Positions 1-64,000 of a stretch of 64,000 nt of DNA are shown piece after piece. Both the position numbers and the translations under genes were made by a program. The notes under the pieces were generated by a model that saw only the letters and a list, made by a program, of their open reading frames with translations, ran no database searches and was not told where the DNA came from. Source of the DNA: Xanthostigma xanthostigma (lineage: Eukaryota; Arthropoda; Insecta; Raphidioptera; Raphidiidae); assembly GCA_963575645.1 (NCBI GenBank), contig OY754468.1, positions 12,400,001 through 12,464,000 of the forward strand. The letters run 5' to 3'. Within the stretch, counting starts at the first letter, position 1; every line of letters begins with the position of its first letter.

Positions 1-7
1 TCGCAAT

Positions 8-13
8 TTTATT
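8..13 (-). promoter_or_regulatory. Polyadenylation signal of RhoGEF-3
   Basis: AATAAA on the minus strand, about 100 bases after the TAA stop at 117-115. It is the first canonical hexamer after the stop, so the mRNA of RhoGEF-3 probably ends close to or just beyond the window edge. Confidence 0.6.
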
Positions 14-114
14 AATCTAAAATAATTTAATATTGTTTAGAAAGTTCAATATAAAATATAACACAGCTTTGCTTACAAGACAAGATCAGAAATTAATTAA
101 ATATTAAATTGTTC

Positions 115-3100
115 TTAAGCATTGTTGTCGTACCACCTCGTATTAACAACTTTTGTTTTTCGCTTTTTAGTTCTGCTTAATTCGCCAGGTACGCTTCGTA
201 ACGATGAATCTGTAAAAACAAATGAAACTCAGTCTTAATACATAGTGTTCACTGAATAATTAAACACTTTTATAAAGAGGTATACTGTCATAGACAAAAG
301 TATGTTATGAGATAGCAGCAACAACATCAATATGTACCAAAACTTCCGATTTGAAAAAAAGCTCCTAAATACAGTGTAAACTCCATTTAACGTAACTCGA
401 TAAAGGGACAAACTCCTTAAAACGTCGAAATTACTTAACTCCAGTTGGTTTACCTTCTTGCTCGTACAATGAGACACATAATAACGGCACACCCGCTCTA
501 AATACCGACAACAATACGTCATCATTAAGCAATAAACATTACTTGTTTGTTATTTTGTTGCTTTGTTGTCGGCATCATGCGTACCGAAGATTCTAAGAAA
601 TTCGTTCTTTTGTTTGTTGGGATTATCTTTCATATGTTTAGCTCAGCTGCTTATCGATAAGTTATCATATTCTTAGTTGCCCACAAACTTGCTAACTGTG
701 AACATGGCGAGTAAAAGAAAATCTTTGTGTATTGACAAAAAAGTTTTATTAATACGCGCAATAGAGGTGGGAGAAAAGATAAGTGATGTTGGAAGGCGCT
801 TTGGAGTAAATACATATAGTAAAAACATATTAATGGATTATTTCTCTCCGTTTAACGACAACTCTCAATAACGCCATAAAGTGCACAGTCCCCTGAGTGT
901 CGCTATATAGAGTTTACACTGTAGAATCCTTAAAATGGTTAGTTTACACTAAAAATGGGCATGTTGGGGGAGGGGTGATTATTTTATTTCGATCGGGTCG
1001 GCCTGAAATACGTCAGTAGCATTTTTTAGAAACGCATCTTCCGACTGTTGGAAGAAAGTACATTTGTTGAGATAGGTATATTAAAGTTTTTTAAAAAATC
1101 AGCAGTTATTCAAACTTACATAAATATTTTTTGTTGGATGTTCTCTCATCCTCATCTGATTCTTCTTCATTTATTGGAATATGCGATTGACTATGGATTC
1201 CTAATTCACGTAATTCCGCTTGTTTTGTTACTGAAAACAAATATTTATAATATATTAACACGAGAAAAAAGTAGAACACCTAAAAGAACGTTAACATGAA
1301 TTCTTTTCATTCTTATAAATATTTAACACAATCATCCAGCGCTTCTAAATCGGGTTTTTTGCGGAAACAAACGCGTTCAACGAATCAAAACTAATTTTAG
1401 CTATCAGTCTCAAATTAAATTTATAAAAACACTTTTTTCCAAAATACTACACTTCTCACATTCACACCCCTGCATATTTCTTAATTACTATGTGGGAGCC
1501 TTGATTGTTTATGGAAAAGATCGACGCAGGCGCAGAAGAGATAAGTGCTAGAACGTTGTTTATTCTGTCATAATGGTATAATATTTTTCATATCGGTTTT
1601 TTGTTCTATTTATTTTTTAAAGCAGTTTTGTAAAAAAACTTTATAGTTTCGGAAATATCTTGAAAATAAAACAAATCAGCTGTTCTTTTGTTCTGAAGAT
1701 CTGTCGAAAAGAAATTAGCTCCGTAGCTGACAAAAATGTTTTGGTAAATAATAATATTTAACCATACAAACGAATAGCAATTATTTTAATATTTATTACT
1801 AGCCGTTACCCGCGTCACCACGTCTATGTGTCTATTGGTTGAGAACCACCGGTAGAGCATCAATTTTAATTGTTTTTAATGTGATAATCGTTACAATATT
1901 AAACCAAGTCGCAATCTTGACCTACACTCACTAGCACTTTATAATGCTAAACAAAACACGGCTAGCATACATAACAAACGCCTTAACCTAGAATAATTGA
2001 TGTATGCAGTGCGTAAAGGCCCCTGCACACGAAGCTGGATTTGCCGCTAGATTCCTTGCTAGTTTTGACTACTAGTTTTCTAGCCCTGATTTTCTTGATT
2101 GGTGTTGTGTGCTCGCTTCACACGAGACGTAATTTCAAGCTAGTTTTGAGAGTAAATCTGGTGCACACGCAGTGACAGTTCAAATATAAACACAGAGCAA
2201 AACGTGTCTGCTGTCTGACTCTGAGCAGAATGGCGCCATGTTGGTTTGTGGGCGTTTGTTCAAGTCGCCCACGTGACAAGATACTGCTTCCTGATTGGTT
2301 CTTGCTCATACCTAGCAGCGGACCTAGCAAGAAAAATAGTCCCTGTTCTATAATTTTAAAACCTATCTTGTGAGCTAGCAGGCGAGCCCGCAGTGATGTC
2401 TTTTCCAGCTTCGTACCCACCCTCCAAGCAGTGCTTCTAGCAGCGTTTTTAGCCTCGTGTGCAGCGGCCTTTACAAGCGGGCTGTGACGCTGGGGTTCAG
2501 TGACGACTTTTATGTTTTCGCTTCACACGATGCTTGTTTTGAAGCGAGATTTGTAGATGCGTTTGGTGTGCGCGCAGTGACAGTTCGAATATTAACAAAG
2601 GTGAACGTTTATTGTCTCTGAACAGAGCACAATGACACCATGTTTGTTTGTGGGATTTGCCCATGTCGCACACGAGTCACGTGACAAGATACTGTTTTCT
2701 GATTGGTTCTTGCTTAAAACAAGCACGAAAAATAGCTCCGGTTCTAATTTTTGAAATTCATCTTGTGATCACCCACGCCAGCTCGTAGTGAGGTCTTCCC
2801 CCATTTTTTTTTTTGAAATTTTGCACAGTGCCGTAGCTAGAATCTCCGACGCCCATGGCAAGATTCTGATTTCGTGACCTCAGTAATTTGTTGGTTTATA
2901 TATTCGAATAAAACAATTATAATCGCATTCCTGACCTCTCGGGTTTGCGTTCCTGGCGCAGACCCGGTTGCCAGAGCCCAAATACGATGCCGTTTTGGAT
3001 AGATTATTTAATTATTATTCATTTACCGAAATCTGAGATGTTTTTTTTTTATAAAAAAAAACTCACCTTTGTAAGTTTCTGCTTGTTTTAATAAAATATT

Positions 3101-6100
3101 GGTTATATCCTTCACCCAATTGTCCTTTATTTCTGGAGAAGCTGCTTCCAATATAAATTTTTCAAAATCATATTTTCGAAACCATACTATAAATTTGTTT
3201 TTATCCCCGTAGTCCGTTAATCCAACGTCCGTCATTTTGATACTTTTTTTATACAAAACTTCGTTAGAATTGTTCTGCATAAAAAATACATTTGTGTTAT
3301 AAAAAAAATGTTTTTAATACAGTAAATATTAAAACATAGATCATTTTCTGGTAGCTTAAGCGTCTGTGTGCAGGGTAGGGGGCCTACCCTGCACACAGAC
3401 GCTTTTGGAAAAAAATGCCGTTCGGGGCGAACGGCATTTTTTTCCAAAAGCTGAAAAAACTTTCATTTTGATCAAATAGTTCGAAATATATGAATTAAAA
3501 AAATAAATGAAAACATTTTTTCTTGAAAAGGATGACCTATTATAATCAAGGAGACACCAAAGCTTTCGTGTTATAGAGGATTTCGTAAGGAATTATTCGA
3601 CTTGTGGAGATTAAGATTGGTTTCAAATGATCGACTTGTAAAGGTTGTTAGATCAAACAATGCTATTGTTCGAGATACAGAGGTGGAATTTATTTTTTCG
3701 AGTTATGGAAGAAAAATATCGAAATGGTTTGTAGGGACTCATTGATTATTTCACCCTATAGAGGGTTGAGATTTCGTATTATGGAGGTTTTGGAGCTTGA
3801 AGAGAAGGGAACTAAACTTGTTTTCGAGTTTTGGAGGTTTTCGACTTATCGAGGTTCGACTTAAAGAGGTTCTACTGTATTATAATTTCTTTTGCTGCAA
3901 GCCTATATTATATTGCAATATTGTATAATATAACGCGCCATACAGGGTATTCAAAGGTTGAATAGACACTCAATAACAAAGATCTTAGTTCTTCAAAGTT
4001 TGTACTATATTATTATTATTATTGTTATTATTGCCTTCGGTTAAAGAAGCATTTTTATAACACGTTTTACGTAAATTACGACGGTAAAAACAGAATAATT
4101 GTTTTTCTGTTTTTACCGTCGTAATTTAACATTAACATTAAGTTTTTGAAATGGAACGCACCAGAAAATGATCGTAAAAGAGAGAGATTGTGAATTATAG
4201 ACGCTCAACATCTGAGACTATCAGCGTCTATGAAGACCGTAAAAATTTTACCTTGCAAGGAACACTTAGTAAAATTAATTCTTCAAATAAAAACACTCGA
4301 ACAATCCCTGGCACGGTTTTCTTCATGTCTTCGTAAGTTATTTCAAACAAATCTTGCCGTAAAAGACGGCCTTGTTCGTTTAAATTCACCTAAAATATAT
4401 TAAATCGTTACAAAAATAAAAGCTTGCATTCTTTTATGCGAAACATCTATTGGCGCGTTTAACAGCAAAAGCACTCCAAGTGTGTAGGCTTTCACGGCCG
4501 GTGTTGATCCAAATCTTCTAGGTTTCCGGACTTATATGCCGTGGTCCATTGGTATTTCTATACCTGTCGTTTCGTCTACAACTGCGGTAGACATTATCAA
4601 ATGCGATGTGGTAGCGGGCGAAGTGTCCTTCTAGGCTGCTCACAGGTAAGTGTGTCGACAAGTGTGGTACTTCCGTCTTTTATGATTAGCGTGCTCGTGT
4701 TCTCTACTCGGTCTTAGTATGCTCTTCTGTGATTGGTCGCTCCATTCCAACGGTTGGTATTGCACAGTGCTTGGTTGTTCCAAGTTGGACACCAGCACTA
4801 TGCAATACCAACCCATTGAATGAAACGACCAATCACAGAAGAGCATACTAAGACCGAGTAGAGAACACGAACACGCTGACCATAAAAGACGGAAGTGCCA
4901 CACTTGTCGCCCGCTACCACATCGCCTTTGATAATGTCTACCGCAGTTGTAGACGAAACGTCAGGTAGAACTACTAATGAACCACGACATACAAGCCCGG
5001 AAACCAAGAAGATTTGGAGCAAAAGCATTTTTCCTATTTATGTGTCACTGTCAAGCATCCTACCAAAATTTGGTTTCGATCCGCTCAGCCATTTAACCTG
5101 TATCGTGCTGACAGATTTTTTGCAATCCTTATAATGTCGTCATGTCTGTCCGCCCGTCCATATGTCAATAAATTTTCATTTTTTGCGGTAAAATTTTGCA
5201 GGTTTATGCAATACAAAAACAGACCTGAATGGAAATTACATAAAAAAATTGAGGAGTTGGAATGATAAAATACCCTATACTTAGGTACTTACAATGCAAC
5301 CCCTAATTGCGTCCATCATTATCAAATCTTCGCCGTGTCTCAAGTGAAATACGATCAGATCTTTAGCTTCGTGCAAAGGTCTTCGAGCACTGCTTTCATC
5401 ACAATTTTCTATTAACTTTTCCAACAAAAGGGAGTACCTCATCAACCGTTGCACCGGTTTTAATAATTGACTAGCTAAATTCATGTCTTGTTGAAGATCC
5501 ATTTGTTTTTCCTGTTGACAAATTGACATACATGCATTAAAAAATACAAAAAACACGTTTGCTGGTGCTAATTTTTTTAAAGCACTTTACGAAACGATTC
5601 TTTCACCCTTTTCTCTCAACTCAAGGGCGTATGTTTTTACTTTATTGATAAATATTTCACATGAAATATTTTATATCAGAATTTTAATTAAGAATTTTGT
5701 AATGACACTTTCTTGCCTTTTTGGCGATATGAAAATAAATCATTATTATTATTATATATTGGTGGAGGAGTAAAGGGGATAATTACCCCCCCCCCCCCCC
5801 GGACCATAATAATAAAAATTAATCTTGAAAATATTCTTCTTTGCAAAATTAGTTTGTGTATAAATATTTTGCTTGATACATTCCTTTGTGAGTATTCTTG
5901 TGTGATATTAATAAAACTCAAAAATATTGATTTTTTTATTTTAGAAAAAAATATATCTACGCTCTTGTCTCAACTGCCGGTTGAAGTCGAAGGGGAAGCG
6001 TTTCAAAGCCGAATTTTTGTACGATGGCAAGACTTTCCTTACTTCAAAAACAAGAACAATAGGGTAGCATGACGGGCAAAATGCCTCGGGCCTCCGGCCG

Positions 6101-8586
6101 GAGGGGGCCCTTGGTCCGAGAAGCCCGTCATCACAAGAAGTTCCTGACAATTATTATTACATTTAGTAAAATTTATCACGGGCCCCAAACGGTATAGTTA
6201 CGCCACTGGAGAGGAACGTCAAAAAACGCAACTAAAGGTTTTTAAAAAAATGGACGAAATACTGTTTTGAATTGAATAAAAACTTTGCGAGAACTCACCA
6301 AAAAGAAATAGCCGTATTCGCTCATAAGTTGATCTGATTTTGGTTTATTTTTATTATAAAGACCGTAAAGTTCGAATTTTTTATCCTGAAATTTAAAATT
6401 AGCTATGTTAAGTATTTATAAATAAAATTAGTATAATCAGTCAAACAAAGTTATAAGTATTTCATTGAATCATCGTTTAGAAATGTTTCACAGCTGGTAT
6501 TATTCAATCGTAGATGTTTGCATCTCCTCAAATAGCGCAGCAAAACAAATATTTGTATATTTGATTCAACCAGAAATTAATAATCACCAAGATAAAATTC
6601 CTATAACAACGAAATTGTGTAATTCGAAACACTATACTATGCTCCATAGGCATACAATAAAAATTTGAGAATCAGTTCTGACGGTGACAGTTTTTAGTCG
6701 GGTATGTGTTGACCAAAAAATTGCACAATTATAAAAATTTTCTGTGAAAGTCAAGCCTAAATGGACTTTTACGTATAGTCCGATCAAAATAGACAAAAAA
6801 ATAGTGGTAGATTTACAATAATTCGCATAGAGCTGAAAATTGGTACAGGTCTTAGGTACTCTATTACAAATGAAATATCAAAAGTCCCCACTAATCGTAC
6901 ATTTGCTAAACAATTTATTTAAGCTCAAAGGTTAAAAGTACCGATTTTTATGCACTTTTCTCGTAAACAGTAAATGTTATCTAAAAAATAGGTCAGACAA
7001 AAGTTGTAGATCATGCAATTGTCTACAAGAATTGTTCTTATACTTTTTTTCCTACGAATCACCATTCTTTTGAAATGGTGATTTCATACATCGAAAATAC
7101 TAATATATTTAACGTTATTTTTAATAAAAAGACGTTCAGTACGTACATAGATATTTTGGTCCCATATCTCAGAAATAGTGATTCGTATAGGAAAAAAATA
7201 TAAGAACAGTTTTTGTAGACAATTGTATAGTCTACAACTTTTGTCTGACCTATTTTTAGATAAAATTTACCGTTTACGAGAAACGTGCAAAAAACCGGTA
7301 CTTTTGACCTTTAACCTTGAATAAATTTTGAAGCGGATGTAGAATCGGTGGGGACTTTTGATATTTTATTAATAATAGTGTACTTAAGACCTGTGCTAAT
7401 TTTCAGCTCTATGCGAATTATATTAAACTGAAATGTTTATTTTAATTGGACTAATTATATTCATTAGTATATTGCTATGCCATTTTAATCTAAAAAAATT
7501 ACACTTTCTGAAAATTAACACTGTGGACGTGCGCAGTATAAGCGCCTCCGGGGACCTCTAAATGAAAAGTCACCCCAGGCCTCAGTTACTGTTACTCCGC
7601 CAATGCTAAGAATTAATACAAATATACGACTACGTACATTTCTTAAAAAACATTTGGCTATTTCAATTAAACTGCGTGATGCTGAGCGCAATTCTTTGAG
7701 AAAAATTTCATTGTGAAATTGATAAATTTTTTCTACATTTCCAAAAACAATAAATTTCTGTCCCCGTAATCCTTGCGGTATGTCTGGCCTTTTCATTTCA
7801 GGAATATAGTCCTGCAAAAAAATACGAACATTTACACTTGAAATTTTCATTTTTTGTTTATTCATGTATTAATTTTTTTTTTACCTCCACGACAGATTTC
7901 AAAGAGGCGACATATCTTTCTTCAGTTTTTAATATTTCATTCACAATTTCATCAGTTCTGAAAAAAAACACTGAATTTTAGAAAAAAACGTTAAAATTAG
8001 GTGTGGTCGAGTCGGAACACTAAATCTGACGCCATTTTTTTTAGTTTTTTTATCTACTTTTATGTGACAAGTGAAAAAAACTCCGGGTCGCAGTGCCAAA
8101 CCCTGCCGACAATATAGTGTATTTGCTTTTATAGGCAGTGTGGTATGAACTTTGTTTTTGGACAAAATGAAAAAAATTACCCCTTAATACACCCCTTAAA
8201 ACAACATTTTTTACTTAATTTCAGTACTACATATCAATTCAACATCTGTACCAAATTATATACATTCTTCAGTATGTAAATCTATATCAGTAAACTTGTG
8301 TTTTCATAAAATTTGTAAGTCCGGTCCTGTCGGGCCGATTTTTCTAAAATTTTAGCAGCATATTTTAATAATTACTAAAGGGTTAAATTTCAAATTTGAA
8401 ACGATTCCAAAAATTTTTTCGGTATTTTTGGGCCAGAAAAATGTTTTCAACCCCTAAATACCACCCTTAACGTGGCCCGATTGGGCTCATTTTAAATAGG
8501 CTTCGTGCGGTGATGGATTCCAACATGTGGCCCAAATTTCGTTGAAATCGATTAAGTCTGTGGAGAGTTATCGTGCTAACACATAT

Positions 8587-8617
<31 letters not shown>

Positions 8618-11600
8618 CATATATAAACATACTTTTCCAAAAATGGTGCCAAACTTCTTAGAAAGTTATGAAACGTCGAGAAATTTTGGTCCGACCCCTA
8701 GGTCCCGCCATCCGACCGACGCCAATAGTGTAAGTGCCTTATGGCAAATACACTAAAAAAACATATTCCCCGAAACTAAATTGTAATTACGAAAACTTGT
8801 TATGTAGGTACCTACTTTTATCGCCAACCTCAAAACATTATTAATTTTTTATGGGGAATTATAAAACGGTCGAATAAAAAAAAACTTGGTGACTGATGAT
8901 GAGATACTGTTTTAATAACTTGAGCGGTATGAAATAGAGTAAGTAAGTAACTAAACTAGCGACAAATAAATATTTGTCGCTAATAATAAAATCCAGAACG
9001 GGCTTACAAACATTGGGTTGTGAATAATCCATTTGATATATTAGAATAATAGTTGGGTGACTAAATTACTAAGTGAGCGACTAAATTATTAAGTGAGCGA
9101 CTAGAATGCCTTCGGTAATTTTGAAGCAGATATCTTCTTTTGTTTTTACTTTTTATTCTTTTTTTTCACTTTGAAACTACAACTTAAAACTCACATTTTC
9201 ATGAAGATTGAAAACCACCGCTTTTGACGTGATAACGTCTTATAAATTGATGAATCACCAATCTTATAAATTGATAAAACACCGGCTGCATGCACGAAAA
9301 AGTGTAACGTTCCTAACGTTCCGCCTGACCCTGTGCGTGCTTTTCTCGAAAACGGCCTTAACGATTTGGATGAAATTTACTGAAAAGGGATTTTGTGGGG
9401 CAAAAAATCGTTTTAGCTAGGTCTCATCTCTCGAAAAAATCGTTTTCATACAAATTTTATCATTATAAAAATCAATTTTTTGACGTATGAAAATACTTAA
9501 ATATTGTAAATAGGTTTTGGAATTTTATATAAACAGTGAAACAATTGTTTTCAAAATATTATGACAATTAATCTTTGAGACTTAAAATAAATACGAAAGA
9601 AACAAAGTTAAAAAAAAACAATTATATTATAGGTGGTAAGTAATTTTAATAAATAAAATTAACCTAAATTTGAAGCGAAAGATGCAATATCATAGATTCG
9701 AATTATTATAATAATTATAAAAATTTAGGTTATGTATTACGGAATACGTTATCACGTAAAACTATCGTCCGTAAACCGACTTTACAGACAACCAATTTTT
9801 TTTTTTGATAAAGGGGTATGCGAATTGTCTCGCAGTGAAACGGGAAGGGGCAAATGTGGAGTTTTTAAAAAAACAATTCCGGGGTGAACGATAACGGGGT
9901 ATGCGAATTAAATAGTTAATTGTTTGAAAAGAATTGCGTTTTCTAAAAAATATATATTTAATTGACAGTCAATTAAATATATATTTTTTATAAAACGCAA
10001 TTCTATTCAAACAATTAACTATTAACAAAATGCCGCTCAGAATAAATAAATCATTTGCCAAATTTTGAAAAAAATGCAGGACGTAACGTTGACACTCAAA
10101 CAGATATTAGGTCGCTCAAATATTATGAAGCTTCCCATTTTGTATTTTAAGTAACTCAAATGGGTGTTTGTAAGTTGCTGTTCTGTTGATTTTTCGTAAC
10201 GCGCAGTCAGTCGCTCACTTAGTAATACTCGTACAGTAACCCAAATCGATTATTTTTGTCACCCAAAATTGTAATTTACTGTCACTCGTTTAAATACTAC
10301 CCATTTTTTATTTCCCAGTTATAGTACCTACAATCATGAACTCGCTAATTCTGTTAATAAATAGATAGGTACTCGTTCCGCTATATTATGTAACACACAA
10401 GTATCTGCGTCACCCTGTATACAGTGCGTTCGCCAAAAGTGGTACCAATGAATAATTCGTGTATCCTAACTATAGATACAAAAAAAAGTTTGCTTCATGC
10501 TTCGATCGAAAGTACATACTTTCGGCACCAATTGTAAGGGAGAACGTCTAACATTTACGCATTGGTGGGATTACACGCACTGATGCGGGAAGTACGTACG
10601 TTCGGGCGTCAGTAAAGAAAAAATCACCAATAAATTGTTGTTTAGATGTCGTTTCTATAGCAACCCTAAGACATTTTAGCTAATAGTCGTGAACAACTGT
10701 CATTCGTGTTCCTACGTATAACCTCAAAACTGCTTGCTTGGAATTTATCTGTGTTTTTATGTAACTAATAAGTAATTAATTAATTAATGTATTTAATAAG
10801 CGTACTTACGACCGAGGTATGAAGAAAAACAGTACCTATACACTACACTGTCCGAAAGTTTGATATTCTTGCATTGCGCGTCATGATACCCTCGGCTTCG
10901 CCTCGGATATAATGGCGCGCAGAAAATATCGAACTTTCGACCCATGTGATGTAATATACTGTTAAATAGTTTTTTGTTCAACTCGAGATTTGCTATCGGA
11001 AACTGCTGATGTACATTTTTTTGTACTTCAAACTCACCGGAAATCTATACCTATGCATTTTTTTTCATATGATAACTTATTATATTTTATAGAAAAAATT
11101 ATCGACCAATTTTTCAGACATTAGACAAAGACTTGAACACATATTTTATTTAAAGTTTCGAAAGCTTCATTTTTTTCTTTATAAATGGTATTCCACACTC
11201 GTGTAAATTATTAATTAATAAATTGATAACGTTTTCCTTGAATATGTTTTTATGTAACCTTATGAAAATTTTATATGAATATATAGAAAAAAAATAGAGA
11301 TTTCAAAAATGTAAAAAGTATACGTTTCTATTTGAAAAAAATACATGTACATTTCCGGTTGAGTTTGAAGTACAAAAAAAAATACCTCAGCAGTTTCCAA
11401 AAGTAAATCTCGAGTTAAGCAAAAAACTATTTAAACTTTTTTTGTATCTAGTATACACGGATTCACTGTTACCACTTTTGGTGAACACACTGTATAAATA
11501 CTTAAGCGTTATTGTTTTCCATTAACGATGAAAGTAAACTGTTATCGACAAGATAACAGATAACGATCGAGATAATTTAGAATATCATCAATTCGTAGTT

Positions 11601-14375
11601 AATTCGACGTACAATATAAATTGCAAAGGTAAATCAATCGTAAAATTCAATTTCTGATTGTTTTTTATCAATACAAAGTATCTATTGTCAAAAATCTATG
11701 AAAAAATATATTGTTAATTGTATTCCTTAGATATTTTTTAACTGCGCAGCTATATATTTTTTTAATTTGCAATAGTAATGACCTGAGTTATCGAGCGTTT
11801 ATAACCTACAATCTTTCTTTATAAGAATAGTATAATCTTGGCAATGTTAATTATTCTCTTGCCTTATACAAAGCTCAAGACCTAAATATTGTTGAAATCC
11901 CTTCGAAACAAGAAAAATGATTTGAGAATTCTTGGCCATACAATTGTTAAGAAACACCCATTGTTACGATGCTATATTAGAAAAAATTATTTTCAACCCC
12001 TCACCATCGGAACTCCAACCCGAATCTTTCCACTATCGCGGTGGCATGAGTTATTAATTAGTCAACAGTGACATATCCAAACAGTTAATCTTTCTCTTAT
12101 TTAAAGCATCATATATAAATACGGGAAGGAAAAAAGTTGTGGTTCCGATTTGAGTGTGTTAAATCACACACATTAAAACTAAAGCGGTTTTTGTGGCGAC
12201 CAATTTTGGCAACGTAAAACGACGAAAAAACGGTGGCAATTTACAAATTCGGGCGAAGCCGGGCCGGGCCACCAGTTACCTATGACATACAAGTAAAGCT
12301 AATATAATTCTTAATTATTTATATAAAAAATCCCGGACAAGTGCGACCGCACTCGTGCACCGAGGGTTCCGCACAAACTTGTAGGTATTGGAAATCCATC
12401 ACGGGAATCGAGTCTCGAAGATTTTTCCCGCTTAACTGTTGGAAAACTGTTGCTACCAGGTCTCGGTCATTTTGCCAACTAAGCGTGTAATTTCAACGAG
12501 TTGAGATGGAGTACTGAACTGCATTGTAGCTCGTGGCTACATCTGATAGTCTAGTTGTCGAACCGTGTTGTATGCGAGAGTTCTCATATTGTGCTGTATA
12601 TAAGCACCGGTAGCGAACGCTTGTTTTGTATTAGAACTGTTACTGTGTACGTGCGTGGCATGTTGTTGCGATTTAAAAACATTATTTTTATTTAATTTAT
12701 GGTTTTTGGATTTTGCCCTTTACTTGTGCTAGAAGACATTGCTTCTTGCCAAATTTCATGATTCTAGGTCAACGGGAAGTATCCTATGGGTTTTGATTCC
12801 CAAGAGTCTTGACAGACAGACAGACGGACAACAAAGTGATCCTATAAGAGTTCCTAAAAATAAAAATATTGTATTTTAATTAATTTTTCAACTGGCGGAA
12901 TTATTTCTAGATGTAAATCTTAAAGGTAATGTATCCTTGCCGCAGTAAAAACGTAGTTATAGCTAATTAAAAATCTAAAAGTTTTAAATCTGAACAATAA
13001 GTACTCACTTTTCGCTCAGCGCGCTGTTTATTGTCAAATTCTTTTTCAAAAAATGCGGTGAAACCGGACGTTTTACGTGTGTTTTTTTATAACTATTCGT
13101 TGATATTTTCCTAGTATTTTCATTTTTATTGATTTCAGCATTAATGTCTAAAATAATACTTTTGTTTTCATTACTTGAACTGTAAACTGTATCGATAAGT
13201 GCGTCATAATTGATTACTTGTAAAGCGTTATTAACGGCATCTCCAATAGCCTTCTTGATATCGCGTGTCATTCTTTCTCTTTGCTCATTAACATTCAAAT
13301 CACCTTTTCTAGAAATGTTTATATTCACTGTTATTGTTAGATTATCAGAATTCGGCTTGGCTTCAGTTGCTCCGTCTTCGAATAATAATTCACTATCAAC
13401 ACTCGACCTGTTCGAATTTTCCGACACAGTTTCCAACGACGCAAAACTGTTTCTAGAACTTTTCCGGAACGGTTCATTCTCTAAACTTCGATTGACTTCG
13501 CGAAAATCGAATACTTCAGTCACCTCTCCGTTTCCGTGTTTTTGGACTTCAGTTGCACCGCCTTCGAATAATAATTCACTGTTCGCACTCGATCTGTTCG
13601 AATTTTCCGATACAGTTTCCAAAAAACTTGTCCGAAAGTCGTCCAAATCTCCTTGCTTTTGAATATCCCCGACGCAGTTGTAAAAATCCGGTTGATTATC
13701 AGGACTAGCGTTCGATTGCGAAACACACTTTGTGTTTAAATATAGTTTGTTATTATTTTGATAAATTTCTAAATAAGTGTAACCATTAATCGCCTCGCAT
13801 ATTTTCGATCTGTCTACCGCTTCTTCTTCGACATATTCTTCCAAAGAACTATTCCTCCTCATCAAAGGTCTCACGTAAGGTCTCTTAACTTCACTCTTTG
13901 CATTTTCCTCTTGACTACTGTCCTTTCTTTCACTCACTGTTTTTTGACTAGAACTACTGACCGAAGAAGAACAACAAGAACATTCACTCTCACTCGTATC
14001 AGGAACACTCGAATCACTGGAGATAAGGTCCTTCTTCTTCCGATGGGAACGCTTCTTGTCCATATCTACTTCAACATTAACAACACTCGAATCTTCTATG
14101 CTGATGGGTTTTAACTTAAAATTGATGTCACCATTCAAAATAGAATTGTAACTTCTCGAACGTCGTAGATTATCCAATCTGTACGATTCACTATCGTGTG
14201 AGAACTGCCCTTTGTTCCTTCCTTCCGATAGGTCGCCGCTCGACTTCAGAATACCTCGTTTGCCGCTTATCAGTTTACTCTTGTCATTATTTGAACTGTA
14301 GTTATCTATTTTATTTTCTTTGCGTTTTTTCTTGTATCGTCCGTCGTCAAAAAGATCGACAAAGGCAGACAACAT
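115..14375 (-). CDS. RhoGEF-3: DH-PH Rho guanine-nucleotide exchange factor, puratrophin-1/PLEKHG4-like (823 aa, 9 coding exons)
   Basis: Coding exons on the minus strand: 14375-13009, 7957-7885, 7811-7638, 6385-6299, 5511-5293, 4389-4252, 3274-3067, 1230-1120, 209-115. All junctions are GT-AG and phases add up to one 824-codon frame. Residues 1-455 are a Ser-rich, probably disordered region; DH is about 456-640 and PH about 641-755, with a short basic tail. Visible signatures are TEERYVASL (DH CR1), VFGNVEKIYQFH, YGLYNKNKPKSD, LLKPVQRLMRYSLLLEKL (CR3), RVFLFEELILL and VWFRKY (PH). The family loads GTP on Rho GTPases, with the PH domain assisting membrane or GTPase contact. The ATG is chosen because an in-frame TGA lies just upstream. 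Intron 1 (5.05 kb) is full of repeats. Exons 8 and 9 were found by homology of the tail (SLRSVPGE) with the two paralogues. The puratrophin assignment rests on recognised DH-PH motifs; the target GTPase is unknown. Confidence 0.92.
372..921 (+). mobile_element. Tigger/pogo-type DNA transposon, internally deleted (550 bp)
   Basis: Terminal inverted repeats begin CAGTGTAAACTC at both ends and are flanked by the TA target duplication (370-371, 922-923). Inside is the first 55 codons of a transposase. It lies in the last intron of RhoGEF-3. Confidence 0.85.
704..871 (+). pseudogene. Tigger/pogo transposase, N-terminal remnant
   Basis: The open frame reads MASKRKSLCIDKKVLLIRAI then KISDVGRRFGVN, the start of the CENP-B-type helix-turn-helix DNA-binding domain of pogo/Tigger transposases. 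It is cut off by a deletion after about 45 family-like residues; there is no DDE catalytic domain. Confidence 0.85.
1799..1860 (-). mobile_element. Helitron 3'-end fragment
   Basis: Starts actagccgttacccgcg, the reverse complement of a CTAGT Helitron terminus next to a GC-rich hairpin. Similar termini occur at 15860, 37513, 48723, 61866 and 62694. No 5' end was located. Confidence 0.4.
2015..2472. mobile_element. MITE with long TIRs ('ctgcacacgag' family), full copy
   Basis: The left end aaaggcccctgcacacgaagc is mirrored by the right end (cctcgtgtgcagcggccttt). Related copies lie at 2498-2800, 17383-17528 and 43455-43964. It has no coding capacity; the 100-codon minus-strand open frame in it is not gene-like. 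Confidence 0.75.
2498..2800. mobile_element. Partial second copy of the 'ctgcacacgag' MITE
   Basis: It shares the interior (cacgtgacaagatactg, ctgattggttcttgct) with the neighbouring full copy and with the 43455 copy, but lacks clear ends. It lies in intron 7 of RhoGEF-3. Confidence 0.65.
3353..3452. repeat. 100-bp two-hairpin cruciform with outer stem
   Basis: Outer stem agctt/aagct (3353-3357 and 3448-3452). Hairpin 1 is 22 bp perfect (3358-3379 with 3383-3404) and hairpin 2 is 20 bp perfect (3405-3424 with 3428-3447). Both loops are GGG. The elements abut with no spare bases. It lies in intron 6 of RhoGEF-3, 79 bp from the exon 7 acceptor side. Confidence 0.9.
3540..3882. mobile_element. 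Tigger-like MITE remnant
   Basis: The right end reads, on the reverse strand, tacagtagaacctctttaag followed by repeated tcgaa and cctcga steps, typical of Tigger MITE termini. The matching left terminus is missing. Confidence 0.55.
4073..4127. repeat. Perfect 23-bp hairpin
   Basis: Arms 4073-4095 and 4105-4127 (core attacgacggtaaaaacag) with a 9-base loop, in intron 6 of RhoGEF-3, 125 bp past the exon 6 donor. Confidence 0.85.
4482..5022. mobile_element. Fold-back MITE with arms of about 250 bp
   Basis: The left arm (gtaggctttcacggccggtg, then cgtctacaactgcggtagac) is mirrored from about 5022 back to 4795, including agagcatactaagaccgag. A decayed relative occurs at 45780-45893. It is wholly inside the intron between RhoGEF-3 exons 5 and 6. 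Confidence 0.8.
5786..5800. repeat. Poly-C run
   Basis: Fifteen consecutive C in an otherwise AT-rich intron of RhoGEF-3. Confidence 0.95.
6818..7421. mobile_element. Fold-back MITE, about 600 bp
   Basis: attcgcatagagctgaaaat on the left is mirrored at 7400-7421, and the arms continue through ggtcagacaaaagttgtaga towards a centre near 7115. It lies between exons 4 and 3 of RhoGEF-3. Confidence 0.8.
8579..8632. repeat. (TA)n microsatellite
   Basis: Interrupted TA dinucleotide run of about 50 bp in intron 1 of RhoGEF-3. Confidence 0.9.
9222..9798. mobile_element. Inserted element with 'acgtgataacgt' motif, copy 1
   Basis: Begins tttgacgtgataacgtct and ends after acgttatcacg...cagacaaccaa followed by T-run. 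In the family G copy near 35535 the flanking halves are directly joined (empty site), which defines the insertion. A shorter copy lies at 24853-25036. Superfamily not determined. Confidence 0.65.
9911..10023. repeat. 113-bp near-perfect palindrome
   Basis: Arms of about 55 bp (aatagttaattgtttgaa outermost) around a one-base centre, within family G. A homologous palindrome of the same length is at 35153-35265. Confidence 0.9.
10422..11492. mobile_element. Mariner-like MITE with 32-bp TIRs and TA duplication
   Basis: Left TIR cagtgcgttcgccaaaagtg, right TIR (reverse) cagtgtgttcaccaaaagtg, with TA on both sides. Inner inverted arms (about 10978-11060 and 11325-11420) contain ctcgag and tacttcaaactcacc. 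The interior is also present at about 55800-56560. It lies in intron 1 of RhoGEF-3; no transposase. Confidence 0.8.
12190..12273 (+). mobile_element. Helitron 3'-end fragment
   Basis: Contains ttacaaattcgggcgaagcc then gggccaccagt, the plus-strand equivalent of the terminus at 15860. The final tetranucleotide has diverged from CTAG. Confidence 0.5.
12331..12860. mobile_element. Interspersed repeat, 'caagtgcg ... gtgatcctataag' family, copy 1
   Basis: Starts ggacaagtgcgaccgcactc and ends gacaacaaagtgatcctata then agttcctaaaaa. Copies are at 39781-40902 (split by an LTR) and, inverted and decayed, at 41330-41600. This family is widespread in insects; no coding sequence. Confidence 0.7.
13370..13640 (-). 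repeat. Internal duplication in exon 1 of RhoGEF-3
   Basis: Two copies of LETVSENSNRSS followed by SELLFE-x-GATE, starting at residues 252 and 314, 62 residues apart. Upstream tyrosine motifs YQNN (residue 205) and YLNT (residue 212) also fit the pYxN pattern seen repeatedly in RhoGEF-2. Confidence 0.85.
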
Positions 14376-14758
14376 CCTTGTAGAATTTCACGTTCACATT
14401 ACGACAAAATAATTTCACTGCGCGTTAGTAGAATATTTTGTTGAGTTTTTTTAGATAATGTGTGCGCAATCTAATCTCGCAGTTCACTAAAATTATTAAA
14501 CGTGTGCGTTGCTTGACTAGTTTGTACGATTCGTTACGAAAATAGACCTTACGCTACGTGCATACAGTTCGATGTGAATGTATGGAACACATATGTGTGT
14601 ATCATTATCTCTACACACAGAAATGAACCTTCAATCTATAGAACGGGGCATATTAACATATGCATTAGTGTCAGCAGTGGCGTGCTGTCAAATGGGGAAC
14701 AGGTATAAAATAAAGAATATTAGCGGTTGCTCCAGTGGCGGATTTGCCTTAAGGCCCA
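14376..14758. other. 5' flank of RhoGEF-3
   Basis: AT-rich sequence upstream of the start codon. An in-frame TGA precedes the ATG, and a possible acceptor (ttctacaag) abuts it. No TATA box or clear initiator is recognised. Confidence 0.4.
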
Positions 14759-15224
14759 CAGTGCCGGATTAATCATTAGGCATTAGGCGCCTCGCGTCGA
14801 CTAGGGGCCCGTGCACGCACCAAGAAAAAAACTTTTCATTGAACGAAATTTGATTTGAAAATTTGTATGAAATTTCCCAACAACATTATTATTTTCTTTC
14901 GTTGTTTATTGTAATTTATTACATTTAACAAGATACAATTTAAAATAACTACGTCACGTCTCATTTCTCTTTCCGGACCCATCAAAAAACCTGGATCATC
15001 AATTATCTATAGCCTATTCATAAAGACCATTTCAATAAAGCTAACGAGTCTGGTAAGGCGATGCTGCAACATCTAGTCAAAGTAGGTAATCATGTTGTTA
15101 CAATATCACATAAGACATTGAAGTAACAGGATGCCTGGAACCGATCATCTGAAAGTTGCTCACATCCCTTCATCAACTTGAAAAGACCTGATTGCATTGC
15201 CCGGACAGGGTTAATCCGGCCCTG
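14759..15224. mobile_element. hAT-type MITE with perfect 8-bp target duplication
   Basis: The termini CAGTGCCGGATTAATC and (reverse) CAGGGCCGGATTAACC are flanked by AAGGCCCA at 14751-14758 and 15225-15232. It is 466 bp long and has no transposase. Confidence 0.85.
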
Positions 15225-15859
15225 AAGGCCCAGTAGGCCCGGGCCTAGTTAGTGATGTAACGAATATTCGCAATTCGATTAGATTAATTGCATTATTCAG
15301 ATTTATTCGAGCGACTCGAAATAAAGACATAAAAAGTATTAAATAAAAAAAATTTTAAAGAATTTAATTGATTTCAAAAAAATGAGACACTTATTGACTT
15401 CGCTTTGCGATCACCTTCCATACCACGGATTTATTTAGAAGTAGCGTAGCATACATAAATCGCTGCCTGTTGAGAAATAATTGCGTCGACGCCGATGTTT
15501 TATTAAATGTGGGTAAAGAAGGAAGCTGTAAAACGAAGATATTATTTTATCCGTTTTAGAGGCATTTTGATTTATTTTCTTAAAGTCGCAGTATTTTTTT
15601 GAAATTATTTTTATAGACACCTTCGTATAGAATGAGTCGGTACGCTACTGTCAAAAACACGTTTTTTTATTGAAGGTGATTTAACTAACTAGTAAACAAT
15701 ATGATGTTATCTCCCTTTTATGTGTTCATAACATATGTATGTAGTATGTACACTGTGCAGTACCATTACGTATAATGTTATGAATATGTAAGAAAAATAT
15801 TTTTAGTGTAAAAGAGTGGCTTCTTTCAAAGTTACTGTTTCCTTTCTATATACTATATA

Positions 15860-16580
15860 CTAGTGGCTCGACCCGGCTTCGCCCGAATTTGTAGATTGCC
15901 ACCGTTGTTTCGTTGACTTACGTTGCAAAATTGGGCGCCGCACGAAAAGCGATTTTAATTTAACGCAATTACATAATATGGCCTATGTCCATTCTGAAGT
16001 AGATATGAGCGCCGATGGGTAAAGGAGCGGCGGCGGCGCGCCGACTTTTTGAGGTCGGCGGCGGCGGCGTAGTCGGCGGCGTGACCTTAGGAGCATTTTT
16101 TAATGATGGGCAGGATACAATAAAACAAAACATGTAGTTTAACAATCAGAATTATTATTTATTTAACATAAATTATTTTTATAAGGAAATGGTTTCTAGC
16201 CTAGAGCTAAAATATTTTTGGCACTTCGATTGGCAGAAAAAAATCAACGTTGTCATAAAGTTCTAATAACAATTAACAAGAAAATAAATCTTAGAGAAAA
16301 CAAAGATGTTTCTTTTAAATCATAAAAAAATATACAGTAGTCTTTAAAAATATTTTTTCAACATTTTTAGCTTTCGTTTAAACATATGCCTATTCGCTCG
16401 GCGCGCCGTTACATTTTCACGGCGGCGGCGGCGGGGGGGAATCGTCGGCGGCGACGGCGCGCCGCTCATATCTATTCTGAAGGTCCATTCTAAATATTGG
16501 TGAAAAAAATTTTGAAATCGGTTGAGTAGTTTCGGAGATTACCTTCTACATACACACAATATGACATTATTATTTTATAC
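15860..16580 (-). mobile_element. Helitron (minus orientation) interrupted by a hAT MITE
   Basis: CTAG terminus at 15863-15860 on the minus strand, next to the GC-rich stretch ggcttcgcccgaattt. It aligns with the 234-bp Helitron at 48723-48956, which lacks the 475-bp insertion. The far end near 16580 is approximate. Confidence 0.7.
16000..16474. mobile_element. hAT-type MITE with GC-rich ends and 8-bp target duplication
   Basis: TIR TAGATATGAGCG at both ends; TTCTGAAG flanks it at 15992-15999 and 16475-16482. Both subterminal regions carry runs of gcggcg and ggcgcgccg, in sharp contrast to its AT-rich interior. It is nested in a Helitron. Confidence 0.9.
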
Positions 16581-17382
16581 AGGGTGACACCTTCCAACAT
16601 TAGGTAGGTACCTAGTTTTCGACTATTTTTCTATTTCTAAAAAAAAGCGTCAAAGTTGAACATGGAACATGTTTGTGAATTCAATGGATTATCCCTATGT
16701 CTAAAATCTCTCTAAACATATCTGTAGCTAAAAATCTATTCGTTTTTAGGCTATGCGCCCATGGACACTTTTTCTTAGCGACCTTTAAACTATAAATTAA
16801 AACCATTTTCGATCAATTTAACTGAGAACCAAATCCCATAAACTTTGTGCGGGGTCCTTTTTTACCCACGACGGAACGGAGCAGGTATATGCGTTTAGGG
16901 TGAGAGATTGTTCGTTTGTCAGTTTGTGCACTCGAATGTCGCCATTTATCTGGAAAACGGTTTGATCAATTCAGATGCGGTTTTCGGGGGATTTTAGAAC
17001 TTTATTTAATTATTTTTCTATTATAACATTGACATTCGTCGTGGGTTTTTTCAAAATTTTTAATTTTGTTTTTCTATATATTTAACTCAGAAAAAATGAC
17101 AGCAGAATCGCAAATTTTAATTCAGCGGGACAACCCAATTCTGTGTTACTGGGACATCTAAAATTCATAAAAACGGCAAGACAGTGGCATGTTATCTTAA
17201 TTGTGATTTTATTCATGTGCATATACTCAAAACGCAAGCCGTTTCCGTTGAATGACCTTACATGAATTGATTCTTAGATTTTGTCTGCACCACGTTTTGT
17301 AGGAAATAAATATAATAATGTTAATGAACAAAATTTACTAAAGTGATAAATGTCTAATAAAATTTAGCTTCACAGGATGCAT

Positions 17383-17528
17383 GCTTTAAAGCTAGGTTTG
17401 CAAATAGGTTTGGTGCATGCGCAGTGAGTTTCTTATGTTAACAAAAATAGACGTTTATTGTCTCTGAACAGAACACATACTATATGCCGCCATGTTTGTT
17501 TATGACGTTTGTCCATGTCGCCCATATA
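17383..17528. mobile_element. Partial 'ctgcacacgag' MITE
   Basis: Shares gacgtttattgtctctgaac, gccgccatgtttgttt and catgtcgccca with the copies at 2015-2800 and 43455-43964. Ends are missing. Confidence 0.6.
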
Positions 17529-17529
17529 C

Positions 17530-17895
17530 TTTTATTCTATACTGAGCATAGGAATAAAATCGCAATCGAACTATTAGTGTGCAAACATATACTTCTGTCT
17601 TTTTTTACGCCATAAGCACTGGCGTATCTAGGAGGGCAAAACAAGCACGGGGGATCCGGCTTAAGATATTTCTAATTTGCCCCCTCCTGGGCCAAAAGCT
17701 GGGTACAATCATGTTAACGTCATATAGACAAAGACAAAGTTTTTGAAACAGAGATACTTTATTCAGATTGAATGCAAGTACATCAACCAATCCTATAATC
17801 GGAGAAATCAGGGAATTACATCGAAGAATGAAACGCAGATATATTTTCGATACGCTTTGTTGCGTTTACTCACCGCACATTGAGTAGATAGGCAA
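17530..17895. mobile_element. Interspersed repeat H, copy 1
   Basis: ttttattctatactgagcat, then ctggcgtatctaggagggca and gaaacagagatactttattc recur in the same order at 44213-44585. A related piece is at 49050-49370. No coding sequence. Confidence 0.7.
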
Positions 17896-19325
17896 TGATT
17901 TATATAGTTAATTAATAGATATATGATGTCGCCGAAGTAAAAAATCACTAAAAAGTTCTAACCTCACGAGTGTTCATATCAAGTTTTAATTTTCCACGCT
18001 TTCAATTAATTGTTATGCATTTTTTTACGTTTATCAGATCTTTGACGACAGCATAAAAAGCTATTATCGTAATCGGTTTATCAGTATTTTTAAGTTCTTT
18101 AAAAATGTGCTGCGCAATTTTATTTGAAAAATTACTATCTCTAAGCTTTGTTGCTTTGTGTAAAATATATTTCTTTAAAAACTTTAATATCAAGTTTCTC
18201 TTTTAGGTAGTTTTATTCCATACCTATGAAAAACGACATTATATGAGTAAAATAAACTAAGTAATTCTGCTAAATGATAAAAAATGGAATTACCCGATTC
18301 TGAAATAATTTTATTCCTCATAGATAGTTAGATATGGTATTTGTTCATTGTCTATCTCAATTATTTTATTGCATTAATAACTCACGTTTTATAAAAAAAA
18401 CTCACACCGTAATTCAGTAATTTTCAGATACAGATTTCCAAAACATAATGTAGTTATTACATATTATTATGTAAAAATTAATTTATTTTTTTTTTGTTTT
18501 CAAAATAATTCCAAAACTATAAACAATAAAAAATTTTGTTACAAAACTTTAAAAAACAATAATAATATTAATAACGTCCGTTTCTCGACTTTATGTCATA
18601 ACAGACGCCATTCGCACCATTATTATTTTCCATCTATCACACTACGTTATTTTCTACATTTTTAAACTTATCCATTGAATTAATAGCAATGCGGTGAATG
18701 AAGAAATTTTAAGACATTAGGATAAGGTAGGCAAATTTTGAGCATAGGAGTTTGACAGGTAATCGGCCATGGCCTTGAATAAGAAACCATCTCGATATTT
18801 ATCTGGAATTATTGAGGGAAACCATCGAAAACCCTAACGGCGAGAGGCATTAAGAAATAGTCCCAGCCACACCTGCCCGTCTCTCAGCTTGACCTCTAGG
18901 TCCCATCAAAAGTTGTTAGTATCAAATAGAGTAACTACTTACCTTACAGTTTTCTTCTGAAAACAAGCTTTCAATTCTCGTTGAAAATACACAAACTCCC
19001 CTTTACAATACATAGTATTTATTCCATTGATATTACTAATTTGATATTATTTAATAACCAAAATTTTAATAAACAACATTACACAATTTTCAATAACAAT
19101 TTGAACAAAAGACTGAAAAGTTACAACTACATGGTCACTCAAAAGTGGAACTGGTCATCCGCTGGTGTTCATTTCTTATCAAGCATTGGCCTGGGGTTCC
19201 GTTGTATATTCGGAAAATATGTCTGTGATGCAATTAAAACAATGAACTCTGCTCGTGTGAAACCAACTTGTACAGCGCCATGTTGATGGGTGACTTTTAA
19301 AGCAAAACTAAATATATCTACTATA
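17896..19325. other. Intergenic stretch without a recognised gene
   Basis: AT-rich; the open frames at 18002-18193 and 18981-19286 show no family features. A piece at 18570-18615 (ctcgactttatgtcataaca) recurs inverted at 43540-43590, so part of it is dispersed repeat. Confidence 0.5.
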
Positions 19326-20214
19326 CAGTATGTAAACGCGTAAGGTGCACATAGGGAAATTAGCATTGGGAAAAAATACTTCGATCAGAGTTAGCCATCA
19401 CTGCATTAATTGTTATTTCTATTGAATTATCGTGGTGATCTTGAGGATTTCTATTTTATTTTGATTTATTTTTATATTACTTGGCTTTTTAGGCGCGAAT
19501 AGCGTAAGCTAAAGCGCCTATATGTACTCGCTTTGTCTGTGAATCTGTGAATCTGTGAATCTGTGAGTCACGCTTTTTGTATCCAGCGTACAGCCCAAAC
19601 GACTTAACCGATTTTAAAAAACTTTTTTTTGTTCGATTTGTCTCCGGGTAACTTAGATCCTAACGTCGCCCGATTTTTGAATTTTTGCTCCAGAGGGGAG
19701 CAATTTAGAAAAAACGAAGTTTTTCGCTTATAACTCGCTCAATTTAAATCAGATCGGTTCGAAACCTGTCTTAAACGAAAGAGGAGAAAATTTTACATAA
19801 ATTTCGTACAACAGAATTCGCCCAATCAGTTTTTTTATACACATTTATATAGAAATAAATTCAATCTGATATAACCGATAGCAAACATCTTTCGGTTATC
19901 TCTCTCTGTTGCACGGTATAACATGGTAATATAATTATTGCGTATGTTCAGTCTTAAAATAAAATTGGTCGATAATTTTATTTATGACAATAATGAAATT
20001 AAAAGATAGCATTTGTTCAAAAACGGATGCCGTTTCGAATATTTCTGAAATCCAACGCCTTCTAAGTTAACAATTTGAATAACTAATTATTAGAACTTAA
20101 TACTTTGACAGAAGCAAACGTCACTTTTGACATTTCTTATCATTCCGACACCAAGGATGAGCGGATTGAAACCAAATTTTGGGAGGATGTTTGATATGCA
20201 AATATGAAGTGGCC

Positions 20215-20360
20215 TATTGTTTTTGGGGAACATCGGCGCATGCGTAAAAGAATATATCTCTTATAATGTTGTTTTATATAATAATAATATAGTTTTTAAG
20301 ACGGTTTTTACTCTATCTATTTTTACTAGAAATTTTTGTTATTTTTTTGGGGAAAATCGG
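20215..20360. repeat. Degenerate repeat unit with 'cggcgcatgcg', left of satellite
   Basis: aacatcggcgcatgcgtaaaa followed by ttataatgttgttttatata; the same unit type recurs at 25040-25460 right of the satellite. Confidence 0.7.
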
Positions 20361-23300
20361 TGACGTCACTCTAAATCCAATATGGCGGACTTCTAAAGAT
20401 GGCGGACTAATTTTATTATGCTTTCCAACAATATGGGTATCAAATGAAAGGGCTTGCTGAGAATAACTCGAAAAATGAAGTGACGTCACTCTAAATCCAA
20501 TATGGCGGACTTCTAAAGATGGCAGACTAATTTTATTATGCTTTCCAACAATATGGGTATCAAATGAAAGGGCTTGCTAAGAATAACTCGAAAAATAAAG
20601 TTACGTCACTCTAAATCCAATATGGCGGACTTCTAAAGATGGCGGACTAATGTTATTATGCTTTCCTACAATATGGGTATCAAATGAAAGGGCTTGCTGA
20701 GATTAACTCGAAAAATAAAGTGACGTCAGTCTAAAACCAATATGGCGGACTGTTAAAGATAGCGGACTAAGTTTTTTATGCTTTCCTACAATATGGGTAT
20801 CAAATGAAAGGGCTTGCTGAAAATAATTTGAAAAATAAAGTGACGTCACTATAAATCCAATATGGCGGACTTCTAAAGATGGCGGACTAATTTTATTATG
20901 CTTTCCTACAATATGGGTATCAAATGAAAGGGCTTACTGAGAATAACTCAAAACATAAAGTGCCGTCACTCTAAATCCAATATGGCGGACTTCTAAAGAT
21001 GGCGGACTAATTTTATTATGCTTTCCTACAATATGGGTATCAAATGAAAGGGCTTGCTGAGAATAACTCGAAAAATAAAGTTTCGTCACTATAAATCCAA
21101 TATGGCGGACTTCTAAAGATGGCGGACTAATTTTATTATGCTTTCCTACAATATGGGTATCAAATGAAAGGGCTTGCTGAGAATAACTCGAATCATAAAG
21201 TGACGTCACTCTAAATCCAATATGGCGAACTTCTAAAGATGGCGGACTAATTTTATTATGCTTTCCAACAATATGGGTATCAAATGAAAGGGCTTGCTGA
21301 GAATAACTCGAAAAATAAAGTTACGTCACTCTAAATCCAATATGGCGGTCTTCTAAAGATGGCGGACTAATGTTATTATGCTTTCCTACAATATGGGTAT
21401 CAAATGAAAGGGCTTGCTGAGAATAACTCGAATCATAAAGTGACGTCACTCTAAATCCAATATGGCGAACTTCTAAAGATGGCGGACTAATTTTATTATG
21501 CTTTCCAACAATATGGGTATCAAATGAAAGGGCTTGCTGAGAATAACTCGAAAAATGAAGTGACGTCACTCTAAATCCAACATGGCGGACTTCTAAAGAT
21601 GGCGGACTAATTTTATTATGCTTTCCTACAATATGGGTATCAAATGAAAGAGCTTGCTGAGAATAACTCGAAAAATAAAGTGACGTCACTCTAAATCCAA
21701 TATGGCGGACTTCTAAAGATGGCGGACTAATGTTATTATGCTTTCCTACAATATGGGTATCAAATGAAAGGGCTTGCTGAGAATAACTCGAATCATAAAG
21801 TGACGTCACTCTAAATCCAATATGGCGAACTTCTAAAGATGGCGGACTAATTTTATTATGCTTTCCAACAATATGGGTATCAAATGAAAGGGCTTGCTGA
21901 GAATAACTCGAAAAATAAAGTTACGTCACTCTAAATCCAATATGGCGGACTTCTAAAGATGGCGGACTAATGTTATTATGCTTTCCTACAATATGGGTAT
22001 CAAATGAAAGGGCTTGCTGAGAATAACTCGAAAAATAAAGTTACGTCACTCTAAATCCAATATGGCGGACTTCTAAAGATGGCGGACTAATTTTATTATG
22101 CTTTTCTACAATATGGGTATCAAATGAAAGGGCTTACTGAGAATAACTCGAAACATAAAGTGACGTCACTCTAAATCCAATATGGCGGACTTCTAAAGAT
22201 GGCGGACTAATTTTATTATGCTTTCCTACAATATGGGTATCAAATGAAAGGGCTTGCTGAGAATAACTCGAAAAATAAAGTAACGTCACTTTAAATCCAA
22301 TATGGCGGACTTCTAAAGATGGCGGACTTATTTTATTATGCTTTCCTACAATATGGGTATCAAATGAAAGGGCTTGCTGAGAATAACTCGAAAAATAAAG
22401 TTTCGTCACTATAAATCCAATATGGCGGACTTCTAAAGATGGCGGACTAATTTTATTATGATTTCCTACAATATGGGTATCAAATGAAAGGGCTTGCTGA
22501 GAATAACTCGAAAAACAAAGTGACGTCACTCTAAATCCAATATGGCGGACTTCTAAAGATGGCGGACTAATTTTATTATGCTTTCCAACAATATGGGTAT
22601 CAAATGAAAGGGCTTGCTGAGAATAACTCGAAAAATGAAGTGACGTCACTCTAAATCCAACATGGCGGACTTCTAAAGATGGCGGACTAATTTTATTATG
22701 CTTTCCTACAATATGGGTATCAAATGAAAGAGCTTGCTGAGAATAACTCGAAAAATAAAGTGACGTCACTCTAAATCCAATATGGCGGACTTCTAAAGAT
22801 GGCGGACTAATGTTATTATGCTTTCCTACAATATGGGTATCAAATGAAAGGGCTTGCTGAGAATAACTCGAATCATAAAGTGACGTCACTCTAAATCCAA
22901 TATGGCGAACTTCTAAAGATGGCGGACTAATTTTATTATGCTTTCCAACAATATGGGTATCAAATGAAAGGGCTTGCTGAGAATAACTCGAAAAATAAAG
23001 TTACGTCACTCTAAATCCAATATGGCGGACTTCTAAAGATGGCGGACTAATGTTATTATGCTTTCCTACAATATGGGTATCAAATGAAAGGGCTTGCTGA
23101 GAATAACTCGAAAAATAAAGTTACGTCACTCTAAATCCAATATGGCGGACTTCTAAAGATGGCGGACTAATTTTATTATGCTTTTCTACAATATGGGTAT
23201 CAAATGAAAGGGCTTACTGAGAATAACTCGAAACATAAAGTGACGTCACTCTAAATCCAATATGGCGGACTTCTAAAGATGGCGGACTAATTTTATTATG

Positions 23301-24850
23301 CTTTCCTACAATATGGGTATCAAATGAAAGGGCTTGCTGAGAATAACTCGAAAAATAAAGTAACGTCACTTTAAATCCAATATGGCGGACTTCTAAAGAT
23401 GGCGGACTTATTTTATTATGCTTTCCTACAATATGGGTATCAAATGAAAGGGCTTGCTGAGAATAACTCGAAAAATAAAGTTTCGTCACTATAAATCCAA
23501 TATGGCGGACTTCTAAAGATGGCGGACTAATTTTATTATGCTTTCCTACAATATGGGTATCAAATGAAAGGGCTTGCTGAGAATAACTCGAAAAACAAAG
23601 TGACGTCACTCTAAATCCAATATGGCGGACTTCTAAAGATGGCGGACTAATTTTATTATGCTTTCCAACAATATGGGTATCAAATGAAAGGGCTTGCTGA
23701 GAATAACTCGAAAAATGAAGTGACGTCACTCTAAATCCAACATGGCGGACTTCTAAAGATGGCGGACTAATTTTATTATGCTTTCCTACAATATGGGTAT
23801 CAAATGAAAGAGCTTGCTGAGAATAACTCGAAAAATAAAGTGACGTCACTCTAAATCCAATATGGCGGACTTCTAAAGATGGCGGACTAATGTTATTATG
23901 CTTTCCTACAATATGGGTATCAAATGAAAGGGCTTGCTGAGAATAACTCGAATCATAAAGTGACGTCACTCTAAATCCAATATGGCGAACTTCTAAAGAT
24001 GGCAGACTAATTTTATTATGTTTTACAACAATATGGGTATCAAATGAAAGGGCTTGCTGAGAATAACTCGAAAAATAAAGTTACGTCACTCTAAATCCAA
24101 TATGGCGGACTTCTAAAGATGGCGGACTAATGTTATTATGCTTTCCTACAATATGGGTATCAAATGAAAGGGCTTGCTGAGAATAACTCGGAAAATAAAG
24201 TTACGTCACTCTAAATCCAATATGGCGGACTTCTAAAGATGGCGGACTAATTTTATTATGCTTTTCTACAATATGGGTATCAAATGAAAGGGCTTGCTGA
24301 GAATAACTCGAAAAATAAAGTTTCGTCACTATAAATCCAATATGGCGGACTTCTAAAGATGGCGGACTAATTTTATTATGCTTTCCTACAATATGGGTAT
24401 CAAATGAAAGGGCTTACTGAGAATAACTCGAAACATAAAGTGACGTCACTCTAAATCCAATATGGCGGACTTCTAAAGATGGCGGACTAATTTATTTATG
24501 CTTTCCTACAATATGGGTATCAAATGAAAGGGCTTGCTGAGAATAACTCGAAAAATAAAGTAACGTCACTTTAAATCCAATATGGCGGACTTCTAAAGAT
24601 GGCGGACTTATTTTATTATGCTTTCCTACAATATGGGTATCAAATGAAAGGGTTTGCTGAGAATAACTCGAAAAATAAAGTGACGTCACTCTAAATCCAA
24701 TATGGCGAACTTCTAAAGATGGCGGACTAATTTTATTATGCTTTCCTACAATATGGGTATCAAATGAAAGGGCTTGCTGAGAATAACTCGAAAAATAAAG
24801 TGACGTCACTCTAAATCCAATATGGCGGACTTCTAAAGATGGTGGACTAA
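20361..24850. repeat. 120-bp satellite, about 37 monomers, with 1080-bp higher-order repeat
   Basis: Exact 120-bp period. A typical monomer has tgacgtcactctaaatcca, atggcggacttctaaagatg, gcggactaattttattatg and gggtatcaaatgaaagggct. Diagnostic variants (atcataaag, taacgtcactttaaatcc, ggcggactta) recur every 1080 bp (for example 21809/22889/23969), so nine monomers form a higher-order unit, clearest from about 21540 to 24000. Since 120 is divisible by 3, long minus-strand frames stay open; these are not genes. Confidence 0.97.
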
Positions 24851-24852
24851 GT

Positions 24853-25036
24853 TTTTGACGTGATAACGTCTTATAAATTGATGAAACACCAGCTGCACGC
24901 ACGAAAAAGTGTAACGTTCCGCCTGACCCTGTGCGCGCAAGCGAGAGCGCAGTAATGTATTATTAAATATGATATTCGAGCGGAATACGTTATCACGTAA
25001 AACTATCGTCCGTAAACCGACTTTACAGACATCCAA
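24853..25036. mobile_element. Inserted element with 'acgtgataacgt' motif, copy 2
   Basis: Starts tttttgacgtgataacgtct exactly at the end of the satellite and ends at cagacatccaattttt. It is an internally shortened relative of 9222-9798. Confidence 0.65.
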
Positions 25037-25039
25037 TTT

Positions 25040-25460
25040 TTATATATAATAATGGTGTACTTTTTATAATGTTTTATTATTCTACTTTACAAGAAAGTTT
25101 TGTAAAATGTTTTTTGAGGGAAAGTCGGCGCATGCGCAGAAGAGGTATAAGTTATAAAGTTGTTTGTATATAACAATGGTATACTTTTCATAACTGTTTA
25201 TTATTCGATCAATTTTGCAAGAGTTTTGTATAATTTTTGGGAAAAATCGGCGCATGCGCAAAAGAGATACATGCCATCGTTGTTTTTTATATAATAATGG
25301 TGTACTTTTTATAATGTTTTATTATTTTATTTTAAAGAAAGTTTTGTAAAAAATTCTTTGAGCTAAAGTCGGCACATATATGTTATAAAGTTGTTTTTAT
25401 ATAATAATTGGGTACTTTCCATAACGGTTTATTTTTCTATCTGTTTTTACAAGAAAGTTA
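25040..25460. repeat. Degenerate tandem repeat of about 122 bp, three units
   Basis: Units marked by tcggcgcatgcgca (25126, 25249, a decayed one at 25370) and by ataataatggtgtacttttt. Similar to the unit left of the satellite. Confidence 0.75.
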
Positions 25461-25779
25461 TGAAATTTTTTTTCTAAACTCATAATTTCAGAAATATTTT
25501 GAAAAAAAATCTGTTGTTCTTTTGTTCTGAAGATGTTAGTTAGGTTTAATTTTTGCATGACACAATAACATATTACATAGAGAACCATGAAATTATTAAA
25601 ATTATATTTTCCTTTCTGTGTTTCATTATTTTCAACTGTTATTTTTTTTCTTAGAATAAGTAAATTAAGTTATACTATATTATTCTCCAAGTGTCGTTAA
25701 ATATAATTATATATACACCGATTTTCAAACAAAACACCGGGGTATATGACGTAAAATTTCGCGCCTTGTAATTCTTGAA

Positions 25780-26060
25780 TTACTTGAGCATATACTCCCA
25801 CTGGTTTAATAATAAAAAGTTCTTATAAATCATTATTTTAATTTTTTTGTACAAAAATAAAACAAAAAAACAACTCCATCTGTTTGGAAACATTTCATTC
25901 AAAAATTGTCTGACTGGTATGACGTATGCGCGTTGGTAAATCAGTGACCCAATGTCTTTAGGTTCAACACGAATAGGCGGAGATATTTGATCTCGCACCA
26001 TATTTAAGTATTTTTGGAAATTTAATGTCCCATTAATAAAAAAAGTTCGGTTATGTTGTA
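25780..26060 (-). pseudogene. Tc1/mariner-like DDE transposase remnant
   Basis: The minus-strand frame reads RTFFINGTLNFQKYLNMVRD then AYVIPVRQFLNEMFPNRW, matching the block between the first and second catalytic acids of insect Tc1/mariner-like transposases. The expected QDGAP-type aspartate segment is corrupted (YQRAY), and the frame runs into unrelated sequence after NRW. Confidence 0.7.
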
Positions 26061-26919
26061 ATCATTTGAATATTTTCTTCTTGCAAAAGAATAGTATCTG
26101 TCAAATTGAAAAACAAGATTTCAAGGCTCACTCTGATCCAGTCATTTTTTCCTAATGTCAATTTCCCTATGTGCACCTTACGAGTTTACATACTGTATAA
26201 AATATAACTTATTTTCTAAGGTCGTAGTCTCTCAGAAAACACTGCGATACAACCAGAGCTGAATCTACCAGATTTTTTTAAAGACCTAACTGTCATAATG
26301 ACTAATTCGTATTTTGAATTTGTCCGGACACTCTGCAGAGTGTCGAGACCTTGGGATGATCACACCATTAGCTTCGCTGGTTGTAAGGACATGATTCCTT
26401 TTTATTTTGAAACAATATGTATCTCTTTTAAAAGTTATTAATAATTATTGCGTTTTTCAATTCATTATTAAATAAACAACAACAAATTCCAAATACGAAT
26501 TGTACATTGAATGGAACTTCTTTGATTTTCAAATGACACACCAAACATCTTTAATCCTCTGCCTGTTTCATAAAAAGCTTTACATGAGTAAGTAGAAGTG
26601 AGTGGCATATACCCATGAATGTGTATGACTAAAAGCAAAGTTCATATAGAAATTAATATATGCATAAATCTTCACGGAAATAAGCAACGTAGCCATTTTT
26701 AATCTGTGAAATTTTAAACCAAATAAAAATTATTATGATTCATAAAACCACATGATAATAAAGCAAATAATCAAATATAAACGCATTGTACATGCTTAAA
26801 ATATTACTGTCTCTTCTGTCTACTGAAATATAACAATTGTTTTCAAACTAGCCGAAGTTGTAGGGTTGTCGTTGTTTATATGACGTTTTTCTAGATTATA
26901 ATCCGAGAGTTGGTAATAG

Positions 26920-27577
26920 ATTAGTGGAAAAATTTAAAGGATCAAAAAAAATTCTAAATTTTTTGAGGTTTTTCAAGTGGCTGTATTTCCCTTAAAAATT
27001 GTCGTACTGGAATTTTAAAAAAAGGATTTTAAAGCTCGAAGTTTCTAGTTTTGAGATCGTATGATGAAATTTTTTTTCAAGCAACGTGTTCCGCTCAATC
27101 CTAATGAATACCGAATAAAAATTGTTTTCGAAATTTTTTCGGTTATTTTTTTTAGTCTGCTAAATTGGAAAAAAAATTCCAAATTAACCACTATATGGAT
27201 CGGATAACTTGTTCATTTAGCTTTAATTTGCTTTTTGAAAAGTTCGATACGACCACTTCTCGCTGAGATATCGAACTTTGAATGGAAAAGGATCTTTTTG
27301 TCTTTAACCTTCAATATCTCAGCAACCGCTGATCGCACAAGAAAATTAAGGAGGATTTTGAAATCTTTAATAAACTTCCCACGAAAATCAGCTACGGTTT
27401 TTTAAAAACACGTTGCTTGAAAAAAATGTTCATCATAAGATCTCAAAACTAGAAACTTTGAGCTTTAAAATCCTTTTTTTTAAATTCCAGTACGACAATT
27501 TTTAAGGGAAATACAGCCACTTGAAAAACCTCAAAAAATTTGAAATTTTTTTTTGATCCCTTAATTTTTTCCACTAG
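26920..27577. mobile_element. Fold-back MITE, about 660 bp
   Basis: tagtggaaaaatttaaaggat on the left and its complement at 27560-27577 are the ends. Arms of about 165 bp include attgtcgtactggaatttta and tcaagcaacgtg. No coding sequence. Confidence 0.85.
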
Positions 27578-28110
27578 TGTAGTATAAATTTTCAGTTTGA
27601 TTTTAAAAAATAATAATTTGAAAATATGAATTGGTACTATCCCACTTAATACGTTATTACATGCCAGCTGTCAAAAAAAATCCCTACTGGAACAACCTTT
27701 AGTATAGAATTAATTTTATAACGAGTAATCTATTTTACTTTGACGCGTGTGATAATTCTATCTCTTTCCATTGCAGCTAAAAATAGAAAATGTGCGATTA
27801 ATACTTCTATATTTTAATTCGACGTAAGCTATTTTGCCTTATGACATAAAATACACATAAAATATTATTTTTTTTTGTTTGTAAAATAATACGATTTAGA
27901 CTCAGTGTAGCACAAAATCGTGGATACGGTGTCGTCTTTGGAGTTTGGGTGGCCTTGGGTCAATGATATCGGGGCTCCTAAGGAATTTGACTTATCTATC
28001 TTTTGTGTGTACAATTTTTGCAGTCTATAATTGGGACTTGTCCTGTTGAGTGTTATATCAATAAATAAATAAATACCTGAAATTTATTAAAAACGGTCAT
28101 CGAGTAATAG

Positions 28111-28659
28111 TGGAGTGGGCTGGGAATTTCAAACCGGTGTGTCTCGAATCGAAAAATGTTTCCTAAAAACTGTAGACTCGAGCTCCCCCGACATTTTGGT
28201 ATAGTTTGTGACCGCATGTCAGAGGGGGCGGCGGGGGATATGCCGCTTAAAAGTTCCAGAAAATCCGTTTTTGCCCCATAACTCGGCTATTATTATTAGG
28301 GGCGGGGGGAGTTCCAACAAAAGTTGAAGAGAAAAAGAATTCGCGTAAGCTTGTTCTAGACCGGGTCTGATCAGACAACCCATTCGCGAAATATAGCCAT
28401 ATTAGTGAGCGAAATTTTGAAAAATTGAATGCCATTTTTTAAAAAACCATTGCAGCTAGGAGTTTAATTTTCTTTTTATAGCAATAAGCAAAGGTGCTAA
28501 AAATCCCTTCTTTGCACCGGAAGCTGGCCGCGATAAGTCCATTAGAACCAGCACAAACTATATCAAAATGTTGGGGAGCTCGACTCTACAGTTTTTGTAG
28601 GAAACATTTTTCCATTCGAGACACACCGGATTCAAAGCTTTTTTTTCCAATCCACTCCA
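28111..28659. mobile_element. Fold-back MITE, about 550 bp
   Basis: tggagtgggctggga on the left pairs with tccaatccactcca on the right; the inner arms share ctgtagactcgagctccccc with its decayed complement. It lies 260 bp downstream of the RhoGEF-2 stop. Confidence 0.8.
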
Positions 28660-28921
28660 ATATAAGAAGAGTCAATCAAGATTAAATTCCTTATCTTTAG
28701 TAAATATCGATTCATCGTTATTAAAAAAATATAAATTTTGATAAATTAATTGCTAATTTTGCAGAAAAAATCTAGATAAACATTTTTGAACTTAAATCAT
28801 CATAAAAAACTTGGATTATTTGCGCTGGGCTGTGGCCCCTGAACCTGCTAGGCCTTACCTTAAAGACGGTACGGTCTGAAATTCCTTGCCTGTATTAAAT
28901 TTTGACAGCTTGATAATTCAT

Positions 28922-31900
28922 TCAAAGTTTTTTTTCGCCAGGGACTCCGCGCAAAGATCCACCTTAAAACATAATATATAAAAATTTAAGAGTGTCTTAA
29001 TTTTCATTTCTCAAAATGATTTTTAAACATATATATAAAAATTTACCGGCTAACGCTGAACTGCTGGGCTTTATTTCAGACATATTATATTCTCTTTGCT
29101 GTTTTTCTAAAATTAATAAAACATTATTATAAAAAAATGCTATTTTTTTTAATAGCAAAATGAAAAGTGTAATTGGAACAAAAACTAGAACGGATTTATA
29201 GCTGACCATTTGTAGTTAATGAGCTAGTAACGATTTTACTTACAGTATTTCCTAAAACCTGAGTTTTTGTAAATTCATTAAGGGCACTACCCTGAACATA
29301 AAAACCGCAGTCTGGCAGCTGAGACCGGGGACAATGCGTAGACGGATCCGGTCTAAGCAATAAGTTCAGGTGCCCTCGAGCACAAAAATTCAAGTCTGGC
29401 ATTTCGTACCCAGAGCAACCTACGTCTGGCAAATGGCTGAACATGTCAAAATTCGTAGCTCCCTCAAAATATTCCATCACGGCTGATTTTTTCAAATTGG
29501 GTGTGTTTATGCCTGTACTAGATTTCAAAAAAAATCAGCCTTGAAATATATTTTGAGGGAGCTACGAATTTTGACATGTTCATCTCTTTGCCAGACGGAG
29601 GTTGCCGTGGGTACGAAATGCCAGACTTGAGTTTTTGTACTCAAGGACACCTGGACTTATCGCTCAGGAAATTTCAAACATGATAAAATATATTAAGTGA
29701 CACCTCCAGTTTGACATCTTGACCGGGTTCACTATCGCATTGTCCTCGGTCTCAGCTGCCTGCAGACTGCGGTATTTACATTCAGGGTAGTGCCCTTACA
29801 GACGGAGAGCTGGCTACGGAGAAAATGGGTGACTCGGTGCAGAGCTGAAAATTTGCAGAATAATAGGAAATAGTACAAATAAGTAGGGAAAAAGTTGCCA
29901 GAAGGCTAGGCGGAAGATAAAGAGCCGCCAGAAGGCGCTAATGTTGCGAAACATCTGTGCACTTTTGGCAATTTCTATACTTATTCTGTAATTCACAACT
30001 AGATTATATATTATATATATTATGCATTATATAGTTATAAGGGCATACTGAAAATTCAAACTTGATATAATAATTACATTCGACAAATATTCAAAATTAT
30101 TAATGACATTTTGATAGAAATAAAATCTTTCAAAATGATATTTGTCGAATGTAATTATTATATCATGTTTGAATTTTCAGTATGCTCTTATAACTGTATA
30201 ATGTATAATATATATAATATATAATCTAGTTTTGAATTACAGAATAAGTATAGAAATTGCCAGAAGTGCACTGATTTTTCGCAACATTAGCGCCTTCTGG
30301 CGACTTTTTATCTTCCGCCTAGCCTTCTGGCAATTTTTTCCCTACTTACTTATACTATCTTCTATTATTCTGCAAATTTTCAGCTCTGCACCGAGTCACC
30401 CATTTTCTCCGTAGCCAGATCTTAGACCATTAATGAACGTACAGAAACTCGGGTTTGAGGAAATACTATAAGTAAAATCGTCACTAGCTCACGGCTATTG
30501 GCTGAATTATGTAGAAATGCAAACACTTGAAATAATTCAACAGATTATTTTTTTTTATTTATAAATGTTTGAATTATCAAATGTTTGTGCTCCTGAACAG
30601 AAATAAAATTTCAATACTTACCCTTGTATGCTTCAGCTTGTTTGATTAAAATATTTCCGATTTCTTTAACCCACTTTTTCTTGACGTCCAACGAAATTGC
30701 TTCTAAAGTATGGTTGCAACCACGATATTTTCTAAACCAAGTAATAAACGTTTTTTCATCCTTATTACCAGCAGTCAAACCGACTTCCGACATTTTAAGA
30801 TTTCTTTTATATAGTGACTCAGATGGATTAGTCTGCAAAGGTTATTTAAATAAAATATAGTTTAAAAAAAACTAAAAAACACGCTTTATATCGCACTAAA
30901 AAGTAAAAAATAATTGTTTTAAAATAAGCTTAAAAAGCGTTGGGCGCTCGATGTACGAAAATGTGGAACAAAGCGCCCCACGCTTTTTAAGCTTATTTTA
31001 AAACAATTATTTTTTACTTTTTAGTGCGATATAAAGCGTGTTTTTTAGTTTTTTTTAAACTATATTTTATTTTTCACTTTTTAGTTTGAGGATCTATAAA
31101 AGAATTTATTAATCCTGGGGGTCCTAATAAGGATAATGGGAAACTGTTATCAAATTATTGCATTGTCATCGGTCCTTGATACGTATGCAAAGTTTCAAAT
31201 TAATCAGACTTCGGGAAATTGGTGAAAATTATGCTCAAAGATTCCGTTACGGACATACATATTTACAACCCAAACTAATATAAAGCGTTTAAAAATAATT
31301 TAGGCCTTACTTCTAGCTATACAAAAATCATAATATTGTGGAGAGGATTAATTTAATAACACGTTTCTACTAATTGCAAACATTTTTGAAACTTTTCAGA
31401 TCATAACAACAATGTGTCAGTTATTTTTTTATGTAACCATTATTATTGTTAAGATACACCAGGCGTCGGCAACCTGCGGATCTTTTGATACAAAGTTGCG
31501 GCTCTCCAGTTCCACACGCAAAAAATAATTATTTTATTATATAAGCCCTTAAAAATCGTCCAATCGATCCATGATTGAGCACCATGTTTATCTCTCAGCC
31601 ATTTCCACTCGCGTCTCACCCGCACCGCCCCCGTCGTTAAGTAATATTCGTTTGAAATTATTAAATTTACATGTCATAATGACGAACTTAAATTTAAAAG
31701 TCGGCATTTAAAATCTAGTTACCTAATTAAACAAAGCCATAAATGCTTAAACTGTTTTCCATTTACTTCTAAACACTGATGAGCTCTTCTAGATATGCTA
31801 TGGGTACCTCTAAGTATTTTCCGACAAAAAAAAACAATTGCAATTATTGAAAAAATATTGCGACATTTACCTATTATCGTTTAATTAATTAGGAAACTAG

Positions 31901-32856
31901 ATTTTAAATGACAACTTTTAAAATTAAGTTCGTTATTATAACATGTTAATTTAATAATTTCAAACGAATATATCTAACAGCGGTGGCAGTAATAAAAAAA
32001 ATGTCCTACAAAACTTGCTTATTTTTTAAAGATCTTTTCAACAATACCACTTTCGACCTATCGTGCCATTTAATATTCCGGAGTTCTGAACATTCTGGAG
32101 CAAACTAATAGGGAAGCCGATCTTTCCGGGGAAAAAAATATCACCATTCGATTCTTCATTAGGGCTTTTTAAATGCATATTTTTGACACAACTCTCTACG
32201 ACTAACCGTTTTCGAAAAAAACGAACGGTACGGGTGGTCTGACTCACCTGTATAAGCAAATACTGTAATACTGAAACGAAAATGTTTAGTGGCTCTTTAA
32301 AAACTGGGAAATTTTGTCAATTGTAACTTTTGGCTCTTCCGTCTCAAAAGGTTGCCGACTCCTGAGATACACCAATAGCGGATCCTCTACTAATCTTAGG
32401 TACTTTAAAATTTTAGAAGGAAATCTATTTTCAATATTTAACCAATGTTTAATGTTAGGAAATAGTGTAATATTCAACGCTGAAGATAAACAGCCAATGG
32501 CAGACCACAAAATTTGTGTGTGTTCTGTATTTTCTTGCGCTCAGACGCTGTTCCTCGAAGCAGCATATGACACGTCATCATTATCTACCCCCGGTGTACA
32601 CCGTGCAACCCCTGACCCTCAAGTGATAGCATCTCATTTAGATCCGCTTTGAGCTGCATTTACCGTCAGCACATTAGTACAAATAAGCATCTATCACTGT
32701 CATATACTAGACGTGTTCACTGAATCTATCTCATTCAGTCAACACCTTTGATACTTTGACACACACACATACATGATACACGACATACGGCTTATGGCAG
32801 TAGTGTTAGTGTTACAGTGTATATTGTAGTTTGTTGTCAACAGCGCAGTGGCGTAA

Positions 32857-32945
<89 letters not shown>

Positions 32946-35900
32946 TATATTGCCACATGTAAAGAAAAACCAATACAATATTGACATTGTCATCATGAAC
33001 AAACATAGTATATACTTAAACAACAAATTCACCAACACTATAAAAGCATTTCTCTGTCAAAAACTGTTTTAGTTTACATTTAAAATTGTTTAAAAATTTT
33101 ATATCTTTTAAAGAATTTGGCAAACTGTTATATAGCCGTAGTTCCATACAAGGAGAATTTTTTCTAAACGGCATCAAATTTTGTTTAGGGACATATATAT
33201 CTCTATTTTGCCGTGTTGAATAATTATGATGTTCCCCAACTGTTTGATATTTATTAATATTACATTTAACATGCATTATAGCGGTATCCATATATAAACA
33301 CGGGACAGTTAAAAGATTGTTTTGCTTAAAAACTTCACGGCATGTATCTAAACGTCCGAGATTAAAAATTAGGCGAATATTTTTCTTTTGAAAAATAAAA
33401 ACTCTCTGAACATCAGAGCTACATCCCCAACAAAGGAAGCCATATTTTAAAATAGAGTATACTAAAGAAAAGTATACCGTTTTACGCACCGAAGTATCGG
33501 AAGTACTGCAACATATTCTGCGTAAAGCAAAAACGGATTTTGACAGCTTATTACATAAAACATCTATATGATCTGTCCATTTTATTTATATTTAATAGTT
33601 TCGCTAACCACGGTAGCATCATCAGGAAGTGATTAAAAGAGTATTTAAACTTTTTAATTATTTCACGACAATGCTATGAAATTTTGCAGAGAGAATTTTG
33701 TTTCTGGTTACTTTAGTATTCGGAAACTTACCTTACTGGGAATACAGAATAATATGGATTCTTCAAACAAGAACACCCTGTATAATACTCTACACTCAGT
33801 CTTATAAGTGACTTGAAATTCATCGTGTAGTAATAATTTTCCCTGTTCATTTAGATTCATCTGTAATTATCACAGAAAAAGTAAAAGAAATGGTGAAATA
33901 CATTTTTTTTTCAATTGCGACATTTTAAACTGTGTTCCAATAAATAGTTCTAGATGATAGATAGTCACTATTTTAGAATCTGTGAATGAGAGAGGGTACG
34001 AAAATATACCGGTGAGTGAGTAAGAGAGTTTCACTTCTACCGCGTGATCTTAAGTATTTTTTTATTTTTAATCGGAATATTTGAAATCTTTACAGGTACA
34101 AGTATAAACAAAATGAAAGCCGTTTCAAAAAACATGGCTGCAGCTAAATTAATGAAAATTCTAAAAAAACCAAAATGTTTAAACTTACATCGCACCCTTT
34201 GATCCCATCGACTTTTATCAAATCGTTTCCTCTTCGTAAATGATATTCCATTACTTCTACGGCCATTTGCAAAATTAAGAAGTCTTCACTTTCGGGAGAA
34301 GTGTGTTTTATGAGTTGATTTAATATCAGGGGATATTTTGCCAAGCGTTGAATCGGTTTCATAAGTTCACTGCTTAATCCTAAGGGCTGGCGAAGTTGTT
34401 TTCGTTTTTGCTGAAAGTCAGAGTGCTTTAAAACACTAAGTTTAAATTGTCGAAGTCCTTCTGAAACCTACACCTGAAAATTTTCTGAGCAAGATGTGTA
34501 CTACACAATTTCAGTGAATGTTTTTATGTTTTTTTTTTCTTCAAGAAGTCTTTTTTAATCTGATCAATGTTGAGATAGGTTTTAAGGTTAATATTCGGAA
34601 CACACTATTGAAGTTTGGAAATTCTTCCCGGAACTTATAAAAAATGAATGAATTTTAATTTCAAATTTAACCTACCTCAAAAAAAGGCTCGTAATTTTCA
34701 ATTAGAACATCGGATTTTGGTTTATTCCTTATATAAATGCTATACATTTCAAAGTATTTTACCTGAAAAGTAACTTTTTTTACTTCGTAAATATTCGCCG
34801 AAGAATCGACAATTAGATTGTGTAATCTATTTAGTGTCTATCCATCTATTGTCGATTCTTTGAAACGAGAAATATATCGAGCCTTAACAATTTTTCGCAT
34901 GTCTAAATGATCAATAAAAACAACCTCTCAGGCTAAACGCATATACCTGCTCCGTGGGTAAAAAACGAGAAAAATGTCTATAAATTTGTAAAGGGTAGTA
35001 TTTAAACGAGTGACTGTAAATTACAATTTTGGGTGACAAAAATAATCAATTTGGGTTACTGTATTACTAAGTGAGCGACTGACTGCGCGTGACGAGAAAA
35101 TAATAGTTGGGGGACTAAATTACTAAGTGAGTGACTAAATTTCTAAGTTGTTAATAGTTAATTGTTTGAATAGAACTGCGTTTTCTAAAAAATATATTTT
35201 TAATTGACTGTCAACTAAATATACATTTTTTAGAAAACGCAGTTCTTTTCAAACAATTAACTATTTAATTCGCATACCCCATTATCGTTCACCCCGGAAT
35301 TGTTTTTTTAAAAACTCTACGTTTGCCCCTTCCCGTTTCACTGCGAGACAATTCGCATACCCCTTTATCGTTCACCCCGGAATTACAATTCGCATACCCG
35401 TTTATCGTTCACCCCGGAATTACAATTCGCATACCAGTTTATCGTTCACCCCGGAATTATTTTTTTAAAAACTCCACCTTTGCCCCATCGCGTTTCACTG
35501 CGAGACAATTCGCATACCCCTTTATCAAAAAAGCGGTGGTTTTCAATCTTCATGAAAATGTGAGTTTTAAGTTGTAGTCTCAAAGTGAAAAAAAAAATAA
35601 AAAGTAAAAACAAAAGAATATATCTGTTTCCAAATTACCGAAGGCATTCTAATCGCTCACTTAGTAATTTAGTCGCTCACTTAGTAATTTAGTCAGTAGT
35701 CACCCAACTATTATTTTAATATCTCAAGTTATTAAAACAGTATCTCATCATCAGTCACAAAATATTTTTTTTATTCGACCGTTTTATAATTTCCCATTTA
35801 TAAATTTCTCATTTTTACGATGTCAAAAATCATCAATTTTCAAATTCAACTTTGCGACAAGAATTCGCAATTTTTTTAAATTGTATGAGCTAGAAAATTG

Positions 35901-38900
35901 ATGACTTTTGGCTTCGTAAAGTTGATCTCCTAATTAATCAATACAAAAGTCAACCAAACTGCAAACAAAAATTTGTATTAGAACCAGATAACCTTGTCAG
36001 TTAGTGGAATCTTCAGTAGCAAAAACAATTCCCGAATTGTAACAAACCTTTTAATTCTTGTTTCTCGCTATCAAGACGAGAAAGGCACCTCTTATTTTTA
36101 CAACAAAACTGAAATAGATTTTGCAATACAATTAAAATTTAATTAAACAAGCAGTATATTCGTACATTACTTATAAAGCAATTGCAAAGATCTTTGATAT
36201 TTTCAGCTTTCATCAACTGTGGAAGAAATATTCCCATGTGAAAATTACAAATGTTTCCTATATTTCCGAAAAATTGAAATTTCATTCCTTTTAATGAATT
36301 TGGAACGTCGTCCCTTTCTATTTCAGGTACATATTCCTGAAAAAAACATTCCGTTAGTAATGTCGTTCTTACTGGTGCACAAAAATATTTTTAGAGAGGA
36401 AACTTCTTCAATAAAAAAAGAAAAAAATAATAAAACTTTGCTAATTTTACGGCTATAACAAATTTAACTCACATTTTTTATCCGACTTAATGCTTCTATG
36501 TATGCAATTTCTGTGTCTATTAATTCTTTAATAATCGGTTTGATCCTAAGAAGAAATATATTTCACAGTTAATATTAATATTAATATTATAATACAGGCC
36601 CGTAGCCAGGTCCAAATCGCAGTACGGGCAAATAAGAACGAAGGACGGGCGAGATTATCTAACAACAAATCTATACTAATATATAAAGCTGAAGAGTTTG
36701 TTTGTTTGTTTGAACGCGCTAATCTCAGGAACTATTGGTTCAAATTGAAAAAAACTTTGTTTTTTGGATAGCCCATTTATCGAGGAAGGCTATAGTCTAT
36801 ATAATATCAGGCTACGACCATTAGGAGCGGAGCATTAATTAAAAAATTAAAAGGTTGCAAAATGTATCTCAAAAATAAGCTTCTATTCAGGTGAAATGCA
36901 CTAATTGAATATACTCATATTAGCGTTGTACGTACACAACGTTGGATGGCTCAATTGGTAGAGCATGCGACTGTCAATATCAGGGTCGTGGGTTCGAGCC
37001 TCACATTGAACGAATATATTTTTATTTTATTTTCTACATTGCTTTCTTCTAAGGCTTACATTTAAATTTATTTAAATTTTATTTAATTAATTAAAAAATT
37101 TTTATTAGTTAAAAAAAGTATAAATACTGCTTTTTATCGACAAAAACTTTTGAACGGTAACTCCGATCATCATGAAATTTGGACACAACATTCATCTCGG
37201 TAAACTAAGATGAATGTGTGCACTCATGTTCCTCCCTTCCCCATTCGTTCTTTTACACCCGGGTGAAACCGAACGGGACCGCTAGTGTTTCAATAAGTGT
37301 GAAAATCATACAAGCGACTTGCTAGTACGGGCAAACAAATCGCTAGTATACGGGCATCGCCCGTACATGCCCGTACTGCTATAATACTGTCTGTCGATTC
37401 CGTAATAACTCCTACATCCTTATTTCGATTTCAATAAAATTTGGTACTATAGGGTTCCTCGACTCAAACAAATTAAATAATAATTCAGTATCTCTGCAAT
37501 ATGTTTAGTATTCAACTAGCCGCTGCCCGCGACTCCGCACGCAATTGAGACAAAACAATGCTCTATACTAGAGGTTCCCAATTTTATTTGGCCATGGAAC
37601 CCTAATCGATCATACTTTTTTAGACGGAACCCTAGCTGACTATTTTGATAACAGAAGTGTTTACCTTGTAAAGGTGGAGCCTTTTCCAAGAACGTTTTAT
37701 TTCTCTCTGACAGACCGCGGAACCCCTGTGACCCTTTCATGGAACCGCAGGGTTCCGCGGACCACCTTTTAGGAATCGCTGCTCTATACAACAGTAGTAG
37801 AGCCTTCGACTCAACCGTATTACAGTATTTGAACAACATCTACCGCGAAAACCTACTGCACACTTAGATAGAACCAATTCTCTGTATTTACAAAGTTAAT
37901 TACGGAAGTCGAGTGAAGAATTTTGCGTCACTGTCTATAAAATTCCCACTTTTCATTGTGTAAACCTTGCGCCACACCTTGTATCAATTATCTCTTCTGA
38001 ATTGATAAACGTCTTTACCCACATATTTATTTTAAGTTATTTATCAAATAAGTAGGTAATAAAATTCATCACGGAACTAATTTCTGTTAAAAAATACTTA
38101 CACAATATTGTTGGAAGAAAATGAAATATTTCCTACAATCCAATCAGTTGATTTAAATGTCACATCGCAGTATATTTCCGAATCAGTAGCCGCTTGTGAA
38201 GCGTTTTTAAATTCCACGTCGCTATAAATTTCAAAGCTTGACTCAAGTCGTGAATCCGTAAAAGAATCCGTAATGCTATAATAATCACCACTGCACGACG
38301 CATATCTGTGTTTTCTATACTCAAAATCCGAATTCGACGAATCCATCTTGTCCCAAAATGAATTGCAAACTCCACTACAGTAGTACGAATCCCTTCTTCG
38401 AATATGTGATAATCGATTTCTAAAAGTTACACTGTCTTTCAAAACTTTGTTGCAAGTTCCAAAATAGATTATATCATCTTCTAACAATGAAATCAGCCAC
38501 GATTCATTGTTGAGACAAGAAAACTCAATTTGATAATCAGTGCCCAACTCAAGTTCTAATATACTGTTTTTGGTTTCGTGAAGGATGTTAGTGTCATCAT
38601 TTATTCCAAAATGTGCGTCAGTATAAATATTGTTGGTGTCATTTTGATCTTCACCACTTTCGTCATTAATTTGTACTGGGTTTATGTAATAATACAGTTC
38701 TTCGTTGTTCACGTTATTAACAATGGTCGAAGGCTCACCGTCTTGACTGTCAATGCTCACAAAAGTTCTCGATTGTTTCGTAACTTTCGGTTTATTATCT
38801 TGTTTCGGGTTCACGTAATAATACAGTTCTTCGTTGTTCACGTTATTAACAATGGTCGAAGGCTCACCGTCTTGACTGTCAATGCTCACAAAAGTTCTCG

Positions 38901-39621
38901 ATTGTTTCGTAACTTTCGGTTTATTATCTTGTTTCGGGTTCACGTAATAATACAGTTCTTCGTTGTTCACGTTATTAACAATGGTCGAAGGCTCACCGTC
39001 TTGACTGTCAATGCTCACAAAAGTTCTCGATTGTTTCGTAACTTTCGGTTTATTATCTTGTTTCGGGTTCACGTAATAATACAGTTCTTCGTTGTTCACG
39101 TTATTAACAATGGTCGAAGGTTCACCGTCTTGACTGTCAATGCTCACTAAACTTCTCGATTGTTTGGTAGTTTTCGGTTTATTGGCTTGTTTCGGGTTCA
39201 CGTAATAATATAGTTCTTCGTTGTTCACGTTATTAACAATGGTTGAAGGCTCACCGTCTTGACTGTCAATGTTCACAAAAGTTTGCGATTGTTTGGTAAC
39301 TTTCGATTCATTGGCTTGTTTCGGGTTCACGTAATAATATAGTTCTTCGTTGTTCACGTTATTAACAATGGTCGAAGGTTCACCGTCTTGACTGTCAATG
39401 CTCACAAAACTTCTCGATTGTTTGGTAGCTTTCGGTTTATTGGCTTGTTTTGGGTTCACGTAATGTTCTTCGTTATTAACTCCACTAACAGTAGCTGTGG
39501 GTTCAGCATCTGTATAAATTTGAGTATCAGTGTTTACAGATTTTTTCAATCTAGACTGTTTTGCGTTTTTCGGTTGACTCCCAGCTCGACTTAAGTTCAC
39601 ATATAACATATTAGAAATCAT
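28922..39621 (-). CDS. RhoGEF-2: DH-PH Rho guanine-nucleotide exchange factor with tandem YVNP repeats (837 aa, 9 coding exons)
   Basis: Coding exons on the minus strand: 39621-38102, 36545-36473, 36336-36166, 34762-34676, 34410-34189, 33860-33732, 30832-30622, 29106-29047, 28962-28922. Phases match those of its two neighbours and give 838 codons. Residues 1-506 carry a 43-residue tandem repeat with YYYVNP; DH is about 507-691 and PH about 692-804. Key signatures are DTEIAYIEAL (CR1), YIRNKPKSD, LMKPIQRLAKYPLILNQL (CR3), RVFLFEESILF and TWFRKY. The DH segment around residues 550-565 is the most eroded of the three: the usual FGN-x-EK-IY-x-FH reads FGNIGNICNFH. The donor after exon 3 is an unusual gtacga. 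An in-frame stop lies upstream of the chosen ATG, and a 7-codon uORF overlaps it. Predicted role: Rho GTPase activation, possibly recruited through tyrosine phosphorylation of the repeats (inference). Confidence 0.92.
29221..30490. mobile_element. 1.27-kb two-hairpin fold-back element in RhoGEF-2 intron 7
   Basis: Outer stem: 29221-29280 with 30430-30490. Hairpin A: 29280-29798, arms meeting near 29530. Hairpin B: 29810-30418, arms meeting near 30110. The twin 60-codon open frames at 29814-29996 (minus) and 30232-30414 (plus) are the two arms of hairpin B. No TSD is evident. Confidence 0.85.
30848..31073. repeat. Near-perfect palindrome of 226 bp next to a splice acceptor
   Basis: Arms 30848-30948 and 30971-31073 (for example cacgctttatatcgcactaa) pair almost without mismatch around a loop of about 22 bp. 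Its edge is 15 bp from the RhoGEF-2 exon 7 acceptor. Confidence 0.9.
31460..32364. mobile_element. hAT-type element, 905 bp, with perfect 8-bp target duplication
   Basis: The termini CAGGCGTCGGCAACC and (reverse) CAGGAGTCGGCAACC are flanked by AGATACAC at 31452-31459 and 32365-32372. It lies in the intron between RhoGEF-2 exons 6 and 7. No intact transposase. Confidence 0.92.
32858..32945. repeat. (AAT)n microsatellite, 3' tail of a LINE
   Basis: About 28 uninterrupted AAT units (ATT on the minus strand), directly following the 3' end of a LINE remnant on the minus strand. Confidence 0.95.
33016..33489 (-). pseudogene. Non-LTR retrotransposon (LINE) reverse transcriptase C-terminal remnant
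   Basis: The open frame contains YSILKYGFLCWG, VFIFQKKNIRLIFNLG, CREVFKQNNLLTVPCLY, HNYSTRQNRDIYVP and ELRLYNSLPNSLK, the arrangement seen at the C-terminus of insect Jockey/CR1-like LINE reverse transcriptases. No start codon or RT catalytic core remains: a 5'-truncated copy in a RhoGEF-2 intron. Confidence 0.88.
34998..35804. mobile_element. Repeat family G, copy 2 (inverted relative to copy 1)
   Basis: Contains the 113-bp palindrome (35153-35265), blocks of tcacttagtaatttagtcgc and the end cagtatctcatcatcagtca. It lacks the nested element of copy 1. It lies in a RhoGEF-2 intron, 236 bp past the exon 4 acceptor. Confidence 0.75.
35268..35530. repeat. Short tandem repeat 'ttcgcatacccctttatcg'
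   Basis: Four imperfect units of ttcgcatacccctttatcg plus ttcaccccggaatt, two of them with an extra A-rich spacer, inside family G copy 2. Copy 1 has fewer units. Confidence 0.8.
36670..37285 (+). mobile_element. Helitron, non-autonomous, 616 bp
   Basis: Starts TCTATACTAATATATAAAGC after a host A and ends in CTAG before a host T, with a GC-rich terminus (cccgggtgaaaccgaacggg). It contains a tRNA-like segment. It lies in intron 1 of RhoGEF-2. Confidence 0.8.
36941..37011 (+). tRNA. tRNA-Lys-derived sequence (pseudo-tRNA) inside a Helitron
   Basis: The D arm ggctcaattggtagagc and T arm gtgggttcgagcctcac (A and B box) are well kept. The anticodon stem has mismatches, the loop reads CTGTCAA (anticodon GTC), and a base is missing between acceptor stem and D arm. 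The variable and T region resembles tRNA-Lys. Probably not a working tRNA. Confidence 0.55.
37505..37560 (-). mobile_element. Helitron 3'-end fragment
   Basis: aactagccgctgcccgcgac resembles the CTAGT termini elsewhere in the window. The other end is not identified. Confidence 0.4.
38680..39500 (-). repeat. Coding tandem repeat, 129 bp (43 aa) per unit, in exon 1 of RhoGEF-2
   Basis: About 6.5 units of exactly 129 bp. The tyrosine of each Y-[VI]-N-P motif falls at residues 54, 97, 140, 183, 226, 269 and 312. Five units read YYYVNP, the first HYVNP and the last YYYINP; an extra YVNL sits at residue 7. The rest of each unit includes VSIDSQDGEPSTIV and a Lys/Asn/Gln-rich stretch. Units between about 38690 and 39080 are almost identical at DNA level, including synonymous sites, so the expansion is recent. 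The opposite strand is also open in one frame (38578-39150), a by-product of the repeat. Confidence 0.95.
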
Positions 39622-39641
39622 TTTTCTTCTTTATTTATCAT
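39618..39641 (-). promoter_or_regulatory. Short uORF overlapping the RhoGEF-2 start codon
   Basis: A 7-codon open frame (ATG at 39641, TGA at 39620-39618) ends in an ATGA overlap with the main ATG at 39621. A splice acceptor (ttattttag) lies immediately upstream of this uORF, suggesting that a noncoding 5' exon joins here. The arrangement would allow termination-reinitiation control; use in vivo is inference. Confidence 0.5.
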
Positions 39642-39780
39642 TCTAAAATAAACGGTAGGTATTATAGATTAATTTATGATAAGGCTGATATAAAATAAAC
39701 GGTACAGTCTGTCGAAAATTCAATTGTAACAATTGTAACTTTATGAATTTCGCGCAGATGCTACTCGGTAATAAAAAACC

Positions 39781-40902
39781 GGCCAAGTGCGAGTCGGACT
39801 CATGCACCGAGAGCTTCGTAGAAACGTGTATGTAAATATGATCACGGGAGTCGAGTCTTGAAGATTTTTCCCGCTTAGCCGTTGGAAATCTGTTGTCCCC
39901 ATACATCAATAGGTTGCGGTCAGTTTACCAACTGTAAATAGACAATTATAATCGCAAAAAAAAATTTTTTTGTGATGTACCTAAGTAGAAACTTGCGTTT
40001 TTCGGATTTTTTCCTTTACTCATGCTACAAGACATTGCTTCTTGCCAAGTTTCATGAGTCTAGGTCAACGGGAAGTAATAGTGTTGCGTGCCCCTTGATG
40101 GGACGACTCTGGAATTTGTAGAAACTACTAGAAACAACAACAATGGAAAACAGGTAAAAAACATCCGACCTGCAGACAATCGCTTGGAGAGAAGCCAATA
40201 CATGTAAAGGAAAGAAATCTCGATTCGTCCAGAACATTCGATAGAAGCGCGGGACGAGGCTATAAAAGGCGAGCAGAGTGGCTGAGTCAGGCAGTAAGTT
40301 ATTGGAGCTGTTCGTGAGTTGTGGGGATACAGTGCTCTGGCATGACGACATAAATTAAATCATAATACTGCGAAAATAAATTAACTTTAGTGAGTGCAAT
40401 TTATATAAATCTGTTTAAATAACTTTTTGTAAATACAAGTGTGAATCAGTTACTGTACTAGATAAACATTGTGTTGTGTTCCTGTGTTGTAGAAAATATT
40501 TTTGTGAACATAATTTAGTGACTTAATTATCTGTTACTTAGTCTCTTATTTTATTATCTAGAACTATTAGTTTTGTTTCTGTTAACGTTATTATTTCTGT
40601 TAAGTTAAAGAAGTACGCTTTCGTTTGTGTGTTTTACTGTTTTGTTAAACATTTATTATTGCAAATAAATAATTTCCGCCATGAATTACAGGAGTTTTGT
40701 TACAAAAGGTTTTGATTCCCATGCGAGTGTCAAAATATACGGCGTAAACGGCTCAAAGGGATTGCAGGCCTGAGTATTTGATATTAATTTCAACTCGATA
40801 CCTTCACGCGTTCCTTAGAAAAAGGATCTTGACAGACAGACAACGAAGTGATCCTATAAGGATTCTTTTTTTTTCCTTTTGAGGTACGGAATCCTAAAAA
40901 AT
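39781..40902. mobile_element. 'caagtgcg ... gtgatcctataag' repeat, copy 2, split by a solo LTR
   Basis: Starts ggccaagtgcgagtcggact; resumes at about 40708 with ggttttgattcccatgcg and ends gacaacgaagtgatcctata then a poly-T/pyrimidine tract and ggtacggaatcctaaaaa. The continuity with copy 1 at 12331 shows where the LTR entered. Confidence 0.75.
40082..40704 (+). mobile_element. Probable solo LTR, 623 bp
   Basis: Starts TGTTGCGTGCC and ends GTTACA (TG...CA). It has a TATA-like ctataaaaggcg at about 40259 and an AATAAA near 40673. The flanks (aatag, aaagg) are only an imperfect target duplication. Confidence 0.6.
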
Positions 40903-41329
40903 AGTCTCTTATTGAAAAAGTACGCTAAATTGAATTTACACAAGCGTTTACAGCTGTATCTCTTTTATTCTGAAACTCAAACGACTATATCTAAACGGAA
41001 AAAAACAATTGAATATTGTAAATTTTTTTTTATTTTAATATAATATGTACAGTAGATAGGTACTTACCTCTAGAGAAAATTCCATTCCTTTAATACATCG
41101 TGTTTCAATAATGGCCGAAAAATATTTATTTTGATATTTATTACTACTGATTAAGAATTATGGATTAATTAGTCAATTAATTAATTAATTTATGACGAAC
41201 AAGGTTTTATCAATAGATAACTAGATATGTCGATGAATAGATATTTTATTTATCACAGTATCTGTATGGAACTGATCAAAATTCAGTATGCATTAAGGAT
41301 TAAGAAACATTCAATTTTAATCTATTTTT

Positions 41330-41600
41330 TTGGGTTTCCTTCAGAATGAACGACACTCTTATAGGAACACTTTATTGTCCGTCAAGAGCCTTTTTCTCAT
41401 CAGGTTGAAAATAATATCAAATACTAAAGTCTACGATCCCTTAATTGGACAGTGAAATAAAAAAAAAAGCAGATCGTGTATCTTTTTTTTAATTGGCTCA
41501 ATCATCGAAACCTATAGGGTACTTCCCATTCACCTAGAACTAGACCTTTCTAGCCCTAGGTGCCGTACCTAGGGCTAGAAAGGTCTTTTTTTGTTAAAAG
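41330..41600. mobile_element. Decayed inverted copy of the 'caagtgcg' repeat with a hairpin
   Basis: cttataggaacactttattg and cctatagggtacttcccatt are reverse complements of parts of the 12331 copy. A 20-bp perfect hairpin (41542-41561 with 41567-41586) lies in it. Confidence 0.6.
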
Positions 41601-41604
41601 ATAA

Positions 41605-43058
41605 CACATTGTTTGAGATCAAAAACAATTTTATTTATTATATTAAAGTTCTTCATTTTATTTTTAATATAATTATTAAATCAAACAATACCAAAAAATT
41701 ACTTAGAGATATAAGTAACTGGAGTACGCAAGTGCGTATATTTGCCATAAGTGAAAGTGTCCTCAGTTAAGAGAGAGAAGGCTGCAGAAAACCAGAAATT
41801 TCTTTACTCGAATCAGCATTGTTTTGCATCATTAGTTACCATAGAGATAAGGAACTGTTCTCTCTCTTAATTGCAGACACTTTCACTGCTCTCTCGCGTA
41901 CTCTATTGTAATATCTCAATGGTATAAACACACATACAAACGGTTCACTGTTTGATATTGCAAGTAAAACATACGCGCGTAAATGTGCGTCAAGATGCAT
42001 TTACGCATTTTTCATACACGAGCGTCGGTGTGTCTTAAGAATACCCGCATCTATGGAAGGATTGCGCACCACTAGATAGTACTCATATTGCTCCGTATCT
42101 AGTGTTGCCAAATTTTCGATTTTTAAACGGATTACGTCCGGACTTTTATATTTTTATAATTTTGCAAGATTATACCACGATTGAAAATGGGCAGTTCACT
42201 AGATTCAAATTTGCAGTAAAATTTTAGCAGTAAACCATTACTTTTTTCGTTGTAAATAAAAAAATAATGTCCTCTCATATCAACATAGAAGTAGAATAGC
42301 CGTCGACAATAGTTATTGGCGTAACTAGTCATTCATGGCGCTGATGGGTCATGACTTAGCCTACAAGTTGCGCCCATAATTTTATTCAACAATTGCGCGT
42401 TAATCATGTTTTAATTATAATGAGATGTTGTAAATATCTATTTATTTCTTTATAAAAAAAACTGTCAATACTAACAGCACCAAACAGCACGATTCAATGT
42501 TTTGGTTTGAGGTTAGCCGATTATGAATAATGTCGAAAACATTCGGCCTCTCAATTTTAGCCTCAATGGGTAACAACGGAGTTGTTGTTACCTACTATTT
42601 CGTTACGACTCAGAAAATAGTTACGTTTATTTTCATTACTCCACAGTGGCCGGGCTAGTAGGAATCTTCATTAAGTTATGACAAGTAATTGTCACCAGTC
42701 GGTAAATGGCTATTTAGGGTTCGGTTTTTAGGCATGATAAAACATGAATAACGCGCATGAGTTGAATAAATATATTTGTCACATGGCTTGGTGTTGTTAA
42801 CTTGTTCGGTTTCGGAATTCAAATTGTTCGGCCAAAGAAAATATTCAGTGTTCAGTACGGCTAACCGATATTTTGACCTAGCAAAGCAGGGCGACCACAG
42901 AGCTCTAATCTGGTCGCTTGGAATCAAGAGGATTAGTTGGACGATTTGCCACTGCAGACCGCGTGGTGACAAAGACAAAAACCGAAGCGACACTATCTGC
43001 AGATTTTTCGTAAAGGAAGAATGTAATTGGTGCTATATATCCACTGTAGAGTATATTT
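41605..43058. other. Intergenic region downstream of RhoGEF-1
   Basis: AT-rich; includes the 3' flank of RhoGEF-1 (an AATAAA on the minus strand lies near 42627, 430 bp after the stop). The plus-strand open frame 42776-43114 overlaps the terminal exon in antisense and shows no family features. Confidence 0.45.
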
Positions 43059-46000
43059 TTACTTTTTACTCTTCTTTGGTTTCCTTGATACCGTCAAGAA
43101 TCCATCTAGGATAGGTTTTTCTTTATTCATCATTTCTCCAGGAGTTCCGTGTAAAGATAATCCTGTTTAAATTTTAAACAATATTAGATCGTATTTGTTA
43201 CACTACAATAACCATTACTTTTCTCGTAAATTACCTTTTTTAATTTGACGATTAAGCTTATCAGTCTCATTTTTTATCGGTACGTAATTATGTCTGTCAA
43301 TTCCTTGTTCTTTCAATTCTATTTCCCTTTTTTCTGCAATAAAAAAAGTCAAATCAAGTTAGGTCGTAGAGTAGAAACGTAACAGCTCGACGTTTAAACA
43401 GTACGAGATCTTAGATTGTGAGAATCTTTGGTTTCAAATAATGATGATTCAAAATCATAAAGGTCGCTGCACACGAGGTTGAATTTACCGCTAGATTTGA
43501 CTACTAAATTTCTAGCGCTGGTTTTCTTGATTGATTTTGATTGCGAATGGCGTCTGTTATGACATAAAGTCGAGAGACGGGCGTTAAACGCATTATTATT
43601 ATTATTGCTTTTAGGTGCTCGTTTCACACGAGACGTCTTTTCATGCTTGTTTTGCAGGTAGGTTCGGTACGCGTGCAGTGATAGAACGGTAACAAAAGTG
43701 GACGTTCATTGTCTCTGAACAGAACTGTGTTTGTTTGTGGGTGTTTGTTCATGTCGCCCACGTGACAAGATACTGTTTCCTGATTGGTTCTTGTTCAGAG
43801 CTAGCAGAGGACCCAGCAAGAAAAATAGCCCCTGTTCTAATTTTAAAATCCATCTTATGAGCTAGCAGGCGAGCACGCAGTGACGTCATTTGCAGCCTCG
43901 TAGCCAGCCTGCCGGCCAGCAGAAGTCACAGCAGTGTTTCTTGCCTCGTGTCCAGCGGCCTTAAAATATACCTTTGTAAGTCACAGCCTGTTTGACTAAT
44001 ATCCGTTCGATTTCTTGCACCCATTGATTTTTGATTTCGCAGGTAGATGCCAAGAAAGTATACGTTTTTTTGGTGTTATATTTTCTATACCATAAAGAAA
44101 ATGTTAATCGACCTTTATCGGTCAGTCCTATGTCGCCAGTTTTTAGACTTTCAACATACCTATACGGTTGATTACGTTTCTGAAAGAAAGATGCATAGAT
44201 TGTAAATTATCATACACTTTTATTCTATACTGAGCATATGAATAAAATCGCAATTCAACCATTAGGGTGCAAACATATACTTCTGTCTTTTTTAAGCCGT
44301 AAGCACTGGCGTATCCAGGAGGGCAAAACAAGCACGAGGTACCCGCCTTAAGAAATTTCTAATTTGCCCCCTCCTGGGCCAAAATCTGGGTGCGTCCATG
44401 TTAACATCATAGAAAAAGACAAAGTTTTTGAAACAGAGATACTTTATTCAGATTGGATGCAAGTACATCAACCAATCCTATCATCGGAGAAATCAGGGAA
44501 TTACATCGAAAAAAAAGACGCAGATATATTTTCGATACGCTTTGTTGCGTTCACTCACCGCACATTGAGTAGAAAGACAATGATTCATATTGTAAATTAT
44601 AGACACAACACAATTTTCTTAAGAGAGCTTCCTTCCGCTTGTAATATACAAAATTTAAAAACAGAATGAAATCATAATAAAAACAGCGCGATTGCCACGA
44701 ATCAGGATATTGTGAATAACGGAATTGATCCGTTGAAAATATGACACATGATTATCCCATCCTTAACTTTAACGAATAAATACAGTATAGCCTTGTTTAC
44801 GTGCTAATTTAAAGCTCACCTTACACATCGTAGTAAATATAACAATTTCTTCAAATAAAAATACAGTCATTTTAGTATGCCAATATTGAGAATTATCATT
44901 GACGTGAAACATAGACTGCAACAAAAGCTGTCCTTGTTCCTTTAAATTTACCTGAAAATCAAAATCAATACAGTAGAAATTCTTTAACTCGAACCTCATT
45001 ATGTCGAAGAAATTCAAAAGACTCTAGAACTCGAATTATTTATACTCTATAACTCAAACTAAATACGAATTCTCTACAACGTACTGTGAATACATGTAAC
45101 TCGAAGTTCCAATCTCGCGAACTCTATATCTTGAACTAAGCGACGTCTACACTTTACTGTATATTAATGAAAATTTATTATGTTTAAGACTTCCTAACTC
45201 GAAGTTATAAAATTCTCAAAGAGCTAAAAAACAATGCCAAATTCAGGGTTGGTCCGTTGTTCAGATTTTTTTTTGCATAATCTCCCGCAATAATATCAAT
45301 TTATTGCAACGTATTTAACACATAGCGAGAAGTTTTAGAATTGGCTCACAAATCATTATTTTTACCCAAAGCCCTACCCCCAAAACAAGTGCACGGGAAG
45401 TATTTTGATAAACTGGAAAAACATGCGAACTTATGGAGCCTGTATCTCCCCAAGTCGCTTTGAGATAAAAGCTTGAAATTATTACAAGACCTTGATGAAT
45501 CGGACCTTAACGAGGTATACGATTTTCATGTCACTAGCTCAATGAGAATTTGACTTGGGTAGCTCCGAACATAAATAAATCCTGGAACGTGAGAGGCACA
45601 AACGTAGCATATTATTGATTTCCTTCAACTCAAATATTCCAGTGAAACTAGATCGTTTTGTAGACACGTTTCAAGTAAACATGTTCCCTCAACAAAGGAA
45701 CTTTTCCACTTCCGTTCCATCTTCGGAACTGCTTTGCACAAGGTCAACGGGGACAGCGAAATTACGAGGATGGTAAATAGGTCTTAGCTGTTCCAAATCT
45801 TCTTGACATCCGGGCTTGTAGACCGTGATGCATTGGTAGTAATACCAATGGACCACGGAATATAAGCTCAATGACCAAGAAAATTTAGGAGCCTGCACAC
45901 TTGGATAGGTCTTAAGTTGGTCTTGAATGTAGCAAGCAGTGATTTATTAATACTTACGTCACAATTTTTTATTTTCTCCAATAAAATAAGATTATCCCCT

Positions 46001-49000
46001 TGTCTTAAGTGTTTATTTACAGTTTCGAGTGCTTGTTTTAGTACCTCACATTCATCTGGTTTACGTGAAGATTTCTTAACTAAACGCTCCAAAATCAATA
46101 AATATTTGGCCAGTCTTTGAGTTGGTTTCATAAGCTCACTCGATAAATCCAAACGTGTTCCCAACTCCTTCTGTTTGTCCTAAAAAATAATGTCACGTTA
46201 TAAAAAATTAAATTAAGCTCTGAAATTACTACTAGGCCCTTATTTATTCTAGTTGCAATTCTACTCTCTTCTATTCTCGACAAAATATGTTCCCGAGCAT
46301 TTCGTTCCGGCTTTGAAACTGTTTATGCAGGCCTGAGAAATTGAGAAAAATCTTTTTCGAAATGTGGTAACGGAATCATCGAAGAAGATCTGAGCCCAGG
46401 GGTGACCATTGGATGTCAATGAAACAGGTCCTGATATCTGCTTCTAGGACTTTAGATGAAGTTGGGAAAATTTCTCTTCCACAATGGGCTAAAGCGAATA
46501 AATTATTGCAAGTTAATACTGGTCCTCAAAAACGCCACGTCACTACAAATCCATGCCCAGTTCATCAGACATTTGTTTTTTTGCAGAAAACGAAAGAGAG
46601 ATAGATAAATTCTAGTTAGAAACCCAATAAGAAACTGGACTCTTGTTCGACATTTTTCTTTAATACATATTCCAGAAAATAACAAGTTTTTTTTTTAATT
46701 TCTGTGTTCTGACCAATTACAAAAATACAGGTCGTTATAGTTTGCCCAATATCTTATTGCGGGATCTATGTGGAATTTTTGTGGCTACGTAAATATATTT
46801 ACCCGAAAAAATAATCCATATGCACTCAGCAATGAATTCGACGTTGGTTTGTTTTTGTTATAAACGCCATAAATATCTAAATTTTGATCCTAAAATATCA
46901 CAGATAAAAATTAAATAAATGAAGAAGGACTATTAGCCCAAGATCCCAGAGCCGCCAGACACAACCTTTTTTAAATAAATGAAACCTTACTTTTTGAGTA
47001 GTGTTTTATGTACTTAGAACGCTTGGCGTACCTCCATCATTGAGTCTGTGACCAAACATCCCCCCAGACGTAAAAAATAGTCAGCTGTTAGTATGAGCGC
47101 GAGAGCTTTATGACTATTTTTTACGTCTGGGGGGGATGTTTGGTCACAGACTCAATGATGCCAAGCGTTCTAAGTACATAAAACACTACTCAAAACGTAA
47201 GGATTCATTTATTTAAAAATAAGTTGTGTCTGGCGGTTCTGGGATATTACTCTATATTATTTATAGGGCTGAGGATATCTAAGGTCGTGGGGATTAATTA
47301 ATTTTTCTCAGTTCGTATTTCGAAACAATATTTAGATGACATTGTCGAGATCTCGTTACTATAAGTTTAAAACTTCTCTGAAATTGCGTGCTTAGTAGAA
47401 ATGCTATTACGAATCTTAATTGATAAAAGTATTAACTTTCAGTTTATAGATTAAATTAGTACTATGCAAAATAGTCCTGAAATTAGTGCCCTTAACAGTA
47501 GTCTTTCCAGAAATAAAAGAAAGAATCGGTCTTATTTTCGAGTCAAAGAATAAAATATATTAAATACTTACATTTCGTATAAAACACTGAGCTATTTCGC
47601 TCAAATTTCTTGCCTCCTGCAATTCTTTTAAGAAAACATTGCTATGGAAAAAGTAAATTTTTTCTACATTTCCAAATATTCCATACTTTTGACCTATTAA
47701 AACGCTTGGTACATCATCACGTTGCATTTCTGGTATGTACCCCTAAAATTTACGAAAATTCTTAGATAAATAAATAGCCAACGCACACGTATTGAAAATG
47801 GGCGATTTGGCAACTGCCATTTGAAATTTTTCCAGGGAGATTTAATCGCACTTTCGTCGTACGATCGATGCTAGAGTTGGGGAATAAATAACTTCACGAT
47901 GAAAAAATCACTGTGACCAGCCGTTTAAAATGATCTCTGTGATCTGACAAGATGGAACCACATTCCAAAGTAACGTATTTCGTTCCATGTTACCGCAATC
48001 ACGACGGTCGCTCCAACCGAGTAGCCGACGTGACGTCAGACCGAGTGTTTGCTCGGTCGGGCTCGACGTGACAAAGTCACTGTGATTTTGTATAACTGGA
48101 ATAACAGTCACTGTGATCACATAGTAACAACTTTTCTCATGTCTAATCGAAGCGTAGAATACAGTCTCATCAGAATTCATGGCATTGTGTTACAGTGTCG
48201 CGCGAAGATGCGACAAAGTGTGATATGTTGATATTTTGACAATCGCGCGTTCGCGATACACCAGTTGCGTATTAAAGCGAGTAGCGTGCTGGCTTACGCT
48301 GATGGTCTATCTGAATCGCACAATCGTGATACAAAAAGCTGGTTTAAAAACTTAAATTGTTACTTGCCTCAACAACTAATTTCAATGATTCCACATAGTA
48401 CATTTCTGTTTCCAGTAGTTCGTGTATAATAAAATATATTCTGCAAAAGAAACAGTGATATACAGTCTATCCCAGAAATTTGAAATCGAAAAGCAACATC
48501 AGATCATGATTATCAGATTAATGTAATGTCGTCGATACTACAAAAGTAAGCAAAAACTTCAAAGAAGCATATGGAAGTGGTTCAACATCAATCTGCAAGA
48601 TTTGATTCACAAATATATGAAGTTAAATAAAAAATGGAACCTTTATAGGATTACACGCTTGTTAGTCACAATCGAAGGATTAAATTCGTTTACAGTAAAA
48701 CCCAAAAATATAAATGTATCTACTAGCGGCCAGATCGGCTTTGCCTGAATTTATAGATTGCCAAGATTTTTTCGTCGACTTACGTTTCAAAATTTTATTT
48801 TAACTTTTATTTTAACGCGATAGTATATAGCCTTGTCCATCCTGAAGCTCCATTTTAAATATTGGCAAAAAAAAATTGAAATCCGATAAGTAGTTTTGGA
48901 GATTACTTCCTACATTTAAACTTACAAACTTTACCTCTTTATAATATTAGTATAGATCTCTTTGTATTCGGTGGTCCGAGCAGGAAGTAAGAATTATTTT

Positions 49001-51332
49001 TTTCAAAATTTTCTTACGTAATATTCGAAATTTTCTTGAAAACATCTCTAGCCATCGACGTACCCAGGAGAAGGCAGAGGGGGGCAGCTGCCCCTCCCTG
49101 GATTTTGGTAGACGTCATAAACCGTTTTGCTGCAGATCCTCGAAAATTATTTTTAAAATAGACGTCTAATATATAAATTAATATTTATGTTTATTTATTT
49201 AATTTCCTATAAAACAGAATCTCCCGCGGGCGTTTCCCCTACACACTACAAACACCTAATGTTTCGTGTAGGTGGATTTGTGAAGTGTATAGGGCAAATA
49301 AGCGGGGGGGCTTAAGAAATTTCTGATTTGCCCCCCCCCTGAGCCAAAAGCTGGGTACGTCCATGTCTCTAGCTTAAAAAATTGATATTACTAAATGTAG
49401 TACATGACAAGGATTTTACAGGGGAAGTAAACTGTTTTGATCAATATATTTTTAAGTTCTAAAATCTCAGATATTTAGGCTAGTAAATGTCTTTTGAAAT
49501 GAATTTTCCTGCACGTTTTATCTGACATCTCTTTTAATATCAAAGTTCTCAATAAAAACATATAAGGAAATTGTCAATTTAGTAGATAAATACTATCTCA
49601 AGCGATAGTCTGAGATTGATAATAGAGGTAGGCTACATAAAACCATTGATCTCTAATGTTTGGATGGTGTACAACGCCTGAAACTTTTCAGGACGTCGCG
49701 TCGGCAAGACGTACTGAGGGAACCTCTGGGTAACAATTTTAGCGCGAAATTTGAATTATCAATACATTTACCGCACGCTCGGTTATACAAGGTGTATCAC
49801 AGAAGTGACAACATAAAAATATAATTAAAGTAACAAGGACGACACAAATTGAAGAGGTTTTCCTATGTGCTTAATTATGTGATGCATCATGCATCCTGTA
49901 TAAATATGTTTTGCCTTTAACGCTATGTTTGTTTAACAATCTGATAACACGGGAATTATCCTAGATTTGTAACTAAGAAACCCAGATTGTAATCCACAAG
50001 GAGGTAATTTCCCAAGAAAAAGTTTAGATAAGGGTTCCGATTTCATGAATTCCGAAAAAATCCTGTAACCACAATATAAGCAGAGAAAAATGAAATTTGT
50101 CTAGGCAAAAAAATCGAAAAAAAAATGGGACATTTTTAGGCAGAAACATTTAAATACTTTCGAAGTATTATTCCCAACAAAAATGTAACCGTCATATTAT
50201 CCTATTTGTAATCCAACCATCAAAAATAAATATGAAGCTATATAATAGACTGGCTTTACACAGTGGCTAATGACGTGTGTTGTCGAGCGTCTATAATCGG
50301 TATATAAAATGCAATATCAACTTACTCATCGGTGAAATTATGTTTTTTATTTTCCTTCACGGCATTTTTGTCTTCTTTATTTTTCGAATTAGAATCTTTA
50401 CGTAAAGACTTTGTGATCTTAAACAAAAACGACTTATTCGTATTTTCAGTTTTCGATTCAGCATTCGAAGACTGCGCTGAACCACGTTCAACTATTTTAC
50501 TTGAAGAAGGATTGCCAACTAATGCAGTGGAATTTTTGTTTGCGCACTTTTGATCAAAACCATTGAACAGAAAAGAATTATTTGATGTTTCTCTATTACT
50601 TGATATGACATCATTGTCAGTTTTCAACGCATGTCTTGTTTTCGAAACTTCAGTCGATTTGGGTTTGTCGTTCCAAATAGCAACGTCACAGTATATTTCA
50701 GGTTCAGCATCCTCATCACTATCGTCAGAATACATATTTTTAACATCGAGATCTCTGACGTGAAAGCTTTTGCCTTTCGTTGAATAGTTCTGTTTGATTT
50801 CTTTGATATTCCCTCGTTTCAAAGGATTGCTCGCACTGCGTCTTACCATTCTGCAATCACTCCTTTCATAATTATCTTGTTTGGGTTTATCCAACACTTT
50901 TGGTGTGAATTTGTATTTTATTGATGAGTCTACAATACATTTTCTCTCACTTAAAATTTTTTCTAGTTCACTTGGCTCTCTGTCATTTCCGCAGTTAAAT
51001 CTTAACGGTTTATTGGATTTGCTTCCAGTTCTTTTTAATAATTGAGGCTTACATGATGAGTCAACAATAGATTTTCGCCTATTTAAAACAATTTCTAATT
51101 CAGTCTGTTTGGAACTCTCTTCATTTTCAAATCGGCCATTTGCAGTTGAATTGTTAGACATACTTCTTCTATATTTTTTTTCTTTGAGTTGTGATTTCAA
51201 TTCTTTTTCGTTGATTTGTTGAATTTCAACAAAATCCAATTTTTCCCATGAATCAGTTCTCTCACCTAAACCACTTTGATGAGAAATATTAACTCCACAT
51301 AAATTGTTTAACACAATATTTTTATTGTTCAT
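43059..51332 (-). CDS. RhoGEF-1: DH-PH Rho guanine-nucleotide exchange factor, puratrophin-1/PLEKHG4-like (700 aa, 9 coding exons)
   Basis: Coding exons on the minus strand: 51332-50326, 48440-48368, 47742-47572, 46889-46803, 46179-45958, 44951-44820, 44179-43972, 43333-43235, 43162-43059. They join to 701 codons ending in TAA. Residues 1-335 form a charged, Ser/Asn-rich region holding a duplicated motif (77-93 and 121-137) and several RRxS sites. DH is about 336-520: LLETEMYYVESL (CR1), IFGNVEKIYFFH, YGVYNKNKPTSN, LMKPTQRLAKYLLILERL (CR3). PH is about 521-633: VNLKEQGQLLLQ, VFLFEEIVIF, LWYRKY, and the terminal-helix Trp in NQWVQEI. The tail of about 67 residues contains SLHGTPGE. Exon 2 ends in a non-canonical GC donor. 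The ATG has an in-frame TAA shortly before it. MITEs lie very close to the exon 6 acceptor and the exon 7 donor. It is probably a working paralogue; the substrate GTPase cannot be read from sequence. Confidence 0.92.
43455..43964. mobile_element. 'ctgcacacgag' MITE ending 9 bp from a splice donor
   Basis: Left end aaggtcgctgcacacgagg, right end cctcgtgtccagcggcctt. The flanks aaaatcat and aaaatata may be a worn 8-bp duplication. The RhoGEF-1 exon 7 donor is at 43971, so only about nine intronic bases of host sequence remain. Confidence 0.8.
44213..44585. mobile_element. Interspersed repeat H, copy 2
   Basis: Same order of blocks as 17530-17895 (ttttattctatactgagcat to caccgcacattgagtaga), in the intron between RhoGEF-1 exons 6 and 7. 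Confidence 0.7.
44971..45159. mobile_element. Tigger MITE (189 bp) abutting a splice acceptor
   Basis: CAGTAGAAATTCTTTAACTC and (reverse) CAGTAAAGTGTAGACG ends with TA on both sides; the interior keeps ctcgaa-type steps. Its edge is 19 bp from the RhoGEF-1 exon 6 acceptor (exon starts 44951). Confidence 0.8.
45780..45893. mobile_element. Relic of the 4482-5022 fold-back family
   Basis: ccaaatcttcttgacatccgggcttgtag and aataccaatggaccacgg match the arms of that element. It ends 64 bp beyond the RhoGEF-1 exon 5 donor. Confidence 0.6.
46936..47250. mobile_element. Fold-back MITE with 'agatcccaga-ccgccagac' ends, copy 1
   Basis: Arms run from agatcccagagccgccagac inward through acttagaacgcttggc to cagacgtaaaaaatagtc and back; the loop is about 30 bp. 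It lies 50 bp upstream of RhoGEF-1 exon 4. Confidence 0.88.
48366..48367 (-). other. GC (non-GT) splice donor, RhoGEF-1 exon 2
   Basis: The exon ends in GAG followed by gcaagtaa. The flanking bases otherwise match the donor consensus, and the same boundary is gtaaaa in RhoGEF-3 and gtgagt in RhoGEF-2. GC-AG introns are a known minor class that needs strong flanking pairing, as here. Confidence 0.75.
48723..48956 (-). mobile_element. Helitron, minus orientation, 234 bp
   Basis: On the minus strand it begins TCTATACTAATATTATAAAG after A and ends CTAG before T. It represents the empty-site version of the Helitron at 15860-16580. In intron 1 of RhoGEF-1. Confidence 0.8.
49050..49370. mobile_element. 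Repeat related to family H
   Basis: Two C/G-rich blocks, cagctgcccctccctgg and tttgccccccccctgagcc, with ccaaaagctgggtacgtcca as in family H. In intron 1 of RhoGEF-1. Confidence 0.5.
50922..51104 (-). repeat. Internal duplication in exon 1 of RhoGEF-1
   Basis: Residues 77-93 (TELEIVLNRRKSIVDSS) and 121-137 (SELEKILSERKCIVDSS) are a duplicated 17-residue motif spaced 44 residues apart. The motif is not present in the other two RhoGEFs, so it arose in this copy or was lost in the others. Confidence 0.85.
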
Positions 51333-53077
51333 ATTTTAATAACAAATACAAAAACTTACTAATATGTTTGCATGATTATAAGAACACTAAAGTAAATAGA
51401 TATATATATTTTAAAAGTTTAATACTAAATCATAAGTTGTATTTTTAAATAATATCTAATCTTCCAATGATAATTTTTATATAAATGTTCTTCAAATAGC
51501 AAGCTATGTTTTTGCTGTTCGTTTAATAATCTAATCTTTATATTTTTAATGGACGTGACCAGAGGGGGGGCTTCCCCGGGTAAATGACTATCAAATTTCA
51601 TAACAATTTTTACTGGACTCACTATTAACCTCGAGAATTTATAAACATAATAAAATCTAACCGAATTGCCTATGAACTCCGGCAATGCAAAACTTGTATT
51701 TCATTTTTAAGCTGGCACTTGAAATGTACCAAACGTTATCTCGTATTGAATTTAATATTTACTTGTTACAGATTTAACGCTGGATAATCCTTAATAAGAA
51801 GTGGAAGAACGTTGGATCCATTGATCAACAATCATGAAACCATCTCATATATGAAGCTAGGAATCTACGACTTGGGTCTTCAGAATCGACTTTTACATCA
51901 CCTGTACATTCAACAACCTCCAGTTTGATTCGTGTCGAAGAATTGCAATTTTTAGATACTTCATAGATAACGTAGATAATAATTATCTATGTTATCTATG
52001 AATTATAAAAGCTTTTTCGAAATATGTATTGCCAAATGATTGTTAACTAAATTTTAAGTGGTATATTATAGCATAAGTGCATCAAAACAAAATTATCAAT
52101 CTTGCAGTATCCAAACACGTCAAAATCATCATTTTGTGGTACCGCGTATAATCAAAGACCAGACCATCCCTAAGACATTTAAGCAGCCTGAGTTTTTGTG
52201 AACTCTGATGTCTGAATCGATTTTATTTGTAAATGACTAATTTGGAATTATGAACCTCTAACATTTGGGGGTCGGAAATGCGTCATTTTTTATGATAATG
52301 ACACTTCTGTGAAGAATTTTTATTTTATTTATTGTAAGTTTTAACACACAACATCTAACAGTAAATTTCGTGTTTTTTAGATTTAGGAAGGTTGGCCATT
52401 TAGTAAGCTATCAGATCATGGAGAAATTCAAGCCAAAAAGTGAGAATGTTTTTTTTTTTTAATTTTTAACTCCTCTAATTCGGATTTTTGTAAAAAGAAA
52501 ACCGAAGTAGATTTTCTCTAAAATGTCGATTTTTGATCCCCATGTGATAGAGGTTAAATCATACCAAATTAATCATAGTTTCCCGAGAGGAATACGAGCA
52601 ATTACCGGTCACCTGTATGTGTACCAAAATTAAGCCGGGTTAGGAGTAATCACTTTTGTATCTTTTATTGTTTGACAAAAAAAACTATAACTTATTATCC
52701 AGCTCCCATAAACATATCAGAGGTATTTCTTGTTAGTTTGTAATAACCATGGATGGTAAGCAATTTATTTGTAGTTCCTGAGGTGGCACCAAAAATTTGT
52801 TCACCAATTTTTGCTAACTACATGCTCACAACAGCGTGGTAAGATATCACTAATTAAAAAAAAGTTTATTCTTGAAGGCCCTGTTTAACGAGGCTCCAGA
52901 CGGAAACTGCTCCTTTACCACCCCTTAGATGTAAACAAATACTATAATAAAAAAGGGGAAAACAGAAAGAGACAACAAATTAAATAAACACGCAAAATAA
53001 AGCTTATCTATAATATATTTCACAAAAAATAACGTTAAAAATACATACCCAGAATGTTAGACATTAAATTTAAATTA
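51333..53077. other. Intergenic region upstream of RhoGEF-1
   Basis: AT-rich, no gene recognised. A possible acceptor (aaacatattag) lies 31 bases before the RhoGEF-1 ATG, hinting at a noncoding 5' exon. The open frame at 51425-51685 has no family features. Confidence 0.45.
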
Positions 53078-53208
53078 CAGTAAAACCACGAAGTATGTAA
53101 CTAGGAAACCTAGCTTGCTATGCTTGCTGTGTTTCGAGATGATCCGAGTTTTTCGGCTATTCAAGGTAGAGTTTGTTCACTATAGCTCGTACAATCGAGG
53201 CTCTACTG
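53078..53208. mobile_element. Tigger MITE, 131 bp
   Basis: CAGTAAAACCACGAAG and (reverse) CAGTAGAGCCTCGATTG termini with TA flanks, downstream of the CRAL-TRIO gene. Confidence 0.65.
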
Positions 53209-53408
53209 TATAAGAGCTTATAATTCGATTGTTTTTCACTATGCTAACTTAAATATTGATTTGATTAAATGTACATCAAACCAAACTATTGGGTGCAAGT
53301 ATGACATGATAAACAGTTAGTCATTATATGCGGAGTCATAATAAGCGAACTCCAAGTGTGTTAACATTTGCTATAAGAAACGAAACAATTTAATATTTGC
53401 TATTAATA

Positions 53409-56400
53409 TCAATCGATAACCAGTTGTCTAAATGATCCATCAACGCCAAACAGATCATCAGCAGTTTTGGGCTTTCCAACTCGAAGTCTCTCATCCGAAA
53501 AGAAAGTTTCGTCTTCTATAAACCAATCACGATAACTTTCCACTTTGTTTTTCCAGTCAGCTAAAAAGCAAGGAAAATTATACTACAACAAAAATAATTA
53601 TCAACTATATTGGTTCGATTTTCATTTATCGTTAAATTAAAATTCCCGTTTTTTATATAATCCAAGCCATTTTACTTGGCTTAAATACAATTTTACATGT
53701 TCATGATACGAATTGGAGAAAAGGAAATCACAATATTATCATTGATTATTGATTAATGCTTATTTTAAACAGTATCATTTTTACGCGGCGCGCGACGTCG
53801 AGAAATTATTTTTGACCCACGTATCTGAACGCGTCCATGTCCCTGAAAAGGTGCATACAAGACGTCAGACGTTCTAATATACTTCCAACATTCTGGTACA
53901 ATCGACTGTCCATAGATACGTATCATTTGCTCTGCTTGGTCAAGTAATAAAGAAATAAAAATCAGTATATAAATAATCGATTTTTCACCTGCTAATTTAT
54001 CTATTGACCCAGCATCTCCTCCATACTCGGCCGGTAACATGGATTGTGGAATGAATGTGTACAGACTCTCCAAGTCTTCATTATGGACAAAAATCTGTTA
54101 AAAATACGTGAATAAATAATCTTTTTCGATTAGTAAATCTCATTTTTAAAGTTTATTTACAAATGAAGAAGGTGCATAAATCTTGAATATCGAATACTGA
54201 CAGTATCTTCAAAAATAAAGCTAATAAAAATTCAGCATTATCTTTAGGGATTCACAGCTTAACTTTATATTCAAGCTACTTGACTTGGTTTGAGGACAAG
54301 TGAAGTATTCAAATCCGAAAATCAATTCAAGTACAGCTAAAGCTATTAGCGTCAATACCAACATCTTGTAGCAATCATCAAAACCGGATTATGCTAATAA
54401 CGCCATGGCATAGAAGTGACAGATGAGAATATTTTCTTGTTTGATACTTTTCAGTAGTCAGGTTTTAGTTTTTGAACTTTTTTTTTTAATTACGTGGATT
54501 TGAATACACTGTTGGGCATCTAATAAAACTCTGGTCTTGGCAATTCAGGCAAGTCGTCCCAGCGAACTCGGGAGCCCCGCACCTTGTTATCATAATTGCC
54601 TAAAAATAGCCTAAAATTACCTAATATCAAGTCAAAACAGTAGCAAACTGAGTCAAGTAGTGAATTTTAGAAAGATGTCAAGTAATTTATAAAAACAAGC
54701 TAATTGACTTGGCAAATCCCTAATTATCTTACCCGCTTTTTCAACTTTTCTTTCGAGAAAGATTTGAACAAATTAAAAAGCGTTTCAAATCCGGTCGGCG
54801 TATGGATGAAGTGGATTCCTTTTGGCCTGATCGGATATCCTTCCTGAAAGCAAGTCATTGTTTTCTTGACAAGTGCCGGTGTAAATTGGACCATGTGACT
54901 GAGCGTAACATCAGACATATCGACCAAGATTGTCAGACCACTGATGCAATAATTGTCATTTTCGTTGAGAAGAATGTCAGATATGAAGAAATTGTTCTTA
55001 AATATATTCACAGAACTTATTTTGTCCGGGTGATAACATCCGGTTCTCATCAGAAAAACAACAGGACCGTCCGGGCCTAGAGTTGACGGCAAAGGAATTA
55101 GAATTCTGTAATAAAATAAATTTTTTTTAAATATTAAAACAGCTTCTCTACTATTCTCCCGACACCAAATCGAAGATATCGTATTGTCAACAAGTTTCAA
55201 GCCGATCGGATAAATGTAAATGGTTCCGAGACAGTTTTAGGTGTTTGATGATCTGTCCCAACCTGGCATAGCGCCCCGATTTGCCCCTATTTTAAACACT
55301 TGGCCCCTATTTGTTTCGATTTTGATCGTCTATCTTTTCACCAGGTACAAAAGTCTATTTAGAGAAACTGTTCTCTAGCAGCTAGCTGACATGAACAGAA
55401 TATGGACCCAAGATTTTATCACTTATTGCTTGAAACGTGGAACGAATGTGTAGAGGCAATACATAATTTGAAAAAAATATAGTGAACTTAAGTTAAATAA
55501 TTGCATATTCCGGGCTCAAAAAAAGTAATCATTTCATCCCTGGGTATTAGAACTCCGAAAACAAACTTTTGACAATAGTAAATACAAACCCTAATTTTAA
55601 GATGTCTTGGAATTCGGCTCTTAAAGGGTCGCGGTCCTTAAAAAACTCAGGAATAACTGTTCGCATTGTATAAAACATATCGAGTTTTTCTTTGGTTCTC
55701 TCCAAGCTAAATTTACATCCGCGTAAAAAAGTTAATATCCACTGGTCACCTGAGAAATGATTAAAATATGAAAACAAGGTTTGTTAGAAGTAAATCAGAG
55801 TAATTAATCAATTTATTAATTAAATACACAGTAATAATTATTTTTTATAACACTTCACACATGTGTAAATTATTAATAATAATTAATTATTATTGTGTAT
55901 TTAATTAATAAATTGATATCGTTTATGTCGAATATTTTCTTATGTAAATTTAGGAAAATTTTATAAATTCAAAATACAGGATTTGAGGGCCCAAAAAGAA
56001 AACAATTTTATTTGCTTACTTTATTGATGCTTGCATCTATTACATAACTTTACGTATTTGCTAATTTAAAATCCTGAAGAAGATAAAATTAGATGCCGAA
56101 ACGTTGATCAATACCTAAAGTAAGCAAATAAAAATTGTTTTCTTTTTGGCCGCAAATCCTGTATTTTGAATTCATTGAAGATACCAATGTGACACTATAA
56201 TGAAAATTTTATATAAATTTATAGAGAGAAAAATGTAAAAAGACATAGGTAGCGCTGGATGAATTCAGAAGTATCTTAAGTCAAAAATGGCTATTTTGAG
56301 TTGTATATACCTATAAATAAAATACGTTTTTGAGCATATTTTAATGCAGATAAAATATGCTCAAAAACGATACTTCTGAATTCACCCAGCGATAAGGTGT

Positions 56401-56995
56401 TGCCATTTGAAAAAGAATGCATGTACACTTCTGGTTGAGTTTGAAGTACAAAAAATATACCTCAGCAGTTTCCTATAGTAAGTCTCGAGTTGAACAAAAA
56501 ATCTATTTAAACTTATTTTTGTATCTATTAGAATACCTACACGAATTATTCAATTTTGCCACTTTCCGTGGCTGAGTAAGCATTGAATCACGTAGTATCA
56601 CGTTAGTATCCCATATCGCGCGTTTTCGATACAAAAGGTAGCCCAAATTAATGGGGTTTTCGGAATCGAGAACTGCCCCAGGGCAGGCCGAATGGGTAAC
56701 TATTGGTTAAATAAAATATATGTAAACAATAAACAAATTTCTTTAACCAATAGTTATCCATTAGGCCTGTCCTACCCCGGGGTAGTTCTCGATGCCAAAA
56801 AAGCCATAATTGAAAAATTATTTCAATTTGCTGAAGCTTATTACAGTTCAGTTTACCTGGTCGAACATTGAGATGTGGTTGTTTTTCCAACCAATCCTTT
56901 ATGTGTTGTATGTCGTGTTTGACTCTTTCAGGGTTTTCGTGTACTTCTTTTATCGCCCGTTCTTGCAAGCCGGGTGATAATTGTCTCAACGCCAT
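53409..56995 (-). CDS. alpha-tocopherol transfer protein-like CRAL-TRIO protein (309 aa, 5 coding exons)
   Basis: Coding exons on the minus strand: 56995-56857, 55749-55590, 55105-54733, 54094-53989, 53560-53409. All are GT-AG, phases 1,2,0,1, total 310 codons. Residues 1 to about 75 are the CRAL-TRIO N-terminal helical domain (IKDWLEKQPHL, then DQWILTFLRGCKFSLERTKEK). Residues about 95-255 are the SEC14/CRAL-TRIO lipid-binding domain (PLPSTLGPDGP, DMSDVTLSH, YPIRPKGIHFIHTP, FNLFKSF, then LPAEYGG at 244-250). The C-terminal motif RDWFIED and the ending GSFRQLVID are typical of the insect family, as is the 305-310 aa length. These are soluble carriers that bind one hydrophobic ligand (tocopherol, retinoid or phosphoinositide in known members) and deliver it to membranes; the ligand here is unknown. 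It lies 2.1 kb upstream of RhoGEF-1 on the same strand. Intron 1 contains a palindromic MITE. Confidence 0.93.
55800..56560. mobile_element. Relative of the 10422-11492 mariner-like MITE, with nested inverted repeat
   Basis: Shares ggttgagtttgaagtacaaaa, acctcagcagtttcc and the ending tttttgtatct with the interior of 10422-11492. An inverted repeat at 55968-56178 (aattcaaaatacaggatttg ... mirrored) is nested in it. In intron 1 of the CRAL-TRIO gene. Confidence 0.65.
56657..56800. mobile_element. Palindromic MITE with 'cgagaactgcccc' ends, copy 1
   Basis: Arms tcgagaactgccccagggca and its decayed complement, with taactattggttaaa in the inner arm. In intron 1 of the CRAL-TRIO gene, 57 bp from the exon 1 donor. 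Confidence 0.8.
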
Positions 56996-57154
56996 TTTAA
57001 ATTTCTGTACACTTATTAAAAAAAAAATAATTGCATTACATCAACTTCTATCCTTAATTGTATAGTACAATAAAATTTGATTAGTCTGATTCTCTTCAAT
57101 AAATAAAAATATCGCCCAATTTTTCAGACAATTATATTGACAAAAATATATATA

Positions 57155-57916
57155 TACAGGTGTCCCATTAAGAATGGGACATAGAACAACCGCAGATTCT
57201 CCAATTCAAGATAAAACGATTAAGCGAAATATGCTTAGATAAAATGTTACTCGTTTCCGAAATACGGGGTGTTGAAGTTGAAAACTGAAAAATTATTAAT
57301 GTCCATAATTTTTTTAATACACCGTATTATTTTACTCAAATCGGCACACTTGTTAAATATCATAAAATGCACCTAACAATAAAAAAATTAGTTCAGTACG
57401 CTCTACCAGTGGCGTACGGCAGGAGTAAGTAATGATTGTACCCCTTCTAAATGTTACGCCGCTGTCTAAATTTTAATTTTGGCTATAATTTTAATTTTTT
57501 TGATATTTATAATAATGTACACTTGTTAGTTTGTTGTAAAGTCATTGGTTTTCGAGATATTCGCAGTTTTTTTAAGACAAAATTGTAAAAATGAATATTA
57601 TTAATAATAATACAAATAAAAAGTACATGCCTATCTATCTTTAACTGCGAATATATCGAAAACCAATGACTTTACAACAAACTAACAAGTGTACATTATT
57701 GACTTATAAAATATCATAAAAATTAAAATTATAGTCAAAATTAAAGTTTAGACAGCGGCGTAACATTTAGAAGAGGTACAAGCATTACTTACTCCTGCCG
57801 TACGCCACTGGTAGAGCGAGTAACATTTTATCTAAGCATATTTCGCTTAATCGTTTTATTTTGAATTGGAGAATCTGCGGTTGTTCTATGTCCCATTCTT
57901 AATGGAACACCCTGTA
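57155..57916. mobile_element. Fold-back MITE, 760 bp, mariner-like ends
   Basis: tacaggtgtcccattaagaa on the left and its complement (ttaatggaacaccctgta) on the right, TA-flanked, with arms of about 300 bp (cttagataaaatgttactcg). Upstream of the CRAL-TRIO gene start (56995). Confidence 0.85.
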
Positions 57917-58299
57917 TGTATAATTCAATAAACTTATTATATATTGTCTGAAAAATTGGTCGATAATTTTATTTATTGAAACGTATACAGTAAAGCTTCA
58001 TAAATCTGGACACATGTCAACCCGGAACTGAATATTTTTCATATGTTAACACGTGATTGTTATTAATAGGCGGGTAAAATAAAGATGATTTGATCCTAAA
58101 CATTTCCACAAGGGTGCAAATTTGAGGGAACATTTATGTATGATACACAATCTGTTATAATTGCACCTTCGTGCGATGACTGGAACTTGTTAAAAAAAAG
58201 TTAAGAAACTGTGAATCTCAGTATTTTGCTTGTACATTGTCAAAATTCAATATTGTAACCATAGAAAAGTTCTTCTAGTTTTCGAATTAGAGGAGCTGA

Positions 58300-58412
58300 T
58301 GGCATTTTTGAATGGGTAACTATTGGTTAATGAAATTTTTTTATTGTTTATTTAACCAATATAGTTACCCATTTGGCCTGCCCTGCCCCGGGGCAGTTCT
58401 CGATGCCGAAAA
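58300..58412. mobile_element. Palindromic MITE with 'cgagaactgcccc' ends, copy 2
   Basis: Same inner arm (gggtaactattggttaa) and right end (gccccggggcagttctcgat) as copy 1; the left end is shortened. Confidence 0.75.
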
Positions 58413-58776
58413 CACTTTGAGTTCGTCATTTTACTGGTCTATTAATTATTGTCATTGTGCTGTTATAATAATTAATAATCAAGGAAGCGCTTCATGCAAT
58501 CCAAAACTACTATAATGAATCAAAAGCAATATTAAAATGAAATGTAGAGAAATTTTGAATCTCTTACCTTGCAAACTAATTAACTACCTGGCAGACTGTG
58601 TTCATTTTCTAAGTACCTAATAAACACTTGCTTTTACTTTGCAATGATTAGGTTTGTTACAAATATACTGATTACCTAGTGTCGATAACATTGCATAGGC
58701 GCAACGATCAGAATTTTGCTAAAGCACCGAACCTAAAAACCGCTTCATACGAGGCTGGTTTTACACTACAATTTAG

Positions 58777-59338
58777 ACCAAGATCCCAGACCCGCCAGAC
58801 CTACATTATTTCGGTACTACTAAAATTTTATCAGTAAATGTACAATATTTAGTTAAAAACGTATGCCAATTTGCTAGCTTGAAAGCGGGGGCCTTTTAGA
58901 GATAACAGATTCTAAAGGTGCATAAAACACGTGTTTACCTACGTACGCAATGGTACTATGAATGCATATGAGTGCGAGTGAGAGCATTAGATGATTTTTT
59001 TTGACAGATTCGTGAAATGTAGGTTGTTTATTTGTTTGCATGGAGTTTTTCTCTTTTAAACTCATGGATTGCTTTGCGTGTGTAATAAAAAATCTAAATT
59101 TATTAAGCTGTCTAAAAAAATCATCTAATGCTCTCACTCGCACTCATATGCATTCATAATACCATTGCGTACGTAGGTAAACACGGGTTTTATGCACCTT
59201 TAGAACCTGTTATCTCTAAAAAGCCCCGCTTTCAAGCTAGCAAAGTGAGATACGTTTTTAACTAAATATTGTACATTTACTGATAAAATCTTAGCAGTAC
59301 TGAAATGACGTAGGTCTGGCGGGTCTGGGATCTTGGTA
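58777..59338. mobile_element. Fold-back MITE with 'agatcccaga-ccgccagac' ends, copy 2
   Basis: accaagatcccagacccgcc and its exact complement form the ends; the inner arms (ctagcttgaaagcgggg, gagtgagagcattagatgat) differ completely from copy 1 at 46936. Confidence 0.88.
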
Positions 59339-59930
59339 TATTAATTTAAATATAAAAAAAAACACTGTTATTTCATAGTTATAAGTTTTCACTACTATCG
59401 GCAGTCCTCAATGACTGCCTATTTATTTATTTTATTTATATACATATATTATTTGATCCAAATACATAAATGTTTTAAAATAATGTATAAAGATAAAAAT
59501 AGCATAAGTTTGACATAAATGTATATACTTACTAAATAAATAATTATTTTAAAAATTGTTAAATGTCTCTGTGTTTTCAACATTCCTTTATAGCTACAAC
59601 GTTAATATATTTACGAAATTCGGTGCAAAATAAATATTTAACATTTTCAGTTTTTTTTCAGACAAAAAAATACTTATTGTACGCCACTGATTAGGGATTA
59701 GTCTTCGATTACCTGTGGCACTGATAAGTGATAGCTTTGTGGCAAGTCATAATTACCAGATAAGATTACTTGATATTATTTTCATTAAAATGCAGTCCAC
59801 AGTTCTGAAGGTGAAGATACAATAATACGTATATCTATCTATTTTAAGACCTAGCATTCGTTACTAAAACCTTGAATGTTTATGGATTAGATCAGTGTGA
59901 GATAGACCTTTTACCTTTGAGTATCAGGCG
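59339..59930. other. Intergenic stretch without recognised content
   Basis: AT-rich; no gene, RNA or repeat could be assigned. Confidence 0.4.
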
Positions 59931-60098
59931 CCGATCCAGCCCTCAAAAGAGGTTGCGGGCACGGCCACCCAAAAATAGGCCAAGTGCGAAAAGGACTATG
60001 GACCCGCATGATTCAATTTACAAAATGCATGACGCCCCGGCCAAGACACAGTACAGTGTATAGGTCTACACGGGCAAGGTCGCGGGGCGACCACTAGT
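59931..60098 (+). mobile_element. Helitron 3' end (CTAG)
   Basis: ggtcgcggggcgaccactag has the expected terminal hairpin (gtcgc...gcgac) just before CTAG at about 60095-60098. The 5' end is uncertain. Confidence 0.55.
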
Positions 60099-60450
60099 CT
60101 AAATATATAAATGGAAACCGTGACTAACTGACTGATTGATTGACTGACTGACTGATCTATCAACGCACAGCTCAAACCACTGGACGGATTGGGCTGAAAT
60201 ATGGCACCCAGATAGTTATTATGACGTAGGGATCCGCTAAAAACGGATTTTTGAAAACTCAACCCCTAAAAAAGTGTAAAGGAGGTTCAAAATTTGCATG
60301 GAGAAATCGTAGCAATGTATCAATTCAAAAATGCACAGGATTACTCCTATCAACAAATAAATAAACACGCGTTTCATGCTTTTTCAAAAACAACCCCTTC
60401 AGAGGGTGAAAAGAGGTAAATAGTCTAAAAATCAACATGCATGTCATTTT
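60099..60450 (+). mobile_element. Helitron-like 5' end abutting the previous element
   Basis: Begins TCTAAATATATAAATGG directly after the CTAG of the preceding Helitron, followed by repeated actgactgat and ctggacggattgggctgaaa, a block common to insect Helitron-type repeats. Confidence 0.55.
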
Positions 60451-60532
60451 CAAGGTTTGTCAAGATGTAATAATAATAATATTTATTTTGGCAATGTAGC
60501 CGCAGTCATAATGTAGTGAATAAAATAATAAC

Positions 60533-61845
60533 AATAGCTGCTGCTATCCCCGCCCGCGATTGAGATGAAACACGACACCAACAACAGTAGCTGGTGCGTT
60601 GTCTGTAAGTAAGTCAGCGTTAAAGTAAATTAGCCCTCTAAGGAGATACATTTTCAAAAATCCCTTCTGAGTGCTCACTTACGCCATATAGGGGACTTGT
60701 GTGCAAAATTGCATGATTCTAGACCCATCGGTTTAGAGTTTAGACTGTGCGTTGTACGGTCAGTCAATGTTAGAGTTTTAACCAAGTAGATTAACCCCCT
60801 TAGGGGATGAATTTTCAAAAATAATTTTCGAGTACACAGCTACGTTAAAAAGGAACCCCTGTGCAAAATTTCATGCATTTATACCCATCGGTTTACGCAG
60901 TGCGTTGTTCGTCAGCCTTTGAGCTTTTTTATTAAGAAAATGTGACAAAAAAGTGCATAAAATCGATAGAAACGTATATATCAAAAATTTGCTATCCAGC
61001 TCCCAGAAACGTTAAGAGGTATTTATAACGAATAAAAGCAAGACGTCAGACTGTTATCTAATGAATTATATTTTTAAATTTTAACCCATTCCACAGTCAG
61101 GGCCGGACTAATCCACTTTGGCCTTTTTGAAATCTGAAAAATAGTTGAAAAAAGTAAATTTAAATATTTCTTTTTTTTGAGTGTATAAAAAGGATTCTAA
61201 ATTATCGGAAAAATTCGTTCTTATTAAAGAGAAACATATTAACACATTTTCTTTAGATTTTAGAATAATCATATAAAAAACAACACATTTTTATATATTT
61301 GTTTATTATACACAATTGTCCAAAAGAAAACTAAACTATCTCTTTTACAAATCGGTTCAAAATAGACAGTTTGACCGCGTGCTTCTAAAAACCGGGCCCT
61401 AGACATTTGTCTCATTTGTCTATAAAATAATCCGGCCCTGCCCACAGTATTGCAATATTATTTCCTATTGCATAATAGTTTTAAAATTTGACTTTGACAA
61501 AGTATATACAAGCAAGTATAATAATAATTAATTTGGTACCAAAACAGTTATTTTTTTTTTGTATTTTGTAGATATTTAAAATTTAAAGTTGAGATAAAAA
61601 CATCAAAATATATCACTTCAGTGCTAAATCTATTTAATTTAAATAGATATTATGCATGCATAAATAAAGCATGATACAGAAACAAAAGAGGAATTAATGT
61701 TTCAGCTTTTCAAGTCTAAATACTTCTAAAATGTAAAATTACAGACATGACCTCTTGATTTAGTACTGCAGCATTCGACATTACGCAATCTTTAAAAATT
61801 CGTCAGTCAATAATATAAACACAAAATTATCAGGCGCGCAGCTAA
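60533..61845. repeat. Large direct repeat, copy A
   Basis: About 1.3 kb matching 62694-64000 nearly throughout, including a nested 343-bp hAT MITE. It opens with ctgctgctatccccgcccgc. Confidence 0.85.
61098..61440. mobile_element. hAT-type MITE nested in direct repeat A
   Basis: CAGGGCCGGACTAATCC and (reverse) CAGGGCCGGATTAT termini; flanks tccacagt and cccacagt (7 of 8 match) look like an 8-bp target duplication. Present at the same place in copy B (63248-63586). Confidence 0.8.
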
Positions 61846-61865
61846 ATAATAATTTTATACATAAA

Positions 61866-62690
61866 CTAGCTGTTACCCGCGACTTCGTCCGAGGGGAATA
61901 TAGGTTTGTAAGCATGGTATATTTGAATATACTATTTGCAGTTACAATTTTTAAGCTTCAGATTTAAGAGATAAAGACGTTCAAATGTTGCATTGCAACG
62001 GTGTTTAAACACACCTCAAATGGCCACAGAACCAAAAGTTGAGCTTTTTTCTTGAATTGGAGTGTCGTTCCCTGTTAGAGGAAGCCGTGTGGACCTTAAA
62101 AGCGAGTTATTGGAAAATATCGAAAATCGACCATAAACGAGATTTTTCGCATAGTATAGCCTTAGTTTTTTTGTGATTTTTTTTGGACAATTTTGGACGA
62201 TCTCTCAGATCCGATTCAAATTCGGTAGGCTTATGTAAAATGACACGCTGAAATCACCGAGCCGCTCCGTTGCTTCGTATCACTTACCGTTTCGAAGATA
62301 GACCCGTTCGAAGTGCTTTTCTGGAAAGTCTGGAATACGCATCGGATGAATTTAAAATTCGGTGTACTGATAGAAAACGATACACTGAATTCAATGAGCG
62401 CACCCGGAGGTCTGTATCTATAACCGTTTCGGAGATAGAGACGATGGAATGCTGATTCAGTATTTAAACACATTAATTCATACATGGCCACAGAACCAAA
62501 GGCTGAGCTGATTTTTTTTATTTGATTGTCATTTCCTGTTAGTATAAGCCGTATGGACCTAAAAAGCGAGTTTTTGGAAAATATCGAATAACGACGTAAA
62601 ACGAGAAATATTCCTTACAGTCTTAGGTTTTCTTTTTGGACAATAATTTTGGAAAATCTCTCGGAACCGATTCAAATTCGGTAGACATAG
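61866..62690 (-). mobile_element. Helitron-related block with internal tandem duplication
   Basis: actagctgttacccgcgact marks a reverse CTAGT terminus. Within it, a block of about 200 bp starting ggccacagaaccaaa (near 62021 and again near 62485) is repeated with divergence, ending ccgattcaaattcggtag. Confidence 0.6.
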
Positions 62691-62693
62691 AAA

Positions 62694-64000
62694 ACTAGCT
62701 GCTGCTATCTCCGCGTCTTCGCCCGCGAATGAGATGAAACACGATAGCTACAACAGTAGTGGCTGTGCGATATTCGTCAGTAAGTCAGTGTTAAAGTAGA
62801 TTAGCCCTCTAAGGAGATAAATTTTCAAAAATTCTTTCTGAGTGCTCACTTACGCCATATAGGGGACTTCTGTGCAAAATTACATTTTTCTAGACCCATC
62901 GGTTTAGACTGTGCGTTGACAGTCAGTAATGGTAGAGTTTTAATCAAGTTGATTCCCCTTAGGGGATGAATTTTCAAAAATAATTTTCGAGTACACAGCT
63001 ACGTTAAATAAGGAACCCCTGTGCAAAATTTCATGCATTTAGACTCACCGATTTACGTTGTTCGTCAGCCTTTGAGCTTTTTATTAAGAAAATGTGACAA
63101 AAATGTGCATAAAATCGATAGAAACGTAAATATCAAAAATTTGCTATCCAGCTCCCAGAAACGTTAAGAGGTATTTATAACGAATAAAAGCGAGACGTCA
63201 GACTGTTATCTAATGAATTACATTTTTAAATTTTAACCCATTCCACAGTCAGGGCCGGACTAATCCACTTTGGCCTTTTTGAAATCTGAAAAATAGTAGT
63301 TGAAAAAAGTAAATTTAAATATTTCTTTTTTTGAGTGTATAAAAAGGACTCTAAATTATCGGAAAAACTCGTTTTTAATAAAGTGAAATATATGAACACA
63401 TTTTCTTTAGATTTTGGAATAACCATATAAAAAACAACACATTTTTATATATTTGTTTATTATAAACAATTGTCCAACAGAAAACCAACTATCTTTTTTA
63501 CAAATCGGTTCAAAATAGACAGTTTGACCGCGTGCTTCTAAAAACCGGGCCCTAGACATTTGTCTATAAAATAATCCGGCCCTGCCCACAGTATTGCAAT
63601 ATTATTACCTATTGCATAATAGTTTTAAAATTTGACTTTGACAAAGTATAAACAAGCAGGTATAATAATAATTAATTTGATACCAAGACAGTTATTTTTT
63701 TTTTGTATTTTTGTAGATATTTAAAATTATTTAAAGTTGAGATAAAGACATCAAAATATATCACTTCAGTGCTAAATCTATTTAATTTAAATAGATATTA
63801 TGGATGCATAATAAAGCATGATAAAGACACAAAAGAGGAATTATTGTTTCAGCTTTTCAACTTTCAAGTCTAAATATTTCAAAAATGTTAAATTACAGAC
63901 ATGACCTCTTGATTTGGTACTGCAGTATACGCAGCATTCGACATTATACGCAATCTTCAAAAATTCGTCAGTCAATAACATAAACACAAAATTATCAGAC
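62694..64000. repeat. Large direct repeat, copy B (runs off the window)
   Basis: Matches 60533-61845 with small substitutions and indels and includes the nested hAT MITE at 63248-63586. It continues to the end of the window. Confidence 0.85.

Follow-up and report, generated by a model that had tools for sequence, protein, structure and literature searches.

Described tyrosine arrays and related exchange factors

LAT presents several pYxN motifs for Grb2 on one disordered chain, and multiple YxN sites are found also in gene B, the predicted insect gene described here; unlike gene B, however, LAT is a small, membrane-bound adaptor with few such sites. The substrate domain of p130Cas/BCAR1 offers a different likeness, many YxxP tyrosines spaced along one chain, their number ranging from 6 to 25 by species according to one account, which also gives pYxxP as the ligand of Crk SH2 (PMC5043372). 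Gene B differs from p130Cas in that the exchange factor carries the repeat in its own chain and in that the units are near-identical tandem copies. Like Cas-family proteins, it has several YxxP motifs (seven in exon 1), but its identification as a Cas protein was rejected, as no N-terminal SH3 domain scored over the cut-off. The sole SH3-named match in exon 1, to SH3_13 (a RecD-like helicase domain; E = 0.02), lay inside the array and, at 15.1 bits, fell short of the cut-off of 41. A C-terminal FAT-like domain was not found in the gene B exons scanned, a set that lacks the last exon or exons.

In the Chlamydia protein TARP, tyrosine-rich units of about 50 residues are repeated in tandem; they vary in copy number, undergo phosphorylation, and have a link to Rho-family exchange factors (PMC2279300). 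In the same account, binding of Grb2 to TARP peptides did not rise above background (PMC2279300). The likeness to gene B extends only to the repeat, and no homology is claimed: the exchange factors that TARP, a bacterial effector, recruits are separate proteins. The closest matches to gene B are Trio GEF2, ARHGEF25 (p63RhoGEF), and Dbs, which have the DH-PH in common with it; the differences are the N-terminal tyrosine-array exon of gene B and the presence of the gene in three tandem copies. According to the original prediction, no described RhoGEF is known to have this layout, and none with such a tyrosine array was met in the open-licence literature searched, nor was any mention of YVNP together with SH2.

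A predicted RhoGEF in three tandem copies

Gene B lies between two tandem paralogues, A and C, all three being on the minus strand of the window (the whole 64,000-nucleotide stretch of DNA analyzed, to which coordinates refer). Exon 1 (38102..39621) starts with an ATG at 39621 and runs for 506 full codons, then two bases of a codon split by the intron, up to a GTAAGT donor. The predicted model joins it to six DH-PH-coding exons through in-phase GT-AG splice sites. The first DH helix (KELIDTEIAYIEAL) falls in exon 2 (36473..36545), and the DH domain continues through exon 3 (36166..36336), which has the weakest donor in the set (GTACGA) and a single-exon Pfam match below the cut-off, exon 4 (34676..34762), and exon 5 (34189..34410), which carries LSSELMKPIQRLAKY and whose containing open frame matches PF00621 at 9.8e-13. 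The two halves of the PH domain are encoded by exon 6 (33732..33860) and exon 7 (30622..30832; donor GTAAGT), with matches to SOS1_NGEF_PH of 6e-8 and 6.7e-9 in the open frames of single exons. When the DH-PH exons are joined, they align over 289 residues with Trio GEF2 (E = 7.2e-39) and match ARHGEF25 (5.8e-38) and Dbs (1.6e-35) as well, DH being directly followed by PH as in the Dbl family. Gene B is a predicted RhoGEF with an intact DH-PH, and presumably it resembles insect puratrophin-1-like proteins. That the array stands in front of a RhoGEF domain, as had been claimed, is borne out by the predicted donor of exon 1, which joins the DH exons in phase.

No 3' exon beyond exon 7 was found for gene B. 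Translated comparison of the three stretches downstream of genes A to C, where the last exon was sought, gave weak matches only, apart from A with C, and these stronger matches (best 3e-12) were taken for dispersed repeats. A motif scan of 10 kb on either side of the window found no fourth tandem copy, and the window gave no matches when scanned for Rfam families and tRNAs.

Paralogues A (43972..51332) and C (3067..14375) have the same seven-exon layout as gene B, but the array is in gene B only. Exon 1 of A has no YxN and that of C has two isolated instances, so the array is not essential to this type of RhoGEF. First-exon comparisons of B with A and of B with C gave E values of 0.001 or worse. 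An apparent homology between the first exons of A and C (1e-8) is not relied on, because it lies in low-complexity sequence and was obtained with composition statistics switched off.

The array and its growth

In the predicted gene model, the whole array lies within exon 1, whose translation has YVNP at residues 54, 97, 140, 183, 226, and 269, YINP at 312, and YVNL at 7. The 43-residue spacing of YxN reported earlier for residues 54 to 312 is exact on the minus-strand translation. Tandem Repeats Finder (TRF) gives a 129-bp tandem repeat at 38678-39464 (6.1 copies, 95% matches, score 1378). Units 1-6 (38689..39462), each of 43 codons with YVNP at its start, display the tyrosine motif EELYYYVNPKQ, and the repeat, about sevenfold in the protein, ends with a terminal motif, YINPVQ (residues 312-317; 38671..38688). 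All eight sites fit YxN, with asparagine at +2 in each, and seven of the eight fit YxxP. The count of YxN in exon 1 is only mildly unusual (8 versus a mean of 3.84 in composition shuffles, p = 0.028), because the exon is rich in tyrosine and asparagine and the copies are not independent. Seven YxxP, against a shuffled mean of 1.26, were reached in none of 5000 shuffles, a comparison in which the copies are again not independent. It is the repeat itself that is significant, not the motif count.

No Pfam match above the cut-off was found over the N-terminal exon. Weak Pfam and PHROG matches on the array (sCache_like at 3.5e-5, a PHROG at 8.4e-5, and others) were below the cut-off or had no single stretch that passed, and they were rejected as repeat artefacts. 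Matches of exon 1 to four PDB chains, mostly encapsulins, at E values from 0.6 to 0.99, were set aside.

The YVNL at residue 7 is present, but it is not a separate site. Residues 7-52 align with the repeat unit at a protein score of 72, while the maximum among 2000 shuffles was 52, so YVNL opens a diverged older unit (unit 0, residues 7-53; 39463..39603) and its occurrence by chance is ruled out. Unit 0 retains YVN; of the 40 residues that align, 20-21 are kept, and nucleotide identity is 63-65%. The even spacing of the motifs is the direct product of tandem duplication of a 129-bp DNA unit; it is not separate evidence. The last three units, 4-6 (beginning with Y183, Y226, and Y269), are identical across their 129 bp, which means that growth of the array was recent. 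The copies are not independent, and recent duplication with homogenization would preserve any motif.

A 129-base unit has six matches in the genome, all inside this array, and genome searches found neither the unit nor the exon elsewhere in it. Four pattern matches in viral contigs and five in prokaryote genome contigs were not confirmed as relatives outside this genome; since these collections are viral and prokaryotic, the absence says little about insects.

Constraint on the motif-bearing core

Perhaps the array is a minisatellite within coding sequence, expanded in frame through slippage or unequal exchange and with no selected function beyond being tolerated, its motif having been inherited from the founding unit. 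The length of the unit (a multiple of three), its recent growth, its confinement to this one place in the genome, and the fact that the paralogues do without it would all be expected. We nonetheless consider this unlikely, in view of the pattern of substitutions. Between unit 0 and units 1-4, dN (0.34-0.36) is well below dS (1.31-1.57), for a dN/dS of about 0.22-0.26, though the test is small. Within units 1-6, amino acid changes are confined to a 15-codon linker, and the 28 codons that include YYYVNPKQ have silent changes only. A 15-codon arc of the 43 takes in all eight codons with amino acid changes (p = 0.0009 for random placement), against one of the five codons with silent changes only, and when the 13 variable codons are relabelled, clustering as tight arises in 10 of 1287 arrangements; this test too is small, and the division into core and linker was chosen after the data were seen. 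Amino acid changes in the linker alone, together with a core that changes only silently, therefore suggest, with moderate force, constraint at the level of protein on the motif-bearing core.

The constrained core, at about 28 residues, is wider than an SH2 ligand requires.

Constraint of this breadth, exceeding the width of a linear motif, would suit a structural or protein-binding repeat that acts independently of phosphorylation, for example a beta-stranded solenoid built from the core (DSQDGEPSTIVNNVNNEELYYYVNPKQ) with its tyrosines partly buried. In a single-sequence AlphaFold2 model, beta strands run through residues 61-310, YYY included, with about three per unit, one of them across LYYYV. 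Confidence in the block is low (pLDDT 52-78), and only this best model, with a mean pLDDT of 46.9, exceeds 35, the remaining four lying at 26-35. AlphaFold2 run without an alignment is also prone to folding near-perfect repeats into beta solenoids. Furthermore, the Uversky index puts residues 54-311 on the disordered side (-0.13, versus +0.13 for DH-PH), and no relative of solved structure was found in PDB with an E value better than 0.6. A structural role therefore seems improbable, about as much so as mere tolerance.

SH2 adaptors and the docking proposal

We tentatively prefer to regard the array as a phosphotyrosine docking platform for SH2 adaptors, most likely Drk, although our confidence in this falls short of even. 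According to one source, Drk-SH2 recognizes pYXNX (PMC11203457), a rule that the YxN of the array satisfies, as the original prediction of a Grb2/Drk-type motif supposed. Eight Y-x-N sites would be available to a multivalent Grb2/Drk scaffold. The genome contains a Drk-like SH2 exon whose best PDB match is labelled GRB2 (1.9e-20), though the exon is just 40 residues long and the next-best match, SHP-2 (3e-16), comes before other GRB2 entries (2e-11). The original prediction is partly borne out, by the in-frame repeat within a RhoGEF gene, the fit of the motif to the Drk/Grb2 rule, the Drk-like exon, and the signs of constraint on the core, but it loses the spacing and had overlooked the rule for Crk: YVNP is compatible with both pYxN (Drk/Grb2) and pYxxP (Crk).

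That the array is instead a Crk-type YxxP substrate domain, as in p130Cas/BCAR1, whose phosphorylated YVNP sites would collect Crk and, with it, the SH3 partners of Crk on the RhoGEF, accords with the seven YxxP motifs and with the presence in the genome of a Crk-like SH2 exon, for which CRK-II is the best PDB match (3e-9) and p85 is close (9e-9), but it is the least likely of the readings considered, as the oldest unit, with YVNL, fits pYxN and not pYxxP, and the +2 asparagine is retained at 8 of 8 sites.

Docking led by Drk would have proceeded as follows. The gene B paralogue may have acquired tandem 43-residue units in its long N-terminal exon. Tyrosine kinases would phosphorylate the motifs, and the array would then serve as a multivalent platform for SH2 adaptors, of which Drk, the insect Grb2, is the best single candidate. 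Several adaptors might gather on one DH-PH exchange factor, or they might carry it to the membrane. Docking by SH2 is plausible. Phosphorylation of the tyrosines, their binding by SH2 domains, which adaptor it is that binds, its clustering or the recruitment to the membrane, and any effect on Rho are what we infer.

One might go further, more doubtfully, and suppose that gene B is a Rho exchange factor carrying its own amplifiable, Cas/LAT-like phosphotyrosine array, with activation of Rho dependent on clustered Drk and/or Crk and with copy number acting as an evolvable gain control. If so, nature would have provided an exchange factor whose number of adaptor sites is set by the copy number of a tandem repeat, and this would allow a direct test of how the valency and spacing of phosphotyrosines tune Rho signaling. 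In vaccinia A36, signal output is reported to depend on how Nck and Grb2 sites are positioned relative to each other (PMC9333988). One paralogue with the array and two without it would provide a built-in comparison.

Exon 1 also contains IYTDA at residues 35-39 (39505..39519), within unit 0, and at 332-336 (38614..38628), as well as IYSDV at 465-469 (38215..38229) and IYCDV at 483-487 (38161..38175), the last of these present also in paralogue A as EIYCDV.

A tandem array in front of a RhoGEF module

The middle of three tandem RhoGEF paralogues (gene B, minus strand) begins with a single open exon, 39621-38102, in which YVNL at residue 7 is followed by YVNP at residues 54, 97, 140, 183, 226 and 269 and by YINP at 312, residue for residue as in the original prediction. 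At the DNA level this is a 129-bp tandem repeat (38678-39464), and the even spacing of the motifs is the product of duplication. One 129-base unit, compared with the species' own 623-Mb genome (simple repeats and very common words skipped), gave six matches, all at the array, and the exon-1 protein matched only itself (two candidates scored, E up to 1). Since both match only here, the array looks like a local expansion rather than a dispersed satellite. No RhoGEF with such a layout turned up in the literature searched.

The array was also said to precede a RhoGEF domain, and the gene model agrees: exon 1 (donor GTAAGT) is predicted to join in phase to exons 2 through 7 (36545-36473, 36336-36166, 34762-34676, 34410-34189, 33860-33732 and 30832-30622, minus strand), each with an AG acceptor and a GT donor, the weakest donor of the gene being GTACGA of exon 3. 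The predicted product is 804 residues, stop-free. What follows exon 1 is the catalytic DH-PH module, matching 41 distinct PDB sequences at E 0.001 or better, with Trio GEF2 at the top (7.2e-39) and ARHGEF25 (5.8e-38) and Dbs (1.6e-35) among them. Exons beyond 30622 were looked for and not found. We infer the start to be the ATG at 39621, with an in-frame stop codon ending 9 bases upstream of it. Array and gene are both real.

By eye, a short upstream reading frame (39618-39641, minus strand) runs from an ATG at 39641 to a TGA overlapping the gene B ATG. Between its exons 6 and 7, gene B has an intronic open frame (33016-33585, minus strand) that resembles the tail of a LINE reverse transcriptase; Pfam gave it no match at E 0.01.

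Candidate ligands of the array

No single explanation fits the array better than putative docking of SH2 adaptors, with Drk the leading candidate, though this is tentative and stands at somewhat less than even chances. The SH2 rule of Drk/Grb2 is pYXNX (PMC11203457) and that of Crk is pYxxP (PMC5043372). YVNP satisfies both, and docking of Crk is a live rival. YxN is present in 8/8 sites and YxxP in 7/8. Since the oldest site is the one without YxxP, the motif pattern slightly favors Drk. Searching the genome for the SH2 family returned 33 matches with E no higher than 1e-6, 25 of which were inspected as loci; among these we take one exon to be Drk-like and one Crk-like. In PDB, the former best matches an entry labelled GRB2 (1.9e-20), then SHP-2 (3e-16) and other GRB2 entries (2e-11), the latter an entry labelled CRK-II (3e-9), with p85 at 9e-9. 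The Drk-like exon would place the genome among insects.

Exon 1 also carries four Y-x-D-[VA] motifs, all IYxD[VA], which we presume to resemble ADAP-type YDDV sites; shuffled sequences average 0.48 matches to the pattern Y-x-D-[VAIL] (p 0.0012). EIYCDV is common to the first exons of genes A (50682-50699) and B (38161-38178, both minus strand), which otherwise align poorly.

A second live rival is that the array is a structural repeat, independent of phosphorylation. By mean charge and hydropathy, residues 54-311 fall on the disordered side and residues 351-410 on the folded side. A single-sequence AlphaFold2 model puts strands across the array (block pLDDT 52-78 for residues 61-310), with pLDDT mostly under 50 elsewhere (mean 46.9, pTM 0.49); the remaining four models average 26-35. 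The modeled strands count against a simple disordered-motif reading, but alignment-free models of near-perfect repeats are unreliable.

Constraint on the repeat units

The third live rival is a tolerated minisatellite. A diverged unit occupies residues 7-52: its protein alignment scores 72, whereas none of 2000 shuffles exceeds 52, and against each of four array units it shows dN 0.34-0.36 and dS 1.31-1.57 over 40 aligned codons. Units 1-6 vary at 13 codons. Eight change the amino acid (unit positions 7, 9, 10, 12, 17, 18, 19 and 21), and all fall within a single arc of 15 codons (p 0.0009 for random placement); the five silent-only codons spread over 29, and 10/1287 relabellings are as tight as observed. 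The other 28 codons, with DSQDGEPSTIVNNVNNEELYY and YVNPKQ, have four silent changes and no amino-acid change. Both tests are small. Because the core/linker split was picked after the data were seen and repeat copies share history, we rate as moderate the evidence that the motif-bearing core may be under protein-level constraint.

The paralogues and their surroundings

Gene B shares its strand with genes A (51332-43972) and C (14375-3067), and across 3067-51332 (minus strand) the three have one exon layout in common, with first exons barely alignable. Exons 2-7 measure 73, 171-174, 87, 219-222, 129-138 and 208-211 bases, and DH-PH identity is 43% (A-B), 48% (A-C) and 46% (B-C). Judged by sequence, the cluster combines conserved DH-PH modules with fast-changing N-termini. 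The gene C module found 24 matches in the genome, the closest outside the cluster being on C4 near 35,042,364-35,043,050 (identity 57% for its first piece of DH and 47% for the following one). In 20 kb holding that relative and its upstream side, minus-strand open stretches of at least 40 residues contain neither Y[VI]N[PL] nor IYxD[VA]. YxN occurs in exon 1 of gene A 0 times and of gene C twice. Since none of these three has an array, it is peculiar to gene B among the relatives compared.

The donor of gene A exon 2 seems to be of the GC type (GCAAGT, at 48367, minus strand). Within gene C exon 1 (13009-14375, minus strand) a stretch is duplicated too, LETVSENSNRSS..SELLFE occurring twice. 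Between genes B and C lies a 120-bp satellite (20360-24855; 37.5 copies, 95% matches) whose minus strand has 288-residue frames that contain no stop; Pfam matches to one frame fell below the cut-off and look like repeat artefacts. Upstream of gene A, the open frame of a neighboring gene encodes a CRAL/TRIO domain (54727-55236, minus strand; PF00650, 3.1e-21).
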